Positions 1 to 64,000 of a stretch of 64,000 nucleotides of DNA are shown here, piece by piece (the first letter of the stretch is position 1; each line of letters starts with the position of its first letter). This DNA is from Pandoraea apista (GTDB lineage: Bacteria > Pseudomonadota > Gammaproteobacteria > Burkholderiales > Burkholderiaceae): NCBI RefSeq assembly GCF_001465595.2, contig NZ_CP013481.2, positions 496,001-560,000 of the forward strand, given 5' to 3'. The notes under the pieces were generated by a model, which saw only the letters and a program-made list of their open reading frames with translations, did no database searches and was not told where the DNA came from. The translations under genes and the position numbers were made by a program.

Positions 1-172
1 GAGTGCGAACAAATAGTGGGTCGTCGAAGAGTGTGCGAAGCCTGCCGAGACAGTGGCTGACTGCCGGTTGCGAAAGCGAAAGGCGCTCCCCTGCTCGCGT
101 AAGGCTTCGCTCTTCCACAATCGCTTTGAATACGCGCAACAGATTGAGGTCTATACCGTCGATCGAGTTCAT
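1..172 (-). CDS. LysR-family transcriptional regulator, N-terminal part (runs off the window)
   Basis: Reading leftwards from an ATG at 172 the frame encodes about 57 residues beginning [18 protein letters not shown] and continuing through the winged helix-turn-helix ([20 protein letters not shown]) to DDPLFVRT, the classic LysR DNA-binding domain. The effector domain lies outside the window. It is clearly a paralogue of the regulator at 4393-5313, whose N-terminus starts [18 protein letters not shown], so two related LysR proteins bracket the dioxygenase genes. It is divergent from the Rieske alpha gene at 287 with a perfect palindrome (224-246) between them. It probably controls the dioxygenase operon; that role is inferred from position only. 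Confidence 0.85.
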
Positions 173-223
173 GATATTCGGCTGGCTTATGTTGGTGGAA
201 TTTTAGATCAATTTGACGCATGT

Positions 224-246
224 ATTCAAGTCACTGAAACTTGAAT
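224..246. promoter_or_regulatory. Candidate LysR operator, 8-7-8 perfect palindrome
   Basis: ATTCAAGT (224-231) and ACTTGAAT (239-246) are exact inverted repeats separated by 7 nt. The site lies between the divergent LysR start (172) and the dioxygenase start (287), where a LysR-type activator would bind. The size and dyad symmetry fit a LysR box; the assignment is inferred from position and form. Confidence 0.6.
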
Positions 247-286
247 CCGCATCGACAAATCATCACCCCCAACTCCTCAGACAAAA

Positions 287-1573
287 ATGAGCGAACCTAC
301 ATATCAAACCATCGACGTGAGCGACCTGAAGCGTCGCGTGAAGGCGGACCGTTTTTTGCCTTCGCTTTACTACGATCCGTCACTCTTCGAGGCCGAGCTT
401 GAGCGAATCTTCTACAAGACCTGGATTTGGGTCGCGCATGAAAGCGAGCTAGTTAACCCGGGTGATTTTCGTACCACTTTGATTGGCCGCCAACCGGTGA
501 TCGTGGTGCGCGACAAAAACGGAAGCGTCAACGTTTTTGAGAACCGTTGCCGACACCGCGGCGCTACTGTTTGTGAGCAACACAAGGGGAACGCGAAGTC
601 TTTCACCTGCCCCTATCACAGCTGGTCGTACGGATTGGACGGCGCACTGCGAGGTTTGCCGTACAGCGACGGTTATGAGGGAGTCATTGAGAAGTCAGAG
701 TTGCCACTCAAGGCGCTACGCGTTGGCATCTATCAGGGATTGATTTTCGCGAGTTTCAATCACGAGATTGAGCCTCTCGAGGATTTTCTTGGCAACGCGA
801 AGCCGTGGATCGACCTCTTCATGAAGCAGGGTGCCGGGTATCCGATCAAGACGAACGGTGAACACAAGTTCAAGTTCAAAGGAAACTGGAAGATTCAGCT
901 CGAGAACACCACTGATCTTTATCACTTCCCTGTGGTGCACAAGTCGTGGATGGATTCGATCGATGAGGAGACGGCCACCGCAGTGACCAGCTTTATTTCG
1001 AGCGATAAGGCCTTCTGTCGTTCGTTGGGCAATGGGCACAGCATTGCGGTGCAAGTGCCAGAGCTCATGAACATCGAGACTGACGACGGGGCGCCCCTGC
1101 CTGAGCGGTTCGAGCCGCTAGCGAAGTCGCTGCGTGAGAACCATTCGGAAGAAGAGGTTCGCCGCATCGTTCGGTCGCTGATGGGCGTCGGCTTCAACGT
1201 TAACCTCTTTCCTAATCTTGCGCTCTCGATGGCGTTCTTCCGAGTGCTTCGGCCTATTTCCGCCGACGAAACGGAAATTCGGCACATCGCGTTGGCCATG
1301 GACGGAGGGCCGGAAGAGGCAAATCGCGAGCGACTGCGCATTCACGAGAACTTCCAAGGCCCCTTCGGCTTTGGCAGCCCTGATGATGCGGAAGCGTGGG
1401 AGCGTGTCCAGCGAGGATCTTACGCCGGCCCGGACGTCCCCATTCTTCTTAACCGAGGCATCAATCGTGAAGTGACGCTGCCGAATGGCGACATTAACGG
1501 TCACTCTACCGACGAAACTGGTATGCGCGCTGGCTACGCAAAGTGGCTGGAGTTGATGGAGAAAGGACAATGA
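287..1573 (+). CDS. Aromatic ring-hydroxylating (Rieske) dioxygenase, alpha subunit
   Basis: Catalytic large subunit, 428 aa, a normal length for the benzoate/anthranilate/phenylpropionate-type family. The Rieske [2Fe-2S] ligands are visible as C88-x-H90 (NRCRHRG) and C108-x2-H111 (CPYHSW). The mononuclear iron site appears as D210-LYH213-x4-H218 (TTDLYHFPVVHKSW). It would add O2 to an aromatic ring in the cytoplasm, taking electrons from the reductase at 2807. It overlaps the beta gene by ATGA, showing tight translational coupling. The substrate is not evident: the FEAELERIF...IGRQP N-terminus resembles benzoate/anthranilate/salicylate oxygenases, while the reductase in the cluster is phthalate-type. 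Start chosen at the ATG at 287, the first in frame. Confidence 0.93.
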   Translation: MSEPTYQTIDVSDLKRRVKADRFLPSLYYDPSLFEAELERIFYKTWIWVAHESELVNPGDFRTTLIGRQPVIVVRDKNGSVNVFENRCRHRGATVCEQHKGNAKSFTCPYHSWSYGLDGALRGLPYSDGYEGVIEKSELPLKALRVGIYQGLIFASFNHEIEPLEDFLGNAKPWIDLFMKQGAGYPIKTNGEHKFKFKGNWKIQLENTTDLYHFPVVHKSWMDSIDEETATAVTSFISSDKAFCRSLGNGHSIAVQVPELMNIETDDGAPLPERFEPLAKSLRENHSEEEVRRIVRSLMGVGFNVNLFPNLALSMAFFRVLRPISADETEIRHIALAMDGGPEEANRERLRIHENFQGPFGFGSPDDAEAWERVQRGSYAGPDVPILLNRGINREVTLPNGDINGHSTDETGMRAGYAKWLELMEKGQ

Positions 1574-2067
1574 GTCTAGAAAATACGTCACTTGCCGTGC
1601 CGACCGTGGCCCGCGCTATCGAGCTGGTTTGGAAAGAAGCAGAGCTGCTGGATCGAAAAGAATACGCGGAATGGCTGCGTCTGTGGAATGCAGAAGGGAT
1701 TTACGTCATTCCGATCGACCCCGCGACCAGTGATTTCTACGCGACGCTCAACTATGCGCTGGACGACCATGAGATGCGGAAGAAGCGGGTCGAACGTTTG
1801 ATGTCGACATCCTCGCCGTCAGTCTCGAATGCGGCGAAGACAATCCGGACGGTGTCACGGTTCAACGTTGTTCGCGACTCGGATGGAATCGTCGACCTCC
1901 GTTCTGCGCAGATCGTCGTTGCTTACCGCCAAGGAAATGCTTCGCTGTTCGCTGCAGAGGTGGAACATCGGATCGACGTGTCAACCCAAGATGCACGCTT
2001 AGTGCAGAAGATCGTTCGGCTGGTCGATTCTTTGGACTCGTTGGCTGCCATCAGCTTCCTGCTCTGA
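1570..2067 (+). CDS. Aromatic ring-hydroxylating dioxygenase, beta subunit
   Basis: 165 aa, the usual length of the small (structural) subunit with an NTF2/SnoaL-like fold. The ATG at 1570 overlaps the TGA of the alpha gene and has GGA just upstream; an in-frame codon at 1543 would lie inside alpha and is rejected. Typical beta-subunit stretches are the early ELLDRKEYAEWL helix, the IYVIPID strand, and a late SRFNVVRD segment. The C-terminus (SLAAISFLL) is slightly unusual for the family, where a charged tail is common. It pairs with the alpha subunit to form the alpha-n/beta-n oxygenase. Confidence 0.9.
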   Translation: MSLENTSLAVPTVARAIELVWKEAELLDRKEYAEWLRLWNAEGIYVIPIDPATSDFYATLNYALDDHEMRKKRVERLMSTSSPSVSNAAKTIRTVSRFNVVRDSDGIVDLRSAQIVVAYRQGNASLFAAEVEHRIDVSTQDARLVQKIVRLVDSLDSLAAISFLL

Positions 2068-2150
2068 TTGAAAAATGTTCCGCCTTCGGCGCACGAAATC
2101 GCTCCGGCGGCGGAACCCTCATTAACTAGCAATCTTATCGATGCTTGAAA

Positions 2151-2714
2151 ATGAACGATCAAAATCTTATTGAGGAAGTCCGCGCCTTGCGGAACACAGT
2201 AAACGAGCTTGCCGCTGAGGCGGACATCCGACGCATCGTCGCACGGTACATGTTTCTGTGCGATATCCCCTTGCCTGCCACGGGTGTTGCGCTTGAGGAT
2301 CGCGTGAAGGAAATCGTAAGCCTCTATAGCGAAGATGCGATTTGGGAGGGAGTGGGCGCGCATTACAACGCGCAATTCGGACGCTTCGTCGGGCGCGAGC
2401 AGATTTACGCACATCTATCAAAGTTCTTCGAGCCTCGCGATCCGAAGATGATTCTCAACTGCCACTACCTTACGTCGGAGCAAATTCATGTCCGGGGCGA
2501 AACGGCGGAGGGTCAGTGGGTACATTTTCAGCCGTGGATCTTCGAGGATGGTTCGTCTGTCCTTCGGTCCAGTCGTATTAATAACGCGTTCAAGAAGGTG
2601 GACGGTGTTTGGAAGATGTCGCGCTATCGCACAGAGAACGTTTATATCGCGCCGCTTCCGAACAATTGGGCGACCAACGTCGCCAGCACGTCGATTCTGA
2701 TGGAGACAGCGTAA
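2151..2714 (+). CDS. SnoaL-like (NTF2-fold) protein, copy 1
   Basis: 187 aa from the ATG at 2151 (a TTG two codons upstream is less likely). An N-terminal helix of coiled-coil character (EEVRALRNTVNELAAEADI) precedes RRIVARYMFLCD and an NTF2-like cone (LYSEDAIWEGVGAHY, GRFVGREQIYAHLSKFF, CHYLTSEQI). This is the SnoaL_4 kind of domain found in polyketide cyclases, small dehydratases and oxygenase accessory proteins. It sits between the oxygenase subunits and the reductase and is paralogous to the protein at 3851, with shared ARYM-LCD and AIW-G-G-HY motifs. It may act on the dihydrodiol or another early intermediate, or stabilise the oxygenase; function not demonstrated. Confidence 0.8.
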   Translation: MNDQNLIEEVRALRNTVNELAAEADIRRIVARYMFLCDIPLPATGVALEDRVKEIVSLYSEDAIWEGVGAHYNAQFGRFVGREQIYAHLSKFFEPRDPKMILNCHYLTSEQIHVRGETAEGQWVHFQPWIFEDGSSVLRSSRINNAFKKVDGVWKMSRYRTENVYIAPLPNNWATNVASTSILMETA

Positions 2715-2806
2715 GCCATTGGTCCCCTGGCAGGGGCCGCGATGTGTCCGTTGACGCCCGCGGTCCTCTACCACGTTACTGCCAAGCTTAAACGCGAAAT
2801 TTGATT

Positions 2807-3787
2807 ATGCAATCGACAGGCAAGACAACCTATACGGTGCGAGTCAACGAGATCAATGAAGAGGCGGTGGGGATACGATCCTTCCGTGTTTCTCGAGTAG
2901 ACGGATTGCCGTTGGAACCCTATGAGCCAGGTGCTCATGTGGACGTTACCAGCCCTAGTGGCATAACACGCCAGTACTCGTTATGCGGTGATCCCGACGT
3001 TCGCGACGAATATCTCTTCGCCGTAAAGCGTGAAGAAAAATCGCGAGGGGGCTCGATATCCCTTCACGATGATGTGATGGTCGGTACGCAGTTGCTGATC
3101 GGTCGCCCCAGGAATCTCTTCGCGCTTGAGTCTCTGGCCAGCCACACTGTTCTGTTTGCCGCTGGAATTGGCATTACCCCGCTGCTCAACATGGCGTATC
3201 GGCTAGTGCGATTGCAACGCAAGTTCGTATTGCATTACTTCGTTCGCAGCAAGGCACACGCAGCGTTCTCAGAGATATTGCTTGCCCCTCCGTTCGCGCA
3301 ACATGTTCACATGCACGTCAATGAGCCGCGGGACGGGATCGAACGCACGATGCATGAGGCGTTAGACCAAGCTGGTGGAAGTGCACATGTCTACACCTGT
3401 GGTCCATCGCCGTTCATGGAGTTGGTGGAAAAGATCGCGGAAAACTATGTTGCCGCGGACTCCGTTCATCTTGAGCGTTTCGAGGTGGCACCTGATCCTA
3501 TATCTGAGGATAACGAGCTTGAGACCTTCAATGTGAAGGTCGCCAGTACCGGACAGATAGTGCGCGTGGAGAAAGGTGTGTCTATCGTTGAAGCATTGGC
3601 GACGATCGGGGTAGACGTGGACACTTCGTGTGCCGAAGGAGTCTGCGGGACCTGCGTTGTCGATGTCGTGGAGGGTGATCCATCGCATCGAGACCAATGC
3701 TTGAGCAAGAAAGAACGAGCATCCGGGAAAGTAATTTGCAGTTGCGTTTCCCGCTCTCGCTCACCGCTTTTGATCCTAGACCTTTAG
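2807..3787 (+). CDS. Phthalate-dioxygenase-type ferredoxin reductase (FMN/NAD(P)H, C-terminal 2Fe-2S)
   Basis: 326 aa, single-chain electron-transfer partner (class IA, PDR/VanB type). Order of domains: a flavin-binding barrel with RQYSL at 55-59, an NAD(P)H-binding domain with GIGITP at about 120-125 and YTCGP near 200, and a C-terminal plant-type ferredoxin with the C-AEGV-C-GT-C cluster motif and a distal Cys in RDQCL. It would pass electrons from NADH to the Rieske centre of the alpha subunit. Benzoate and anthranilate systems instead use a reductase with N-terminal 2Fe-2S, so this is a mixed-type pairing. Start set at the ATG at 2807; a TTG at 2801 is in frame. Confidence 0.9.
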   Translation: MQSTGKTTYTVRVNEINEEAVGIRSFRVSRVDGLPLEPYEPGAHVDVTSPSGITRQYSLCGDPDVRDEYLFAVKREEKSRGGSISLHDDVMVGTQLLIGRPRNLFALESLASHTVLFAAGIGITPLLNMAYRLVRLQRKFVLHYFVRSKAHAAFSEILLAPPFAQHVHMHVNEPRDGIERTMHEALDQAGGSAHVYTCGPSPFMELVEKIAENYVAADSVHLERFEVAPDPISEDNELETFNVKVASTGQIVRVEKGVSIVEALATIGVDVDTSCAEGVCGTCVVDVVEGDPSHRDQCLSKKERASGKVICSCVSRSRSPLLILDL

Positions 3788-3850
3788 AGGGTGCGAAGGA
3801 ATTGACGCGGCAGCCTCCCTTCCAAAAACGATGAATACCGGAGAAAACAC

Positions 3851-4363
3851 ATGGACGCAATGATGAAACGACTTGCCGTACTCGAGGCCGAACACGCTGT
3901 ACGCAGGACGATGGCCCGATATATGGCGCTCTGTGATGTCCCTAACGGCGGAGTAGAAGGAGAAACTCTAAAGGACCTGTTTGCGAGCGATGCCATTTGG
4001 CAAGGGATTGGCCCCCACTATGCGAACAAGTTTGGATACTTGCAAGGGCACGAGCAAATCATCGGGATGCTAAATCGATATCATCCTCCCGTGCCGCACT
4101 TCACGCTGAACGTGCACTTTCTGACGACCGAAACGATTGAGGTGAACCCTGATGCAGAGTTTGCCAAGGGTCGATGGATTATGCTGCAGACATCAGCGTA
4201 CGTCGCAGGAAATTCCGAATTGATTGGTGCCAAGTTGGAAATCGATTTCAAGCCATCGGTAGACGGTACCTGGTTGATTCAGCACTTCCGTACGCAGCGC
4301 CTCTTCGATGCCCCTGCACAGCTCAATCCGGCAGTGCAGCTGGATCATGCTGCGCAACAATGA
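3851..4363 (+). CDS. SnoaL-like (NTF2-fold) protein, copy 2
   Basis: 170 aa with the same architecture as the protein at 2151: a short N-terminal helix (MDAMMKRLAVLEAEHAVRR), then TMARYMALCDVP, SDAIWQGIGPHYANKFG, GHEQIIGMLNRYHPP and LNVHFLTTETI. The two copies flank the reductase gene, so they arose by an old duplication and probably have related but distinct jobs, or form a heteromer. No catalytic residue can be assigned by eye. It is the last plus-strand gene before the convergent LysR at 4393. Confidence 0.8.
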   Translation: MDAMMKRLAVLEAEHAVRRTMARYMALCDVPNGGVEGETLKDLFASDAIWQGIGPHYANKFGYLQGHEQIIGMLNRYHPPVPHFTLNVHFLTTETIEVNPDAEFAKGRWIMLQTSAYVAGNSELIGAKLEIDFKPSVDGTWLIQHFRTQRLFDAPAQLNPAVQLDHAAQQ

Positions 4364-4392
4364 AGCAATAAGTGCATCCGCAAGCCCAATGT

Positions 4393-5313
4393 CTACTGAC
4401 ACGACTTGCGGATCACCTCAGATAAAAGATTGCGAAGCCAAACGTTTCCGCCATCGGCGTGGAAGTTCTCATGCCAGTGCAATGAGACCTCGGCCTTAGG
4501 AAGGGAAACGGGCGGCTCATAGATCCTGAGCTGGCCATTTCTAGCCGCCAAGGTACTGGCAAGCCTTCGAGGCACGGTCGCAAAAATGTCCGTCACTGCC
4601 AGAATCTTCGGCAATGCCGAGAAATGTGGCACTTCAAGAGCTATCTTTCGATTCACCCCTTGCAATCGGTAGGCGGAATCGACCGACTGGCGATAGTGTT
4701 CCTGCGATGGGACGTGGACGTGGAATCCCGCTAAAAAATAGTCGATGTCAACGATGTGCCCCGGGGGCAATTCGGCGCGTGATCGCGTCACGCAAACATA
4801 CGACTCTTCAAACAGTACTTCCGCCCGAGTCTTCAATCGCAGGCCAGGTAGATTCCCGATCGCAAAATCGATGCGATTCGATCGCAGACCATCCTCTACC
4901 AAATCGTAAGGCAGCGGGTCGACCGTGATCTTGACGTTCGGGGCGAGGCTATTGAGCGCGCTACAGATCGGGGGAAGGTAAACCAATTCGCCTGCGTCGG
5001 ACAGCGAGAGTCTGAATGCGCGTTCGCTTCGCATCGGGTCGAACGACTCCCCATAGCGCAACGCATCCCTCAATGTCAGAAGCGTACGCGAAATCGGGGA
5101 CTCGAGCTCTAACGCTAAAGGCGTGGGCTGCATCCCAGTACGGGTCCGCACGAAAAGCGTGTCGCCAAACAAAAGCCGCAAACGGCTTAGCGAGTAACTA
5201 ATTGCCGGTTGCGACAACGCGAGTCGCTCCCCCGCCCGCGTCAAACTACGCTCCTTCGCAATCGCATCAAAAACGCGCAGCAGATTCAAATCGATACTGT
5301 CAACCGTCGTCAT
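4393..5313 (-). CDS. LysR-family transcriptional regulator
   Basis: 306 aa, full-length LysR: winged HTH in the first 60 residues ([34 protein letters not shown]), then a periplasmic-binding-protein-like effector domain (SDAGELVYLPPICSAL, IDFAIGNLPG, LPKILAVTDIFATVPRRLA). It is a NodD/LinR/NahR-like subgroup member, judged by the [18 protein letters not shown] start. It converges on the SnoaL gene and diverges from the amidase at 5846 across a 532-nt gap. Paralogous to the partial regulator at the left edge of the window. Confidence 0.92.
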   Translation of the reverse strand: MTTVDSIDLNLLRVFDAIAKERSLTRAGERLALSQPAISYSLSRLRLLFGDTLFVRTRTGMQPTPLALELESPISRTLLTLRDALRYGESFDPMRSERAFRLSLSDAGELVYLPPICSALNSLAPNVKITVDPLPYDLVEDGLRSNRIDFAIGNLPGLRLKTRAEVLFEESYVCVTRSRAELPPGHIVDIDYFLAGFHVHVPSQEHYRQSVDSAYRLQGVNRKIALEVPHFSALPKILAVTDIFATVPRRLASTLAARNGQLRIYEPPVSLPKAEVSLHWHENFHADGGNVWLRNLLSEVIRKSCQ

Positions 5314-5845
5314 GGCAGTGCTGTGCTTTTAGCTGTGGGATGTCGTTGGGTACACATAGCTTGCGGAGTCGATTCTCAAGCAGAACCTTTTGCGAGGCAA
5401 CGACCTTGGGATTTTCCCCTAGCCCGTCGGATTTTTCGCGACCGGAATGGGCAGCGTCTGAACTGATTTTGCCTCGATCGCCTCTCCGACGCCATTGTGC
5501 TGCGCTCCCTAAATAGCCGCGTACGGCGGGCTATGTGACATCGCTGACGGTCCGTCAAAAGGCCGATGTCCGATCGCAGCCCTCTCATTGTCGAATGAGA
5601 CATTCGTCCCGCTGATGATGGTGCGATTTTAGATGAATTTGTTGAATTAGCGGGTGGGCGCGAAAATTTGCTCATCGATACCTGACACGTGAATCGCCGG
5701 ATTTCGATGACTATCCAGTGTGCAACTGAATCCACGGGAAGGCGCATCAGGGGGCTGCTATCGGAGGCTCCAGGCACCTTGCGTTGGGAGCGGATACGCG
5801 GCGTTTCCTTGGCGCTGGAAACTAAGTTTATGGGGAAGACTCGTT
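5314..5845. promoter_or_regulatory. 532-nt divergent LysR/amidase control region with overlapping palindromes
   Basis: No convincing gene. The only clear structure is at 5583-5606: TCTCATT (5583-5589) and AATGAGA (5594-5600) form a 7-4-7 dyad. A second dyad, CGAATG (5592-5597) with CATTCG (5601-5606), overlaps it. This is a reasonable operator for the LysR at 4393. A purine-rich GGGGAAG (5832-5838) precedes the amidase GTG. Confidence 0.4.
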
Positions 5846-7018
5846 GTGAATGAATTGCTCTCTGAATTTTCGTTGGGCTCGGGTGATCGCACGATCGTGA
5901 TCAAAGACTCGATCGATATCAAGGGATTGAGGACCTCCATGGGGAGTCGAGCTTTTGCGTCCGATAGTCCGGCCGCCTCTCACGCTGAAATCGTCGATCT
6001 TTTGATCGATGCCAACTGGAGAATCGTGGGCAAAGCGAACATGCACGAACTGGCGTTCGGCATGACTGGCATCAACGACTACGCTGGCACACCGACCAAC
6101 CCCCAAGGTGAGGAACTTATCCCTGGAGGATCGTCAAGCGGGTCCGCTGCTGCGGTAGGTCGGGGGCTCGCTCAGGCTGCAATCGGCACCGATACTGGTG
6201 GCTCCATTCGCGGTCCGGCGTCGTGCTGTGGCGTTATAGGTTTAAAGCCGACGTTTGGTCGAGTGAGCCGTATCGGTGTGCTTCCGATGGAATCATCTCT
6301 GGACTGCGTTGGCCCCTTTGCCCGATCGATGTCTGTAATTACCGATGTCATGTCGGCAATCGCTCCGAATTTCGATAGCAACGCAGCCGACTTCAAGCGA
6401 GTGAACGCTGCTGGGGTTCGCGTGGGCATGGTGCGGGCTCAAGCGGATTCGGCGATCACAAGCGCTATCAAGACGACGATTTATGAAAGTGGCTTGGCTC
6501 ACGCCGAGCTCGATCTCCTAAAAATCTCAGACGCGTTCAATGCTGGCCTCACCGTAATCAACGCGGAGACGTGGCTTGCGTTTGGACACCTTTGCGGGAA
6601 AGCCCTGCTAGGGCCGGACATCGAGGCTCGCCTGCTGTCCGCTTCCCGTGAGTCGCCTTCATCGATTGCTGCGGCGGAGGTTGTGCGAAAGGTTTTTACG
6701 GCAGAGGTCGACAACGCTCTCGACCAGTTCGATGTTCTTGTTCTGCCCACGATGCCGGCGCCGCCGATAACGCTAAACGCCGCTCGGGGCGGGGCATCCG
6801 TAATCGGCTTGTCCTCCCTCATTCGTCCGTTCAATTTGAGTGGCCATCCAGCAATCAGCATTCCCGTTCCCGTGTTTGGCCACGTCGTTCTGGCGGGACT
6901 GCAGGTTGTTGGTAGACGCGGTGCCGACGAGAGGATTTGTGCAATTGCTCAGTTGCTGGAGGCATCGATGAGTTCGCGGCTCAGGATGCATAGGCAACTG
7001 CAACATCAACACAGCTAA
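5846..7018 (+). CDS. Amidase-signature family hydrolase
   Basis: 390 aa from the GTG at 5846, preceded by GGGGAAG with 7-nt spacing. The open frame extends upstream, but those residues do not look like family sequence. The Ser-cisSer-Lys triad is visible: K20 (VIKDSIDIKG), the Gly/Ser-rich loop at 94-103 (GGSSSGSAAA) and the nucleophile S120 in GTDTGGSIRGPAS. It is shorter than most amidases (450-500 aa), lacking the usual N-terminal helix. It hydrolyses a carboxylic amide or related C-N bond. In this cluster it could release an aromatic acid from an amide or open an N-acyl intermediate. The next gene is an MHS transporter. Confidence 0.88.
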   Translation: MNELLSEFSLGSGDRTIVIKDSIDIKGLRTSMGSRAFASDSPAASHAEIVDLLIDANWRIVGKANMHELAFGMTGINDYAGTPTNPQGEELIPGGSSSGSAAAVGRGLAQAAIGTDTGGSIRGPASCCGVIGLKPTFGRVSRIGVLPMESSLDCVGPFARSMSVITDVMSAIAPNFDSNAADFKRVNAAGVRVGMVRAQADSAITSAIKTTIYESGLAHAELDLLKISDAFNAGLTVINAETWLAFGHLCGKALLGPDIEARLLSASRESPSSIAAAEVVRKVFTAEVDNALDQFDVLVLPTMPAPPITLNAARGGASVIGLSSLIRPFNLSGHPAISIPVPVFGHVVLAGLQVVGRRGADERICAIAQLLEASMSSRLRMHRQLQHQHS

Positions 7019-7070
7019 TCATCTCGATTCTGACCCATTGGTCGGTGCGCAGGGGTTTGTTGGTCGGCGT

Positions 7071-7093
7071 TTCGGGAAACATGAAATCCCGAA
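7071..7093. promoter_or_regulatory. Inverted repeat upstream of the MHS transporter
   Basis: TTCGGG (7071-7076) and CCCGAA (7088-7093) are perfect inverted repeats with an 11-nt spacer, between the amidase stop (7018) and the transporter start (7148). Could be a LysR-type operator or a weak terminator; no T-tract follows. Confidence 0.3.
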
Positions 7094-7147
7094 TTTTCAT
7101 CAAGAGAAATCATAGGATGGCAGTTCATTTTTATAAGGCTTGAGGCT

Positions 7148-8488
7148 ATGAGCATTGCGGCGGAAATTTCAGACAACGCGCAGGTCAGTACGACGGATAG
7201 CGATAAGAAGCGCATCCGTCGAGCCGTTTTGACCTCGGTGATCGGACAGATACTGGAGTGGTATGACTTCTTCTTGTATGGAACAGCGGCAGCGTCGGTT
7301 TTTGGGACGATATTTTTCCCAATCGGAGTCGATCCACTAACAGGCACAATCGCCGCATTCGGCGGCTTGGCGGCCGGATTCATCGCGCGGCCGATTGGCG
7401 GGATCTTGTGCGGGCACTTTGGAGATAGATACGGTCGCCGCGCGGTGATGATGCTCACCCTTGGTGCAATGGGGAGCAGCACATTTCTCATGGGGCTCAT
7501 TCCGTCCTACGCACAAATTGGTATTGCCGCGCCGGTACTTCTTGTCGCGCTCAGGCTGGTGCAGGGTCTGGCGGCAGGCGGAGAGTGGAGCGGCAGCATT
7601 TTGCTGATCAGCGAGAATGCACCTCAGCGAAAACGCGCCCGTCTGTCGGCCTGGAGCCCCTCCGGAGCGGTGATCGGATTTGCACTGTCTACCGGTGCGT
7701 TCATGCTGGCGCAACGCTGGTCGGGAGAAAGCTTTCTCACTTGGGGCTGGCGCGTTCCCTTTCTGCTTAGCGTGATCATGATCGGTATCGGCATCTACCT
7801 CCGGTCCCACATCGCAGAGAGCGAGGATTTCGCGAAACTCAGCAAGGAAGGAAAGGTTGCACATGCGCCGCTGTTGGAAGTTCTGCGGACGTGCCCGGGC
7901 CGGGTGTTGATGGTGTTCGGGCTGCGTTTGGGTGAGGGGACTGCATCGTGGATCTTCTTTGCTTTCTCGATCGCTTTCGGAAAATTCTGTGGAATTTCTG
8001 ATCAGCTGGTCTACAGCGGGCTGATCGTTTCGATGTTGCTGTCGATCCCCGTGTGTTTGTTTTCTGGATATGTCAGCGACATCATTGGCCGCAAGCCTGT
8101 GTATTTGATTGGCGCGGTCGGTATCGTTGCACTTTCATATCCGTTCTTTGCGATCTTCCAAAAAGGTACGACCGTTGCTGTGATGACGGCACTTCTCCTC
8201 GCGAATAGTCTGGTTCTAGGCATTCTGCAAGGTTCACAGCCGGCATTCATCAGTGAATTGCTCCCGCCGAGACTCCGCTATTCTGGTCTTGGGATTGGAC
8301 GAGAACTGTCTTCGGTATTAGGCGCCGGGTTCGCGCCGGTTATCGCGACAGCACTGCTCGCGCATTATCGAACCATAGGCCCGATTGCTCTTTATCTTGC
8401 CGCGCTTGGCATGGTGACAGTGATAGCGGCGTTGATCGCACCGGAAACCTACCCCAGAGAGGCACGGACTCGGGATCAATCGACCTAA
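7148..8488 (+). CDS. MFS transporter, metabolite:H+ symporter (MHS) family
   Basis: 446 aa inner-membrane protein with about 12 transmembrane helices. MHS/ShiA-type signatures are the start ILEWYDFFLYG, the loop 2-3 motif GHFGDRYGRR, the RLVQGLAAGGEWSG helix 4-5 motif and GYVSDIIGRKPVY in the second half. The family imports carboxylates such as shikimate, citrate, ketoglutarate and aromatic acids with protons. Lying between the amidase and a LysR gene, it probably imports the cluster's substrate. Start ATG has TTGAGG upstream. Confidence 0.9.
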   Translation: MSIAAEISDNAQVSTTDSDKKRIRRAVLTSVIGQILEWYDFFLYGTAAASVFGTIFFPIGVDPLTGTIAAFGGLAAGFIARPIGGILCGHFGDRYGRRAVMMLTLGAMGSSTFLMGLIPSYAQIGIAAPVLLVALRLVQGLAAGGEWSGSILLISENAPQRKRARLSAWSPSGAVIGFALSTGAFMLAQRWSGESFLTWGWRVPFLLSVIMIGIGIYLRSHIAESEDFAKLSKEGKVAHAPLLEVLRTCPGRVLMVFGLRLGEGTASWIFFAFSIAFGKFCGISDQLVYSGLIVSMLLSIPVCLFSGYVSDIIGRKPVYLIGAVGIVALSYPFFAIFQKGTTVAVMTALLLANSLVLGILQGSQPAFISELLPPRLRYSGLGIGRELSSVLGAGFAPVIATALLAHYRTIGPIALYLAALGMVTVIAALIAPETYPREARTRDQST

Positions 8489-8515
8489 GGACGTTGCCGC
8501 TACGTGGTTAGCCGC

Positions 8516-8592
8516 GGGACGGATGCCCTGTCCCATCAGTTCGGTCACGGTGATAGTTTGTCGTCGAACTGATGGGTCAGGGCATCTGTCCC
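8516..8592. repeat. Long imperfect inverted repeat (28 bp arms, 21-nt loop)
   Basis: Left arm 8516-8543 and right arm 8565-8592 are complementary with only two mismatches; the core CCCATCAGTTCG pairs with CGAACTGATGGG. It fills the gap between the transporter stop (8488) and the LysR start (8645). It would fold into a very stable hairpin in RNA, serving as a terminator for the transporter, or is a mobile repeat or operator for the LysR gene. No T-run follows the right arm. Confidence 0.65.
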
Positions 8593-8644
8593 TATTCTTA
8601 GATGCGTGGCCGTAAATGAACGTTCGAACGGTAGGGTAGGCACA

Positions 8645-9577
8645 ATGAAGCAAGTCAACATGACGACCGTTGATCTAAACCTGCTCAGGACATTTCTTGC
8701 AATATGGGAGGGGCGTAGCTTGACTGTCGCCGCGGACAAGCTTCACGTCAGCCAACCCGCAATTAGCCACGCATTGCGCCGCCTGCGGGAGGTTTTCGAC
8801 GATCCGCTGTTTGTTCGAAGCTCATTGTCGATGGAGCCGACCCCCGCAGCAACCCGATTACATTTGCCCATTCAGGAAGCGTTCACCATCATTCATGGTG
8901 CTCTTGTGAGGCACGCTGGTTTCGAGCCTGCGACCGCGTCACGAACGTTTCGATTGGCAATGTCGGACATGGCTCAACTGCACGTGTTACCAGCGCTGAT
9001 GCAAGTGCTGGCAACACGTGCCCCCAATGTAGAAGTGCAGGTCCAGCAACTGCCTGTGGATCTGATAACCACGGCCTTACGCAAAGGCGACATTGATCTT
9101 GCCCTAGGGTACCTTGCTGAGCCAGGTCACGAATGTCGTTTTGACAAGCTTCGTGAGGACGAGTTTGTGTGCATGCTGCGGGCTGAACATCCGTTCCGTG
9201 CCAGCGAGTTGACGATCGAGGATGTGAATCGCTTGCGGTTTGTGCATTCGTGCACGAATACCACCGGCCACAACTCGGTAATGGAGGTCGCGTTTCGCCA
9301 AGCAGGAATTCAACAGAGTATTGCGTTACAGGTTCCGCAATTTACTATTGCGCCGCAGGTTGTTGCGATGACCGACCTTGCCTTTATTCTTCCGCACCCG
9401 ATCGCAGAGCAGGTAAATCGCGATGGCATTTACCGATTACTACGCCTTCCGCTTACGCTGCCGACGATAACAGTGGGCCTTTACAGCCACGACCAATTTT
9501 CCGAGGACGACGGTATCGCTTGGCTGCGCTCGGTGCTCATCGAGCTATTTTCATCAAATTCCGAGAGCCCTTGGTAA
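8645..9577 (+). CDS. LysR-family transcriptional regulator
   Basis: 310 aa from the ATG at 8645; GGTAGG precedes it, and an in-frame GTG at 8606 is also open. N-terminal HTH ([34 protein letters not shown]) and a LysR effector domain (FRLAMSDMAQLHVLPALMQVL, GDIDLALGYL, VVAMTDLAFILPHPIAEQ). It belongs to the same NahR/LinR-like subgroup as the other two regulators in this cluster but is more diverged. Its stop codon lies in the loop of a terminator-like hairpin. Probably controls the transporter or monooxygenase genes. Confidence 0.9.
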   Translation: MKQVNMTTVDLNLLRTFLAIWEGRSLTVAADKLHVSQPAISHALRRLREVFDDPLFVRSSLSMEPTPAATRLHLPIQEAFTIIHGALVRHAGFEPATASRTFRLAMSDMAQLHVLPALMQVLATRAPNVEVQVQQLPVDLITTALRKGDIDLALGYLAEPGHECRFDKLREDEFVCMLRAEHPFRASELTIEDVNRLRFVHSCTNTTGHNSVMEVAFRQAGIQQSIALQVPQFTIAPQVVAMTDLAFILPHPIAEQVNRDGIYRLLRLPLTLPTITVGLYSHDQFSEDDGIAWLRSVLIELFSSNSESPW

Positions 9578-9588
9578 GGGGCTCTCGG
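9561..9588. terminator. Terminator-like hairpin between convergent genes
   Basis: CCGAGAGCCC (9561-9570) pairs perfectly with GGGCTCTCGG (9579-9588). The LysR stop codon is in the 8-nt loop. The gene at 9648 runs towards it from the right, so the hairpin may serve both strands. No T-tract. Confidence 0.5.
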
Positions 9589-9647
9589 ACTTCTCGCGCA
9601 CATCCTGGATCGGCGATCAACCAGCCGGGAAAACAATGCCGGCAAGT

Positions 9648-10361
9648 CTAAGAAATGCTGTATTCCAGCGTTTGCATTGGGTAGTGGGGGCTTCTGCCAG
9701 AAAACGTGGGCAAAGACAGAAAGTCGTCGCGGAGTCGCTGTCGAATGGGAGAGGCGAGCGCTTGCCTCAGTGCGTGGTGGGAGTCGAAGACAGTTTTGTT
9801 ACGTTGCATGTGGTTCGCACGCTCAACAGGCAAGCTGCTGAGATAGTCGATCCGGGTATAGATCTCAATTTCACGCACGCCAGGCAGCTGTGCCATCAGA
9901 GGGGGATGATTCCGGATGTAGTGATCGTGCCAAGCGTTCTCGTTCTCCGCCGGACCTTCATAGGAAACCAAGTAGGTACATTTCTCAATGCCATAAGAAC
10001 ACGTCTGACTCGGTTCATCAACCGGAAAGCGGCGCGTTAACATTGCTTGAAGTGCCCAGTCGCAATTCGCAAATGATGGAAATGAATGAGGATCGAGTAA
10101 CGAATGCAACGCGCCGCCTTTCGTGAGAGCGGATTCAAGCGTATCGATGCCACCAAAATGCAACTGCAACGAGCACGCTGGCGCATCCTCCGCCGGGATG
10201 AAGGGGTCGTCCGCTTTTGCCGTGACAGGGAGATGAATCGCGAGCTTCTGCAGGCCGGGAACTAGATCTAGCAGGTCGTGAATCGACGCGGCACTGGCGG
10301 TGTTGTCGTGTTCGGCGCCACCATTCCTGGTGGTCGCAGTAAGAAATACGCAGAGTGACAT
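9648..10361 (-). CDS. EthD-domain-like protein (dimeric alpha-beta barrel)
   Basis: 237 aa from the ATG at 10361, with GAGG just upstream. The C-terminal half has the EthD/dimeric alpha-beta-barrel look: CTYLVSYEG, then NENAWHDHYIRNHPPLMAQLPGVREIEIYTRI. The N-terminal half (LVPGLQKLAIHLPVTAKADDPF...LQLHFGGIDTLESALTKGGAL) looks like a second, degenerate barrel, so the chain is probably a tandem two-barrel protein. It starts 45 nt downstream of the flavin reductase and is presumably co-transcribed with it. EthD-like proteins accompany several oxygenase operons; the reaction here is unknown. Confidence 0.75.
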   Translation of the reverse strand: MSLCVFLTATTRNGGAEHDNTASAASIHDLLDLVPGLQKLAIHLPVTAKADDPFIPAEDAPACSLQLHFGGIDTLESALTKGGALHSLLDPHSFPSFANCDWALQAMLTRRFPVDEPSQTCSYGIEKCTYLVSYEGPAENENAWHDHYIRNHPPLMAQLPGVREIEIYTRIDYLSSLPVERANHMQRNKTVFDSHHALRQALASPIRQRLRDDFLSLPTFSGRSPHYPMQTLEYSIS

Positions 10362-10405
10362 TGTGAGCCTCTTTTTAAGGCGTTCGTAATTTTATCTGTT
10401 AGGCG

Positions 10406-10951
10406 TTATGCCGTGACGTGATGACTCAGGCGGTGAAAGGCTCTGCCGAAATAGGTCAAACAGTCGTCACTATCGCCAATCCTAATTTGGGCGATCTCAA
10501 TGAAAATCACCGTGTGTGAGCCGACGATTTTCGTATAGGCAATGACACCCTGGAGGCTAGCGAGCGCGTCGCGCAAGACGGGCACACCGAACTCCCCCTC
10601 CTCCCACGCGTCCGCAGAAAATCGTTCCAAATGGGGAACGTTTGCCATGCCGGCAAATTGCATTGCAAGTGCTTCGTGGTGACCAGGAAGAATGTTAATG
10701 CAGACCCTTCCGTTGCTTAGCAACGCGTCGTGAGCTGCTCCTTTTCGGTTCAGGCAAACAAGCACGGTCGGCGGGGAGTCGGTAACCGAGCAAACTGCGC
10801 TAGCTGTGACGCCGTATCGACCACTTGGCCCGTTGGTACTCACAACATTCACGGCCGCGGACAGTCGCGACATCGCCTGTCGGAAGTCTTGCGTCATAAA
10901 TTCGTTGATCTGCATGTCCGTGATACCTGTGTCAATGAATACGGGAATCAT
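10406..10951 (-). CDS. Flavin reductase (HpaC/RutF-like), reductase of a two-component monooxygenase
   Basis: 181 aa from the ATG at 10951; internal ATGs at the codons for MQINEF or MTQDF are possible alternative starts. Signature segments are FRQAMSRLSAAVNVVST, YGVTASAVCSVTDSPPTVLVCLN, NGRVCINIL and a C-terminal HTVIFIEIAQI...LTYFGRAFH. These place it in the FMN-binding split-barrel, NAD(P)H:flavin oxidoreductase family. It supplies reduced flavin to an oxygenase, here almost certainly the product of the divergent gene at 11184. Confidence 0.9.
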   Translation of the reverse strand: MIPVFIDTGITDMQINEFMTQDFRQAMSRLSAAVNVVSTNGPSGRYGVTASAVCSVTDSPPTVLVCLNRKGAAHDALLSNGRVCINILPGHHEALAMQFAGMANVPHLERFSADAWEEGEFGVPVLRDALASLQGVIAYTKIVGSHTVIFIEIAQIRIGDSDDCLTYFGRAFHRLSHHVTA

Positions 10952-11050
10952 AGTTTGCTCTGTTCGCTGCAAGCAAATTCAAATAAATAATTGATGCTAT
11001 TAGTGGTGATTATTTTTATCTTCGATCTTTCGCATTCTGTGTGGAATAAC

Positions 11051-11080
11051 TATCAATTATTCGCGGAATTCGAATTGATA
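11051..11080. promoter_or_regulatory. Candidate operator in the divergent flavin reductase/monooxygenase promoter region
   Basis: TATCAATT (11051-11058) and AATTGATA (11073-11080) are perfect inverted repeats with a 14-nt spacer, in an A+T-rich 232-nt gap between divergent starts at 10951 and 11184. The position suits a regulator controlling both halves of the two-component monooxygenase. Confidence 0.5.
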
Positions 11081-11183
11081 ATTTGACGATTTATTAGACT
11101 AGCGAGATCCTTTGTTTGATTTCTTTACGGCGGGCTGCGACTTTGGAGGCTGCTCGACGAATGAGTCTGACTTGGAGATGCTA

Positions 11184-12368
11184 ATGAAAATCGAACCCAG
11201 CGAAGCACTACTCATGCCTAGCGAACGCCAACCGGTCACGGCGACCGCGCTCGACGAATTGCTGGTCGAGGTGAAAAATCGGCGAGAGGAATTCAATCGC
11301 CTGTCGCATGTCCCTCGCGACATGGTGGAAAAGATGAAGGCCGTCGGCATCTTCCGTGCGAGCACGCCGAAGCGTTTTGGTGGCGATGCACTTCCGCCTG
11401 CACAGTTCTTGCGCGTCGTGGAACGCATTTCGGAGGTCGACGGGTCCACGGGATGGGTCGCAGCCTTCGGTTCCGGTAACGTCTACCTCGCCGCGCTGCC
11501 GGTTGAGACCCAGGCAGTGATCTATTCGACCGGTCCCGATCAGGTTTTTGGCGGCGGCTTGTACCCCTTGCAGCCGGCAGTCGAAGTTGAAGGCGGCTGG
11601 GAAGTGACTGGGCAATGGCGTTTTGCGAGTGGTTGCAAAGGCGCTTCGTGGCTTGGTGTGGGTATCGGCGGTACCGCTGCAAACGGCGGTGGTGCCGCAG
11701 CCGGAAAACCGCTGACAGCTGTGTTTCCGGCGTCCGAAGTGGAAATCGTCGAAAACTGGGACGTGGTGGGGATGCAAGGCACGGGCAGCCATGATTTGCG
11801 TCTGCATAAAAAGCGTGTAGACACGGCATGGACATTCACTCGTGGCACCGCGCCTACGATTGACGAGCCTCTGTATCGCTATCCTTCGATTTCGTATCAA
11901 GCACAGGTTCATGCCGCCGTGAATTTGGGCCTCGCTCGAGCGGCCCTTGACATGGTCACCGAGATGGCTGGAGGAACGAAAACGGTGACTGGCGCTCCGC
12001 GTCTTGGTGACCGCGCCTATTATCGAATTGAGCTCGGTAAGGCAGAAGCCATGTTGCGCAGCGCCCGGGCGTTTTTCTACGAGGCTCCCGAGGCCGTGTG
12101 GGACGGGATTCTGTCTGGCAAACCGGTTACTCCGGAGCAGGCGAATCTGTTGCGCCTGAGCGCGACGTATGCCGCGCAAATCAGTGCCGACGTGGTGCAG
12201 ATGGCTTACCGGTTGGCCGGGACTGCGGCCATTTACAAGCCGAATCGGCTGCAGTGGATCATGCGAGATTCGCTCGTCGTGACACAGCACGCATTTTTGG
12301 GCGAGGCTACCTACGATAGCGCAGGCGCCTTGTTTGCCGGTGTCCCGCCGGTGACCCCGTATCCGTAA
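11184..12368 (+). CDS. Acyl-CoA-dehydrogenase-fold flavin-dependent monooxygenase (oxygenase component)
   Basis: 394 aa from the ATG at 11184, with GGAG at 11174-11177; an upstream in-frame ATG at 11178 overlaps that ribosome site. The fold is that of acyl-CoA dehydrogenases, with an N-terminal helical part (LSHVPRDMVEKMKAVGIFRASTPKRFGG), a central beta domain and a C-terminal helical bundle (MAYRLAGTAAIYKPNRLQWIMRD). The group D monooxygenases of this fold (HsaA, DszC, indole oxygenases) lack the acyl-CoA dehydrogenase catalytic base and use FADH2 or FMNH2 from a separate reductase. The divergent flavin reductase supports that role over beta-oxidation. The substrate is unknown; an indole- or phenol-like compound is plausible. 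Confidence 0.85.
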   Translation: MKIEPSEALLMPSERQPVTATALDELLVEVKNRREEFNRLSHVPRDMVEKMKAVGIFRASTPKRFGGDALPPAQFLRVVERISEVDGSTGWVAAFGSGNVYLAALPVETQAVIYSTGPDQVFGGGLYPLQPAVEVEGGWEVTGQWRFASGCKGASWLGVGIGGTAANGGGAAAGKPLTAVFPASEVEIVENWDVVGMQGTGSHDLRLHKKRVDTAWTFTRGTAPTIDEPLYRYPSISYQAQVHAAVNLGLARAALDMVTEMAGGTKTVTGAPRLGDRAYYRIELGKAEAMLRSARAFFYEAPEAVWDGILSGKPVTPEQANLLRLSATYAAQISADVVQMAYRLAGTAAIYKPNRLQWIMRDSLVVTQHAFLGEATYDSAGALFAGVPPVTPYP

Positions 12369-12383
12369 GCCGGCACATTCTTG

Positions 12384-12416
12384 ACCGTAAGGCGCCGCAG
12401 AGGAGCCTTACGGTCC
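12384..12416. terminator. Perfect 11-bp hairpin after the monooxygenase gene
   Basis: GACCGTAAGGC (12384-12394) pairs perfectly with GCCTTACGGTC (12406-12416) around an 11-nt loop, 16 nt after the monooxygenase stop. No T-tract, so it may attenuate rather than end transcription into the tautomerase genes. Confidence 0.5.
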
Positions 12417-12447
12417 AGTGCGTCAGTTATTCACACGGGTGGCATAC

Positions 12448-12639
12448 ATGCCAAATATCGAAATATTTATCGTGGAAGGATACAGCGATCGGCAAAAGGC
12501 GGACTTAATCGCGACCGCTACGGCAGCGACCGCTAGTGCTATCTCGTCTCCACTCGATTCAATCCGCATCTGGTTGACGGAGATCCCCGCCAATAACTTT
12601 GGCGTGGCCGGAAGAACCGTGGAAAGCGAAGCGATGTGA
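12448..12639 (+). CDS. 4-oxalocrotonate tautomerase-like protein, Tyr11 variant
   Basis: 63 aa. After Met removal the chain starts with the catalytic Pro1 (PNIEIFIVEGYSDRQK). Aligned by eye with classical 4-OT, Arg39 and Phe50 are kept (SIRIWLTEIPANNFG) but position 11, normally an Arg that binds substrate carboxylate, is Tyr. Size and fold match the 62-residue 4-OT family. It lies 79 nt before a second tautomerase gene that keeps Arg11, so the two may form a heterohexamer, or this one may have a different substrate. The longer upstream frame is not used because Pro must follow Met. Confidence 0.88.
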   Translation: MPNIEIFIVEGYSDRQKADLIATATAATASAISSPLDSIRIWLTEIPANNFGVAGRTVESEAM

Positions 12640-12718
12640 CGCTGGTGCGGCATGAGAGGTTGGTTTATCAACACCGTTCATGCTGTGTGCGACGTCATTT
12701 ATGCGAAGGGAGGTTCAG

Positions 12719-12922
12719 GTGCCGATCGTTCAAGTTGTGCTTATCGCTGGCCGTACCGACGAGCAGAAGACTCGTCTGATCGCTGGGCTGACGGACTCAG
12801 TGGTGACAGTCCTCGGCGTGGGGGCTGAGTCGGTACGAGTTTTCATCAAAGATATACCCAATACCGAGTTCGGGATTGGGGGCGCGACGGCCGCCTCGCT
12901 GGGGAGGGGAATCGGTCGTTGA
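12719..12922 (+). CDS. 4-oxalocrotonate tautomerase-like protein, full catalytic set
   Basis: 67 aa from the GTG at 12719, preceded by GGGAGG at 12708-12713 with 5-nt spacing. This start puts Pro next to the initiator (PIVQVVLIAGRTDEQK), which the 4-OT mechanism requires. Pro1, Arg11, Arg39 and Phe50 are all present (SVRVFIKDIPNTEFGIGG). The expected reaction is ketonisation of 2-hydroxymuconate or a similar enol in the meta-cleavage pathway. It precedes the catechol 2,3-dioxygenase by 88 nt. Confidence 0.88.
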   Translation: MPIVQVVLIAGRTDEQKTRLIAGLTDSVVTVLGVGAESVRVFIKDIPNTEFGIGGATAASLGRGIGR

Positions 12923-13010
12923 GGTCGCAGTTCAGTGCAGAGATTTTCAGAAGCCCACCTTCGTAAAGTGCGAAAGTGCGCCTCACCACTTAAAATAATA
13001 GGAGACAAGC

Positions 13011-13937
13011 ATGGCACTCACAGGCGTACTGAGGCCCGGGCACGCTCAGATCCGTGTGACCGATCTTGAGGACTGCGTCCACTTTTACACAAATGTTCTC
13101 GGGCTGAAAGAAACCGGTCGCGATCGTAGCGGCCGAGTGTACTTGAAGGCTTGGGATGAACGAGATCACCATAGCCTAGTATTACGGTGCGCGACTGAGC
13201 CAGGCCTTGATTTCTTTGGCTTCAAGGTGCTCGACCGCGCCACTTTGATGCGCCTAGACTCGGATTTGCGGGCGTGGGGCGTGCACACTGAAGCCGTTCC
13301 GGCTGGCGACATGCTTGAGACGGGGGACCGAATCCGGTTCGAGGTACCCAGCGGCCACGTCATCGAGCTTTATGCGGAAAAAACGGAGGTGGGAACGGCA
13401 ATGTCCGTGACAAACCCCGCGCCTTGGTGTGCCGACGCAGAGCGGGGAATTGCGCCCATGCGCATGGATCATGCGCAATTGAACGGCACCGACATCGATG
13501 GTGCTCGGGAGATTTTTACTGACGTCCTCGGCTTCTACGTTACCGAACGCCTCTTGATGGAAGATGGACGAGATCAGGGCGTGTGGCTGTCATGTTCCAA
13601 CAAGGCGCATGATGTCGCCCTAGTTCGCCATGACACGCCGGGCAGACTGCACCACGTTTCCTTTTTGCTCGAAAGCTGGGAACGAATCTTGCGAGCAGCC
13701 GATTTGATGTCGATGCACGGCGCCAAAAAAGACATTGGTCCGACACGCCACGGCATCACCAGAGGGGCGACCATCTATGCATTCGACCCCTCGGGTAATC
13801 GATTTGAGACATTCTGCGGAACCGCTGTTGGTTATCCAGACCAAACGCCGCTTGTGTGGACCCACGAAGAAACGGGGACAGCTATCTTTTATCACGACCG
13901 AGAAATGCATGAACCATTTCTGACTGTCATGACTTGA
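13011..13937 (+). CDS. Catechol 2,3-dioxygenase (XylE-type extradiol dioxygenase)
   Basis: 308 aa, the length and layout of the XylE/metapyrocatechase group: two-domain vicinal-oxygen-chelate fold with the active site in the C-terminal domain. The Fe(II) ligands are His154 (MDH), His215 (LHH) and Glu266 (NRFETFCG). The second-shell catalytic residues correspond to His200 (NKAHDVAL), His247 (GPTRHGIT) and Tyr256. It cleaves catechol between C2 and C3 to 2-hydroxymuconic semialdehyde in the cytoplasm. GGAG lies 7 nt before the ATG. No semialdehyde dehydrogenase, hydrolase, hydratase or aldolase follows, so the lower pathway must be elsewhere or has been lost. Confidence 0.95.
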   Translation: MALTGVLRPGHAQIRVTDLEDCVHFYTNVLGLKETGRDRSGRVYLKAWDERDHHSLVLRCATEPGLDFFGFKVLDRATLMRLDSDLRAWGVHTEAVPAGDMLETGDRIRFEVPSGHVIELYAEKTEVGTAMSVTNPAPWCADAERGIAPMRMDHAQLNGTDIDGAREIFTDVLGFYVTERLLMEDGRDQGVWLSCSNKAHDVALVRHDTPGRLHHVSFLLESWERILRAADLMSMHGAKKDIGPTRHGITRGATIYAFDPSGNRFETFCGTAVGYPDQTPLVWTHEETGTAIFYHDREMHEPFLTVMT

Positions 13938-14487
13938 CCCTATTGGCGGCGCCGATAACGTGCCGCCCGACGAATCGCACGTGCGACGAGGGGGCTTGAT
14001 TGTCAATAGTCGCCGTACATTTGCCGTACGAGCCAAGTGCATCGAGTTGACGTGGCCAAGTAAGTTGCTCGACTGTTGATATGAAAGCAGGAGTTCAGGT
14101 CGGCCACTTACTTGACGGCGAACTCGGGCGGCAAATCGAGCACCAACGCGAAGCCAGTTTGCTTAACGTCACGCAAAGGTATTTGTCGGAGTACTCCGCG
14201 TGTGAGCTTTCCCGTGGAAGGCGGAAACGCGCCACTCGGATCGTTGTGGAGTCGCTCGACTCTTGAGTTCTCTGAACGTTTGGCTCTGAACTGTGTTGCC
14301 GGACCGATTTTTTTAAGCAAGCGGACATCTAGAACACGGTGGTCATTTTCCGCTTTGGGTCGTTAACGGCCAAATTTAGTGGTGAAATCCATGGCGTTCG
14401 GGACGGCGAGCCAATTCAACCGAGGGCTCGTTTGCGCGCACCACGTAGGCGCATTCGCTGTATTTATGGGGCCGCCGAAGCGGGATC
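13938..14487. other. Non-coding junction region between the catabolic cluster and the haemagglutinin remnant
   Basis: No supportable gene in about 550 nt. A short GC-rich inverted repeat (GGCGGC 13945-13950 / GCCGCC 13962-13967) just after the dioxygenase stop could terminate transcription. A minus-strand open frame at 14108-14320 (ending TGFALVLDLPPEFAVK) might be gene debris but I cannot assign it. The region ends at a 20-bp tandem duplication. Confidence 0.4.
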
Positions 14488-14527
14488 CCGTAACGGAGTT
14501 AATTGTTCCGTAACGGAGTTAATTGTT
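14488..14527. repeat. Perfect 20-bp tandem duplication at the haemagglutinin breakpoint
   Basis: The 20-mer at 14488-14507 (starting CCGTAACGG) is repeated exactly at 14508-14527. The second copy runs into the first codons of the truncated haemagglutinin frame. It marks the junction between unrelated blocks and looks like a recombination or slippage scar. Confidence 0.85.
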
Positions 14528-17500
14528 TTACATCAGCATCGCGCTCAACGGTTTCTGGACCTACAATCTGCCGGGCGGCAGCACCATCACCCAGGGGACA
14601 CTGGACGGCTACGACGTCGCGAGCACTGCGTTCATCAGCGCCGCGCTGGCAAACAGCGCCCTGCAAGGCAGGCTCGCGGGCCTGACCGCTTACGGCAACG
14701 CCTATCATCTGCGCCCGGGCGTGCAGATTACCTCGAGCGGCGATCTGTTGACCTCGGGGGATATTGATCTGGCCGGCTATCGCTATGGTCTCGGGGCCAA
14801 TCGCGACCCGAACTCTCCAGCGTACGGTGCCGGCGAGCCGATGGCCCTCGTAGTGCGTGCCGGTGGCAATCTCTCAATAAAGGGGAGCATCTCGGATGGG
14901 TTCAAAGCGTCAGCGGGAATACCGGCCACTGTCGCAGCTATCGATGTCACGAACAGTTCGTTCTTTGCTCAGAAAAAAACTGAGGTTGGTGCTGACAGTT
15001 ATACATACTGGTTCGATCAGAAAGAAGACGTGATCGTTCTGAATGATTGGACCATTCCAGACAATGCCTTCTATAATTGGTGGACATTTAATTGGTGGGG
15101 CAACCTAGTCGACAGCAAAAACAATTACTATAACCCGGGCGACACGATCAGGGCGGGCACGATCATCAGTGCCAGTAACAGTTATGGCTTCGCATTCGAG
15201 CCTAGCAACATGCCGAATGTCGCAGTTGTGGTGAGCCCCGCAATTCCCGGCGCGGCGCCTACAGCGCCGATGGCGTCAATGCTCTCGGCTGGCTTGCTCT
15301 CAGCGTCTATCCGATTGGTCTCTGGCGGCGATCTCGCCGCTGCAGACCAGCGCGAGCTGCAAGCGATGCGGGCTCTCAACGGAGGCGGCAACCTTACGCT
15401 AAGCGCCACGAGCTACAACGCTTCGCGCAATGGCACGTACTTTAGCGTGCTGCGAACCGGTATCGGGAATCTCGAATTACTCGCGGGTGGCAGCTTCAGC
15501 GAAGCGACCCCGTATGGCGTCTACACGGCCGGCACGCAGGCCGCGCCGATTCTGGCCGCGGACGGCAATCCTTACGACCTGATCGGCGTGGATGGCACCA
15601 CCCATGCCTGGTATCCGGAGCATGGCGGTGATCTGCTGCTCATGGCGCAGCAGGACGTTTCCGCCAAGGTGCAATTGTTTGACAACGTCACCCGCTATGT
15701 GGATTCGGATAGCACGGCGAACTGGTTGTGGCGCCAAGGTGGGGGCGGTGTTACCCCCGATCCGACAGCGTGGTGGATCAATTTCGGCAGTATCGCCAAG
15801 ACCAGCAGCTGGACCAATGACAGCTCACTCGTCGGATTCCAGGGAATCGGCACGCTGGGCGGTGGCAACCTGACGCTCATCGCCGGGCGTAATGCTGGCG
15901 TAGCGAACGCTAGCTCGACCGCTCTGGATCTGGCTGTGGCATCAACGGGCCGGGTGGCAGCAGATGGAACATTGGTGCAGACTGGTGGTGGTGACCTGAT
16001 CATGAAGATCGGCGGCATGCTCAATCCAATGCCTGCCAGCCAAGCTTCGAACCGCGCCTCTGACTACTTTGGCGCAGTGACCAATCTGCGCGGTAATATC
16101 ACTGTGAACGCTGGCGCCGTCGGCGCGGTGGCTCAGTTCTTCGGGAGCGCCTCATGGACGTCGTACGATCCGCGCGCCGTCGATCCAAACGTCTTTTCGC
16201 ATTCGCAGAAGACCCCCGGCCCGATCTTCACGCCGGGCGATGGCACCGTCAGAATTACGGCGCGCGGCGATCTGGTGTTTGGTGGCGCTGGCGATGCTAC
16301 GATGGCGACGCCCGTGGATCGGCGAGGCGGGGTCTACACGGTGACGGACGCCAGTGGTAAGGCTTACGGGACTGCCCGGGGGGCACTGTCCAGCTTCACG
16401 TTGTGGACGCCAGCGACGGCCATCAATCTATATGCAGCAGGCGGCGATGTGGCCCCATTGACTGGAAATACTGCCGATGGCAACTACAGCACCAACTTTT
16501 ATCCTGGTACCCTGATTGCCACGGCAGCCAACGGCGACGTCCGCTTCTCGGAGCCGGGTAGCGCAGCGTCGTTTGGGGTACTCGAACTGGTGCCCTCACC
16601 CTTGGGTCAATTCGAATTGCTCGCTGCGGGTTCGATCTACGGGACGAGCCAGGTGGTGGCGATGTCGGGTTCCAACATGAGCGCGCTAGCTACGCCGGTT
16701 CATCCCGTGTTCCAGTCGATAGCCGGTGCGAATGCGAGTCCGACGGCGCCATACTTGCTGTTCGATAACGATCCGATCGCGTTCGGTGAGGATACGCCAT
16801 CTGGCTTCCTGCATGCACAGGACAGGAAGCCCGCGATGGTCTATGCGGGTGTCGACATCCAGGATCTGACTATTGGGCGTGTCTCCTCGCAAAATCAGAG
16901 CGTCGCGCTGGGATTCCACCCAACCCACGCGATGTGGTACGCCGCCGCGAAGCCGTTCGAGGTGATTGCGGGTCGGGACATCGTGGGGACGGGCACGACG
17001 CCAAGCGTGTTTCTGAATACGAACGCCAACGACATCACGCTGATACAGGCCGGGCGCGACATCTTCTACCAGTCGATTGATATTGTCGGCCCCGGCCTGC
17101 TTCAGGTGCAGGCCGGCCGCAACCTCTACCAAGGCTATTACGGGTCGCTGACGAGCGTGGGCGATGTGGCCAACCCGTCGAACCGCTCGGGCGGTGCGGG
17201 CATCACGGTGCTGGCCGGTGTCGGCGCGAATGGCCCCGACTACACGGCTTTCGCCAAACTGTACTTCGATACGGCGAACCAGTTGAGCACTGGCATTCCG
17301 CTGGCGGGCAGCGGCAAGGTTGCGCGTACGTACGACGAGGAGCTATTCGCCTGGCTGCAACAGCGCTTTGGCTACAGCGGCACGTCGGCCGATGCGCTGG
17401 CGTACTTCCTGGCGCTGCCCAGCGAACAGCAGGGTGTATTCGTGCGCCAGGTCTACTTCAAGGAGTTGCTGGCGGGCGGGCGTGAATACAACGACCCGAC

Positions 17501-18497
17501 GAGCTCGCGCTACGGCAGCTACCTGCGCGGTCGCGAGGCCGTCGCTACACTCTTCCCGTCGACGGATGCCCAAGGCAATGCGATGAGCTATCAGGGCGAC
17601 ATCACGATGTTCAGCGGTATTACGGGTTCGAAGACGGTGAATGGCCAGACGGTGCCCGTCGTCACCGACGCTGGTATTCACACCAACTTCGGTGGCGACA
17701 TCCAGATGCTCAACCCGGGCGGCAAGACGATCGTCGGCGTGGAGGGCGTGCCAGCGGGCGCGGGTGCAGGCTTGATCACGCAGGGGACGGGCAACATCGA
17801 CCTGTATTCGAAGGGTTCGATCCTGCTGGGTCTGTCGCGCATCATGACAACGTTTGGGGGCAGCATCCAGGGCTGGTCGGCCGAAGGGGACATCAATGCG
17901 GGCCGAGGTTCCAAGACGACGGTGGTATACACCCCACCCAAGCGGGTCTATGACGAGATGAGCAACGTGACCATATCGCCGACTGTGCCGTCCTCTGGTG
18001 CGGGTATTGCAACGCTCAGTCCGATTCCGGAGGTGCCGGCAGGAGACGTTGACCTGGTGGCGCCGCTGGGGACGATTGATGCAGGCGAGGCAGGGATTCG
18101 GGTCTCGGGCAACGTGAACTTCGCGGCGCTGGCGGTGGTGAACGCGGCCAACGTGCAGGTGCAGGGCAAGTCGACGGGGCTGCCGGTGATGGCAAGCGTG
18201 AACGTGGGGGCGCTGACCAACGCGAGTGCGGTGGCGAGCACTGCGGCGACGGCCGCGCAGGATGCGATGTCGCGTGAGCGCGCTTCAGCACGCCAAGCCA
18301 TGTCGTCGATCTTTTCGATACGCATGCTCGGCACCGGCGGTGAGGCGGCCCCGGACAACAGGCAGGCAGACCCCCAGGCGGAGAAGCCGACCAGCTATCG
18401 GTCGAGTAGCGCGGTTCAGGTCTTGGGCGGCGCGCATCTCGGAGACTTCGCTCGCAGTCAACTGACGGAGGCTGAACGACGATCACTCGGGCTTTAA
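14523..18497 (+). pseudogene. Filamentous-haemagglutinin-family exoprotein, C-terminal remnant (5' end lost)
   Basis: 1324 codons open without a real start: the frame enters directly from the 20-bp duplication in mid-domain. The sequence is a long beta-helix-like adhesin with repeated DLTLxAGRD-type strands (GGNLTLIAGRNAG, LIQAGRDIFYQS, LLQVQAGRNLYQG) and a C-terminal region I associate with DUF3739 (QQGVFVRQVYFKELL, GRGSKTTVVYTPPKRVYDE). It ends naturally at RSLGL. Intact relatives are several thousand residues with a TPS/FHA secretion domain and signal peptide at the N-terminus, all missing here, so the product could not be secreted. Such proteins are two-partner-secretion adhesins or contact-dependent factors. 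No partner TpsB is in the window. Confidence 0.8.
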
Positions 18498-18539
18498 ACA
18501 AGATGTCGTTTTGTCTTCTGAAACGGCCCCTGGTCGGGA

Positions 18540-19802
18540 GTGCCTCGCACCAGGTTGATCTCGCACGAAGTCATCCCCGTCGCTGCCGATGAAATGGTCT
18601 CCGCATCGCCTGTCCGCGTCACATGGTCCACCCGCGGCTTCATGCGCACTCTCGGCATCGCGAAGGAACGGGGCCTAGTTGCGGGTCTGGTACACACGCA
18701 TCCGAACGCGGCAGCGTTCTTCTCCGACCAGGATGACCGAAACGAGGCGGAGCTGGCTCGGACGACGTTCAATAGGGGCGTTTCCGGCCTGGCCAGCATG
18801 GTGTTCGGCCGCGATGACGCCATCGCGGGCAGGCTCTGGACCGCACCCGGCAAGACGGTCATGGCATCCTCGATCTCGCTGGTAGGAAGCCAGATCAAGA
18901 TCGCGCGCACGGTGGCTTCGGCTGACGAAGATCAATTCCTGGCGCGGCAGGCCGCGCTCTTCGGCCAAGGGTTCAATCCAGTCGTGCGCGGGCTGCGGGT
19001 CGGTGTCGTAGGGGGCGGCGGCACGGGCAGTGCTGTCGCGATGCTATTGGCGCGGCTGGGCGTCGGCTTTCTGGGGCTGATGGACAAAGACATCATTGAT
19101 GTCACCAATCTCAACCGCGTGCATGGCTCGCGCACCACAGATGTGGCCGCCGGCTTGGCCAAGGTAGACATCCTCGCGCGCGAGATTCGCGCCGCGGGTC
19201 TCGGCACCCAGGTCGTCACCAAAGAGGAGTGGGTCGGCCATCCTGATCTGCGCGATCTACTGCGCTCCTGCGATGTGCTGTTCGGCTGTACCGACGACCA
19301 TCAGGGGCGGCTGACGCTCAACCGCCTGGCGCACTACTACGGCATCCCGTTGATCGATATCGGCCTGCGGATGCGCCCGGCACGCAGCGGCGCGGACTAC
19401 GACATGACAGGCCGCGTGTCGACGATTCGCCCTGGCAACCCTTGTCTCATGTGTTTGGGAGTGGCTGATCCGCGCCGCGCTGCGAACGAAGGACTCCGGC
19501 GCAGCGACCCGGCCGAGTTCGAGCGGCGTAAGGCGGAAGCCTATGTGGATGGTAGCGGCGACCCTGCGCCCGCCGTGGTTACGTTCACCACGGCCATCGC
19601 CTGCGCAGCCGTCGATGAGCTTATTCAGGGCCTGACCAGCTTTCGCGGCTCGGGGGGCATGACACACAACAGGATTCGCCGGTTCGACCGCGTAGAAGAT
19701 CGCGCGATGACCTGTCGACCCGTGGCTTCTTGCCCGGTTTGTGCCAGCCAGGCGAGCTGGGGGCGAGGCGATGTCAACCCATTCCTTGGCGTTATCGGAT
19801 GA
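18540..19802 (+). CDS. JAB (JAMM) peptidase-ThiF/E1-like fusion, N-terminally truncated
   Basis: 420 aa from a GTG at 18540. An N-terminal JAB/MPN deubiquitinase-like domain carries H52-x-H54-P-x6-S62-x2-D65 (VHTHPNAAAFFSDQDD). It is followed by an E1/ThiF adenylation domain with GVVGGGGTGS near 155-164, MDKDIIDVTNLNR at 181-193, and Cys-rich CLMCLG. Full-length JAB domains begin with about 40 more residues holding the catalytic Glu, absent here. The frame is open back to a TGA at 18519 (NGPWSG just before the GTG reads like domain sequence), and SFCLLK in another frame upstream suggests a frameshift. Such fusions belong to bacterial ubiquitin-like conjugation operons. The stop overlaps the next ATG (ATGA). 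Probably no longer fully functional. Confidence 0.8.
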   Translation: MPRTRLISHEVIPVAADEMVSASPVRVTWSTRGFMRTLGIAKERGLVAGLVHTHPNAAAFFSDQDDRNEAELARTTFNRGVSGLASMVFGRDDAIAGRLWTAPGKTVMASSISLVGSQIKIARTVASADEDQFLARQAALFGQGFNPVVRGLRVGVVGGGGTGSAVAMLLARLGVGFLGLMDKDIIDVTNLNRVHGSRTTDVAAGLAKVDILAREIRAAGLGTQVVTKEEWVGHPDLRDLLRSCDVLFGCTDDHQGRLTLNRLAHYYGIPLIDIGLRMRPARSGADYDMTGRVSTIRPGNPCLMCLGVADPRRAANEGLRRSDPAEFERRKAEAYVDGSGDPAPAVVTFTTAIACAAVDELIQGLTSFRGSGGMTHNRIRRFDRVEDRAMTCRPVASCPVCASQASWGRGDVNPFLGVIG

Positions 19803-20164
19803 CCGTCAAGCGAATTATCGTGCGAGCGCTGCGCCGGCTCGGGTGGCTGCGCTACGATCTGCTCGTTTATCCGGTTGCGCAGCATCCGGGCAAAAACGCC
19901 CTGCCGCCCGGAGAGCTGTGGGTGGTCATCGACACCGGCGTCAAGAAGTGGGCTTGTATGAGCTGCCCCGGCGGTTGTGGCGTACAGATATCGCTTTCCC
20001 TTAACCCGGATCGACGCCCCCGGTGGTCTGTCGAAACAGACTTCTGGGGGCGACCAACCATGTCGCCCTCTATCCACCAGCATCGAGCATGTTCATGTCA
20101 CTTCTGGGTAAAGAAGGGTGGAGTTGCCCCTGTAACTCAGGACACGTGGACACCGTTAGGTTGA
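19799..20164 (+). CDS. DUF6527 family protein, 3' end replaced by IS sequence
   Basis: 121 aa, translationally coupled to the JAB-E1 gene (ATGA at 19799-19802). Recognisable DUF6527 features are the Cys cluster C53-x2-C56-x3-C60 (CMSCPGGCG), [14 protein letters not shown] and C98-x-C100-H101 ([12 protein letters not shown]), which together could bind zinc. DUF6527 genes recur beside ThiF/E1-JAB and ubiquitin-like genes in bacteria. The final residues (from about Gln114) are encoded inside the left end of the IS element beginning at 20137, so the native C-terminus is gone, although the domain itself looks nearly whole. Molecular function unknown. Confidence 0.82.
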
Positions 20165-21049
20165 TGACGCCGCTGCTCGCCTGAACTCGCGAGGCGAGCG
20201 GTATTTCAGGGCTTTGTGCGGGTGGCGCTCATTGTAATGTTCAAACGCAATGGCCAGACGCGAGAGCGCCGTTGGCGCGTCGGGCTTGTCCATATAGGCG
20301 ACGTAATTGTGCTTCATGGTCTTCACGAACGACTCAGCCATGCCATTGCTCTGCGGCGAACGTACGGGCGTGGTCAGCGGCTCCAGGCCCAGCTCGCGCG
20401 CGAAGCTGCGCGTGCGATGGTCGATGTAGGCCGAGCCGTTGTCCGTCAGCCATTCGATGGCCTGCGCCGTCTGCGTGGTGCCGAAGCGCTGCTCGACGGC
20501 CGCCAGCATCACGTCGCGCACCACGTCGCCGCTATGCCCGCCGGTCGTAGCAGCCCAGCTAATCGCTTCCCGGTCACAGCAATCCAGCGCGAACGTCACG
20601 CGCAGCGGCGTGCCATCGTCGCACCGGAACTCGAAGCCGTCCGAGCACCAGCGGGTATTGCTCCTATCCACGGCCACGCGACCGTCGTGCCGCCGCTTGT
20701 CTCGCCGCACGCCGGGACGACGCAGCAACAAATGGTGCTCACGCATGACCCGATACACGCGCTTGTGGTTGATGCACGGTGCGCCGACCATCTCGCGACT
20801 GCGGCGCAGCAGCGCCCAGATGCGCCGGTAGCCGTAGGTTGGCAGATGCGCCACGTGGCCATGGATTTCCTCGACCAGTTCCGTGTCGTCGGTGGGCTTG
20901 GCACGGCGACCGTCTTGCCAGTCAGACGAACGAGCCTGCTTCACTGCCACAACAGAGCGCGCCACGCCGAGAACTTCGCAGACCGTTTTCAATGGTCGTC
21001 CCCCGGCAGCAAGGGCGAGCGCGCAATCAGGTTTTTTGAACGGCCCCAT
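20156..21049 (-). CDS. IS3-family (IS2 group) transposase OrfB, DDE catalytic domain
   Basis: About 297 codons. It contains the IS3 retroviral-integrase-like core with D (RWCSDGFEF), D (WLTDNGSAY) and E (GMAESFVKT) and the usual [16 protein letters not shown] tail. By memory it is strikingly close to the E. coli IS2 OrfB pattern ([20 protein letters not shown]). In this family OrfB is made mainly as an OrfAB fusion by -1 frameshifting; the overlap with orfA holds an A AAA AAC heptamer. Intact, so the element may still be mobile. Confidence 0.92.
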
Positions 21050-21390
21050 TCCACGGCTTCCTTCAGGATTTCGACTTCCATTGTCTTTTTCCCGAGCAGC
21101 CGTTGCAGCTCCTTGATTTCCTTGATGGCTGCAGCCAACTCCGATGCGGCCACTACGGTTTCTCCCGCTTTCACCGCCGCCAGACTGCCTTCCTGGTATT
21201 GCTTGCGCCAGCCGAACACTTGGTTCGGGTTCACGCCGTGCCGCCGGGCCACGGCTGACACCGATGCTCCCGGTGCCAGCGTCTCCTGCACGATGGCGAT
21301 TTTTTCCTGCGCCGTGCGCCGCCGACGGCGCTCCGGCTCGGTCAGAATTTCGATGGGTTCCACGTAATGACTAGGCTTACTGATAGGCAC
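20989..21390 (-). CDS. IS3-family (IS2 group) OrfA, helix-turn-helix protein
   Basis: 133 aa from a GTG at 21390. It has a transposase-8-type HTH ([38 protein letters not shown] pattern) and a leucine-zipper-like segment ([31 protein letters not shown]). It binds the IS ends and, as part of OrfAB, guides the DDE domain. Overlaps orfB by about 60 nt. Confidence 0.9.
21031..21037 (-). other. Programmed -1 frameshift heptamer of the IS element
   Basis: On the minus strand A AAA AAC lies in the orfA frame (codons TCA AAA AAC) within the orfA/orfB overlap. A -1 slip enters the orfB frame (TTC AAA AAA CCT). This is the canonical X XXY YYZ slippery type used by IS3 elements. Confidence 0.7.
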
Positions 21391-21613
21391 AAGACTATCC
21401 GTTATTTTAAGAGAGTCCTTGTGTCCTCAGATACGTGGGGCCGCTCCAAAGGGTTTGATAGAGTGGTGCCGGTAGAGACCCACCCGGCACCATGTCTAGC
21501 CGATACGCAATCGACGCTGCCGTAGGCTAAGGTGCAGCCTTTGCCAAGCTCTAGGAGAAATCCACCATCCGCTGGTCGACTGCTGTTTAGGATCAGATTC
21601 CGAATATTCGTCC

Positions 21614-21802
21614 TTGAGGTTACCGTCGCCGAACTATCCGACTCGGCACATGACCCACGGTGAGCACTACGGCGGCTGGACGCGCGTGCTCAAGGCCGCA
21701 GGTGTGTCGCACGTTGGCAGCCACGGTATCCGTCACCGGGCGAAGACCGACATTGCCAACTCGGGCTTGCCGACCAAGGTGGGTATGGAGCTCGCGGCGT
21801 GA
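21614..21802 (+). pseudogene. Tyrosine recombinase/phage integrase fragment
   Basis: About 62 codons with no credible start. HYGGWTRVLKAAGVSHVGSHGIRHRAKTDIANSGLPTKVGMELAA contains the integrase H-x-x-R box (HGIRHR) and the conserved downstream helix, but the Arg I region and the catalytic Tyr are missing. The frame stops at 21802, just where the next helix should begin. Debris of a second integrase next to the IS element, evidence of repeated insertions here. Confidence 0.65.
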
Positions 21803-21940
21803 AAGTTTGCGGTACTCGAACTGCGCTACCACAGGTTTTTGTTGGTATTTCTGTTGGTGCCGGAACAGTTTGGGGGCATTTCTGGGGGCATGAGGGAACA
21901 GGCATGCCGCCTGACACTGGCGGCACAGTTGCTCTCGAGC

Positions 21941-22168
21941 TTAAAGAACTGCTTCGAGTCCTTTCCTATCAATCAGGTTCAGCAGCTTTTGCGAAGGTCC
22001 GCTCGGTCGTTTGTCGCCGATTTCCCACTTGCACACCGTCGAGGGACTGGTATTGAGCGCGGCTGCAAGCACTGCCTGGCTTAAATGAAACCGGGCTCGC
22101 AATGCGGAAATTTTCGCGGCATCGTATTCCGGCACGGGTTCGAGGCAGAGTGCCTCGTACTTCTGCAT
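21941..22168 (-). CDS. XRE-type HTH protein (NadS/HigA-like), possibly 5'-degraded
   Basis: 75 aa from the ATG at 22168. A Cro/CI-type HTH is clear: ISALRARFHLSQAVLAAALNTSPSTVCKWEIGDKRPSGPSQKLLNLI, ending RKGLEAVL. This pattern is typical of HigA/NadS-like antitoxins and small regulators, which are usually about 100-110 aa. The frame remains open upstream to about 22280 and reads DLHRLGFIDKRK directly before the Met, which looks like genuine family sequence, but no start codon is available. The gene has therefore probably lost its 5' end or starts late. No RelE/HigB-like toxin is recognisable beside it. Confidence 0.7.
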   Translation of the reverse strand: MQKYEALCLEPVPEYDAAKISALRARFHLSQAVLAAALNTSPSTVCKWEIGDKRPSGPSQKLLNLIDRKGLEAVL

Positions 22169-22657
22169 CTTTCGCTTGTCGATAAAACCGAGGCGATGCA
22201 GATCGTGCCGACAGAAGCGCCCGGAGAAAGCGATGTCGTCATCGACGTCAAGCGAACAAAGCGATGGAGCGTCGTCGCCTCAGTCGACAACTCAGGGTCT
22301 CGCGATACGGGGAATTACAGGGGAGCCTCGCAACAGCGGCGATTATTGACATCATCACGCAAAAAATCGCCGCTGTCAGATGGATTTACGTGCATTGAGG
22401 CCGACCGGAAATGCCTACGTCACGCCTACACGTAGTCATGCGTTGCGTGTAGGGCTTCCACAGAATTCACGCAAGCATGTGATTTGATTGGCGCGCCCGA
22501 CTGGAATCGAGTCTGTGGCCCTCGGCTTCGGAGGCCAAAGTGTCAGGTCGCCCTTGATAATCATGCGTATTGATTGGTGGGCTGCTTAGCTGTGCAGGCA
22601 ACCTCAAATAGTGAGAGGCCTCTGCACTTCACGTGGAAGGCTTACTCGAAACCCTAT
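22169..22657. other. 489-nt stretch without a confirmed gene
   Basis: Apart from the in-frame 5' extension of the XRE protein (to about 22280) I see no gene. The open frame at 22085-22435 on the plus strand is antisense to the XRE region and has no domain features. The sequence just downstream of the integrase stop shows no strong hairpin. Confidence 0.4.
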
Positions 22658-24031
22658 TTACTCCGTTGCTTTCGGCGCTTGCTCAAGCACAATGCCGGCC
22701 TGATCGAGCATCCAATGCTCGATCTTGTCGTGCCACATTCGCAACATGTCCAGTGGGCGGCGCCGATAGTGCTTCTCCGCTAGCGCCGATGGTTTGTGCC
22801 CTTGAATCTGGGCGACGACGCCAACGGGGACCTCGCACCACTCGGACAATGTGCCGAACGACCTGCGTAGCCCGTGCAGCGTCACATGAGGCAGACCGGC
22901 TGCTTTGATCGCCTGGTTGTGCGCGTAGCGCGGTTCGGCGATTCGCCCCTTTTCGGCGTTGAGGCTGTGAAACACCCAGGGCGAAGGCTCCCATTTGAGT
23001 CCACAGGCTTCCAAGTTGCGCAAGCGGCGCCTGCTGGGCGGTATTTCATTGCGATGCTTCAGCTCGAGCAACAGGGCGGCTAGATAGGGGGTGAGGGGAA
23101 TCTCACGCCCGTCTTCAATCTTATCCGCGATATGGAGGCTACGCCACTGGAAATCGACATCATCCCAACGCAGTGCAGCGAGTTCTTCCCTGCGCGCCCC
23201 GGTGATGAGCAAGCCTTGCAGATACGCGGATTGCACTGGATTGTGCAAGGCGCGGACGGCGGAAAACCATGCGGCGAGCTGCTCCCTCTGCAGGCTGTCT
23301 CCTTCCTTGGTGCTGGTGCCCGGCAATGCCCCGGTGACCTTGGGAGATGTGAAGCAATCCGACGGAATAATGCCAGCGAACTTGTCCTCACCTTCGCACC
23401 ATTTTGCGAACGCCTTGAGCATGCGGAAGCCATAGGCGGCACTAGTCGGTCGAACAGGTACCTCGGCCTCTAGCCATGCACCAACCGTTTTGGCGGTGAG
23501 GTTGGAAAGCTTTAGTGCCATCAGCGAGTAAAGCGGTCCGCGCTCCGTTTTCTTACCGCCACGTTTAGCTCGACTCCCGCCAGGAGCGGTCAACTTTATA
23601 TGGTCGTTGATGTAGCCCGCAGATCTCGGCTTCTTGGTCTTCGGCGAAATCTTTGTGCGAAGGTCGTTAAGATAGTCGGCCCAAGCGTCCGCGACGGTCA
23701 CGCTTTCCCGGATCACCGCTACTCGCCTGGCCTCATGACTGGCGCGTTGCTCTGCTTTCACTTCTCGCGGGTCGTGACCGGCGTCAACGAGCGTCTGCAG
23801 CCGGCGTGCTTCTTCCTGGGCCTTGCTGATAGTCCAGCTTCGCGGGTCTCCAATGGTCAGACGGACCGTCTGTCCGTGAATCTTGCCTTGAAAAATGTAG
23901 GACTTGGCTCCGCCTGCCGTGGCGCGTAGTCCCAGACCGGGCGAAGCAGAGTCCCACAGGAATGCTTGTGTTCTACCTTCGGGGCATCGATGTGAATCTA
24001 TTCGCGCGGCAGTGAAGTTGACCTTGGCCAT
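22658..24031 (-). CDS. Tyrosine-type site-specific integrase (DUF4102/P4-like)
   Basis: 457 aa from the ATG at 24031; a TTG two codons upstream is in frame. N-terminal DUF4102-like domain (FLWDSASPGLGLRATAGGAKSYIFQGKIHGQTVRLTIG), SAM-like core-binding domain, then the catalytic domain with Arg I (ITGARREELAAL), H-x-x-R (HGLRRSF), the GHKP histidine and the Tyr in AEKHYRRRP. All catalytic positions are present, so it could be active. Its 5' end faces a 50-nt tRNA-Thr 3' half 186 nt away, the probable attachment site. Repeats at 24056-24092 lie in its promoter region. This is the likely integrase of the island that fills the left side of the window. Confidence 0.92.
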   Translation of the reverse strand: MAKVNFTAARIDSHRCPEGRTQAFLWDSASPGLGLRATAGGAKSYIFQGKIHGQTVRLTIGDPRSWTISKAQEEARRLQTLVDAGHDPREVKAEQRASHEARRVAVIRESVTVADAWADYLNDLRTKISPKTKKPRSAGYINDHIKLTAPGGSRAKRGGKKTERGPLYSLMALKLSNLTAKTVGAWLEAEVPVRPTSAAYGFRMLKAFAKWCEGEDKFAGIIPSDCFTSPKVTGALPGTSTKEGDSLQREQLAAWFSAVRALHNPVQSAYLQGLLITGARREELAALRWDDVDFQWRSLHIADKIEDGREIPLTPYLAALLLELKHRNEIPPSRRRLRNLEACGLKWEPSPWVFHSLNAEKGRIAEPRYAHNQAIKAAGLPHVTLHGLRRSFGTLSEWCEVPVGVVAQIQGHKPSALAEKHYRRRPLDMLRMWHDKIEHWMLDQAGIVLEQAPKATE

Positions 24032-24055
24032 GTTCAATCAGGGGAGGGCTGTGCT

Positions 24056-24092
24056 CTGGTTACATTGCTCCATGTAACCGTCATGTAACCAG
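24056..24092. repeat. Three ATGTAACC repeats upstream of the integrase
   Basis: GGTTACAT (24058-24065) is the inverse of ATGTAACC at 24072-24079 and again at 24083-24090. The outer pair extends to CTGGTTACAT/ATGTAACCAG. Lying just upstream of the integrase start, they may be arm-type sites for the integrase, sites for an excisionase, or an autoregulatory operator. Confidence 0.55.
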
Positions 24093-24216
24093 ATTGTGTG
24101 GTATTTGATCTATCTCGGTCAACGAAAGTATCATCGGAAATCGACGGAAAGTGCTTTATTTCATGGGTTTTCTGAGCTTCGTGTATCTCAATCAACTTCA
24201 ATGAATGAAGTGTTTT

Positions 24217-24266
24217 GGTGATTTGTAATCATCAGGTGGCGGGTTCGAGTCCTGCAGCCGGCACCA
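24217..24266 (+). other. tRNA-Thr(TGT) 3' half: probable island attachment site (attR-like)
   Basis: From the anticodon stem (GGTGA/TCATC) with loop TTTGTAA (anticodon TGT) through the T-arm GGCGGGTTCGAGTCCTGC to the acceptor end GCCGGCACCA, this is the 3' half of a tRNA-Thr. The 5' half is absent; the sequence before 24217 has no D-arm or acceptor strand. An intrinsic terminator follows directly. A 3' half plus native terminator beside an integrase is the footprint of tRNA-targeted integration. Confidence 0.8.
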
Positions 24267-24274
24267 AATACAAA

Positions 24275-24308
24275 AGCGGGCCCCAGAAATGGGGCCCGCT
24301 TTTTTTTG
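24275..24308 (+). terminator. Intrinsic terminator after the tRNA-Thr fragment
   Basis: AGCGGGCCCC (24275-24284) pairs perfectly with GGGGCCCGCT (24291-24300) around a 6-nt loop and is followed by T9. Likely the original terminator of the tRNA-Thr gene. Confidence 0.9.
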
Positions 24309-25128
24309 CTTAAACGCTGCGTGGGCTCCACAAATCCGCCGACAAGCCCCCCTTGATCACGCCGCCACGTATTGTCAGAGAAGTTCTCCGGTCTTACGAA
24401 TACGTTGAGCGGTTGATGTCAGGCCAACGCGTTTTCGGGTTCAAGCAAAATCTCTCTCGTCGGATTGCGGCTCTTGGCGCCCATAGCGAAAGGGTTGGAC
24501 GCAATCACGGTCTCCAGCGAATCCAATTTCCATTGGTTGATGATTAACCTGTGGGGGCGTCTATCTTAAGACCCTATTCCAAGGCAATTAGCTTGGGGAA
24601 GTCGTGCCAATTCGATATCACATCGCGATCTGCGTGACTGGCAACGGCGGCGATGAATTGCTTGTCGTCAGTGTCTGGCAAGGTAAAGCCTCGATGAGAG
24701 GAGCCCTGGCCCCAGATTGGATTACTCCCCCGCCCGATTCAACATCCCCGGCATCGAAGCTTGCCCACAGTTAAGGGTTTGGTGCAACAAGCGACGCAAG
24801 CTTCGTCCTTCCCCCGAATTCCCCCATGACAGGTCACCGACGACGGCGCTATGACGTCTGGCGGGCGCGGATATGGCAAGAGGTTGTCGTCTTTCAAATA
24901 GGCGACGCGAGGTGAGGAAAAGCGATGCGGTGGCGGCAGCGTTAACCTTGGGAGTCGAGACGCGTGTGCGTCACTTGCGTAGGTGTGCGAAGCTACAATG
25001 TGCTGGACAAGAAAGCGCTTCATCAAACGAGTTGCGGCGAACTATGGGAAGAGTTGCCTTTTCCCCATTTCGCAGTAGAAATCGAGGGTCGGGATCGTGC
25101 TGAGACTGCTCCCGGTTCCATTGCTTGC
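24309..25128. other. 820-nt region without a supportable intact gene
   Basis: Probably gene debris at the island edge. On the minus strand an open stretch without start codon ends at a TAG at 24574-24576 (last residues SNWHDFPKLIALE) and another ends in LEPENALA near 24430. Both have coding-like composition but no family I recognise. Nothing else seen. Confidence 0.35.
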
Positions 25129-25611
25129 ATGGATCAACTAACGGTCAGTCGAGTTGTTGCAACGCTGGCAACGTGTATCGAACACAAGGTCCGTGGAGCC
25201 AGAAGCAAAATCGATGCATCTGCCTATTACGCGGTAAAACCGTTAAGCAAGTCTGAACAAGCGTTCTTCCGGCTTCTCGATAGCAGTCTGCCAGGATGCG
25301 TGATCCTGGCTCAGGTCGACCTCAAGAGAATCGTAAGGACAAAGAAAAGAAAAAGCCGCAAGAATGTCAATTGAGTTGTTCAGTTTTCGTTGGACTACAT
25401 AACATGTAGAAATGAATTTTCCTTTGTTGCGGCCGTTGCGCTGGACGATCCTTCCCACGACCGTCAAAGGCAATGCATTTGCGACGAAAAGAAGAATGCG
25501 GTGATGATGCCCTTCGTCCGGTTCGACGCCAGACGCTATCCGTCGGAATCGGAAGTTCGAAACAATTACTCGCCGCAAGGGTGTGACGAAGTCAGGTCGA
25601 TGACGGCTTAA
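25129..25611 (+). pseudogene. DUF2726-domain protein interrupted by one in-frame TGA
   Basis: The first part (ATG at 25129) carries the DUF2726 start: AYYAVKPLSKSEQAFFRLL and PGCVILAQVDLKRIV. A TGA at 25372-25374 stops it, yet the same frame continues with VVQFSLDYITC, FVAAVALDDPSHDRQRQ, CDEKKNAV and RFDARRYPSESEVR, which is the second half of the domain, to a TAA at 25609. DUF2726 is a restriction-endonuclease-like fold often linked to nucleic-acid processing. A single nonsense change has split it. The frame is open further upstream (to 24964), so the start is uncertain. Shortly upstream of a NERD helicase. Confidence 0.75.
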
Positions 25612-25615
25612 CGAA

Positions 25616-26005
25616 ATGCGAAACAGGATCATAGAGATCATTCATTCCGTCGTCCCGTTCCACCGACGCTTCAAAGCGCTGGAGGACATGACCGCGATTC
25701 GGGCTCAGACCTGGAGGAGCATTTGCGACGGACGTCAGCGTGCAACGGAGGAGACGATAGGCGCATTGTGCGAACACTGGCCCCGGTACGCTCATTGGCT
25801 CGGAACGGGGCGAACCGATGAGAGAGCCGGTCACACATCACCGGTTCTAGAGCGAGTTGCCCGTGATTTGGAGGTAATAGGGCGAGTTGCAAAAAGGCCG
25901 GAAGGGAGCACGACCGGTGGTGAAACGGCACAGCAAATACACGGCCAGCGAGCCGTAGTGGCTCACGACGCCGCATATTCCGAATCCTCAAGGGGATGCC
26001 GATAA
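25616..26005 (+). CDS. Small putative DNA-binding protein (HTH-like), altered C-terminus
   Basis: 129 aa starting 5 nt after the DUF2726 remnant. The N-terminal region (VPFHRRFKALEDMTAIRAQTWRSICDGRQRATEETIGALCEHWPRYAHWLGTG pattern) reads like an HTH regulator of mobile elements: a test of which helices bind, then a conserved WPRYA-WL. The last third seems frameshifted. In the adjacent frame IPNPQGDADNYLITSEGIR runs to a stop at 26034-26036 and looks like the natural C-terminus, while the annotated frame ends in low-information ESSRGCR. Could be a decaying gene. Confidence 0.6.
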   Translation: MRNRIIEIIHSVVPFHRRFKALEDMTAIRAQTWRSICDGRQRATEETIGALCEHWPRYAHWLGTGRTDERAGHTSPVLERVARDLEVIGRVAKRPEGSTTGGETAQQIHGQRAVVAHDAAYSESSRGCR

Positions 26006-26078
26006 CTATCTGATCACCTCGGAAGGCATTCGCTAATGCCATTTTCAGGAATTCCATTCTCGTTAAGGTTGGGGGAGC

Positions 26079-27920
26079 ATGGCAACGATCATCCCGTCTT
26101 TGTCTTCATGTGTCGGCAGAATGCAGCCGGGCGAACGAAGATTCGCTGAGCGGCTGGAACAGAAGTTGAAAGAAGACTATTTGATTTGGTACGACGTCCC
26201 CGTCGCTTCCATGCAGGTATATCCCGACTTCGTGATTCTGCACCCGCAATGCGGGTTGCTGATCCTGGAAGTCAAGGACTGGAAGATCACGACAATTCAG
26301 AGCGCGGATCGGGGGGATTGGAGGATCCTCGGAAACAACGGTCTAAAGTCCGTCGTCAGTCCCCTGGAACAGGCGCGCCGATATACGCTTGAAATCGTCA
26401 ACGCGCTTGAGCTGGATCGGGAGCTTGTGAATCCGCATGGGCATCCGTACCAAGGGAAACTGCGATTTCCATGGACGTTCGGCGTCGTGTTGCCCAACAT
26501 CACGCGGAAACAGTTCACAGATGGGGGATTGGATCAGACGATTGAGCCGTCACGCGTTATTTGCGCAGATGAAATGACAGAGTCGGTGAACGCAGAGGCG
26601 TTTCAGGCACGGTTGTGGCAGATGTTCAAATTTCAATTTCGCGAGAAGCTAACGCCACCGAACATTGATCGAATCCGATGGATCTTGTTCCCTGAAGTCC
26701 GGGTGAAATCCGTTCAGCTAGAGCTGCTTTCAGATAATGTTGAACTACCTGACATCATGGCCGTCATGGACATTCAGCAGGAGCAACTGGCTCGCAGTCT
26801 GGGAGAGGGGCACCGTGTCATTCACGGCGTCGCGGGTTCCGGAAAAACCATGATTCTCGGATATCGCGCGGAGTATTTGGCTAATCAGTCGGAAAAACCG
26901 GTGCTGGTCCTCTGCTTTAGCGAACCGCTTTCCAAGCAAATCAAAGCGATATTGGACGCCAGGGGGCTGTCGAGCAAGGTCGTCGTGAGGAATTTCCACG
27001 GCTGGTGCTCTGATCAATTGACTGCCCATAACGTGACTCGCCCAAAAGGTAGCGGCAAGAAGTTCTTTGATGAACTTGTTCAATGCGTCGTCCGGGCTGT
27101 CGAGAATGGGCACATTCCGATAGCGCAGTACGACGCTGTTCTCATCGATGAAGGTCACGATTTCGAGCCGACCTGGTTCAAGCTGGCCGTGCAAATGGTT
27201 ACGCCGGAACGAAATCATTTGCTTGTCATGTATGACGACGCCCAATCAATCTTCAATCGATCAGAGCGGCAGGGGTTCAGCTTCAAGAGCGTGGGTGTTC
27301 AGGCACAGGGGCGAACCACGATTCTCAAGATCAATTATCGGAACACGCGGCAGATATTAGCGCTTGCCGCGAGTGTAGCTAAAGACATTCTGGACAGTAA
27401 GACCACTGACGACGACGGCGTCCCGTTGATCCATCCGATAAGCTGTGGTCGAAACGGTCCTCCGCCGGTGCTAATCAGACGCCAATCCATTGAGGAGGAG
27501 GTCGAGGCCATTGCGGAGAAAATGAATCAAGCCCATCAGCAGGGCGTCGCCTGGCAGGATATGGCGGTCGTCTATCGAACGTGGAGCGTCGGCCAGGCAT
27601 GTGTCGACGCGCTAACTGCGGCAAAGATTCCCTGCCAATGGCAACAGCGGAATCGCAAGAACTTCTCCCCCGGTGCAGACGCCGTTACCGTGCTCACCAT
27701 GCATGCAAGCAAAGGTCTCGAGTATCCATTTGTTGCTGTGCCGGGCGTTGGGACGATGTCGACGGAGGGGGCCGATCTGGAGCAAGAAGCCCGTCTCTTC
27801 TACATTGCCGCGACGCGCGCCACTCATCAACTTCTCGTGACCGGGAGCGGGGATTCGCTGTTTATGCGCCGGCTATTTCCTGATGTTTCGTTAGAAGGCG
27901 CTGCTTCCTCGGTGCTATAA
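26079..27920 (+). CDS. NERD nuclease-domain/SF1 (UvrD-like) helicase fusion
   Basis: 613 aa with GGGGGAG before the ATG. N-terminal NERD domain with a PD-(D/E)xK-like active site: D50 (YPDFVIL) and E64-x-K66 (LEVKDWK). A superfamily 1 helicase core follows: Walker A GVAGSGKTM near residue 250, Walker B-like LIDEGHDFEP, INYRNTRQI, and the late motif TMHASKGLEYPFV with ARLFYIAATRA. The motif set is complete, so the enzyme should bind ATP and DNA. NERD-helicase proteins are thought to act in DNA processing and are common in mobile and defence-rich regions. A diverged piece of the same gene type lies at 33449-33621. Confidence 0.9.
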   Translation: MATIIPSLSSCVGRMQPGERRFAERLEQKLKEDYLIWYDVPVASMQVYPDFVILHPQCGLLILEVKDWKITTIQSADRGDWRILGNNGLKSVVSPLEQARRYTLEIVNALELDRELVNPHGHPYQGKLRFPWTFGVVLPNITRKQFTDGGLDQTIEPSRVICADEMTESVNAEAFQARLWQMFKFQFREKLTPPNIDRIRWILFPEVRVKSVQLELLSDNVELPDIMAVMDIQQEQLARSLGEGHRVIHGVAGSGKTMILGYRAEYLANQSEKPVLVLCFSEPLSKQIKAILDARGLSSKVVVRNFHGWCSDQLTAHNVTRPKGSGKKFFDELVQCVVRAVENGHIPIAQYDAVLIDEGHDFEPTWFKLAVQMVTPERNHLLVMYDDAQSIFNRSERQGFSFKSVGVQAQGRTTILKINYRNTRQILALAASVAKDILDSKTTDDDGVPLIHPISCGRNGPPPVLIRRQSIEEEVEAIAEKMNQAHQQGVAWQDMAVVYRTWSVGQACVDALTAAKIPCQWQQRNRKNFSPGADAVTVLTMHASKGLEYPFVAVPGVGTMSTEGADLEQEARLFYIAATRATHQLLVTGSGDSLFMRRLFPDVSLEGAASSVL

Positions 27921-27964
27921 AAGACGCGGGCGTGGTGCCGTGGTAAGTACTGAAAATAATTTGA

Positions 27965-27994
27965 ATGGACTCCGTCATTTGTGACGGAGTCCAT
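27965..27994. terminator. Bidirectional terminator-like hairpin between convergent genes
   Basis: ATGGACTCCGTCA (27965-27977) pairs perfectly with TGACGGAGTCCAT (27982-27994) around TTTG. It sits midway between the helicase stop and the stop of the minus-strand gene at 28002. No T-run on either strand. Confidence 0.6.
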
Positions 27995-28001
27995 GACGCG
28001 T

Positions 28002-28295
28002 TTATCCCTTCACTTTGGGCGGTATCCCTTTTCCGGGCGAGTAAAGGACAAGGCTAGGCGTCGCCAATCGATCCGATGCGACTACCGCATGGGCGTATGT
28101 GTCGAAGTAAATGGCATGTTCCGGGTCGGCAACATGTGTCTTCTCGATCTCTCTAACAGATTCATTCCACTCGAAACCAAGGTATTTCTTGTGTTCGTAG
28201 AACCAGACGACGTGACCTTCGCGTGCCAGCGAAATCGGGATGTCGAACTCGCCGTTTCCTCCGTCCTTTCCGTCGCTGCTATTTGAATCACTCAT
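28002..28295 (-). CDS. Small conserved-looking protein of unknown function
   Basis: 97 aa from the ATG at 28295, with a strong AGGAGA ribosome site (complement of 28302-28307). Acidic, soluble, starting SDSNSSDGKDGGNGEFDIP, then SLAREGHVVWFYEHKKYLGFEWNESVREIEKTHVADPEH pattern and ending in a Pro/Lys-rich tail. No family recognised. The frame is open further upstream, but that part encodes the hairpin leader and lacks coding character. Its ribosome site lies inside a long palindrome (28302-28358), which suggests control of translation. Confidence 0.65.
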   Translation of the reverse strand: MSDSNSSDGKDGGNGEFDIPISLAREGHVVWFYEHKKYLGFEWNESVREIEKTHVADPEHAIYFDTYAHAVVASDRLATPSLVLYSPGKGIPPKVKG

Positions 28296-28301
28296 CAAAG
28301 T

Positions 28302-28358
28302 CTCCTGAGATGTAGGCGGGTTTAGCCGACCAGGCGGCTGAACCCATGATCTCAGGAG
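28302..28358 (-). promoter_or_regulatory. Leader hairpin that sequesters the Shine-Dalgarno of the gene at 28002-28295
   Basis: Two nested stems: CTCCTGAGAT (28302-28311) with ATCTCAGGAG (28349-28358), perfect, and GGGTTTAGCC (28318-28327) with GGCTGAACCC (28336-28345), with one wobble. In the minus-strand RNA the AGGAG ribosome site is one side of the outer stem. The rest of the gap to the LysR gene (28359-28614) shows nothing else I can support. Confidence 0.55.
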
Positions 28359-28614
28359 TGTCGAGCCTTGCGTTTCAGTAACTTCCGAATCTCCCCACCT
28401 ATGCGTCGACACTCGAAACGTTCCAGCACATAGCGAAAACGTTTGTGACGTATGGTGAGCAAAAACGCCTCGTGCCGGCGTAAATCTTCAATGGGCCGAA
28501 AGGAACTGAGGCCCTGGTCAATCCGGTAGAGGATGCAAATGACGTTTGCTGTAGCGGTCTCACCTCACCGGTGCAGTCGCAACCTGGCGTTGCAGCCGAC
28601 AGTCACACAACGCT

Positions 28615-29487
28615 TTACCCCTGCGCCATCACCTGCTGCGCAATTGCTGTCGTAATCCCCATCTTGTCGTGACGCGTGCGCTCAAGCAGCCCGATACTCC
28701 GCTGCTCGATCATGCCGGGTAGCGGAAGAATCCGTAGCGAATCGTCTTGTGCCCACGTCGCGCTTCTCAGCATTGGCACAACCGAAATTCCTACGCGTTG
28801 ACGCACCAGCGCCACGATCCCTTCTATCGACGACAACTCCAAAAAATCGCTCACCTTCACATGTTGGCGTCGCACCGCCCGATCGATAAGCGCGCCGGTA
28901 CGCTGCGTTCGATCAAACCGCAAGAACCGTTCTGTCTCCAGCAACTTCGCGACCGATCCAGTCTTCAACGCCGACGACGCCAGCAGTACCAACGGCTCCC
29001 GATACAACGGCGTCCATCGCACGCCGGCCGGACGCCTTCCCGAAGCTTCCACCAGCACCGCACAATCGATTTCGCCGGCATCGAGTTTCGCCGTGAGCTC
29101 AATCGAGCGCGCTGTCTGAATCAGAATCTCCAGATGCGGCTGCGCCTGCTTGATTTGCGATACCGCACGCGCCAGCGCACTCACCGCCGATTCCACCGCA
29201 CCGATCGTCACCGGACCGGCCGTCGACTCGATGCCTGCGGCTAACGTGCGCATCGTCTGATACTGCGCCAGCAATTGCTCCGCATGCGGCAGCAGAAGGC
29301 GACCCATCGCGTTGAGCGCAACAGACCGTCCCACGCGATCGAATAGCGGATGGTCGAATTCTTCCTCCAGCGCACGCATTTGCATGCTCACCGCCGACTG
29401 TGTCATCGCAAGATGTTCGGCGGCCGCAGCGAACGATCCATGCCTCGCGACTGCCGCAAAAGTCTTCATAAATCGCAGATTGCTCAT
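28615..29487 (-). CDS. LysR-family transcriptional regulator
   Basis: 290 aa. HTH in the first 60 residues (RFMKTFAAVARHGSFAAAAEHLAMTQSAVSMQMRALEEEF pattern) and a CynR/CysB-like effector domain (GPVTIGAVESAVSAL, AGEIDCAVLVEASG, IEGIVALVRQRVGISVVPML). Divergent from the MHS transporter at 29678 with a 25-bp near-perfect palindrome in the gap. It presumably regulates the transporter, M20 amidohydrolase and DUF2817 operon and itself. Confidence 0.92.
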   Translation of the reverse strand: MSNLRFMKTFAAVARHGSFAAAAEHLAMTQSAVSMQMRALEEEFDHPLFDRVGRSVALNAMGRLLLPHAEQLLAQYQTMRTLAAGIESTAGPVTIGAVESAVSALARAVSQIKQAQPHLEILIQTARSIELTAKLDAGEIDCAVLVEASGRRPAGVRWTPLYREPLVLLASSALKTGSVAKLLETERFLRFDRTQRTGALIDRAVRRQHVKVSDFLELSSIEGIVALVRQRVGISVVPMLRSATWAQDDSLRILPLPGMIEQRSIGLLERTRHDKMGITTAIAQQVMAQG

Positions 29488-29558
29488 CGCTCGCTCGCCG
29501 TTTTTGGTCGGGAGAATAGGAGAATTCGTCCCGAAAAGTAGTCGTCAACACATCAAAA

Positions 29559-29583
29559 AATTTGCGATGACGGATCACAAATT
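29559..29583. promoter_or_regulatory. Candidate LysR operator, 10-5-10 dyad
   Basis: AATTTGCGAT (29559-29568) and ATCACAAATT (29574-29583) are inverted repeats with one mismatch and a 5-nt centre, located between the divergent LysR (start 29487) and MHS transporter (start 29678). Typical of an LTTR recognition site. Confidence 0.65.
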
Positions 29584-29677
29584 CTAGCTTTTATTGGTTT
29601 TTTTGCACAAGCAGAATGGGGCGAAGCGAGTGCGGTCGGCTTGCCGCGAAAACACTTCACAGATGAGGAGTCTCCCC

Positions 29678-31003
29678 ATGGAAGTTTCGGTCGGGCGCGA
29701 CAGCGCCGCAAACGCCGCGGTCCCTGAGCGCTCGGGAAAGCGAATCGACGTCGGCATCATCGCCGTGTCCACCATTGGCAACGCGCTTGAATGGTTCGAT
29801 TTCACCGTATTCACCTTCTTTGCCGCGAACATCGCCCGGCAGTTCTTCCCCAGCGATAACCCGACAGCGGCCCTTCTCGCCGCATGGACGACCTTCGGGG
29901 TCGGCTTCCTGACGCGTCCGCTCGGCGGCATCGTTCTCGGTGCCTACGCCGACAAGCACGGCCGTAAATCTGCCTTGCTGGTCACGATCTCCGTCATGGC
30001 GCTGGGCGTCGCGGTGATCGCCTTCGCGCCCACTTATGCGCAGATCGGCATGGCGGCCCCCGTGCTGATGCTCATCGGACGCTTCCTCCAGGGATTCTCC
30101 GCAGGCGGCGAAGTCGGCAGCGCCACGGCATTCCTCGTCGAGCATGCCCCGGTCGAACGACGCGGCGTGTATGGCAGCTTCCAAATGATCGCGCAAGCGT
30201 GCAGCATGCTGCTCGGCGCCATCGTGTCCGTGGGCATTACCCAATCGCTGACACCCGAACAAATCGATGCGTTCGGCTGGCGCATCCCGTTCGTCATCGG
30301 TTTGCTGATCGTTCCCGTCGGACTCTATGTACGTTCGCGGCTGGACGAGTCACCGGTGTTCAAGGACGCGCGTCACCAGTCCACGCAAAAGCGCTCGCCG
30401 TTCCTTGAATCGATCACGATGCACTGGCGTCAGGTCGTTGCCGGATTCGGGCTGACGGTGTACGGCACCATCGGCACGTATATCTTCTACTACTACATGC
30501 CGAGCTACGCTACGAAGTCGCTGGGCATCCCCTTCAAAAGCAGCGTGATCGCGTCGCTGTGCGCTGCTGTCGCGTACATCATCGGAACGTTTGCCTCGGG
30601 ACGCCTCTCGGATTCGATTGGCCGCAAGAAGCCGATGACCGCTTCGGCGCTCATCAGCCTGATCATCGCGTATCCGCTGTTCCTTGCCGTCAGTCATGTG
30701 CCGACCCTGCCGATGCTGATCTTCGTGCAGTGCTGTCTGATGCTCTCGCTGGGTCTGTTTCAGGGCTCGTACTGCGCCTTCGTATGCGAACTCTTTCCGG
30801 CGCGCGTGCGGGCGACGTCGATGGCCATCGGCTACAACTTTGCGGTGATGATCTTCGGTGGTTTCGCCGGGGCCATCGCCACGTTGCTCATCGGCTGGAC
30901 TGGCGACAAGCTCGCCGTCGTGTACTACGGCATTTTCGGTGCAGCCGTGGGCCTCGTCACTATCTTGCTGCTCAAGGACCGCTCGCGGCAGCCGCTGCTG
31001 TAA
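29678..31003 (+). CDS. MFS transporter, metabolite:H+ symporter (MHS) family
   Basis: 441 aa from the ATG at 29678, with GAGGAG 7 nt upstream; an in-frame ATG at 29663 overlaps that site. About 12 TM helices with MHS signatures ALEWFDFTVFTFFA, GAYADKHGRKSALL, LIGRFLQGFSAGGEVGSATAF and GRLSDSIGRKKPM. Probably a proton-coupled importer of a carboxylate or N-acylated amino acid, given the M20 hydrolase immediately downstream. Confidence 0.9.
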   Translation: MEVSVGRDSAANAAVPERSGKRIDVGIIAVSTIGNALEWFDFTVFTFFAANIARQFFPSDNPTAALLAAWTTFGVGFLTRPLGGIVLGAYADKHGRKSALLVTISVMALGVAVIAFAPTYAQIGMAAPVLMLIGRFLQGFSAGGEVGSATAFLVEHAPVERRGVYGSFQMIAQACSMLLGAIVSVGITQSLTPEQIDAFGWRIPFVIGLLIVPVGLYVRSRLDESPVFKDARHQSTQKRSPFLESITMHWRQVVAGFGLTVYGTIGTYIFYYYMPSYATKSLGIPFKSSVIASLCAAVAYIIGTFASGRLSDSIGRKKPMTASALISLIIAYPLFLAVSHVPTLPMLIFVQCCLMLSLGLFQGSYCAFVCELFPARVRATSMAIGYNFAVMIFGGFAGAIATLLIGWTGDKLAVVYYGIFGAAVGLVTILLLKDRSRQPLL

Positions 31004-31174
31004 CCCATCACCCATCACGGCGCCCGGCGTCTCGTCGCCGGTGCGCCTGCATCACCCCAGCCCATTCTGCCCCTGTCCAATGGCGTGATCCATGTCGTCG
31101 TTACCGTGGTCGGCACCCCCGACACGCACGACATGACGCGCGCCATTTGGGGCATTCATCAAGAGACGATACCT

Positions 31175-32365
31175 ATGTCCATCATTCCTGAAATCGCCGA
31201 GCGCTCGGCAGAACTGCAAGCCATTCGACGCGATATCCACGCTCACCCCGAACTGCGCTACGAAGAGGCGCGCACGTCCGATATCGTGGCGAAGCTGCTC
31301 GAATCGTGGGGGATCGAAGTCACGCGGGGGCTGGGAAAAACAGGCGTCGTCGGCGTACTGCGCAACGGTACCGGCAAGAAGGTCATCGGCCTGCGCGCCG
31401 ACATGGACGCGTTGCCAATTCAGGAACTCAACACGTTTGCGCACGCGTCGCAGTACGCGGGGAAGATGCACGCCTGCGGTCACGACGGCCACACCGCCAT
31501 GCTCCTCGGCGCGGCGCAGCATCTCGCCGAACACCGGACTTTCGACGGCACCATCGTTTTCATCTTCCAGCCGGCGGAGGAAGGCGGCGGCGGTGCGAAG
31601 GCCATGCTGGAAGATGGGCTGTTCGAGAAGTTCCCGGTCGACGCCGTATTCGCGCTGCACAACTGGCCGGGCCTTGCTGCCGGTAGCTTCGGGGCGCGCG
31701 TGGGCGCAACGCAGGCGTCGAGCAACGAGTTCCGCATCGTCGTCAAAGGCACGGGCGCCCACGCCGCGATGCCGCACGACGGCATCGATCCGGTACTCAC
31801 GGCCATGCAGATCGGCACCGGATTGCAGAGCATCATGACGCGCAACAAGCGTCCCATCGATGCCGCTGTTTTGTCCATTACGCAGATGCAGGCGGGCGAG
31901 GCTATCAACGTCATTCCGAACACGGCGACGCTGGCGGGCACGGTGCGCACCTTCTCGCTCGACGTGCTCGATTTGGTGGAAAAACGCATGCGGGAGTTTT
32001 GCGAATCGACCGCTGCGGCCTACGGCTGCACAGTCGAATTCTCGTTCCTGCGCAACTATCCGCCAACGGTAAACACTGCTGCAGAGACACAGTTCGCGGT
32101 CAACGTCATGCAGGAGATCGTGGGGCGAGATCACGTCGTCAGTCCGATCGACCCGACGATGGGCGCGGAGGACTTCTCGTTCTTCCTGCTGGAGCGTCCC
32201 GGTTGCTACGCGTACATCGGCAACGGGACGGGGGATCACCGCGCGCATGGGCATGGCCTCGGCCCGTGCATGTTGCACAACACGAGCTACGACTTCAACG
32301 ACGACGTGCTGACCCTTGGCTCCACCTATTGGGTGCGGCTGACGGAAGCGTTTCTGGCGGGGTAA
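31175..32365 (+). CDS. M20 family amidohydrolase (hippurate/N-acyl-amino-acid hydrolase type)
   Basis: 396 aa from the ATG at 31175. Di-metal M20D signatures: IRRDIHAHPELRYEE, GLRADMDALPI, MHACGHDGHTAMLLG, IFQPAEEGGGGAKAML, the lid-domain HAAMPHDGIDP and a C-terminal MGAEDFSFFL. It hydrolyses amide bonds of N-acyl amino acids or similar conjugates in the cytoplasm. It lies between an MHS transporter and a DUF2817 peptidase in the same direction, forming an uptake-and-hydrolysis operon. Confidence 0.93.
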   Translation: MSIIPEIAERSAELQAIRRDIHAHPELRYEEARTSDIVAKLLESWGIEVTRGLGKTGVVGVLRNGTGKKVIGLRADMDALPIQELNTFAHASQYAGKMHACGHDGHTAMLLGAAQHLAEHRTFDGTIVFIFQPAEEGGGGAKAMLEDGLFEKFPVDAVFALHNWPGLAAGSFGARVGATQASSNEFRIVVKGTGAHAAMPHDGIDPVLTAMQIGTGLQSIMTRNKRPIDAAVLSITQMQAGEAINVIPNTATLAGTVRTFSLDVLDLVEKRMREFCESTAAAYGCTVEFSFLRNYPPTVNTAAETQFAVNVMQEIVGRDHVVSPIDPTMGAEDFSFFLLERPGCYAYIGNGTGDHRAHGHGLGPCMLHNTSYDFNDDVLTLGSTYWVRLTEAFLAG

Positions 32366-32371
32366 CGCACG

Positions 32372-33457
32372 ATGATCATGAGTCCGTTTTCGGATAGCTA
32401 TCGCGAGGCGCGCGGGCGCTTTGCCGCTGCCGCGAGGAAGGCCGACGTGGAGATGACGAGTCACGCCATTCCCGACGTCATGGGCCGGGAAGGCGAGGAA
32501 TTGGCGACGGACGTCGTGCGTTTGGGGGCAACCGACGCGCGGCGATTGCTGATCCTCACCTCGGGCACACACGGTGTCGAGGGCTTCTGCGGGAGCGCCG
32601 CGCAGATTGCTTTGCTGGGCGATGAAGGGTTGAAGGCGCGGCTCGATAACACGGGCGTGGCCATTCTGATCGTGCACGCTGTCAACCCTTACGGCTTTTC
32701 GTGGTTGTCGCGCACGAATGAAGACAACGTCGATCTGAATCGGAACAGCATCGATTTCTCAAAGACGTTGCCTGTCAACACGGCCTACGCGGATTTGCAC
32801 GACCTGCTGGTGCCGTCGACCTGGCCGCCATCGGACGACAACGCCCGGGCAATTTCGGATTACATCGCGACGCATGGAGAGTCGGCTTACCAGCGTGCGC
32901 TGACGATCGGGCAGTACGCGTTTGCTGACGGGCTCTTCTACGGCGGACGCGAGCCGGTGTGGAGTACACGATTGATGCGTACGCTGATCGAGACGCACGC
33001 GAAGCACTGTGATGCGGTGGGTTGGATCGACTTCCATACCGGTCTCGGTCCGCCAGGTCACGGAGAGAAGATCTGTGTCGGTGCGCTCGACGCCGCAGAG
33101 TTGGCCCGTGCCCGCACATGGTGGGGCGCGGATCTTGCCAGTCCGATGGATGGCACGACGGTGGCGTCAAACGTCGGTGGACCATTGCTGGACACGCTGC
33201 GCACCGCGCGAGGCGATGCGCAGGTGACGGCGATGGCCATCGAATACGGCACCGTGCCGCTCGTCGACATGCTGCATATGTTGCGGGCGGATGCGTGGCT
33301 AAGGCGACATCCGGATACCCCGGACGCACAAGCGTCGGCGATTCGTCAGGCGGTGCGCTCGGCCTTCTGCTTTGACGATGCCGTATGGCAAGGACAGATT
33401 CTCGGGCAAGCGCGTGTGGCGATCCTGCAAGCGGTGACGGGCCTCAGCCAGTGCTAA
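32372..33457 (+). CDS. DUF2817 (M14-like zinc carboxypeptidase family) protein
   Basis: 361 aa starting 6 nt after the M20 gene; ATGs at 32372 and 32378 are equally possible. Metal ligands of the M14-like fold: H67-x2-E70 (SGTHGVEGF) and a distal His in WIDFHTGLG. Also NPYGFSWLSRTNEDNVDLNRN, conserved in DUF2817, and the putative catalytic Glu in AIEYGT. Probably a deacylase or peptidase acting on the same substrate class as the M20 enzyme. Its stop codon falls at the first bases of a helicase-gene relic, so the last residues may differ from the ancestral end. Confidence 0.88.
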   Translation: MIMSPFSDSYREARGRFAAAARKADVEMTSHAIPDVMGREGEELATDVVRLGATDARRLLILTSGTHGVEGFCGSAAQIALLGDEGLKARLDNTGVAILIVHAVNPYGFSWLSRTNEDNVDLNRNSIDFSKTLPVNTAYADLHDLLVPSTWPPSDDNARAISDYIATHGESAYQRALTIGQYAFADGLFYGGREPVWSTRLMRTLIETHAKHCDAVGWIDFHTGLGPPGHGEKICVGALDAAELARARTWWGADLASPMDGTTVASNVGGPLLDTLRTARGDAQVTAMAIEYGTVPLVDMLHMLRADAWLRRHPDTPDAQASAIRQAVRSAFCFDDAVWQGQILGQARVAILQAVTGLSQC

Positions 33458-33621
33458 TCAGGCGCCAATCCATTAAGGGAGAGGTCGAGGGCATCGCGGA
33501 GAAGATGGATCAAGCCCATCAGCCGGGCGTCGCCGGGCAGGATATGGCTATCGCCTATCGGACGTGGAGCGTTGACCGGCCATGTGCCGACACGCTGACT
33601 GCGGCAAACATCTGCCGCTGA
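33449..33621 (+). pseudogene. Relic of a NERD-type helicase gene (about 57 codons)
   Basis: The segment PVLIRRQSIKGEVEGIAEKM...DMAIAYRTWSVDRPC...TLTAAN matches residues in the helicase at 26079-27920 (PVLIRRQSIEEEVEAIAEKM...). By hand count the DNA is about 85 % identical to 27466-27625, without indels and still in frame, ending at a TGA at 33619. It has no start or flanking helicase motifs. It lies exactly between the DUF2817 gene and the convergent caspase gene. Confidence 0.8.
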
Positions 33622-33633
33622 TCAACGCTCTCT

Positions 33634-35130
33634 TCACCGCCCATATTGCTGCTGGCGACGCACAGAGTCGAGCATGATCGAAGCGGCATCGGCCCAGTTC
33701 TGCATGCCGTTGGCGCCGCCCTGTCCGCGAGTGGCGCGCACTTGAGCCAGGTCGAGACGAGCACGGGTGTAGTCCTGCGACGCCGCGCGTGCCAGCCATT
33801 TCTCGCTCTCCGCATAGTCGCGTTGTGCGAGTTTGCCTTCGAAGTAGATCTCGCCGAGCAGTGTCTGCGCAATTGGGTAGCCGGTGTTGGCCGCACGCTT
33901 GTAGAGGTTGACGGCAGCCTTCGGGTCGCGCGGCACGCCGTACCCGTACTCGTAAATCATGCCGAGCGTAGTGAGCGCTGCGGCGTCGTTGCCGCGAGCG
34001 CGCAGCGCAGCGATATCGTTGCGGTCGGCACGCTGCGCGGCCTGCGTGATGCGTGCTTCGGCGTCGTCCCACGCATTGGCGCGCTGCGCTTGCGGCGTCT
34101 GTTGCGGGGCGACTGATGGGGTGTTCGCGTTCTCGCGGTATTTCGTCAGTTGATCAACCAGATACGGCGGAACGTGGACGCCGGCAGCGGCGTTCCCTGG
34201 CGGCATGGCCGGTTGTGCCGCGATTGGCGCCGATGCGGCGACAGCAGCGGCGGGCACTGGCGTCGTGCCACGCGTCGCACCGCCGCGCGTAACGTCGGCG
34301 GCCTTCCCGGTGGGCACGCTGGACGCCACCATGTACTGCGCGCCAAGCGGCACGTCGCCGATCAAACCACTCGAGATCCACGGACGTTGCTGTCCCCCCG
34401 TCAGTTCGGCGACCTGCTGCTGCACCAGATCGAGCGTGTGCTTGATCGTCGCACCCGGGGCTTTCATGTTCATCGCCAGATAGTAAGCGAACGGACTGTT
34501 GTCGATAGCACTGCCGAAGTTGCGCATCGAGTCGAACGCCGGCGCCTGATCGGCCGTCGAGAAGGCGATCAACTCGCCTTGCCCAACCTTCTCCGGCTTG
34601 AGGCCCGGCCCGGCGTTACCGCGCGACGGCACGCGGCAGGCGTCAATCACGGCGATGAACGATGTGGGCGCCGACGGCATGACCTTGCTGCGCACGTAGC
34701 CGACACGGATGGCGCGATCGAGCAGAATCGGACGCGTCATTGCGCGAATCGGTACGCCGGCATGCACTGGCACGAGGAAGTTGTCGCCGCCGGACTCGAA
34801 GCCGTGACCTGCGAAATAGAACAGCGAAACTTGCGCGCCTTTCGACGACTGCGCGAGCCACGCCACAGCTGCCTTGAATTCCTCTTGCGACAAGTCGGTC
34901 GCCACGCGTGTCTCGAAACCAAGCTGACGCAAAGTGTCACCGACGAGCTTGACGTCGTTGGCCGGCGAAATCAGCCGGTCGGCGCCGTCATAGGCGCTGT
35001 TGCCAATGACCAGCGCCACCTTGCGCGCGGGCTGCGGCGCGGGTCCGGCGTAGGTCGGGTTCGAAGTGAAGCACGACACGCCCAGCAGGACGATGGCCAG
35101 GCCGCGCAGTAACAAAGAGGTCATGGACAT
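33634..35130 (-). CDS. Exported caspase-like peptidase (C14) with C-terminal Sel1/TPR repeats
   Basis: 498 aa. A signal peptide (LLLRGLAIVLLGVSCFTSNPTYA) predicts export. The caspase-like p20 domain starts RKVALVIGNSAYDGADRLISPANDV and carries the catalytic dyad His109 (FYFAGHGFE) and Cys165 (AVIDACRVP). A Pro/Ala-rich linker (about 285-345) precedes Sel1-like repeats (DAAALTTLGMIYEYGYGVPRDPKAAVNLYKRAA pattern, then PIAQTLLGEIYFEGK). Such orthocaspase-like enzymes usually cut after Arg/Lys. It is the distal gene of a minus-strand set with the SulP transporter and one-TM protein. The substrate is unknown; an envelope or anti-sigma protein is possible but speculative. Confidence 0.9.
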   Translation of the reverse strand: MSMTSLLLRGLAIVLLGVSCFTSNPTYAGPAPQPARKVALVIGNSAYDGADRLISPANDVKLVGDTLRQLGFETRVATDLSQEEFKAAVAWLAQSSKGAQVSLFYFAGHGFESGGDNFLVPVHAGVPIRAMTRPILLDRAIRVGYVRSKVMPSAPTSFIAVIDACRVPSRGNAGPGLKPEKVGQGELIAFSTADQAPAFDSMRNFGSAIDNSPFAYYLAMNMKAPGATIKHTLDLVQQQVAELTGGQQRPWISSGLIGDVPLGAQYMVASSVPTGKAADVTRGGATRGTTPVPAAAVAASAPIAAQPAMPPGNAAAGVHVPPYLVDQLTKYRENANTPSVAPQQTPQAQRANAWDDAEARITQAAQRADRNDIAALRARGNDAAALTTLGMIYEYGYGVPRDPKAAVNLYKRAANTGYPIAQTLLGEIYFEGKLAQRDYAESEKWLARAASQDYTRARLDLAQVRATRGQGGANGMQNWADAASIMLDSVRRQQQYGR

Positions 35131-35155
35131 GGCAGTTCTGGCTCGGTCGGATCAA

Positions 35156-36925
35156 TCAGTGAGCAAAGGTCTGGGAAGCGGGCGCCGCGCCGCCAGAGAT
35201 GGGGGTGTCGGACGCGGGCACGACATGCAGGCGCCACGCCGGGACAAAATGCGGTAGCGCTTCTGTCATCGGGTGTTCAGATGACACATCGGTGGCCGGC
35301 ACGCGAAACCGCACGTCGGCATGGCGCGCCGCGCAGAACTGGGCGAATTGGGCGAGTGCGCGGCAGGCGGTCAGGTCGGTGCGGACAACGCCACACAGAT
35401 CCAGCATCACCGGCAGCGGCGGCTGCGCGCTGAGTGCGACGCCGGGATGCTCACGCTCGCGTGCGGCGTTGGCTTCGTCCACCCGTGCGAGCAGCGGTTC
35501 GACGACTGCGCTGTCGACGTTGTAGGCTAGCAATGCACCGCCTAACGTGGCGAGGAGTCCGTTGTCGGGACCACCATCGGATGTCATCACGATGCTCAGG
35601 CGGCGCGGTGCGGGCCAACCCACCAGCGCACCGAATACGGCGCCGACGCCGAAGCCGACCAGCGGTTGGCCCGAAGCGAGGGTGGCGACGAGTTCGAGCG
35701 AGAAGAGCCACATAGCGGCACCGAACAGGCGGCGCGGGCGCGCGTCGGAGAACGCGTGGCGCGTGATCGTGCGCGCAGCTTCGTCGATCATGTCGAGCGA
35801 CATCACGATCACGACCACGGCGACGGCCAGCTTCGGGAGCATCGCGACCAGCCCCACGCCGGCCGTGAGCGCTACACAGACCAGCACCGCATGCATTACG
35901 GCGGCCCAGCGCGTTTGCGCGCCGCTGGTGATCGCCATGTTGGAGCGCGTGACCGAGCCGACGTTGGGGAGCAGCGCCAATGCACCCAACAGCGTGTTGA
36001 CGGCGCCGAACGCGAGCAAGTCGCGGTCGACAGTGCCGCGTCGCAATGTGAGCGATTCGATGGACGACACGGCGATCACCGTGTCGAGCGACGAGACGAA
36101 ACCGATCACGATGCCGTAGCCGATGGTCAGGGCCAGAGCATGCACGCTCACGCCATGTAACAGGTCGAGCCACACGCCGGTGTCGATCGGTCGCCAGCCC
36201 GCGAAATCGAGGCCGGCTACACCGATGAGACGACAGGCGGGTGACGGCGCGGGCATCAAGGTCAACGCCAGGTAATAGGCGCCGGAAGCGGCCAGCATGG
36301 CGACAAAAAGCGACAGGCCGGCGGGCAGTGCGACCTTCCGCTTCGCACGCAACATCCGTTGTGCGAAGGATCGCCAAGTGAAATGGCTGGCAATGCCCAG
36401 CCCGGCAACCGCCAACGTCACGATGCCCCAGTCGAGCGTGCAACGCGTCAGGAAGTTGACCTGATCCGACACGGCCAACCCGGCCACACCGAAGATCAAA
36501 CCGGAGAGTACCGGCGCGGGGACTTTGCGCACGAACGAGCCGCCATGACGCAGGCCAATGATCATCTGCATCAATCCGGAGATCAGCACGGCCACGCCGG
36601 CGAGCGTCAGAATCGGGCGCATGCCCTGTGCGGCCATTGCCGGGTCCGCCACCAGAGCCCCTATCAGATTTGATAGAAAGAGTGTCGACGCGACACGGGG
36701 GCCGGATATCATTGGCCGCGTTCCTGCGCCAAGTGCGGCGAGTGCAATGCCGATCACGGCCGTCAGTGTGCCGAGCAGAATGCCGAACGCGGCGGCCTGC
36801 GGGCCGGGCAACGGCGAGGTGGCTTGTGCGCCGAGTGCGATGTATTCAGTGGTGCAGCCAAGCGTGACGACCAGCGCTGCGAGCGCCTCCATGCCCCAGC
36901 GCACACGGGACTCGGGCGCGTTCAT
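35156..36925 (-). CDS. SulP family anion transporter with STAS-like tail
   Basis: 589 aa; the ATG at 36925 overlaps the preceding stop (ATGA), so the two genes are coupled. About 10-12 TM helices starting MEALAALVVTLGCTTEYIALGA. SulP features include SGPRVASTLFLSNL, VPAPVLSGLIFGVAGLAV, GFVSSLDTVIAVSSIESLTLRRGTVDRDLLAFGAVN pattern and NVGSVTRSNMAITSGA. The C-terminus (LPVMLDLCGVVRTDLTACRALAQF) looks like a divergent STAS domain. Probably moves sulfate, bicarbonate or a dicarboxylate; a permissive annotation is best. Confidence 0.87.
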   Translation of the reverse strand: MNAPESRVRWGMEALAALVVTLGCTTEYIALGAQATSPLPGPQAAAFGILLGTLTAVIGIALAALGAGTRPMISGPRVASTLFLSNLIGALVADPAMAAQGMRPILTLAGVAVLISGLMQMIIGLRHGGSFVRKVPAPVLSGLIFGVAGLAVSDQVNFLTRCTLDWGIVTLAVAGLGIASHFTWRSFAQRMLRAKRKVALPAGLSLFVAMLAASGAYYLALTLMPAPSPACRLIGVAGLDFAGWRPIDTGVWLDLLHGVSVHALALTIGYGIVIGFVSSLDTVIAVSSIESLTLRRGTVDRDLLAFGAVNTLLGALALLPNVGSVTRSNMAITSGAQTRWAAVMHAVLVCVALTAGVGLVAMLPKLAVAVVVIVMSLDMIDEAARTITRHAFSDARPRRLFGAAMWLFSLELVATLASGQPLVGFGVGAVFGALVGWPAPRRLSIVMTSDGGPDNGLLATLGGALLAYNVDSAVVEPLLARVDEANAAREREHPGVALSAQPPLPVMLDLCGVVRTDLTACRALAQFAQFCAARHADVRFRVPATDVSSEHPMTEALPHFVPAWRLHVVPASDTPISGGAAPASQTFAH

Positions 36926-37296
36926 GCGCGGCACTGTGAGTTGGCGGCCACGCGCGCAACGCCGTTGGCACGCGATGTGGCTTGCAGGGCGTCGTCGAGC
37001 GAGAGCGCAGGGAAGTGCAGTTGCCACGCCCCGTTCTCATTGGGGCCGTAGGTTACAACGGCGCCGTATTGCGTGAGGAAATCGTTGAGCTCGGCGAGCG
37101 ATGCCTGCGGGCCGAACCATGCCTGGACTTCGCCGCAGATGCCGCCGTCGGCGCCCCGTTGACGTGCCTCGCCATGGTTGCCCGCGAGCGTGGCAGCCGC
37201 ATGTCCGAGACCGAGGGTGAGGCCGGCGAGTGCCAGCAGCAGTGCAAGCACGAAGGCGGTCTTGCTGTTGATCCAGTCGGCAATCGCATTGAACAC
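36922..37296 (-). CDS. One-TM membrane protein with an anti-sigma-like C-terminal domain
   Basis: 124 aa from a GTG at 37296, preceded by GGGGAGAG (complement of 37302-37309). A single TM helix (AFVLALLLALAGLTLGLGHAAATL) is followed by a periplasmic domain: ASLAELNDFLTQYGAVVTYGPNENGAWQLHFPALSLDDALQA pattern. That domain resembles the C-terminal part of the anti-sigma factor at 42331 (AQLRAALADLQLDIVRGPDEDG...). The similarity suggests a regulatory or scaffolding role linked to the ECF system, by inference. Coupled to the SulP gene. Confidence 0.75.
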   Translation of the reverse strand: MFNAIADWINSKTAFVLALLLALAGLTLGLGHAAATLAGNHGEARQRGADGGICGEVQAWFGPQASLAELNDFLTQYGAVVTYGPNENGAWQLHFPALSLDDALQATSRANGVARVAANSQCRA

Positions 37297-37587
37297 GTTC
37301 GCTCTCCCCAGGCAGCGCGGCGATGGCGCACTTGACGTGAGAGCACGGGAGGCGCCTTGTTTTGAGTGGGCCGAGCATAGCAGAGAATGCCGGGCCGAAA
37401 AATAGCGTTGCGTGCGCAACACGCGAACGATGTCGGACCCCGCGCGTCATCATCTCGATAGTTTCGATATGAGAGAATCGGGCACCAAGGGTCTCGAACC
37501 GTTTGGATGCCTACGGGGGTAGGCGGTGGACTTGCCTACGGGGAAAGCGCCGGGAAAGACCGGGCGAAGATCAGACAGCAGAAAAAA

Positions 37588-38466
37588 ATGACACGATTCG
37601 AAAACGGGAAACTCGACGGGGGCCGGGGTGTCCTCGTCGCGATGCGGCGCGCAGGTGTGCTGTGCGCTACGGTCATGACCTTCGCACTCGGCGGTTGCGC
37701 GGTCACCAAGAACAGCCAGGGCAACACGGTCTATGGTATCGATCAGGCAAGCCTGTTCGGCACGGTGGTCGACACCTTCAAGCTGGCCGACGGCTCCGAA
37801 GGTAACCTGCGCCGCAGCAATGGTCAGTACTCACTCAAGCTCGAACGCTACATGCGCGTGCTGCCTTTGCAGAATGCAATTACCGCTCGCGTGGTGCGCA
37901 GCGAGGTAGTGGGGGACCGCTCCGTTGTGGTGGTCGAAACGCAGGAGCGCAACTGTCCGTTCAAGTATGTGCTCTACGCCATTCAAGACAGCGACGTACT
38001 CGGCTGGACGTTCGGTAATTGCGCCGATCGCCCGCGCGCCGACCTGGTCGACAATGGCCGGGCGCTGGTCTTCGACTTCCCTGGCAACGGCCGTCTCGTA
38101 CGCCATACCTATACCGATAGCCGCCTGTTGCAATCGGCCATTCCGGTGCCGCCGGGCGTTGACGTGCGCCGCAAGCCCTTTGCGGATGCCACGCTCAAGG
38201 CCATTGACGATCCTGCCGACGCTAACCGTTTCGTACCGGCCCCGCCGCAGACCGCAGGTGCGAGCACCGGCAGCAGTCCGCAAACGAGTCGCCACACGCC
38301 GCCGCGCCGTCAGTCCCGTAGCGCAGCAACCGCCACGGCGAACAACAACCCGCTGCCGGCCAACGCGCCCGTCTCGTCAGGCCGTACCGTACCGGGCCTG
38401 CCATCTGCGCCGCTCGCATTCGGCGCCGAGGAAGTCAAACCGGTTCGAGTCGACCTGCGGAATTGA
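37588..38466 (+). CDS. Putative lipoprotein of unknown function
   Basis: 292 aa from the ATG at 37588; an ATG at 37642 would give a shorter signal peptide. A signal segment with lipobox FALGGC-A predicts outer- or inner-membrane lipidation. The body (LFGTVVDTFKLADGSEGNLRR, VVVVETQERNCPFKYVLYAI, DVLGWTFGNC) is followed by a Pro/Ser/Thr-rich low-complexity region from about residue 225 to the end. No family recognised. First gene of a plus-strand set with the polytopic protein and glycerophosphodiesterase, with overlapping start/stop. Confidence 0.8.
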   Translation: MTRFENGKLDGGRGVLVAMRRAGVLCATVMTFALGGCAVTKNSQGNTVYGIDQASLFGTVVDTFKLADGSEGNLRRSNGQYSLKLERYMRVLPLQNAITARVVRSEVVGDRSVVVVETQERNCPFKYVLYAIQDSDVLGWTFGNCADRPRADLVDNGRALVFDFPGNGRLVRHTYTDSRLLQSAIPVPPGVDVRRKPFADATLKAIDDPADANRFVPAPPQTAGASTGSSPQTSRHTPPRRQSRSAATATANNNPLPANAPVSSGRTVPGLPSAPLAFGAEEVKPVRVDLRN

Positions 38467-38468
38467 TC

Positions 38469-40037
38469 GTGCGAAATACCCTACTCAAACAGACGGCGTT
38501 TCTGATCGTTCTCACGCTGGTCTATCTCACCTTCGAACTCGGTTTCAACGGGCGCTTGCTCGACGTGGTGGGCGGTACCGCGACCATCGACGACGTGCAT
38601 CACATCGAAGTCTACGGCCGCACGCTCTCGGGCATCGCGGCGGCGCTGTTCGTGCTGCAATGGCTCATGGGCAAGCGGGCGAGAAGTGGGAAAGACGGCG
38701 GCAAGCGCTCGCCGGGGCTCGGCACGGTCGGCATCGCGTGTCTGGTGACTATCGTCGTTGTGTACTTTGCCATCAAGACCTTTGTTGACGTGCTCGTCAC
38801 TACGCGCGACGCCGAATTTCGCCGCATCGCTGCCAACACGATCCTGTTGCAGCGCTCGCTGGTCGAGGGGCGCCTCCAACTCGACGGCCTGACGGGCAAC
38901 GACATGGTATTCGCCAAGCCGCAGGGCAAGGCCTTCCTCGCGCTGTTTCCGGTGCTGGCGGTTTCGGTCGACCGTCTCGACGAGAAGACCCGTACGGTCA
39001 AGTCAACGCTGGTGCGCGAGGCAGTGCGGCGAGAGATGGGCGGGGCCAAGGGCTACTACGACAGCTATCGCGACGCGATGAAGCAGGTGCACGATAACTG
39101 GAGCAAATACGCCGCGATCATTCCCGATTGGGATGACGGCCTGAAGGCAGAGCAGCAGCGGGCGTGGAGCGACTATCGCAATCGGCTGAGCCGCCGTGGC
39201 TGGCAACCCGAGACCGTGCCTTTCTATGCGCGTGGACGCGTGAGCGCAAGCGTTCGCCGCGATCTGCCGGCGCTGCCCGGCAACTGGAATCCCGGCGACA
39301 TCGTGTCGTTCTACCGCGCGGTCGCCGTGAAGTACCGTCAGGCGGCGGCGCGCAAGGTCCACAGCGTAGAGGTAGGCGGCGAGACGATTCCTCCGGGGCT
39401 GAGCTACGAAGCGTTCGTGGCCCGTCCGGGGGTGCAGAAGGAACTGCGTAAGTCGCTGGGCTTGCCGGCCAGTGCGACCGTGCTGCCGTCGTATGCAAGC
39501 ACCGAGGCGTTTGGCCAACTGTTCGACGCCTTCTCCTATGAGCAGGCACGCGTGCAGATGAGCAAGTACGATGCGTCGCCCGCCGACTTCGAGGACGGTG
39601 GCAAATATGCCAGGGAAGGGATCGATGCCACGCGTGCCGCCATCGTCCCCGCCGTAGCGTTGTTCTTCTCGCTGCTCGGTGCCATCGCCCATTTCTCGAA
39701 GCTCCTGTTCCTGAGTGCAAAGTGCCTGCTGCTCATGCGCGCAGGGCCGGACGGCGAGTTGAGCCGGCGCGCTTCCCGCACGGCATTGGCGGTACTGTTC
39801 TGCGCGATGATCGGGGTGTGGTCGGTTCTGTCGATGGCGTCGAACGACATTACGCGCAGCGACCTGTTCGGCCAGATGATGTCATGGGCTCGCACGGGGG
39901 CGTCGGGCGGACGGGTGCTGACTAACATCGCGCATGTCGTGGTGGTGGGGCAGGGCTATGGCTATCCGCTCAACGAGGCCATTCGCATGGACATTCTGCA
40001 AGGGCTGAACTATGGCTATCACCCGTCTGCGAAATAA
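38469..40037 (+). CDS. Polytopic inner-membrane protein of unknown function
   Basis: 522 aa from a GTG at 38469; a TTG at 38463 overlapping the previous stop is the alternative. TM segments are seen at the N-terminus (TAFLIVLTLVYLTFELGF, LSGIAAALFVLQWLM, TVGIACLVTIVVVYFAIKTFV) and C-terminus (IVPAVALFFSLLGAIAHF, TALAVLFCAMIGVWSVLSMA). They enclose a large hydrophilic domain of about 280 residues (LQRSLVEGRLQLDGLTGNDM...GYYDSYRDAMKQVHDNWSKYAAIIPDWDDG region). No family known to me. Its end overlaps the next gene by 26 nt. Confidence 0.82.
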   Translation: MRNTLLKQTAFLIVLTLVYLTFELGFNGRLLDVVGGTATIDDVHHIEVYGRTLSGIAAALFVLQWLMGKRARSGKDGGKRSPGLGTVGIACLVTIVVVYFAIKTFVDVLVTTRDAEFRRIAANTILLQRSLVEGRLQLDGLTGNDMVFAKPQGKAFLALFPVLAVSVDRLDEKTRTVKSTLVREAVRREMGGAKGYYDSYRDAMKQVHDNWSKYAAIIPDWDDGLKAEQQRAWSDYRNRLSRRGWQPETVPFYARGRVSASVRRDLPALPGNWNPGDIVSFYRAVAVKYRQAAARKVHSVEVGGETIPPGLSYEAFVARPGVQKELRKSLGLPASATVLPSYASTEAFGQLFDAFSYEQARVQMSKYDASPADFEDGGKYAREGIDATRAAIVPAVALFFSLLGAIAHFSKLLFLSAKCLLLMRAGPDGELSRRASRTALAVLFCAMIGVWSVLSMASNDITRSDLFGQMMSWARTGASGGRVLTNIAHVVVVGQGYGYPLNEAIRMDILQGLNYGYHPSAK

Positions 40038-40950
40038 GGCCGCGTTGGCGGCGCTCGCGCTCGCGGCGATGGCCACGACGGCCACTCCGTTGCAGGCGGC
40101 CTGCCTTGGCATGCAGATTCATGCGCATCGAGGCTCGGCCGAAGATCCGGAGAACTCCGGCAGTGCGCTGCGCAGCGGCTATGCCGGCAAGTGGGATGGC
40201 GTCGAGACCGACATGCAGCAATTGTCCGATGGCACATGGGTGTTGCATCACGATTTGCGCACGGGGCGTTCGGTGCTCGCCGGCGCCCCTCGCCCGGTAG
40301 CGCAGCTATCGAGCGCCGACTGGCGCGCTGCGCGTATGACGTTGCACGGCAAGCCGACATCCGAGGCGCCGCCGTTCCTGTCCGATGCGCTGGCCATTGC
40401 CAGCCTTTATCCGGGCAAGACGTTGAACGCCGAGATCAAGGAAGTCGTCGGCAATTGCAAACCCATTCAGGGGCTGGTCGCCCAGATGCGGCAAGGCATT
40501 TCGCACGGTAACTGGTTTCTTACGTCGGGCTTGCTGCAGAACCTGCGTTGCGCGCGTACGGCCGATAGTCAGGGTTACATGGGCCTGATCGTGTTCGACG
40601 GGCGCAATGCCGAGGCGGCGGCGTCCAACCGCTGGACCAAGATGATTGCGCGCCACGCCAAGGCACCCGTTCTCGATCGCGCATGGATGACTCGCCTCGT
40701 GAGCGAACTCGGATTGCCGGCGGGGATTCATGTCGATGCCCGCACGATGGACGCCAATCCCGATTTGCTTACAGACGCCGCGGCGGCGCGTCTGGCGGTC
40801 TTCGCCTACGCCGTGCAGGGCGACGCAGCACTGGCCGACGCCATCGGCCGGGCTCACGCCCGCACGGGCAAGATGCCGAGCGGCGCGGTGGTGGATGGCT
40901 CTGCCGATGCGTTCTGTCGCCGTGTGGCGCAGGTCACAGGGCTGCACTGA
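40012..40950 (+). CDS. Exported glycerophosphodiester phosphodiesterase-like protein
   Basis: 312 aa with a signal peptide (AALAALALAAMATTATPLQAA). GDPD/PI-PLC-like TIM-barrel motifs: IHAHRGSAEDPENS with the catalytic His-Arg, GVETDMQQLSDGTWVLHHD with the E-x-D metal pair and second His, and LNAEIKE. Expected to hydrolyse glycerophosphodiesters in the periplasm, producing glycerol-3-phosphate. The C-terminal third lacks the common LxVxxWTV motif, so it is a divergent member. Overlaps the upstream membrane protein gene, implying co-expression. An ECF-like promoter follows its stop. Confidence 0.87.
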   Translation: MAITRLRNKAALAALALAAMATTATPLQAACLGMQIHAHRGSAEDPENSGSALRSGYAGKWDGVETDMQQLSDGTWVLHHDLRTGRSVLAGAPRPVAQLSSADWRAARMTLHGKPTSEAPPFLSDALAIASLYPGKTLNAEIKEVVGNCKPIQGLVAQMRQGISHGNWFLTSGLLQNLRCARTADSQGYMGLIVFDGRNAEAAASNRWTKMIARHAKAPVLDRAWMTRLVSELGLPAGIHVDARTMDANPDLLTDAAAARLAVFAYAVQGDAALADAIGRAHARTGKMPSGAVVDGSADAFCRRVAQVTGLH

Positions 40951-40960
40951 CATAATATCT

Positions 40961-40991
40961 TTCCGGTTTGCTTCTCCTGCTGCGAATAGGG
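40961..40991 (+). promoter_or_regulatory. Predicted ECF-sigma promoter of the ybjN-sigma-anti-sigma operon
   Basis: TTCCGGTTT (40961-40969) and CGAATAGGG (40983-40991) separated by 13 nt. Both blocks and the spacer length recur exactly at 43070-43100 ahead of the next operon and nowhere else I could find. The two elements fit -35/-10 boxes of an ECF sigma factor, presumably the one encoded at 41570. Confidence 0.7.
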
Positions 40992-41011
40992 AATGTCGGC
41001 GCCTTGCCGCC

Positions 41012-41037
41012 AACCTGCCGGTCGTCACCGGCAGGTT
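41012..41037 (+). promoter_or_regulatory. Perfect 11-bp hairpin in the predicted leader of the sigma operon
   Basis: AACCTGCCGGT (41012-41022) pairs perfectly with ACCGGCAGGTT (41027-41037) around CGTC. It falls about 15-20 nt after the predicted transcription start and 14 nt before the AGGAG site of the YbjN gene. It may protect the 5' end of the mRNA, or serve as a terminator for the upstream operon; no T-tract. Confidence 0.5.
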
Positions 41038-41061
41038 CATCCCGAACCTCAGGAGCCTGCC

Positions 41062-41487
41062 ATGCAATACGCCATTCCGACCCTGCTCGACTACTTTAAG
41101 CGTGAGGGCTACGTCGCCCATCTGGACGACGACGGCGACATCGTTTTCAAGCGCGAAGGCATGAATTACGCATTGTGCTTCGATCGCGACGACCCGGAGT
41201 TCGCCAAGCTGATCTTGCCCAATGTGTGGCATGTCGACACGCCGCAGGAGCGGGCGATCGTGCTGCATGCCATGAACGAGATCAATCGCGGTTACAAGAC
41301 CATCAAGATCCACACTGTCGGCGATCAGGTGTGGCTGGCTATCGAGATGTGGCTCGTCAATCAAGCCGATTGGGCGGTGCACATGCCACGGGCGGTCCGG
41401 GCGCTGTCGCATGCGTTGTACCGGTTCGCCGAGCAGATGAGGACCTCGGTAGATGAGGCACGTGAGGCGCCCCGGCCGAATCACTGA
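41062..41487 (+). CDS. YbjN-domain protein
   Basis: 141 aa from the ATG at 41062, with AGGAG 6 nt upstream; an earlier in-frame ATG at 40993 would be inside the leader hairpin. Sequence YAIPTLLDYFKREGYVAHLDDDGDIVFKREG then CFDRDDPEFAKLILPNVW and ALSHALYRFAEQM fits the YbjN/T3SS-chaperone-like fold. YbjN-like proteins affect stress resistance and motility in enterobacteria. Here it is the first gene of the ECF sigma operon and may modulate the sigma/anti-sigma pair. Confidence 0.75.
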   Translation: MQYAIPTLLDYFKREGYVAHLDDDGDIVFKREGMNYALCFDRDDPEFAKLILPNVWHVDTPQERAIVLHAMNEINRGYKTIKIHTVGDQVWLAIEMWLVNQADWAVHMPRAVRALSHALYRFAEQMRTSVDEAREAPRPNH

Positions 41488-41569
41488 TTCACTGATGGCG
41501 TCCTGATAACAAGCAGGGACGACGCGGCGCGGATCGCGTAGAATTCGCGCTGGACTACGCCCTGCCAGC

Positions 41570-42334
41570 ATGAAAAGCGACGACATCGATAACGAAGAAC
41601 TGACGCGCCTGCTGCGCAAGTTCGGCAAAGCCGGCGACCGCAGCCGCGAGGCGTTGGCGGCGCACCGTAAGTTTTACGACCACATTGCTCGCGTGCTCGA
41701 CCGTCAGGCGTTGCAGGCGACCAACTACAACGAAGATCTGGCGGTCGCTGCGGTGCAGGACGCCTGGTTGCGCATTCTGCGCAAGGCCGAGACTTACGAC
41801 CCCACACGCGCCACGGTCAAAACTTGGGTCAAGGACATCACCTACAAAAGTGCGGTCGATGTCCTTCGCAAGCACTACAAACACAATCGCAATACCTCAT
41901 TGTCCAATGACGACGCCGTGCCGACGGATGCCGATGGCGATAGTCTCGCCACCCGCACCGGTGCCGGCCACTGGCTCGCCACGGTGACCGATCCCGACGA
42001 GACAGCCTGCGAATTGCCGTCGCCGGAAGATCGCGTCTACGGCTCCCAGTTGGAGCGCGTGATGCGCACCTGCCTGGACACGCTGCCGACCGGCGACGGT
42101 CCGAACTACCGGTTGGCGATGGAACTCTCGCTGGAAGAGGGGCTGAGCTACGCCGATATGACCGTGCGCCTACAGGACCAGACACCGCCCGGCGTGCTGA
42201 TCAATGCCGAGCAAGTGCGGGGATGGGTGCGGCAAGCCACGCAACGCATGCGACGGTGTGTGTCGGCGAAACTGGGCTGGACGCGTCCGCCGAAGGGCAA
42301 TCCGGCAGTGGATCAAGAGGAGACGCGCGCATGA
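41570..42334 (+). CDS. ECF RNA polymerase sigma factor
   Basis: 254 aa. Sigma region 2 is visible as YNEDLAVAAVQDAWLRILRKAETYDPTRATVKTWVKDITYKSAVDVLRKHYKH pattern, and region 4 as MRTCLDTLPTG...LAMELSLEEGLSYADMTVRL...VRGWVRQATQRMRRCV. A long linker (90-165) is rich in acidic and Thr residues, and the N-terminal extension of about 40 residues is unusual for ECFs. Its stop overlaps the start of the anti-sigma gene (ATGA). Two promoter-like elements upstream of this operon and the next suggest autoregulation. Confidence 0.88.
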   Translation: MKSDDIDNEELTRLLRKFGKAGDRSREALAAHRKFYDHIARVLDRQALQATNYNEDLAVAAVQDAWLRILRKAETYDPTRATVKTWVKDITYKSAVDVLRKHYKHNRNTSLSNDDAVPTDADGDSLATRTGAGHWLATVTDPDETACELPSPEDRVYGSQLERVMRTCLDTLPTGDGPNYRLAMELSLEEGLSYADMTVRLQDQTPPGVLINAEQVRGWVRQATQRMRRCVSAKLGWTRPPKGNPAVDQEETRA

Positions 42335-42987
42335 CGAACGACGATCTGGAACGCTTTCGCGCGTTGGCTTTCCTGTATGTGTGCGACAAGCTCGACGATA
42401 CCGAAGCGGCGTGGATGCGACAAAAGTTGGTTGCTCATCCCGAATGGCAGGCAGAACTCGATCAGGAGCGACGTTTTGCCGAGGCCACGCGTGAGGCCAT
42501 CGACGCCAGCTACGCCGAGCGTCCCCCGTTGGTGGCGTTCGACGAGTTGCCCACTCTGGCGCCCGAGCGCAGCGCGCCGTCGCTGGGCGAGCGGCTACGC
42601 ACATGGTGGACAGGCCCGATGTCGCGCGGATGGGCTTTCGCTTCCATAGCGGCGTTGGCGATCGTGGCAGGCACGCAGACGATGCGTCTGGCCGACACGA
42701 CGTCGACGCCGGTGGATCGGGTGAATAGCGACACAAGTGCGATGCGCGGTGGACCGGTATCGCCGGCCCCGGGCGTGCCGATGCTGCAGGTGATCTTCCG
42801 AGAGGACACGACCGTCGCCCAGTTGCGTGCCGCGCTGGCCGATCTGCAACTCGACATTGTGCGTGGCCCGGACGAGGACGGCATGGTCTGGCTGGCAGTG
42901 CCCACGGGCGACGCGGCCAAGGCACTGGCAGGTCTCAAGGCAACGGGGCTACTGTCGTATGGCGAGGTGGCGGACGATCCGCACTGA
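42331..42987 (+). CDS. Anti-sigma factor (one TM, RskA-like)
   Basis: 218 aa from the ATG at 42331, coupled to the sigma gene. The cytoplasmic N-terminus (LERFRALAFLYVCDKLDDTEAAWMRQKL pattern) looks like a zinc-less anti-sigma domain. One TM helix lies near 90-110 (GWAFASIAALAIVAGTQTM). The periplasmic C-terminus (LQVIFREDTTVAQLRAALADLQLDIVRGPDEDGMVWLAVP pattern) is of the kind found in many anti-sigma factors and is shared with the protein at 36922. It should hold the sigma factor at the inner membrane until an envelope signal triggers proteolysis. Confidence 0.85.
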   Translation: MTNDDLERFRALAFLYVCDKLDDTEAAWMRQKLVAHPEWQAELDQERRFAEATREAIDASYAERPPLVAFDELPTLAPERSAPSLGERLRTWWTGPMSRGWAFASIAALAIVAGTQTMRLADTTSTPVDRVNSDTSAMRGGPVSPAPGVPMLQVIFREDTTVAQLRAALADLQLDIVRGPDEDGMVWLAVPTGDAAKALAGLKATGLLSYGEVADDPH

Positions 42988-43013
42988 TCGATCCGACAGG
43001 TGGCACACACAAA

Positions 43014-43035
43014 AAAGGGGGCTTCGGCCCCCTTT
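43014..43035 (+). terminator. Intrinsic terminator of the sigma operon
   Basis: AAAGGGGGC (43014-43022) pairs with GCCCCCTTT (43027-43035) around a TTCG tetraloop, followed by GCTTT. It lies 27 nt after the anti-sigma stop and directly before the second ECF promoter. Confidence 0.85.
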
Positions 43036-43069
43036 GCTTTGGGGCCCGCAGAATATTTTCCAAATTCTC

Positions 43070-43100
43070 TTCCGGTTTTGTCGCACCGCTCCGAATAGGG
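43070..43100 (+). promoter_or_regulatory. Predicted ECF-sigma promoter of the 43222-44856 operon
   Basis: TTCCGGTTT (43070-43078), a 13-nt spacer and CGAATAGGG (43092-43100): both boxes and the spacing are identical to 40961-40991. It leaves a leader of about 115 nt before the ATG at 43222. Confidence 0.7.
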
Positions 43101-43221
43101 GGTATCCGCAGCGATGCCCGATGGGCGCGGCGGGCGACTGCGCAGGCCATTTCCGACGGCCGGGCGCTTGACCGAAACCTTAGCGTGACGCAAACGCGAC
43201 ACGTCGAACTGGAGAGAAGCA

Positions 43222-43998
43222 ATGAACCAACGTGGCAAGATTCTGCGCGACACGAGCACCGGCCCCGGCCTTGTCAGCATCGCTGGCCGTCAGTATCCGT
43301 TCACCCTTGAGGGAGTGTGGCAGTCCGAACAGGCGCCGAGCGTGAATATGACAGTCGACGCGCTGATCGATGAGGCTGGCCAACTGGTACAGCTGCGCGC
43401 CGTCTCCGACAGCCAGCTTGCCCGCGAGGCGACCGACGAGGCACTCGCCGCCGTCAAGCAACGCGGTAACGCGCTCGTCGCCCGGTTCGGTGCGCGCACG
43501 CTCGGCGCCATGGGCCTGCTCGCCGTGGCGTGGTTCTTCCTCAATACGATCACTGTGCAGGTGTCGTCGAACTACAAGGTCGGCATCTCCCTGTGGAAGA
43601 TCCTGGGCCTCATCAACGCACCGGGCGGAATGATCAACTCGCTGGGCGGGACCGGCGGAAGTGCCGGTCTCTATGGCGTGGTGGCGGTGCTCGCGTTGCT
43701 TGCCCCGATGGCGCCTTACTTCGTGCGCGATCCCCGTGCGCATCTCGCGAATCTGTTGCCGCTCGTCTTCATGGTCGTGCTGGCGATCGGCATCTACATG
43801 AACATCAGCGACGGTATTTCTCAGGCGCAAGGCGCGGCGTCGATGTTCGGCGGAAAGCAGGCAGCGGACATTGCCAGTGAACTGGTGAAGGAAGCGCTCA
43901 AGGCAGTGTCGATCGGCTTGGGCGGCTACCTCGCCTTGGTCGTCAGTCTCTATCTCGCCGCGACCGGTGTGATCGGTTGGACGGCCGCCAAGCGCTAA
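43222..43998 (+). CDS. Inner-membrane protein of unknown function, predicted ECF-regulon member
   Basis: 258 aa, with GGAGAG before the ATG. An N-terminal soluble region of about 85 residues (GLVSIAGRQYPFTLEGVWQSEQAPSVNMTVDA pattern) could be a small beta domain. Four TM helices follow (LGAMGLLAVAWFFLNTITV, GLYGVVAVLALLAPMAPYF, LLPLVFMVVLAIGIYMNI, IGLGGYLALVVSLYLAATGVIGW). A Gly/Asn-rich loop separates the first two. No family recognised. It is the first gene after the second predicted ECF promoter and precedes a lipoprotein gene by 66 nt. Confidence 0.82.
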   Translation: MNQRGKILRDTSTGPGLVSIAGRQYPFTLEGVWQSEQAPSVNMTVDALIDEAGQLVQLRAVSDSQLAREATDEALAAVKQRGNALVARFGARTLGAMGLLAVAWFFLNTITVQVSSNYKVGISLWKILGLINAPGGMINSLGGTGGSAGLYGVVAVLALLAPMAPYFVRDPRAHLANLLPLVFMVVLAIGIYMNISDGISQAQGAASMFGGKQAADIASELVKEALKAVSIGLGGYLALVVSLYLAATGVIGWTAAKR

Positions 43999-44064
43999 AC
44001 GTCACACGGCCTGCTCCCCCGACACTTAACCGAATTCCGAAGACTTTCGACAAGGATGCCCACC

Positions 44065-44856
44065 ATGAATACGTACATGCTCGCCTTCCAACGTTCCGTC
44101 GGGAACCTCCTGCTGACGACCGCGATTGCGGCGTCGGCGCTGGGACTCTCCGCGTGTGGCGACAAGTCGCCGTCAGGCAAGCCGGCCGCCGAAGCGGGGC
44201 CCGCTGCGCCCAATCTGGCCGACGCGACGTCGCCGCGCGCTGTGGCGCAGGCGCAGCAACAGGCCGCACAGTCGGCGCTGCCCAAGGGCGACCCTGCGAC
44301 ACCGGCCTCGAACTACGTCGAATACAACAGCGGCAACCAGTTGATGTTCGCTTACCTCGCGTTGTCTGACATGCCGATCGACTATGACCAGATCGCCAAC
44401 CGGATGTCGCGCGATTACGCGGCGGCGAACGACGAGTTCCGCAAGCGCGATCTGCTGGCCGCGCTCAAACCGAAGATCGATCAGGCTGTTGCGCAGGCTA
44501 AGGCGCAGCGCTACTTCCGCATCACCGTGAGCAATCCGGTTCAGAAGTACGACTTCGAGAAGAAGAGCTTTCCGCTGGATAGCTCGTTGTGGGAAAGCGG
44601 CTCGTATCGCTACTTCTACGATAACGGCGAGTACCGGCTGAGCTTCAGCGATGGCGACCGCTTCCGCTACCTGTCCGTGAATAATGAAGAGGCGGCACGC
44701 AACATCGAAGCAATGCGCGCGCGGGGCAATCCGCCCACACTGGTCGTCTACGGCTACACGCAGGCGTCCGATATGTCGAACAAGGCGGTGAAGGCGCAGA
44801 TTGTGAAGGTGGCGCTGGTCGATCGGCAAGGTAACGTGTTGGCCGAGCAACAATAA
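44065..44856 (+). CDS. Putative lipoprotein (DUF4852-like), predicted ECF-regulon member
   Basis: 263 aa from the ATG at 44065, which has AAGGA 8 nt upstream; an in-frame ATG at 44056 overlaps that site. Signal peptide with lipobox LSAC-G, an Ala/Pro-rich linker, then a folded region QLMFAYLALSDMPIDYDQIANRM, RKRDLLAALKPKIDQAVAQAKAQRYFRIT, YDFEKKSFPLDSSLW and a C-terminal VKVALVDRQGNVLAEQQ. This resembles DUF4852 as I remember it, with moderate certainty. Probably an envelope component induced with the membrane protein upstream. Confidence 0.78.
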   Translation: MNTYMLAFQRSVGNLLLTTAIAASALGLSACGDKSPSGKPAAEAGPAAPNLADATSPRAVAQAQQQAAQSALPKGDPATPASNYVEYNSGNQLMFAYLALSDMPIDYDQIANRMSRDYAAANDEFRKRDLLAALKPKIDQAVAQAKAQRYFRITVSNPVQKYDFEKKSFPLDSSLWESGSYRYFYDNGEYRLSFSDGDRFRYLSVNNEEAARNIEAMRARGNPPTLVVYGYTQASDMSNKAVKAQIVKVALVDRQGNVLAEQQ

Positions 44857-44884
44857 ACGTTGCCGGACAATCCGCATAAAAAAT

Positions 44885-44918
44885 GGGCGCTGCGAGGTCT
44901 CTTGCTCTCGCAACGCCC
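44885..44918. terminator. Terminator hairpin between convergent genes
   Basis: GGGCGCTGCGAG (44885-44896) pairs with CTCGCAACGCCC (44907-44918) with one mismatch, followed by TGCCGGTTTT. Lies between the lipoprotein stop and the stop of the alcohol dehydrogenase. Confidence 0.7.
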
Positions 44919-44984
44919 TGCCGGTTTTCGGTCGCCGGCAAGACGGCAATGCTTCGCAGCCGACTTGCCGGGATCACTTGCGGA

Positions 44985-46133
44985 TCAAAACGCCCGACGG
45001 AAGATCTCTTCGATCTCGGCTTGCTCTGCGCGACGCGGATTGGTGAATCCGCAGGCGTCCTGCATCGCGTTTGCGGCAAGTGTCGGAACGTCTTCGAGCT
45101 TCGCCCCGAGTTCGGTCAGTCCATTCGGAATCCCGATGTCCTTCGACAGACGACGGATCGCCGCAATCGCCACCTTTGCACCTTCTTCGTCGCTCAGGCC
45201 CTCAACTTTCTCGCCCATCGCCTGCGCAATATCTTTCAACCGCCCGGCGCTCACGCTCGCGTTGAACTCTTCCACATGCGGCAGCAGCACCGCATTGCAG
45301 ACACCGTGCGGCAAGTCGTAGAAGCCACCGAGCTGATGCGCCATCGCATGCACATACCCCAGCGACGCATTGTTGAATGCCATGCCCGCGAGGAACTGCG
45401 CGTACGCCATGTTCTCGCGCGCCGTCATGTCGTCACCGTGCGACACCGCACGGCGCAGGTTCTGCGAAATCAGCGTGACTGCCTTGAGTGCGCAGGCATC
45501 GGTGATCGGCGTGGCGGCGGTCGACACATACGCTTCGGTTGCGTGCGTGAGAGCGTCCATACCGGTCGCGGCTGTGAGGCCCTTGGGCATCGCCGCCATC
45601 AGCGCCGGGTCGTTGACCGACAACAGCGGTGTGACGTTACGGTCGACGATCGCCATTTTCACATGACGCTTCTCGTCGGTGATGATGCAGAATCGTGTCA
45701 TCTCGCTTGCGGTGCCAGCCGTCGTGTTGATCGCGACGAGCGGCAGTTGCGGCTTCTTCGATCGGTCGACGCCTTCGTAATCGGCGATATGTCCACCGTT
45801 CGCAGCACACAGTGCAATGCCTTTCGCACAGTCGTGCGGCGAACCGCCACCCAGCGAAATCACGAAGTCGCACTGGTGCTGTTTGAGGATGGCAAGTCCG
45901 GCTTCCACATTGCCGACCGTAGGGTTCGGCTTCGCGCCATCGAATACAACCGACTGAATGTCTTGCTGGCCCAGCAACTTCGCTACTTTTTCGGCAACGC
46001 CTGCCTTGGCGAGCCCGGCGTCGGTCACGATCAATGCGCGGCGGAAATGGTATTGGCGCAGGGCGGCAATCGCTTCGTCGAGGCTGCCGACGCCCATCAT
46101 GTTGACGGCGGGGATAAAGAAGGTCGTGCTCAT
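44985..46133 (-). CDS. Iron-containing (group III) alcohol dehydrogenase
   Basis: 382 aa from the ATG at 46133; AAGGAG on the minus strand sits 7 nt upstream, while an ATG at 46139 would touch it. Features: [14 protein letters not shown] nucleotide-binding loop, [12 protein letters not shown], and the iron-binding residues in [12 protein letters not shown] and [24 protein letters not shown]. It oxidises a primary alcohol with NAD+. It follows the aldehyde dehydrogenase by 170 nt in the same direction, so an alcohol would be taken to the acid by the two enzymes. Control is probably through the AcoR-like activator divergent from the operon. Confidence 0.93.
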
Positions 46134-46303
46134 GGTCATGCTCCTTATTTTTTCTGAGAGGGGCACACCACGCGCGCTGGTCTCAACGCGAGCGCGCATG
46201 CGGTGTCCAGAATCGTCTTTCGCAGGCACTGAAGACAGCATCGCACCCACGGCGCGATGCGTCTTTGATCTGCTGCAAACTCAGGGGCGACTAGAGTTAG
46301 CGC

Positions 46304-47824
46304 TCAAAAGAAGCCGAGCGGGTTGATGTCGTAGCTCACCAGCAGGTTCTTCGTCTGCTGATAGTGATCGAGCATCATCTTGTGCGTCTCGCGGCCGATG
46401 CCCGACTTTTTGTATCCGCCGAACGCAGCATGTGCCGGATAGAGGTGATAGCAGTTGGTCCACACGCGTCCCGCCTGAATGCCGCGGCCCATGCGGTACG
46501 CGCGATTGATGTCGCGTGTCCACACCCCTGCACCCAGACCGAACTCGGTGTCGTTGGCGATGGCGAGCGCTTCGGCTTCGTCCTTAAATGTCGTCACGCC
46601 GACCACCGGGCCGAAGATCTCTTCCTGGAACACGCGCATGCGGTTCTCACCCTTGAGCAGCGTCGGCTGAATGTAGAAGCCCGACGCCAGCGGGCCGTCC
46701 AGCATCTCGATGCCGCCGCCGGTCAGGATTTGTGCGCCTTCCTTGCGCGCCAGATCGAGGTAGGTGAGGATCTTGTCGAACTGCTGTTGCGACGCCTGCG
46801 CGCCAATGGCCGTTTCCGTGTCGAGCGGATCGCCGCGCTTGATGCGTGCGACCCGGGCCATTACCACTTCCATGAAGGGCTCGTAGATCGATTCCTGCAC
46901 GAGCGCGCGAGACGGGCAGGTGCAGACCTCACCCTGATTCAGGAAGCCCAGCACGAGGCCTTCAGCGGCCTTCTCGATGAACTCGGGCTCGCCACGCATG
47001 ACATCGTCGAAGAAGATGTTCGGCGACTTGCCGCCCAACTCGACCGTGCTCGGAATCAGATTGGCGGCGGCCCGCGACAGAATGTGCCCGCCGACGGGCG
47101 TTGACCCGGTGAAAGCGATCTTGGCGATGCGCCGGCTCGTTGCCAGTGCTTCACCGGCTTCCTTGCCGAAACCCTGAACGATGTTGAGCACCCCCGGCGG
47201 CAGCAGATCGCCGACGAGTTCGGCGAACAGCGTAATCGAAAGCGGCGTTTGCTCGGCCGGCTTGAGCACTACGCAGTTGCCAGCGGCGAGCGCCGGGGCG
47301 AGCTTCCACGCGGCCATCAGCAGCGGGAAATTCCACGGAATGATCTGACCAACGACACCCAGCGGTTCATGGAAATGATAGGCGGCCGTGTGCTCGTCGA
47401 TCTCTGCGGCCGTTCCTTCCTGTGCGCGGATACACCCGGCGAAGTAGCGGAAGTGGTCGATCGCCAGCGGCAGGTCGGCGGCGAGAGTCTCGCGCACCGG
47501 CTTGCCGTTATCCCATGTCTCGGCCACGGCGAACCGCTCAAGTTGCGCTTCGAGACGGTCGGCGATTTGCAACAGAATGCGCGAGCGCGCCTGTACCGAC
47601 GTCTTTCCCCACTTCGGCGCCGCCGCATGGGCTGCGTCGAGCGCAAGCTCGATATCGGCGCCGTTGGAGCGGGGGAATTCGGCGATGATGCCGCCGGTGA
47701 CGGGCGAGGTATTGACGAAATAACGACCTTCCAATGGTGGAACGAACCTGCCGCCGATGTAATTCTCGTAACGCGTTTGCAAAGACAGCAAGGCACCGGG
47801 CGTGCCGGGTGGGGCGTATCGCAT
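46304..47824 (-). CDS. NAD+-dependent aldehyde dehydrogenase (ExaC/AldB type)
   Basis: 506 aa from the ATG at 47824, with GGAGAC upstream. Hallmarks: [31 protein letters not shown], the Glu in [11 protein letters not shown] and the catalytic Cys in [11 protein letters not shown], a motif typical of acetaldehyde dehydrogenases of the ExaC/AldB group. It converts acetaldehyde or a short aldehyde to the acid. It is preceded by a well-formed sigma-54 promoter (47880-47894) and three palindromic upstream sites, pointing to activation by the divergent AcoR-like regulator. Confidence 0.94.
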
Positions 47825-47879
47825 GTTGTGTCTCCGGATATTGTCGTATCGGTGGTGCTGTGACCACATGGGGCAATAA

Positions 47880-47894
47880 GCAATTCGCGGGCCA
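47880..47894 (-). promoter_or_regulatory. Sigma-54 (-24/-12) promoter of the aldehyde/alcohol dehydrogenase operon
   Basis: On the minus strand TGGCCCGCGAATTGC starts at 47894 and ends at 47880. The GG and GC elements are exactly 12 nt apart and the match to TGGCACG-N4-TTGC is 14 of 15 possible (one change in the -24 box). About 56 nt upstream of the aldehyde dehydrogenase start. Confidence 0.75.
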
Positions 47895-47947
47895 CCTGCG
47901 GCACATCCAGTCTCCATGCGGGGAACGGGCGTGGGGCGGCGCTTGCG

Positions 47948-48009
47948 TGTCACGGATCTGTGACACCTTTGTCTCGCGCCGTGACACCGGTTGTCTCGCC
48001 GATGTGACA
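47948..48009. promoter_or_regulatory. Array of three activator sites (TGTCnC-N5/6-GTGACA)
   Basis: Site 1: TGTCAC 47948-47953 and GTGACA 47960-47965. Site 2: TGTCTC 47970-47975 and GTGACA 47981-47986. Site 3: TGTCTC 47992-47997 and GTGACA 48004-48009. The centres are 21.5 and 22.5 bp apart, about two helical turns, so the sites face the same side of the DNA. They lie about 55-115 bp upstream of the -24 element, as expected for a sigma-54 enhancer. Confidence 0.75.
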
Positions 48010-48117
48010 GGCAATCGCTTCGTGCCAGCCGATTGACATAGCGCATTGCAATCGCCCCCGGCATGCGACATGCTTCGGGAACGACTACGAGATCATCCGG
48101 CACGGGGGAGACGACCA

Positions 48118-50022
48118 ATGCCAGCCAATACAGAGTCCGCGCACGCGCGCCGTGTGCTGAATGTCGTACAGGGTCATTTGCCGCACGGCGCTGCGGCGAC
48201 GGACCCGAATATCACCGATTCCTGGCGGCGCTGTCTGGATACCCACGCGCTCGACCCGGGCGCGCGCATGGCGCCGCGCGTGCTGGAGTCTGCGCAACTG
48301 CGCGAGCGGCGCAGCGCTATGGAGCGGTTGCGCAGCGTGTCGACCCCTGTGCTCGAGCGTTTGCAGCGCCAGTTGATGAATCCGCATCAGGCGGTGCTGC
48401 TCACGGCACCCGACGGGGTCATCGTCGATTCTCTGTTGCATGAGGGCCAGCGCGACGACTTCCATCGCGCCGGACTTTGGCCAGGCGCCGACTGGAGCGA
48501 GTCGTGCGAAGGTACGAACGGTATCGGTACCTGTGTCGTCGAGCGTGCCCCGGTCATCATCTGTCAGCAGGATCACTTTCGCGCGCTGCACACGCCGCTC
48601 ACCTGCACGGCAAGCCCTGTATTCGCGCCGCACGGGGATCTGCTGGCCGTGATCGACGTGTCGTCGACACGAGCCGACCTCACGCGCCAGAGTCAGTTTC
48701 ACACGCTTGCGCTTGTGAACTTGTCGGCGAAGGTCGTGGAGAGCGAGTATTTCTTTCTTCACTATCGCGACGAATGGCTGTTGCAATTGCAGGAGCAGGC
48801 CGATCATCTCGGTGGCTTCGCGCAGGCACTCATCGCGTTCGACGACACCGGGCGTGTACTCGCTGCCAATCAAAGCGCACTGAATCGTCTCGGTGTGTCG
48901 CGAGACGAGATTGTCGGCACACGTGTGGATCGATGGTTCTCCTCGACGCTCGATGCGCTGCTTGCGCAAGCGCAGCCCACACCGAACGCTTGCTGGCCGA
49001 TTCGCACGCATACCGGCGAGTCGTTGCTGGCGATGGTGCGCGCACCGGAGCGCACGATACGGCGCATTCGCCGGTTGCCGATTCCCGAGCCACGAACATC
49101 GGCGCCCCCGTTTTCCGATCCGGTGTTGGCGCGCGAGTTTTCGCGCGCTTGCCGCGTGTTCGCTCGCGACGTGCCGGTTCTCGTTCGCGGTGAAACCGGG
49201 AGCGGCAAAGAGGTCTTTGCACGCGCCGTTCACGCGGCGAGCGAGAGAGCGAACGGGCCGTTCGTCGCACTCAATTGCGCAGCGATTCCCGAGTCGCTGA
49301 TCGAGAGCGAGCTTTTCGGTTACGTGGGCGGCAGCTTCACAGGGGCGCGCAAAGAGGGGATGAACGGTAAGCTGTGGCAAGCGAACGGCGGCACGCTGTT
49401 TCTCGACGAAATTGGCGACATGCCTTTCGCGATGCAAACCCGCCTGCTGCGCGTGCTCGAAGATCGTGCGGTGTCGCCCCTCGGCGGCGGCGAGCCGGTG
49501 CCGCTGGACATTCGCATACTCAGCGCAACGCATCGGGACCTTTCGGCGCGCATTACCGAGAGGTTGTTCCGGGAAGACCTCTTCTATCGGCTGAGCGGGC
49601 TGGAAGTCACCGTGCCGCCGCTGCGCGAACGTGAGGACAAGATCGAGTTGATTCAGCGGCTGTTGGCGCAGGCCTGCGAATCAGGGCGAATCACCGTAAC
49701 GGACGCCGCGCAGGACCGGCTTTGTACCTACGCGTGGCCGGGCAATGTACGTCAGATGCGCAGCGTTATCCGCACGCTGGCAGCGCTGAGCGAGAGTGGT
49801 GTCGTTACGCTGGACGACTTGCCGGGCGAGTTGCGCGAAGCGCAGGCAGACGTGAGCGTAGCACCGCGCTCAGAAGCGCCGCTGGAGGCTGCCGAGCGTC
49901 AGGCGCTGCGGGCAACGCTCGATGCCTGTCAGGGACAGGTCAGTGCCGCCGCCCGAAAGCTCGGGGTGAGCCGCAATACGCTCTATCGGAAACTGAAACG
50001 ATTCGGCTTGCTGCGCGGTTGA
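48118..50022 (+). CDS. AcoR-like sigma-54-dependent transcriptional activator
   Basis: 634 aa from the ATG at 48118, with GGGGGAG upstream. An N-terminal sensory part has a GAF-like domain ([60 protein letters not shown]). A PAS-like stretch follows ([31 protein letters not shown] pattern). The AAA+ domain has Walker A GETGSGKE, the sigma-54 contact loop as GSFTGA (Ser for the usual Ala), Walker [10 protein letters not shown] and the arginine region. A Fis-type HTH ends the chain ([22 protein letters not shown]). The GSFTGA variant occurs in AcoR-type proteins and is not a defect. Divergent from the operon it should activate. Confidence 0.92.
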
Positions 50023-50039
50023 GGTTCGCCGCGCAGCAA
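50008..50039. terminator. Bidirectional hairpin overlapping the end of the activator gene
   Basis: TTGCTGCGCGG (50008-50018) pairs perfectly with CCGCGCAGCAA (50029-50039). The activator stop codon (50020-50022) is in the loop and the creA gene ends at 50051 on the other strand. No T-run. Confidence 0.6.
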
Positions 50040-50050
50040 TGGCATACCGC

Positions 50051-50515
50051 TTACTTCACCGGAATCGGCGTGGCCCGATCCACCGGCACGGCGGTCACGC
50101 TGTTCTGCGGCGAGCCATCGATGAGCTTGTCCGAGTAGGTGAGATAGACGAGCGTGTTGCGTGTCTTGTCGACCATTCGCACAATGCGCAGCTTCTTGAA
50201 CAGCGGCGACAGTCCTTCGGAGAAAACCTCTTCTTCCTTCGGTAACGGCGCGCCGAACGAAATCGGTCCCACCGGTCGGCAGGCAATCGACGCTTCCGAC
50301 TTGTCTTCCGCCAGTCCTACCATTCCCTTGACGCCGCCGGTCTTCGCGCGCGACACGTAACAAGTGACGCCGTGTACCTTCGGATCGTCGAAGGCATCCA
50401 CCACGATCTTGTGGTCGGGACCGACTAACTTGAACGCGGTGCTGACGTCGCCAATCCTCTCGGCATGGGCCCAATTCGCGGCGACCATCAGCGCCAGTGC
50501 GAGTGCTTTTTTCAT
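50051..50515 (-). CDS. creA: CreA family protein
   Basis: 154 aa with a signal peptide (KKALALALMVAANWAHA). CreA hallmarks: ERIGDVSTAFKLVGPDHKIVVDAFDDPKVHGVTCYVSRA pattern, SIACRPVGPISF and TRNTLVYLTYSDKLIDGSPQNSVTAVPV pattern. CreA is a widespread periplasmic protein of unknown biochemical role that is linked in E. coli to the creABCD locus. Here no creBCD neighbours exist. Start at the ATG at 50515; the longer frame upstream lacks coding character. Confidence 0.93.
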   Translation of the reverse strand: MKKALALALMVAANWAHAERIGDVSTAFKLVGPDHKIVVDAFDDPKVHGVTCYVSRAKTGGVKGMVGLAEDKSEASIACRPVGPISFGAPLPKEEEVFSEGLSPLFKKLRIVRMVDKTRNTLVYLTYSDKLIDGSPQNSVTAVPVDRATPIPVK

Positions 50516-50610
50516 GATGATGTGTTCCGTCAAATGCGGCATTGGCGGCGACAGTCGCCCGGCGTGCATGCCGCGTGCAGCGGATTCTACCCGTGTCGCG
50601 CGACCGTGGG

Positions 50611-52749
50611 CTACAGCCATGGCGAGAAGGCCGCCGAGTCCTTCTCCGGCGTGATGTACCACTGCCGCCGCGCCGGATCGTAGATCGCCCCGCGCGCCGT
50701 CAGTTCGTCCTTCGCCCCATAGGTGTCGCCGCTCAGGTAGCGGCGGGCGGGTGTGGTGTCCACGGGCATCGCCATATTGCGCACGAGCGCGTCGTCGGCG
50801 AGAAGCACGGTGCGCGGCAAGTCGAGCGAAGCAATGAAGCCGCTTTGCCGGGTCTCGTCGCTCGACGTGATCAGCGATACCGATTCTCGTGCCCGGGTCA
50901 TCGCCACGTAGAACAGATTCTTTTCGCTTTCCAGTGGCGCGAAAGGATTCGGAAACTCGTTGCGCTCCAGGAAGGGGATGACGACGTGATCGAACTCCTT
51001 GCCTTTGATGTTCGCGACGGTGTCTACGCTCACACGCGCACCCGCTCGCGTGCGGCGGACGGCGGAAAGACGCGCCATCATCGATGAAAAGTAATCGGCA
51101 AGGGGGGTGTCGTCGGCGGGCAGTGTCGACGCGTAGGCGCGCAGTGTGCGCTCGACAAGATCGACGTCGTACGGCCGCGCGTACAGGCGCGTGGCCACCG
51201 CCTGAAAATCGATCTTCTGACGAATACGGCGGAAGGCGTCGCTTGCCGAGAGCGTTGGCAGGCTCGCGCGCAACTCGCGAATCAACTGGCCGATGGTCGC
51301 GGCAGGTGTGCCCGGCACAGCCCCCAGCAGATACGACGTGTAGATCTGTTCGATCAGTTCCGGATGCTTTGCCGTCAACTGATACTGGTCACGCGACAGG
51401 CGAATGTTCGCGAAGATGCCGAGCACCGCGGCAACGGACATGCGTTCGCGCTCATCGATGGTTTCATGTGCGCGCATTGCCAACGCGAACACCGCGCGCA
51501 CGAAACGAATCTCTTCGCGGAACTGAAAGCCCTCTTTGTTCGGCGATTCGAATGGAATCTCGGCACGCCACAACGCCTCTTCTATCGATGCGCTCTGATG
51601 CCAGTCGCGCAGAAGCACGGCACACGTCGAGCGCTTGTCGCTGTCTTGCAGCCAGTGACGCACGTCTGCCAGTACCGCGTTTGCCATCCCGTCGTGCCCG
51701 CCGTCAGCCTTGATGACGTCGACAGGCGTGTGGCGCCTGACATACGACTCGATGGTTTTGCGCTTGAACGCAGCAACCGGGTAAGCGATATGCGGGCCAT
51801 GACGAAAGGTCCGTGTGAGCGGATAGGCGCTCGCGCCGGAGAAGTCCATGCGAAAGCGTTCGCCCATATACACGTCGCTCGCCCCCATCTCCCCGTGAAT
51901 GACCTGATCGCGATCGCCCACGCCGACGAAACGGCAATTCAGTGTGCGAAGCAAATGACGCAGCACCCGATACGATGCTTCATTGAAGTCGTGCTGCTCG
52001 TCGCATACGATCAACCGGCATGGTGCGAAGTACTGTGGCGCGATACTCTCGCGATCGATCAACTGCGCAAGATCGTATGTGGCGTCGAAACGATCCCGGA
52101 ACTTCGGTTCGTCCAGCGCACCCAGTCGGGCCCGCTCATAGGCCTGAGTGATCGCGTATTGCGCCGGCGTGACGTCCAGACGCTCGAGCAGGTCGCCAAG
52201 TTGTTCGTCGTCGACGTCGTCGAACAGTGCGCCGCCCGCCTTGAGCTTTCGCATGGCTTCGAGGCTTTGCGCCACATTGATGTGGTTGTCCTCGAAAGCG
52301 CCCGGCGCGTAGCGATCCTCGACGTCTTCGCGTAATGTCTCCATGGCCTCAATGAGGTAGGACGTGAGGAAACTGTCGCGTTGGATGCGGCGCGCGCGTT
52401 CGTTTGCCGTGGGAAGCGTTTCGAGGACATCATGGCTGTAGTCGTCGAAGGTCGAGACGCGCACCCGCTTGTGCAGATCGGCGTGAATGCCGGAGCGTTG
52501 CAGACGGGTGCGCAACACGTCGGCGGCGGTGGCGGTGAAGGTGAGGGCGAGGATTTGCTCGGGTGGCGTACCCCCGGCGATGGCTTCGCCGATCCGGGCG
52601 ACGAGCGTTGTTGTCTTGCCGGTGCCCGCGTTGGCCATAGCGATGCAGATTCGCTCGTTCGAGACCTGAAGGGCGATCTGTTCCACGGTCAGCGCGGGAC
52701 CGTTGGGCATGAAGCGAGGGGTGCGAAGCGGGGATTGGGTTTCACTCAT
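50611..52749 (-). CDS. SF1A (UvrD/Rep-like) helicase with C-terminal DUF5710 domain
   Basis: 712 aa from the ATG at 52749; in-frame starts upstream (to 52902) are possible. Helicase motifs in order: Q-like LTVEQIALQV, Walker A ANAGTGKTTTL near 40-50, LTFTATAADVLRTRL, Walker B VCDEQHDFNEA, VGVGDRDQVIHG, LTRTFRHG, and late VANIKGKEFDHVVIPF with LFYVAMTRARESV. The last 40 residues (AKDELTARGAIYDPARRQWYITP, then FSPWL) match DUF5710, a small domain often fused to nucleic-acid enzymes of mobile elements. The Walker B box is DEQH, like UvrD/PcrA. Role in repair or plasmid/phage DNA handling not determined. Confidence 0.9.
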   Translation of the reverse strand: MSETQSPLRTPRFMPNGPALTVEQIALQVSNERICIAMANAGTGKTTTLVARIGEAIAGGTPPEQILALTFTATAADVLRTRLQRSGIHADLHKRVRVSTFDDYSHDVLETLPTANERARRIQRDSFLTSYLIEAMETLREDVEDRYAPGAFEDNHINVAQSLEAMRKLKAGGALFDDVDDEQLGDLLERLDVTPAQYAITQAYERARLGALDEPKFRDRFDATYDLAQLIDRESIAPQYFAPCRLIVCDEQHDFNEASYRVLRHLLRTLNCRFVGVGDRDQVIHGEMGASDVYMGERFRMDFSGASAYPLTRTFRHGPHIAYPVAAFKRKTIESYVRRHTPVDVIKADGGHDGMANAVLADVRHWLQDSDKRSTCAVLLRDWHQSASIEEALWRAEIPFESPNKEGFQFREEIRFVRAVFALAMRAHETIDERERMSVAAVLGIFANIRLSRDQYQLTAKHPELIEQIYTSYLLGAVPGTPAATIGQLIRELRASLPTLSASDAFRRIRQKIDFQAVATRLYARPYDVDLVERTLRAYASTLPADDTPLADYFSSMMARLSAVRRTRAGARVSVDTVANIKGKEFDHVVIPFLERNEFPNPFAPLESEKNLFYVAMTRARESVSLITSSDETRQSGFIASLDLPRTVLLADDALVRNMAMPVDTTPARRYLSGDTYGAKDELTARGAIYDPARRQWYITPEKDSAAFSPWL

Positions 52750-52985
52750 GGCGTCGACCTTGCTGAGAACGGGCGATGCATGATGATGCGTCATGAGTCG
52801 GGCCCGTCGAAATCTGCGGCAGCGGCGACAATCGCCAGCTATGCGTGTCGCGGATTCTACTCGCGTCGAACGGCCGCCCCCTGCAACTGGCCCGGGGCGC
52901 ACTCGTGAGCGGGCGCACAGCGCCGTCGCCCTGACACGGACGACGGCCTGCCGCCTGATGGCTTACGACGACTTGCTAAGGCGCG

Positions 52986-54446
52986 TTACCACTTCTCGTC
53001 CTGCGTCGCCGCCGATGGGGTGGCGGTCTGCGCCGTCCCCTTCTTCGTTGCTTTCTCGCCAGCCGTGGCTCTGGCGGCCGTGGCGGTCGTGGTGGTCGTA
53101 GCGTTAGGCGCCGCATCCGCCGTCGCAGCGACTCCCGCCTGCGGTGCTGCCTGAGCAGGCCGGGCGGCAAGCTCGCCCCGCACCTGAAGACCTGCGATTG
53201 GCAGGGCGTCGAGGTTGAGGTTGCTGCGCACGTTCTCAAGATGACCGTACGACAGATTTTGGGTCACGCGCTCCACGATCAGTTCGCAGCACGGATTCTC
53301 GGCGCGTCCGAGGCTTTGCCCCGTCTGAGGATCCTTGAACTCGTTGCCCAACGCGACGACCGCGTAGCGGCCGCCTTCACGCAGCGCCTGCCCGCCCTGG
53401 CTGACGACGACATTGGTGCCGTCGCGCCCGAGTACCGTAATCGGGAACGTCGATTGCAGGATGGCGCTGACGATCGCCTTGCTGGCCTGGTCTGTCATCT
53501 CGTTGAGAATGCGTTGTCCGTCGACACCAGTGCTCAGTGTGGTCGGTGCCGTTGCCGGCAGCGTATGACTCAACGAACTGGCCGCCGAGACCTGACGCGT
53601 GGCCACGTTCACCATCTTCTGCGAGAGGGCCCAGCCGCCCGAATAGCTGACCAGTTGACGATCGCTCGTGCGCAACTGCCGAGCCTGCCGCGTGTAGTTG
53701 AACGCGCTCACGCGGGCACTCCACACCAGATCGGCGCTGGCGGCCTGCGAGAGCTTCGCCAGTTCTGCGCTGGGCGCCTCGCCGGACTTGATCATGTCGA
53801 GTTCCTGCTCGATCTCGGGACTCATTTCGCGGTCCAGTACGGCGAAACGGCCGGTCTGCACGAGGGCATCGCTCACGCGTTGACGCAGCGTTGCTGCAAC
53901 CTCCCGCGACGGCACGCTGGTGTCGCCCATGGGCAGCGAGGCCTGCGAGAAGACGACCGGGCCGACCACGATCTTGAGTTTCTGCATGTCGGCGGACGGC
54001 TTGAATTTCGCGATCTCGGCCTCGATGCTCGCCTTATAGCGCTTGGACAGCACGCCCGGCTCGTCGAGACTGATCACACGCAGACGCTGAATCACACCGC
54101 CCGAGCGTTGCTGAACGATGTCGGCGAACGCGTTTGCCCGCAGCGACGCCGAGTCCCGGTTCAAACTGACGTCCAGCCCGTACTTGGCGGTCACACTATC
54201 GGACTGGATCACGGCGCCGTTGACTTGCATCAGCGCGAGCTTCATCGCTTCGAGCACGGCTTCGCCGGCGGAGTTGCCGAAGCCGACCGCAGCCGTCTTT
54301 TCAGTCTCGACTTTGCCAACGTCCGGCACGGGCGCCGCTGCGCTGGGCGCGGAGGCGGGCGTTTGCGCGGGGTCTCCCGGTTTTCCGGAGCAGCCGGCAA
54401 TAAAAAAGAGGGCCGCGAGGGCCCCCGTGAGCGAGTTACGCATCAT
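52986..54446 (-). CDS. CsgG-domain lipoprotein
   Basis: 486 aa. Signal peptide with lipobox FFIAGC-S. A Pro/Ala-rich linker precedes a first region (AAVGFGNSAGEAVLEAMKLALMQVNGAVI pattern, FlgT/LPP20-like). A CsgG/HfaB-like domain follows (LKIVVGPVVFSQA, RVSDALVQTGRFAVLDREMSPEIEQELD pattern, ADLVWSARVSAF). Near the C-terminus are VTQNLSYGHLENVRSNLNLDAL and a low-complexity Ala/Thr tail. CsgG proteins form outer-membrane export channels for curli, but many CsgG-domain lipoproteins are structural or PBP-activator-like. It is the last gene of a four-gene operon of exported proteins; no curlin subunit is recognisable. Confidence 0.85.
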   Translation of the reverse strand: MMRNSLTGALAALFFIAGCSGKPGDPAQTPASAPSAAAPVPDVGKVETEKTAAVGFGNSAGEAVLEAMKLALMQVNGAVIQSDSVTAKYGLDVSLNRDSASLRANAFADIVQQRSGGVIQRLRVISLDEPGVLSKRYKASIEAEIAKFKPSADMQKLKIVVGPVVFSQASLPMGDTSVPSREVAATLRQRVSDALVQTGRFAVLDREMSPEIEQELDMIKSGEAPSAELAKLSQAASADLVWSARVSAFNYTRQARQLRTSDRQLVSYSGGWALSQKMVNVATRQVSAASSLSHTLPATAPTTLSTGVDGQRILNEMTDQASKAIVSAILQSTFPITVLGRDGTNVVVSQGGQALREGGRYAVVALGNEFKDPQTGQSLGRAENPCCELIVERVTQNLSYGHLENVRSNLNLDALPIAGLQVRGELAARPAQAAPQAGVAATADAAPNATTTTTATAARATAGEKATKKGTAQTATPSAATQDEKW

Positions 54447-54468
54447 GTTGTAGGTAGAGTGTTTCGGC

Positions 54469-55119
54469 TTACAGCGCTGCGAGTGCCTTGGTGGCGTCCG
54501 ACGGCACGTCGATACCGTTGCTGCGTGCGAAGTCGATGGCGTTCTTCAGCGCCTTGCCGGCTTCCGTGACCGAGCCAGGGAAGTTCGACACAACGTAGGC
54601 GGCACCGCCCAGCGAGGTGAGTGCCATCGGCGAGGCGCTCTTCATGTTGGTGCCCATCGCCGTCACGTCGTTGCGCATACCGGCGTAATGCACCATGCCC
54701 AGAGCGAGGTGTCCGAGGCCCTGCGCAAAGGTCTTCTTCGAGGCGTCGTCGAGTACCGGCTTTTCCTTGAGCTTGGCCGCGATCGCGCCGCTCGTGTCGT
54801 CCACGGCGTTCACAGCCTTCGACGCGGAGTCCTTGTCTTGCGTCGAACCCGACGTCAATTGCGCCACGACGGCAGCGGCCTGTTCGGCTTGCGTTTTCAG
54901 ACCGAGCGCTTCGCCCATCTTGGCATTGGCGTTGAGCACGTCAACGTTGGCGGCGACGTAGTTCTTCACCAGTGCAGCTTGCTGGCCCGACAGGTCAACG
55001 CTGCTATCCGACTTGCTGCCGCCGCCCACGAGGCTGGTCAGCCCGCCGAGTTGCGCGTACGAGGCGCCCGAGGCACCGACAAGAGCGGCTGCAACGGCGC
55101 AAGCGATGATTTTCTTCAT
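54469..55119 (-). CDS. Small exported protein of unknown function
   Basis: 216 aa with a clear signal peptide (IIACAVAAALVGASGASYA). The mature part is Ala/Ser/Lys-rich and helical (QQAALVKNYVAANVDVLNANAKMGEALGLKTQAEQAAAVV pattern), with one aromatic patch (GLGHLALGMVHYAGMRNDV). No cysteine pairs and no family that I recognise; it could be a periplasmic chaperone or exported structural protein. It sits between the FlgT-like protein gene and the CsgG lipoprotein gene with 39- and 22-nt gaps, so the three are co-transcribed. Confidence 0.82.
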   Translation of the reverse strand: MKKIIACAVAAALVGASGASYAQLGGLTSLVGGGSKSDSSVDLSGQQAALVKNYVAANVDVLNANAKMGEALGLKTQAEQAAAVVAQLTSGSTQDKDSASKAVNAVDDTSGAIAAKLKEKPVLDDASKKTFAQGLGHLALGMVHYAGMRNDVTAMGTNMKSASPMALTSLGGAAYVVSNFPGSVTEAGKALKNAIDFARSNGIDVPSDATKALAAL

Positions 55120-55158
55120 GAACGTCTTCTCCAGGAGTGGGATGGTTGAATGCGGTAA

Positions 55159-56289
55159 TTAACGCAAACTGAGATTGGTGATCTGGCTGGTCAATTCGCG
55201 TGCGGCGTTGTTGGCGGCCAGACGCAACGCATTGGTACGCGCTTCCGCCTCGGTCGGCCCGGTACCAGCGTATTGAACGGGCCCCACCGAGGCCACGGTG
55301 TCGGGAATGGTCTGGCCGATGTCGAGCAGCTTTGCGTTGACGGTGACTGCCACACGCATAAGACCGGAGTTCGGATCGCGATCGGCCAGACCGACATCGA
55401 GCGTGCCCAGCGCGATGTACGACATGCGGGCAACACGCATGCCCGAGACCATCGAGGCAAGCGTTGCCGGCTTCAGGTCCATGCCGTTCTGGTAGTCGTT
55501 CTCGACATTGGCGACCTTGAATTGACCACCAGTGTACGGCTCGATCAGTGCGGCTTCGTTGACCTTGAAGCCGGCTTTCGCGAATGTCGACGTGAAGACC
55601 TGTGAAAGGTTGGCGCTGGGAATCAGGCGGAACGTGTTATCGGTGGCACGTCGCGTCGTGCTGCCACCGGTCTCGACGGATACCGAGCTTTGCACCGATG
55701 CCGACATCTTTGCGCTCGTCGCCGCATGGGTGCCGATCTGATTGCTGCGGACGCTCTCGCCTTCGGTGCCTTGCTCCGACGCGTTGACTTGCGCCTTGAC
55801 ATCGGCTTTGCGGTCGACACGCTTGTACACGCGATCGTCGTAGGCGCGGGAGGTACCGACTTCACGGGATACGAAGATGAACGCCAGCGGCGAGCGTCCG
55901 GCGGGACCACCCTTGGCGACTGCGGAATTGCTCTTCACGGCATTGCGCAGATTTGCCACGTTGAGCGAGACCCGCACGGCGACCGTGTATTGCTTCTTGT
56001 CCGAGTTTTCGTCTTCGGCGAGGATCGTCGAGTCGAGAATGTATCGATCCGGCTCGGCAAGGATCTTCTGGCGAATCGCGTCGAAGTTCTCCGACTCCGC
56101 TTCACCGGCCTCGGCGTAGTAGAACTCCACTGCCTTCATTTGTGCGGCCGACAGAGCACGAGCTTTGTCGTCGCGCGAGATCGACCAGCCTTCATAACTT
56201 ACGGTCGCCTTGCCGCGCGCTTGCTGCACTTGTGCAACGGCACCCGACGCGAATATGGCGGCAGCGAACAGCAGAATCAGTGTCTTCAT
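55159..56289 (-). CDS. Exported protein with LPP20/FlgT-like N-terminal domain
   Basis: 376 aa. The ATG at 56289 overlaps the preceding stop (TGATG). Signal peptide TLILLFAAAIFASGAVA. The N-terminal region (ARGKATVSYEGWSISRDDKARALSAAQMKAVEFYYAE pattern, ILDSTILAEDENSDKKQYTVAVRVSLNVANLRNAV) has the LPP20/FlgT-N look: alternating helix and strand with an Ala/Asn-rich helix. The C-terminus (GTGPTEAEARTNALRLAANNAARELTSQI pattern) repeats it, so two copies of the domain may flank a central portion. Co-operonic with the CsgG lipoprotein; presumably part of the same envelope assembly. Confidence 0.8.
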   Translation of the reverse strand: MKTLILLFAAAIFASGAVAQVQQARGKATVSYEGWSISRDDKARALSAAQMKAVEFYYAEAGEAESENFDAIRQKILAEPDRYILDSTILAEDENSDKKQYTVAVRVSLNVANLRNAVKSNSAVAKGGPAGRSPLAFIFVSREVGTSRAYDDRVYKRVDRKADVKAQVNASEQGTEGESVRSNQIGTHAATSAKMSASVQSSVSVETGGSTTRRATDNTFRLIPSANLSQVFTSTFAKAGFKVNEAALIEPYTGGQFKVANVENDYQNGMDLKPATLASMVSGMRVARMSYIALGTLDVGLADRDPNSGLMRVAVTVNAKLLDIGQTIPDTVASVGPVQYAGTGPTEAEARTNALRLAANNAARELTSQITNLSLR

Positions 56290-57482
56290 CACTTGCATAG
56301 CTTCATCAATCCCATCGTCTTGTCGATTTGCGACGAAATGTCCGACGCCGAAGCGGCAGACTTCACCCATGACGTGTCCGCGCCCGCCACTGACTCGGCA
56401 AGTTTCACGAACAGACCGTTGACGGAGTCGTAGTAGGCCGGGAAATCGTCGACCCACGTTTGCGAGGCCGGCACTGGTTTCACTTCGCCGTTCTTGAGCG
56501 AAGTATTGAGGTAGGTCGTGCCGGTCAGCGGCTCGCGAATGGCAACGTCTGCATAGCTGCCATAGATATACGCGGTGCCTACTGCGTTCTCGCTGTACTT
56601 GATTTTTTTGAAGTTCTTGAGCGTGACATCGATCTCGTAGTCCGGTTGCGGCAGCTTGAGATTGAAGACCGTGCCGTCCATGATCTGCATCGACATGACG
56701 TTCCCGATCGCGTAGCCCTTCGAGTACGGCACGACAGGCACACCGATGCGTGTGGAGATGGCTTCGCTCACCATGTCGGCGACCCAGGTTTGCGCTGCGC
56801 CAGGCGTGCCTTTCAGGTAGTCGGGCAGCACAGCGACCGCTTCCGGCGCGACTTCCACATGGGTGACTTGCAGATAACGCGGCGCCTGATCGGGCAACTG
56901 GGCCTGCGCCAGGGAATCGGCGAAGCGGGCGTACAGGCCGGGCTTCCCGTTTGCGCCGTCGTAGACCATACGCACGCGATCAAGCACCTCTGCGCGAGTC
57001 GGCTCGTGATCGAGGTTGTCGACGTACCCGAAGCTGACCGGGTACGAGCGCAGAACGGTCATCGATTTGAAGTCGAAGAACAGCACCTGAGCGCGAAGCA
57101 GGACAAACAGCTTGCGGATCGCGCCGAAGCGCTCGACAGAAACCGTCTCGGTATTGATGACGAGCGAGACGACGAGCGCCTGGTCCCGGCCCTTCAACTG
57201 ATCGATCGGCCCGGTCGTGAGCGTGAGGTGTCTGGCCGGATTTTTCGCCACGGCGGCCAGAAGACGTTTGTAGGGCGAATCGCCCGCAGCTTTCAGACCG
57301 CTCTCGTAAGCGCGGGAATAGGGGAATCGCTTGTCGATGCTGGCGGCGTCGCCACCATAGGCCGCGCCGGCAAACGTGACGGTCTTGTCTGTGATCTGCG
57401 CCTGAACGTGGCTCGCAAAGACCATCGAGAATGCCACCGAAAAAGCGGCGGCAAGACGGAAGAGAAATCCGTCGGCTTTCAT
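56289..57482 (-). CDS. Exported protein of unknown function, first gene of the CsgG operon
   Basis: 397 aa with a signal peptide (LAAAFSVAFSMVFASHVQA). The mature chain is mixed alpha/beta: TDKTVTFAGAAYGGDAASIDKRFPYSRAYESGL pattern, LRAQVLFFDFKSMTVLRSYPVSFGYVDNL, AQTWVADMVSEAISTRIGVPVVPYSKGYAIGNVMSM pattern, QPDYEIDVTLKNFKKIKY. No family assigned. The stop overlaps the next start (TGATG). The first gene of a four-gene operon of secreted proteins. A candidate sigma-70 promoter (TTGACT near 57566 on the minus strand) precedes it. Confidence 0.8.
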   Translation of the reverse strand: MKADGFLFRLAAAFSVAFSMVFASHVQAQITDKTVTFAGAAYGGDAASIDKRFPYSRAYESGLKAAGDSPYKRLLAAVAKNPARHLTLTTGPIDQLKGRDQALVVSLVINTETVSVERFGAIRKLFVLLRAQVLFFDFKSMTVLRSYPVSFGYVDNLDHEPTRAEVLDRVRMVYDGANGKPGLYARFADSLAQAQLPDQAPRYLQVTHVEVAPEAVAVLPDYLKGTPGAAQTWVADMVSEAISTRIGVPVVPYSKGYAIGNVMSMQIMDGTVFNLKLPQPDYEIDVTLKNFKKIKYSENAVGTAYIYGSYADVAIREPLTGTTYLNTSLKNGEVKPVPASQTWVDDFPAYYDSVNGLFVKLAESVAGADTSWVKSAASASDISSQIDKTMGLMKLCK

Positions 57483-57710
57483 ATTGTTATGCTCCCCGGT
57501 ACGCGCCGCTGAATTTGGGACGCGTGGACGCGGAATACTGGATTACTAACTATTTCAAGTCAATCGATTGGCGTCGATCCTATTTGAATTGATAGGGATG
57601 AATGCGAGTTGTATGCAGGGCCGATGTAGGTAATTCGGCGTAAATGCCGTGACCGGAATTCCGATGGAGGTCGTTGTGGAGACGAGCACGAAGGGCGTGT
57701 AATGGGTCGG

Positions 57711-57739
57711 TTGCAAGCCTTTGCCAAATGCGCTATAGT
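57711..57739 (+). promoter_or_regulatory. Sigma-70 promoter of the tRNA-Ala/tRNA-Glu operon
   Basis: TTGCAA (57711-57716), a 17-nt spacer and TATAGT (57734-57739). Transcription would start near 57746, about 9 nt before tRNA-Ala. Confidence 0.75.
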
Positions 57740-57754
57740 CACGCCTCTTCGCGC

Positions 57755-57830
<76 letters not shown>

Positions 57831-57847
57831 AACGAACGACGGTTTCC

Positions 57848-57923
57848 GTCCCCTTCGTCTAGAGGCCTAGGACATCACCCTTTCACGGTGAGTACAGGGG
57901 TTCGAATCCCCTAGGGGACGCCA
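57848..57923 (+). tRNA. tRNA-Glu(TTC)
   Basis: 76 nt including CCA. Acceptor GTCCCCT pairs with AGGGGAC. Anticodon arm CACC-CTTTCAC-GGTG with anticodon TTC, T-arm AGGGGTTCGAATCCCCT. It follows tRNA-Ala by 17 nt in one operon. Confidence 0.97.
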
Positions 57924-57989
57924 TCTATCGGCAGCGGTGTGATGCACACATCGAAGCCGGCCGGCGTCAGATTCGGCAAAACGCATAGC

Positions 57990-58024
57990 AAAGGCCGGAT
58001 GTCTTTCGAGACATCCGGCCTTTT
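57990..58024 (+). terminator. Intrinsic terminator of the tRNA operon
   Basis: AAAGGCCGGATGTCT (57990-58004) pairs perfectly with AGACATCCGGCCTTT (58009-58023) around TTCG and is followed by T. Confidence 0.92.
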
Positions 58025-58138
58025 GCGTTTACCCTTCCTATCGGTTTTTCCCGGCGATCGCGTTATCTGCACATGCAATAACGCTTTGGCGACGATTTAA
58101 AAACTCATCAGCTAACTGAATCGGGTTACAAACATTTC

Positions 58139-58184
58139 AGCCCCGCCTCGACGTCGACTTTCGGCATCGGGGCGGGGCTTTTCG
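58139..58184 (+). terminator. Second intrinsic terminator in the tRNA-wecB gap
   Basis: AGCCCCGCC (58139-58147) pairs with GGCGGGGCT (58171-58179), followed by TTTTCG. It is 115 nt beyond the tRNA operon terminator, so it must end another transcript, perhaps a small RNA beginning after 58025, or act as a backup. No promoter of good quality is visible. Confidence 0.65.
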
Positions 58185-58583
58185 TCGCTGTCGTCACCAT
58201 TGCAGCGACCGCATGTTCGAGGCTTTGATTGTTGCGCGTGCGCGACATGGGCGATCCCCCGAATCACCGGGGGACAGTATGGGGACGGTCGGCTTATACC
58301 ATGCACTCATCATAAGTTTGCGTAAAGCCGATACATAAGTGGCATAGAGCAAACGTTCAGGTGGTAAGAGGAGCATATCAATCCGGGTATTTCCACGCCG
58401 GTATTGAAGATCGTCAGTCGCTGCACACAATTCATCCAAATAAGTTGGACTCCAATGGAACTGAATTGGCTTCGCAGCAAACCTATCGACCTCGCGCCAC
58501 GCCCCGCCCCTGTCCGAAGTCCCCCGGGGTAAAAAAGCCTTCATGCCGCAAGGTGTGAATAGGCTCGATGAAAGCGTAGGAAT
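58185..58583. promoter_or_regulatory. 399-nt region upstream of wecB
   Basis: No gene that I can support; minus-strand open frames at 58112-58778 lack coding features and starts. It presumably holds the promoter of the polysaccharide operon, but no convincing -35/-10 pair can be chosen by eye. AGGA at 58578 is the ribosome site of wecB. Confidence 0.35.
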
Positions 58584-59744
58584 ATGAAAGTCCTGTCTAT
58601 CTTCGGCACACGGCCCGAAGCGATCAAGATGGCGCCTTTGGTCACGGCACTTGATCGCGAACCCGGCATCGATAGCGTCGTGTGCGTGACCGGTCAGCAT
58701 CGCCAGATGCTCGATCAGGTAATGTCGCTGTTCGACCTCAAGGCCAAGTACGACCTTGAAGTCATGATGCCTAATCAAACGCTCAACGGTCTTTTCTCAC
58801 GTGCCATCGCACGTGTCGATGCCGTTCTGGAGACGGAGAAACCCGATTACGTGCTGGTTCACGGCGACACGAGTACAGCCGCCGCCTGCGCACTCGCCGC
58901 GTTTCATCGCCGCATTCCGATCGGGCATGTGGAGGCGGGACTGCGCACAGGCGACTTGTCCAAGCCGTTTCCGGAGGAGATGAATCGCCGTGTGGTCGAT
59001 TGCGTTGGCAATTGGCTGTTTGCGCCGACGTCGACATCCCGGGAAAACTTGCAGCGTGAAAATCTGCAAGGCCGAATCGCCGTGACGGGTAATACCGTGA
59101 TCGACGCGCTGGCGACGCTCACGGCGCGTTTGCGTGACGACTCGCCGCTCGCTGCTGCCGCTGCGGCACGCTATTCGTGGCTCGATGCATCGCGCCGTCT
59201 GGTGCTCGTGACGGGCCATCGCCGTGAGAGTTTTGGCGGCGGTTTCCTCAATATCTGCGCAGCGCTTGCCGATCTCGCGCGGCGCGACGATGTGCAGATT
59301 GTCTACCCGGTGCACCTGAACCCGGCAGTTCGCGACGTTGTGCTGACCGAGCTGGCCGGCCTGAGTAACGTGCATCTGATCGATCCGCTCGACTACGTCG
59401 ATTTCGTCTGGTTCATGCAGCGGGCCTACGTGATCCTGACCGACTCTGGGGGCGTGCAGGAAGAAGCGCCATATCTCGGCAAGCCGGTGCTCGTCATGCG
59501 CGATGTGACCGAACGACCGGAAGCCGTTGCCGCAGGAACGGTGGCGCTCGTCGGCGCGAACCGAGGGCGCATCGTCGAAGGCGTGACACGTCTTCTCGAC
59601 GATCTGGCGTATCACACGTCGTTCTCACGACGTCTGAACCCCTATGGCGATGGCCATGCCTCGCAGCGCATCGTGGCAGCCCTTTGCGGGCGCGCAATGA
59701 GCGAATTCGATCCAGGTTGCCCGGTAGAGCGCCGGGATCACTGA
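58584..59744 (+). CDS. wecB: UDP-N-acetylglucosamine 2-epimerase (non-hydrolysing)
   Basis: 386 aa, full family length. Hallmarks: FGTRPEAIKMAPLV at the N-terminus, VLVHGDTSTA, GHVEAGLRTGDL, PEEMNRR, TGNTVIDAL, TGHRRESFG, YPVHLNP, and the C-terminal TDSGGVQEEAPYLGKPVLVMRDVTERPEA pattern. It interconverts UDP-GlcNAc and UDP-ManNAc in the cytoplasm. Its place directly ahead of a BcsB-like and an NfrB-like gene suggests it feeds UDP-ManNAc to a secreted polysaccharide rather than to enterobacterial common antigen. Confidence 0.95.
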   Translation: MKVLSIFGTRPEAIKMAPLVTALDREPGIDSVVCVTGQHRQMLDQVMSLFDLKAKYDLEVMMPNQTLNGLFSRAIARVDAVLETEKPDYVLVHGDTSTAAACALAAFHRRIPIGHVEAGLRTGDLSKPFPEEMNRRVVDCVGNWLFAPTSTSRENLQRENLQGRIAVTGNTVIDALATLTARLRDDSPLAAAAAARYSWLDASRRLVLVTGHRRESFGGGFLNICAALADLARRDDVQIVYPVHLNPAVRDVVLTELAGLSNVHLIDPLDYVDFVWFMQRAYVILTDSGGVQEEAPYLGKPVLVMRDVTERPEAVAAGTVALVGANRGRIVEGVTRLLDDLAYHTSFSRRLNPYGDGHASQRIVAALCGRAMSEFDPGCPVERRDH

Positions 59745-59851
59745 GATCCGGGTGGGTGCCGACGCGATTGATTGTCTCGCTGCCTCCGCCAAAGTCGTCC
59801 CACTGCGTTGCGTCCACCGGCACGGACGAAACGCCAACTTACGGATAATTC

Positions 59852-62134
59852 ATGCTGTTGTTCAATACGTTGCAAGCGCGTCGTCGTACGGCGCATGATC
59901 TCCCGCGAACGTCGCCGGACGCCTTCCGCGTGCGCCTTCGTCGTATTTGTGCAATGACAGCCGGCACGCTCGGCGTGCTGGGCGGCGTTGTTCCTGCGAC
60001 CTCGCATGCGAGTGCGTTGGGTGACGGTGTGCGTGCGCTTGGCGCCGGCACTCATCTGCAACGCAGTATCGCGTTGGCCGACCTCGGCATTACGGCGCCT
60101 GTCGTGCTCTCGGGCGACACCAGCCAGGACTTCTACCTGCCGGTGCCCAAGGGCCTGCCGCTGGCCGACGCCTCGGTAGCGTTCGACGGCCGCTATCTGA
60201 AGGGCGAACCGGGGGCGGCCTCCGTGGTGCTCTCCATCGACGGCCAGCCGATGACCTCGCAATCCGTGCCCGATGGCGACGGGCCGTTGCAGCGCAATCT
60301 GTCGGTGTCGTCGCGCCCACGCGAAACGGGCTTCGTGCGTCTGTCGGTGAACTGGCATTCGCGCACTGGCACCTATCGGTGCGAGCCGGATCGCTCGATG
60401 GCGAACTCGGTGACGATCACGCCGCAAACGCGTCTGACCTACCGCATCGATCAGAAGTCGGTCACGAGTCTCGACGACGCCTGGGGCACACTGCCCGGTG
60501 CGCCGTCGTTGCTCGTCGCATCGAAGACGCTGAGTCAGGAGACGTTCGATAGCGCATGGCGTATTGGCGTTGCGCTTGAGCGAAGCGGCAAGCGTGTCGT
60601 CGTGCGGGCGTTGCCCGCCGTGGGCGACATTGTCGACACGCGCGGCGTCAACGTGCCGGCCGCCCTCGCGGCGGTGCCGGCCTTCGCCGCATTGCGAGAC
60701 AACAGCGCAACGCACAAGCTGGCCAACGACGCTGAGTTGGGGGCGTTGATGGCGATGAATGCGCCCTCGGTCAGCGGCGATGTCGCGGTCGCAGACGCCG
60801 CGCTGCGTGCGCGTCTGAGCGCCGCATTCGATGCTGTGCAGGGCCAGCTTGCCAGTGACGCAGATGCTGCCGAGGCATTTAAGACCTGGCGCGCGCAACG
60901 CGCACCGCTCGCGGGCGACGCGCTCGGCGCCAAGCAGATTCGTCTGCTGGCCATGGGCAGTCAGTCCGTGATCGCCGTGTCGGGAGACGCCGGTGCACAA
61001 GCTGCCGGTCTCTTCGACGATTCGCTGCGCCGCCTGTTGCTTTCGAATAACGTGACCGCTCCGATCGCGCATACCCCGGACATTGCGGACAAACAGGTGG
61101 TGCGCCTGTCGAGCCTCGGGGGCTCGTCGAATAGCTTCGACGTGCTCGCACGCGGCGACTGGACCGTGACCTTTCCGCTGAGCGCCGTGGCTTCCGACGG
61201 CCGCATGCCTGGAGAGATCTCACTGTATCTGGCGGCGGCGCCCGGCCCGGCGACATCGAAGCCCGTGGCAACGGTGTTCTGGAACGGCATTCTGCTCGCG
61301 GCCAAGCAACTCGACGCGAACGGGCGGCCTGAGCAACTCAAGGCGCGCGTGCCGGGCTATGTGCTTGGCGTGAACAATACGTTGCGTGTGTCGGTGCAGC
61401 GTCAACCGTACTCGGCCAACTGCGACGAGATTCCGCAGGCCTATCCGGTCAACGTGCTGCCCGCGGCGAGCTACATCCGCCCGGGCAAGGCTGAGCCGGA
61501 CGGCACCTTTGTGGGCTTGCTGCCGCTGATGGCGGGCAATCCGCAACTGATCGTGCCCGATCGGTATCTCGAAGACGCACCTGCCAACATTCGCCGGGTG
61601 ATCGGAATCGCCGCGGCAAGCGGTCTGTCGCCGTCGCGTGCAGAGCTGATGGTGGCCGCAGGCGGCAAGAGCGTGAAGCCGGGCAAGCCATTCGTGGCGA
61701 TGGAAGTGGCAGTGGACGGTGCCAAGCCGACGGTGAGCGTGACCGACCGCAAACGGCTGGAGATCGGCGGCAAAGACGCCAAGTGGCTGGATATCACCGG
61801 TTTGCAAAACCTGTCGACGGCCGAAGTCGTGCGCGCAAGCGGCGAAGACGGTCTGCTTTGGTACGCGATCGGTACGCCGCGCGCAGACATTGGCGAGCCG
61901 TTCCTGCTGAATCGCGGCAATCTGGCGATCATCGGACCGGCCGGCCCGGTGGCCTGGATCGACAGCAGCAATCCGGACGCGAGCATGCCGCCGGGCGCGG
62001 GCGAGAGTGCGTTCTACGAATGGCGTCGCTATGTCTCGTGGGGCGTGCCGGCAATTGCGATCACGCTGCTGGTTCTGCTGTTGATTCTTGTGCTGGCGCT
62101 GCGTGCCGGTCGCAGGAAGAACGGCGGTCATTGA
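59852..62134 (+). CDS. BcsB-like periplasmic polysaccharide-synthase subunit
   Basis: 760 aa. Signal-like segment at about 32-55 (ICAMTAGTLGVLGGVVPATSHASA) and a single C-terminal TM helix (WGVPAIAITLLVLLLILVLAL) with a basic tail, the BcsB topology of a periplasmic domain anchored by one helix. Carbohydrate-binding-like parts: SQDFYLPVPKGLPLADASVAFDGRYL pattern, SVSSRPRETGFVRLSVNWHSRTG and later ISLYLAAAPGPATSKPVATVFWNGILLAAKQL pattern. In cellulose synthases BcsB guides the growing chain across the periplasm; here it would partner the NfrB-like transferase next door. The native start could also be the ATG at 59954. Confidence 0.85.
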   Translation: MLLFNTLQARRRTAHDLPRTSPDAFRVRLRRICAMTAGTLGVLGGVVPATSHASALGDGVRALGAGTHLQRSIALADLGITAPVVLSGDTSQDFYLPVPKGLPLADASVAFDGRYLKGEPGAASVVLSIDGQPMTSQSVPDGDGPLQRNLSVSSRPRETGFVRLSVNWHSRTGTYRCEPDRSMANSVTITPQTRLTYRIDQKSVTSLDDAWGTLPGAPSLLVASKTLSQETFDSAWRIGVALERSGKRVVVRALPAVGDIVDTRGVNVPAALAAVPAFAALRDNSATHKLANDAELGALMAMNAPSVSGDVAVADAALRARLSAAFDAVQGQLASDADAAEAFKTWRAQRAPLAGDALGAKQIRLLAMGSQSVIAVSGDAGAQAAGLFDDSLRRLLLSNNVTAPIAHTPDIADKQVVRLSSLGGSSNSFDVLARGDWTVTFPLSAVASDGRMPGEISLYLAAAPGPATSKPVATVFWNGILLAAKQLDANGRPEQLKARVPGYVLGVNNTLRVSVQRQPYSANCDEIPQAYPVNVLPAASYIRPGKAEPDGTFVGLLPLMAGNPQLIVPDRYLEDAPANIRRVIGIAAASGLSPSRAELMVAAGGKSVKPGKPFVAMEVAVDGAKPTVSVTDRKRLEIGGKDAKWLDITGLQNLSTAEVVRASGEDGLLWYAIGTPRADIGEPFLLNRGNLAIIGPAGPVAWIDSSNPDASMPPGAGESAFYEWRRYVSWGVPAIAITLLVLLLILVLALRAGRRKNGGH

Positions 62135-62153
62135 GTAGTAGAGGCACGTCATC

Positions 62154-63851
62154 GTGATCTCTTCTCTCTATTGGCCCTATCTGGTCGCCGACTACTATCA
62201 CGCGCTGGAAGTTGCCGGTGCAGTCGTTGGCGTCGCCATCCTGCTCTCGAGCATCGACGATCTGTTCGTCGATGCCTGGTACTGGGTGCGCCAGATCTAT
62301 CGCTCGCTGTTCATCAAGCGGCGCTACACGCCGTTGCAGGCATCGCAGTTGCGCGACGCGCGTGAGCAGCCGCTGGCGATCATGGTGCCGGCGTGGCTCG
62401 AGTACGACGTGATTGCCGCCATGCTCGAGAGCATGGTGGGCACGCTTGAGTACAAGAACTACATGATTTTCGTCGGCACGTACAAGAACGACGAGAAAAC
62501 GAAGACCGAAGTCGAACGGATGCGCCGCCGCTATCGTCAACTGGTGCGCGTGGAGGTGCCTCACGATGGACCGACCTGCAAGGCCGACTGCCTGAACTGG
62601 ATCGTGCAGGCGATCTTCAAGCAGAATCAACAGCAGGCAGAGCCCTTTGCCGGCGTGATTCTGCACGACAGCGAAGACGTGCTTCACCCGCTGGAGCTGA
62701 AGTACTACAACTACCTGTTACCGCGTATCGACTTCATTCAATTGCCGGTGACCTCGCTCGAGCGCGAATGGTACGAACTCGTTGCAGGCACCTACATGGA
62801 CGAGTTTGCCGAATGGCACACCAAGGATCTGGTGGTGCGCGAGAGCCTGTCGAAGATGGTGCCGTCGGCGGGCGTGGGCACGTGTTTCTCGCGTCGCGCC
62901 CTCGAAGAGCTGGCCGCCGAGACGCACAACCAGCCTTTCAATACCGACACGCTCACCGAGGATTACGACATCGGCGCGCGGCTGGCGCGTCGTGGCATGA
63001 AGCAGATCTTCGGCAAGTTCCCGGTCGAGTACGTGATCAAGCGCACCGGACTCTTCGGCTTCGGTAAGGAGAAGGTGTCGACGATCCGCATGCCGCTCGG
63101 CATACGCGAGTACTTCCCTAACACGTTCAAGACGGCATATCGGCAGAAGGCGCGCTGGACATTGGGTATTGGCCTGCAAGGCTGGGCACAGGTCGGCTGG
63201 CAGGGTTCGCTCGCCACGAAGTATCTGCTGTTCCGCGACCGCAAGGGCCTGGCCACGTCGTTCATTGCGATCATCGCTTACGTGCTGCTGCTCAACTTCG
63301 TGCTGTTTCTGATCGCCGACAAACTGGGTTGGTGGACGATCTATTACCCGTCGATCTTTCCGCCCAACGGCTGGGTCATGACACTGATGAGTGTGAATGC
63401 CGTTGCGCTGGCGTTGCGCGTATCGCAGCGCAGCTTCTTCGTGTATCACATGTACGGCTGGGAACACGCGCTGCTCGCCGCACCCCGTATGGTGATCGGC
63501 AATTTCATCAATGCAATGGCCGCCGCGCGTGCCTGGCGTCTGTTTATCGTCCATCTCGTCACGGGCAAGCGCCTCGTGTGGGACAAGACGATGCACGATT
63601 TCCCTTCGACCGATCAGCTCACGCAGCAGCGTCAGCGATTGGGTGAATTGTTGCTGTCGTGGCAAGCCATCGATGAGACCAAGCTGGCATTTGCGCTAGA
63701 GACGCAAACCCGCGAGGGTCGCCCGCTTGGCGAAATCCTCATGCAACTGGGCTGGCTCGACGAAGCCACGCTCTCCGAAGCCATCTCGTTTCAGCAAGGT
63801 GTGGCCGCCCCGTCGCTGCAGCCTGCCAACTCTCCCTCTGCCGCGACATGA
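62154..63851 (+). CDS. NfrB-like GT2 glycosyltransferase with MshEN c-di-GMP-binding domain
   Basis: 565 aa from a GTG at 62154. Topology: an N-terminal TM helix (VAGAVVGVAILLSSIDDLFVDAW region), a cytoplasmic GT2 domain, then TM helices (SFIAIIAYVLLLNFVLFLIA, WVMTLMSVNAVALALRVSQ). Processive GT motifs: HDSED (DxD-type), TEDYDIGARL and QKARW (QxxRW). The C-terminus has two tandem MshEN motifs (RLGELLLSWQAIDETKLAFA and PLGEILMQLGWLDEATLSEA regions), the form that binds c-di-GMP. This matches E. coli NfrB, which makes a ManNAc-containing exopolysaccharide and acts in phage N4 infection. Stop overlaps the next start (ATGA). Confidence 0.9.
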   Translation: MISSLYWPYLVADYYHALEVAGAVVGVAILLSSIDDLFVDAWYWVRQIYRSLFIKRRYTPLQASQLRDAREQPLAIMVPAWLEYDVIAAMLESMVGTLEYKNYMIFVGTYKNDEKTKTEVERMRRRYRQLVRVEVPHDGPTCKADCLNWIVQAIFKQNQQQAEPFAGVILHDSEDVLHPLELKYYNYLLPRIDFIQLPVTSLEREWYELVAGTYMDEFAEWHTKDLVVRESLSKMVPSAGVGTCFSRRALEELAAETHNQPFNTDTLTEDYDIGARLARRGMKQIFGKFPVEYVIKRTGLFGFGKEKVSTIRMPLGIREYFPNTFKTAYRQKARWTLGIGLQGWAQVGWQGSLATKYLLFRDRKGLATSFIAIIAYVLLLNFVLFLIADKLGWWTIYYPSIFPPNGWVMTLMSVNAVALALRVSQRSFFVYHMYGWEHALLAAPRMVIGNFINAMAAARAWRLFIVHLVTGKRLVWDKTMHDFPSTDQLTQQRQRLGELLLSWQAIDETKLAFALETQTREGRPLGEILMQLGWLDEATLSEAISFQQGVAAPSLQPANSPSAAT

Positions 63852-64000
63852 TGACGCCCTCAACGCCTCTGACGCCTCTGACGCCTTTGCGCACACTCGC
63901 ACTCGTTGCGGCGATGACCTGTTGTGGGTCCGCGCTTCCGACGTCGGCATTCGCTCAGACATCCTCGGCCACTGCCGACAAGGCAACCGGTGAAGCACCG
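63848..64000 (+). CDS. Exported protein, 5' part (runs off the window); possible NfrA-like outer-membrane component
   Basis: 51 codons from the ATG at 63848 (or 63851), overlapping the nfrB-like stop by ATGA. After a Thr/Pro-rich start (MMTPSTPLTPLTPL) comes a signal peptide (RTLALVAAMTCCGSALPTSAFA) with cleavage predicted after FAQ. Only about 12 mature residues are visible. By comparison with the nfrAB arrangement the gene may encode an outer-membrane TPR protein, but nothing beyond export can be seen here. Confidence 0.75.
   Translation, partial: MMTPSTPLTPLTPLRTLALVAAMTCCGSALPTSAFAQTSSATADKATGEAP

Follow-up and report, generated by a model that had tools for sequence, protein, structure and literature searches.

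A mobile, probable envelope-signalling cassette in Pandoraea apista whose exported paracaspase-like protease may cut a membrane anti-sigma factor at a conserved Arg-Gly pair

The window, a 64,000-nt stretch of the Pandoraea apista genome (NZ_CP013481.2, assembly GCF_001465595.2) within which all positions are counted, carries an 11-gene cassette at 33634..44856. Open reading frames and family searches place every gene where a sequence-only reading had put it and bear out its inventory: a caspase with Sel1 repeats, a SulP transporter, a one-TM protein, lipoproteins, two polytopic proteins, a GDPD, a YbjN protein and an ECF sigma/anti-sigma pair (Table 1). The caspase matches Peptidase_C14 (E 8.8e-32) and Sel1 in two stretches, with Cys165 in place and an N-terminus that looks signal-like by eye; a weak AlgK match in the Sel1 region is the only TPR-named match among the window proteins. 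The SulP transporter matches PF00916 (E 1e-25), with a non-significant STAS match (0.24), the GDPD matches its family at E 5.2e-10, the YbjN/TY-Chap1 match reaches E 6.2e-6 and 26.3 bits against a Pfam cut-off of 27, and the sigma factor scores 47.5 bits with TIGR02937, above the cut-off of 42.9. The anti-sigma gene overlaps the sigma gene by 4 bases, and its product matches NF052375 at E 2.7e-6, under that model's cut-off. Both lipoproteins were assigned by eye. For the one-TM gene the longest frame would place the start at 37422, but conservation places it at 37296. A likeness of the polytopic protein to T6SS DotU (E 0.17) was dismissed as chance.

Table 1. Genes and sequence features of the cassette, in window positions
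Feature	Position	Strand	Basis or remark
Exported caspase-like cysteine protease, paracaspase/orthocaspase-type, C14 + Sel1 repeats	33634..35130	-	Pfam; MALT1 alignment
Caspase linker Arg-Gly pairs R282-G283 and R287-G288, between C14 and Sel1	34267..34287	-	predicted self-processing sites, putative function
SulP-type transporter, STAS domain not recognisable	35156..36925	-	Pfam
One-TM protein, TM + periplasmic domain as in anti-sigma	36922..37296	-	R47-G48 after TM helix, codons 37153-37158
Lipoprotein A, no assigned role	37507..38466	+	ORF; homologues in other genomes
Polytopic membrane protein, 524 aa, without significant family	38463..40037	+	Pfam
Glycerophosphodiester phosphodiesterase (GDPD), N-terminus signal-like by eye	40012..40950	+	Pfam
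Predicted sigma-dependent promoter TTCCGGTTT-N13-CGAATAGGG of ybjN-sigma-anti-sigma	40961..40991	+	motif
YbjN/TY-Chap1-like protein	41062..41487	+	match just below cut-off
ECF sigma factor	41570..42334	+	TIGR02937
Membrane-spanning anti-sigma factor	42331..42987	+	R139-G140 (codons 42745-42750), predicted site-1 cut
Terminator-like hairpin GGGGGCTTCGGCCCCC	43017..43032	+	kept in 5/5 aligned copies
Second predicted sigma-dependent promoter, for last two genes	43070..43100	+	motif
Polytopic membrane protein, 258 aa, no family	43222..43998	+	Pfam
Lipoprotein B, DUF4852	44056..44856	+	E 2.7e-6

The one-TM protein had been proposed to share its periplasmic domain type with the anti-sigma factor, and a profile built from anti-sigmas only (A6) confirms this, matching the genome's two one-TM proteins (E 5.9e-10 and 7.7e-10) as well as those of two other genera (1.9e-9 and 1.3e-17). 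The predicted structure of the anti-sigma factor (mean pLDDT 78.2, pTM 0.37) consists of a helical N-domain, a TM-like helix, a linker at 122-144 with pLDDT below 50, and a ferredoxin-like domain. A fold search with this model returned nothing that reached E<=0.001: the best matches were ACT-domain aspartate kinases (4.7e-3), and subtilisin prosegments and inhibitor followed at 1.0e-2 and weaker, with target TM-scores of 0.56-0.67, in line with a weak Fervidolysin-prodomain match (0.12) in the family search. We read these matches as a sign of a ferredoxin-like domain and not of homology.

What might the caspase cut? The solved sequences matched by its C14 domain are all MALT1 (10 of 10, best 8.5e-14). 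The catalytic dyad His109/Cys165 is kept in 49/49 caspases, as is an acidic pocket formed by D59, D163 and D200, in a set that is partly redundant. These pocket residues align with MALT1 Asp365, D462 and E500, which are described as anchoring P1-Arg in a passage of PMC4626109, and a preference of MALT1 for Gly at P1' is described in PMC6207715. The caspase resembles the MALT1 paracaspase and is predicted from these residues to be Arg-specific and of orthocaspase type.

Arg-Gly, the bond that paracaspases cut, recurs in the cassette proteins. In the anti-sigma model, R139-G140 lies 18 residues past the TM helix, inside the predicted disordered linker. All 22 anti-sigmas counted have an R-G pair no more than 40 residues past the TM, against 6.3 expected from composition, and seven further anti-sigmas also carry it. 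The one-TM proteins have R-G just outside the membrane in 19/19 cases; in the shuffle test, which left out P0039, it stood within 35 residues after the TM in 18/18 (5.7 expected). The domain is common to both proteins, so their R-G pairs may represent one event, not two. Among caspases, 32 of 33 have R-G within 90 residues after C14, with 12.3 expected; truncated P0061 and P0070, with C14 mostly missing, had been left out of this linker count, and duplicate loci were collapsed in the comparison of caspase linkers. The control sets lie near or below the composition level: R-G was found in 6/20 related anti-sigmas versus 4.3 expected, namely 5/18 anti-sigmas (L135, L139, L144, L147, L150) and 1/2 caspase-adjacent ones within 40 residues, at scattered positions, and in 4/28 other caspases versus 8.6 expected; a further control was dropped because its tail was too short. 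Many linkers are related by descent, and the tail probabilities for R-G are therefore too small. R-G ranks third among enriched dipeptides in the caspases, fifth in the anti-sigmas and outside the top six in the one-TM proteins. There are exceptions: P0056 lacks R-G, as does a related full-length caspase in genome G290, whose 4.3-kb contig shows no sigma pair, and genome G285 has a second caspase (L083) that carries R-G with no adjoining sigma pair. At L141 and L143, where the anti-sigmas neighbour exported caspases of smaller size, the equivalent position has no R-G; L143 does carry an RG, where its TM ends.

The motif TTCCGGTTT-N13-CGAATAGGG has only four exact matches in the genome, two for each cassette copy: one precedes ybjN-sigma-anti-sigma and the other the final gene pair, which encodes the 258-aa polytopic protein and lipoprotein B. 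Genus g444 has it in front of the same genes, as do the split loci of other Pandoraea genomes. Its position and conservation point to an autoregulated, sigma-specific promoter with predicted activity. The regulated promoters of the sequence-only reading are thus supported upstream of ybjN and the 258-aa gene. In front of the window's caspase/one-TM and lipoprotein A operons the search found no such motif, which leaves control of caspase and SulP by the sigma factor unsupported in this species. In the promoter shuffles, several of the pairs come from opposite strands of a single divergent region (window lipoprotein A/one-TM; L033; L034 one-TM/sigma; L084 ybjN/outer-membrane gene and caspase/sigma; L023). 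Because each member of a pair was shuffled on its own, the counts are an inexact control for palindromes in divergent pairs. The L034 pair of elements is non-significant alone (19/150 shuffles).

We propose, with a probability of roughly 60%, that the locus is a self-contained envelope signalling cassette in which the exported caspase cuts the anti-sigma factor after Arg139 and so frees the sigma factor. The membrane-spanning anti-sigma would hold the ECF sigma until the Arg-specific caspase makes a first (site-1) cut at R139-G140, in the flexible segment next to the outer face of the inner membrane; a housekeeping RseP-type site-2 protease, which we assume, would then release the sigma factor, which would switch on its own operon, ybjN-sigma-anti-sigma, and that of the 258-aa protein and the DUF4852 lipoprotein. 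The one-TM protein shares the domain and the R-G pair and may be a second substrate, or a decoy that sets the threshold. Self-cleavage of the caspase at the R-G of its linker is also probable. The signal may come from SulP, the lipoprotein A-polytopic-GDPD module and the Sel1 repeats, or these may form an output arm; lipid or anion stress, the signal that the sequence-only reading had speculated on, found no support. It had been suggested that the caspase processes either an envelope component or the anti-sigma; conservation of R-G, the pocket residues and the predicted flexible site now make the anti-sigma the best-supported target and its processing by the exported caspase the best-supported mechanism, in which we infer the cleavage, the order of steps, the site-2 step and the decoy role.

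A less likely account, which we take seriously, keeps the single sigma-controlled system but lets another protease cut the anti-sigma factor: the caspase would act on other envelope proteins, as an output or maturation enzyme, and R-G, which could be structural instead of a cut site, would be a turn. The arrangement in g444, where the caspase lies on the same strand downstream of ybjN-sigma-anti-sigma and behind the sigma motif, is as expected of an output gene, but the window's caspase operon has no such motif. Related anti-sigmas keep YRTLA and LRPLG at the R-G position, so a boundary motif exists without caspases; yet R-G, and not merely Arg, tracks the caspase clade, and the linker of the caspase itself has R-G too, at 18/18 loci. 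The loose likeness of the periplasmic fold to subtilisin prosegments suggests a relation to other proteases too, while a structural turn fits poorly with a predicted disordered stretch outside the folded domain.

Cleavage of the anti-sigma by the caspase, the reading we prefer, would follow the general scheme of regulated anti-sigma proteolysis outlined in PMC8999054. The cassette is like RseA/DegS/RseP in its membrane anti-sigma with a periplasmic part, adjacent ECF sigma gene, predicted autoregulation and stepwise proteolysis, and unlike it in that the predicted site-1 protease is a co-encoded exported caspase-type cysteine protease, not DegS or signal peptidase. In the type III-E Craspase (Csx29, Csx30, CASP-sigma), as described in PMC10028731, a caspase-family protease removes an ECF sigma inhibitor, but that protease is an RNA-activated CHAT enzyme in a CRISPR complex and its inhibitor is unrelated, whereas the present caspase is exported, has Sel1 repeats and faces a membrane anti-sigma; among the family matches of the window proteins there is no CHAT or CRISPR family, Csx29, Csx30 or CRISPR effector. 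Operons of sigma-70 genes with caspase homologues were noted in 2012 in Myxococcus, Anaeromyxobacter, Ralstonia and others (PMC3501461), in a section (13) that mentions no anti-sigma, export, cut site, promoter, SulP, GDPD or polytopic partner. Caspase-type proteases also adjoin ECF sigmas as ECF54/CHAT and EACC2-caspase-ECF (PMC8999054, PMC8195603); the passages concerned describe ECF54 without an anti-sigma and EACC2 systems with other domain partners. MALT1, closest solved relative of the C14 domain and described as cleaving at Arg-Gly, is a human immune signalling protein, whereas the cassette caspase is bacterial, exported and joined to Sel1 repeats, and its extended site preference differs: the bacterial R-G sites do not follow the MALT1 rule of P4 Leu and P2 Pro/Ser.

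If our proposal holds, a caspase-type protease joins the anti-sigma site-1 proteases in a new mode of sigma factor control across the envelope, a bacterial counterpart of MALT1 signalling, where R-G cuts in inhibitors turn transcription on. The roles of prokaryotic caspases are, to our knowledge, largely open. By 2017 only one orthocaspase had been biochemically characterised, according to PMC5756287. Here the predicted cut sites can be read from the sequences and are directly testable, and since one cassette holds the protease, its predicted substrate and the exact bond together with the output promoters and the genes under their control, a prokaryotic caspase role can be tested with few clones.

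The genes also travel together. The genome holds a second complete copy (B), 11/11 genes in the same order, 47.4 kb upstream of the window copy (A), with 78-93% protein identity and dN/dS of 0.07-0.14 between the copies. Given this intact copy and related sets in other genera, the cassette is not a chance assembly. The caspase, an intact anti-sigma and the polytopic protein co-occur in the same 8/32 genomes of the genus, and a ninth has a decayed anti-sigma only; where the set is divided between two loci, in 3 genomes, both parts are retained in 3/3. Five further genera of the order carry the set in rearranged form (G169, G234, G285, G313, G981, G1010, G879, G913), and the 8 genomes examined from other genera hold sigma, anti-sigma and caspase together. 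Conservation is patchy and not general, with the caspase in 13/299 family genomes. A class-wide search with the polytopic protein gave 3 weak partial matches besides the own genome, and a DNA-level plasmid search gave no match. The block is real, acts as one system, and is inherited and moved together, as the claim of one functional unit had it.

Copy B sits on a recently transferred ~77-kb island, integrated at tRNA-Thr, which a second Pandoraea genome shares at ~100% identity. Such a setting, and the caspases and ECF sigmas described in immune-type systems (PMC8195603; Craspase, PMC10028731), would suit an anti-phage or abortive, suicide-type system, with the caspase and membrane enzymes as toxic effectors released by a sigma switch. 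We consider this improbable: copy A lies outside that island, the parts appear exported or membrane-bound and not cytosolic, and PADLOC found no gene set of a known system, its sole match among the 10 cassette proteins scanned (lipoprotein B not among them) being a weak one to the caspase (1e-5). That unrelated genes are merely held together by the island, without joint function, is an already unlikely idea to which we give very little credence: a lipoprotein-polytopic(-GDPD) module does occur alone on plasmids, and SulP and the one-TM gene were not found in several versions, but the sets split in 3 genomes were kept, gene orders differ in other genera, promoters are shared, and purifying selection acts on 11/11 genes in two copies.

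On a wider form of our proposal we are evenly divided: a secreted paracaspase would be the dedicated site-1 protease of the anti-sigma at Arg-Gly, with a one-TM decoy that has the anti-sigma's domain, and with the protease processing itself at that motif too, in a cassette that moves between species as a unit and in which the caspase and the sigma/anti-sigma pair have changed partners without loss of the R-G code. Independent occurrence of the halves, which the sequence-only reading had held would count against one unit, gave a mixed, mostly favourable answer: the three split genomes keep both parts and the eight of other genera have sigma, anti-sigma and caspase together, whereas the lipoprotein-polytopic(-GDPD) module stands without sigma, anti-sigma or caspase on two alphaproteobacterial plasmids, and sigma-anti-sigma-caspase stands without that module in the retrieved stretches of G313 and G1010. 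Each thus occurs without the other, and the cassette is two modules joined. SulP adjoins the one-TM gene at loci L034, L035 and L163, and in Azospirillum a relative of the 524-aa polytopic protein is fused to a GDPD.

The eleven-gene block in the window is a real and mobile unit. The gene set as first noted was confirmed, and tblastn against its own 5.57-Mb genome found a second set (copy B) with all 11 genes in unchanged order, 47.4 kb upstream of the window's (copy A); signal peptides and lipoprotein status in the block were assigned by eye. Between the copies, genes differ by dS 0.54-1.05 with dN/dS 0.066-0.137, so purifying selection has maintained both. Compared with another genome of the genus (G009), the backbone is 88-95% identical at the DNA level, but the stretch from tRNA-Thr to C1:520701 is 99.9-100% identical (2.5-kb windows). 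Given this near-identity, an att repeat of the tRNA-Thr 3' end and an integrase beside it, copy B rides an integrated element of ~77 kb that the species have recently shared; copy A lies outside it. The island also encodes a 1324-aa filamentous-haemagglutinin-type protein (DUF3739).

What does the exported caspase cut? The sequence-only reading had linked it speculatively to the anti-sigma factor; that link is now our best hypothesis, with a probability of roughly 60%, and has gained an exact predicted bond, R139-G140 (an Arg-Gly pair, R-G). In an alignment of 12 anti-sigmas whose identity falls as low as 20%, only 13 columns are invariant; two of these are R139-G140, located in the linker that joins the TM helix to the periplasmic domain. 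R-G falls within 40 residues after the TM helix in 22/22 anti-sigmas against 6.3 expected from composition (11/11 against 3.1 with near-duplicates removed), within 35 residues in 18/18 one-TM proteins against 5.7 (19/19 by eye), and, in 32/33 caspases, within the 90 residues that follow the caspase domain, against 12.3 (non-redundant, 24/25 against 10.2). The corresponding probabilities assume independent sequences, which makes them too small, and in every set some other dipeptide is more enriched than R-G. Seven additional anti-sigmas all carry R-G before the domain. Among controls, R-G occurs in 6 of 20 other anti-sigmas with the same domain (4.3 expected), which have other motifs at its position (YRTLA, LRPLG, LEPLSG), and in 4 of 28 other caspases (8.6 expected). 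A separate count over loci gave 12/12 clade caspases (the second caspase of G285 included) against 5/28 others, the G290 caspase being among the latter with none. At two loci (L141, L143), anti-sigmas overlap small exported caspases lacking Sel1 repeats, and the linkers read VRNVA or VRATA instead of R-G.

The predicted structure fits a cut site. An AlphaFold2 model of the anti-sigma from a 12-row alignment (mean pLDDT 78.2, pTM 0.37) has a confident helical N-domain with a TM-like helix (102-121) and a confident beta-alpha-beta-beta-alpha-beta domain (151-213); since R139-G140 lies inside a stretch, 122-144, with pLDDT below 50, the bond is predicted to be flexible and exposed. The periplasmic domain shared with the one-TM protein, as proposed earlier, was borne out by a profile search with the anti-sigma that retrieves one-TM proteins; this domain is predicted to adopt a ferredoxin-like fold. 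A search with the model against solved structures gave no match at E<=0.001, and the best look-alikes, ACT domains and subtilisin prosegments, are a loose likeness.

The C14 domain matches 10 solved sequences, all MALT1, and a whole-protein caspase profile retrieves Sel1 proteins first and then MALT1 at 1.3e-21. According to an excerpt of PMC4626109, Asp365, E500 and D462 anchor P1-Arg in MALT1; counting along the alignment from Cys464 (so numbered in an excerpt of PMC4659944), these align with D59, D200 and D163 of the caspase, which are kept, with catalytic His109 and Cys165, in 49/49 caspases. Agreement between the bacterial R-G sites and MALT1 sites is confined to P1-P1'. Part of PMC5756287 states that C14 members other than caspases, as characterised to 2017, prefer Arg/Lys, and that bacterial MaOC1 processes itself. 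The Craspase protease, of the caspase family, can relieve an ECF sigma inhibitor (excerpt of PMC10028731), and metacaspase operons with sigma genes were catalogued in 2012 (excerpt of PMC3501461); among the matches listed in the open-access literature, none described an exported caspase whose target is an anti-sigma factor.

A candidate sigma promoter, TTCCGGTTT-N13-CGAATAGGG, precedes two genes of the block, against 0.04 occurrences expected in the window at <=3 mismatches. Genome-wide there are 4 exact sites, two in each copy, and 6 more at 3 mismatches against 2 for a reversed-pattern control. The same two genes (ybjN first) are preceded by the motif with 3 and 1 mismatches in G879, 2 and 1 in G913, and 2-4 and 0-3 at split loci. 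An inverted repeat in G169 puts one element before both divergent operons (0/150 shuffles), one element in G313 is common to ybjN and an outer-membrane gene (1/150), and the G234 pair, weak by itself (19/150), has the same form as that of G313, TGAACC-N15-GCGAA; the two strands of one region were shuffled separately in these counts, an inexact control for palindromes. Scanned upstream regions of G285, G1010 and G981 had no such motif. The window's caspase and lipoprotein A operons diverge from a conserved region of another kind. A third motif copy (1 mismatch) precedes a 349-aa gene of unknown function beside lipoprotein A at L164; the scan did not find the motif at a similar gene in G913.

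The 524-aa polytopic protein occurs in 8/32 genus genomes, in 6/399 of the order at E<=1e-5 (own genome counted; 2 weak and partial) and in 4/369 of the class (own genome plus 3 weak, partial). The caspase (E<=1e-60) occurs in the same 8, a coincidence with random chance 9.5e-8 per pair if ancestry is ignored, and the anti-sigma (E<=1e-20) in those and G014, which lacks the caspase and keeps a decayed anti-sigma remnant, a partial match with two stops. At the same threshold the caspase was found in 13/299 family genomes; among 16 matches, 11 adjoin the sigma pair, 1 lies at ~15 kb from it, 3 are in genomes that encode the pair at another place, and 1 (G285:C9) has no sigma pair next to it.

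The genomes compared for arrangement were selected by their matches, so arrangement is readable and frequency is not. Three genomes (G015, G019, G022) have the caspase at one locus together with lipoprotein A-polytopic-GDPD, and ybjN-sigma-anti-sigma with 258-aa gene-lipoprotein B at another (4.0 and 0.9 Mb in single-contig G015); both parts are present in 3/3, so the cassette is maintained without close linkage. Caspase and anti-sigma distances correlate over 12 cassettes (0.77; 0/2000 permutations). Beyond the genus, the closest counterparts of the window's sigma/anti-sigma come from G879/G913 (0.41) and that of its caspase from G285 (0.57), so cassettes appear to have swapped these partners. 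An extra G285 caspase of the same clade, with an R-G linker and no sigma pair, sits by an MscS-like channel (by eye; L083).

Features, related loci and gene orders (bare positions, window, which spans G000:C1:496001-560000; C1, contig of the window's genome G000; other G-numbers, compared genomes; L-numbers, loci fetched around matches)
Feature	Position	Remarks
Block (copy A)	33634-44856; C1:529634-540856	- strand, in transcription order: one-TM protein, SulP transporter, exported caspase with Sel1 repeats; + strand: lipoprotein A, 524-aa polytopic protein, GDPD, YbjN-like protein, ECF sigma, anti-sigma, 258-aa polytopic protein, DUF4852 lipoprotein B
Copy B	C1:471018-482272
Anti-sigma gene	42331-42987
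Predicted promoter, ybjN operon	40961-40991	TTCCGGTTT-N13-CGAATAGGG, exact
Predicted promoter, 258-aa gene	43070-43100	TTCCGGTTT-N13-CGAATAGGG, exact
tRNA-Thr	C1:443017
Island	G000:C1:443017-520267	integrase/repeat part 22658-24267
Tyrosine integrase	22658-24037	adjoins att repeat
att repeat	24219-24267	49 bases
DUF3739 protein	14523-18497
Anti-sigma remnant	G014:C1:1009616-1010149
Anti-sigma/small caspase	L141 5871-7350; L143 5949-7390
Outer-membrane TPR/barrel gene	L084 5780-8628 (G313)	sigma-like element also before it; adjoins secreted-looking protein
349-aa gene	L164 16876-18187
Extra caspase	L083 9710-12853 (G285)
Polytopic-GDPD fusion	L167 7977-10892
Polytopic match, patatin/NTE	L037 7938-11629 (G394)
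Full 11-gene sets		G000 (twice), G009, G016, G024, G026 (polytopic gene frameshifted)
G169		membrane protein-sigma-anti-sigma-caspase, facing ybjN-lipoprotein A-polytopic
G234		one-TM-SulP-caspase; sigma-anti-sigma; lipoprotein A-polytopic-GDPD
G285		single run sigma-anti-sigma-one-TM-SulP-caspase, then lipoprotein A-polytopic-lipase
G313		ybjN; caspase; sigma-anti-sigma
G1010		sigma-anti-sigma-caspase, facing 258-aa gene-lipoprotein B
G981		caspase facing sigma-anti-sigma; ~15 kb away one-TM-SulP-lipoprotein A and second caspase
G879, G913		nine genes, one strand: lipoprotein A-polytopic-GDPD-ybjN-sigma-anti-sigma-caspase-258-aa gene-lipoprotein B

By gene content the cassette is two modules, lipoprotein A-polytopic being separable from caspase/sigma. 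Acetobacter and Azospirillum plasmids carry the lipoprotein A-polytopic pair, and the surrounding ~17-kb stretches held no caspase or sigma match. The polytopic protein probably partners lipid hydrolases in the membrane, since it is fused to GDPD on the Azospirillum plasmid (971 aa, downstream of a lipoprotein A-like gene), its G285 relative adjoins a class-3 lipase, and a weak match in G394 overlaps a patatin/NTE phospholipase with a cyclic-nucleotide domain.
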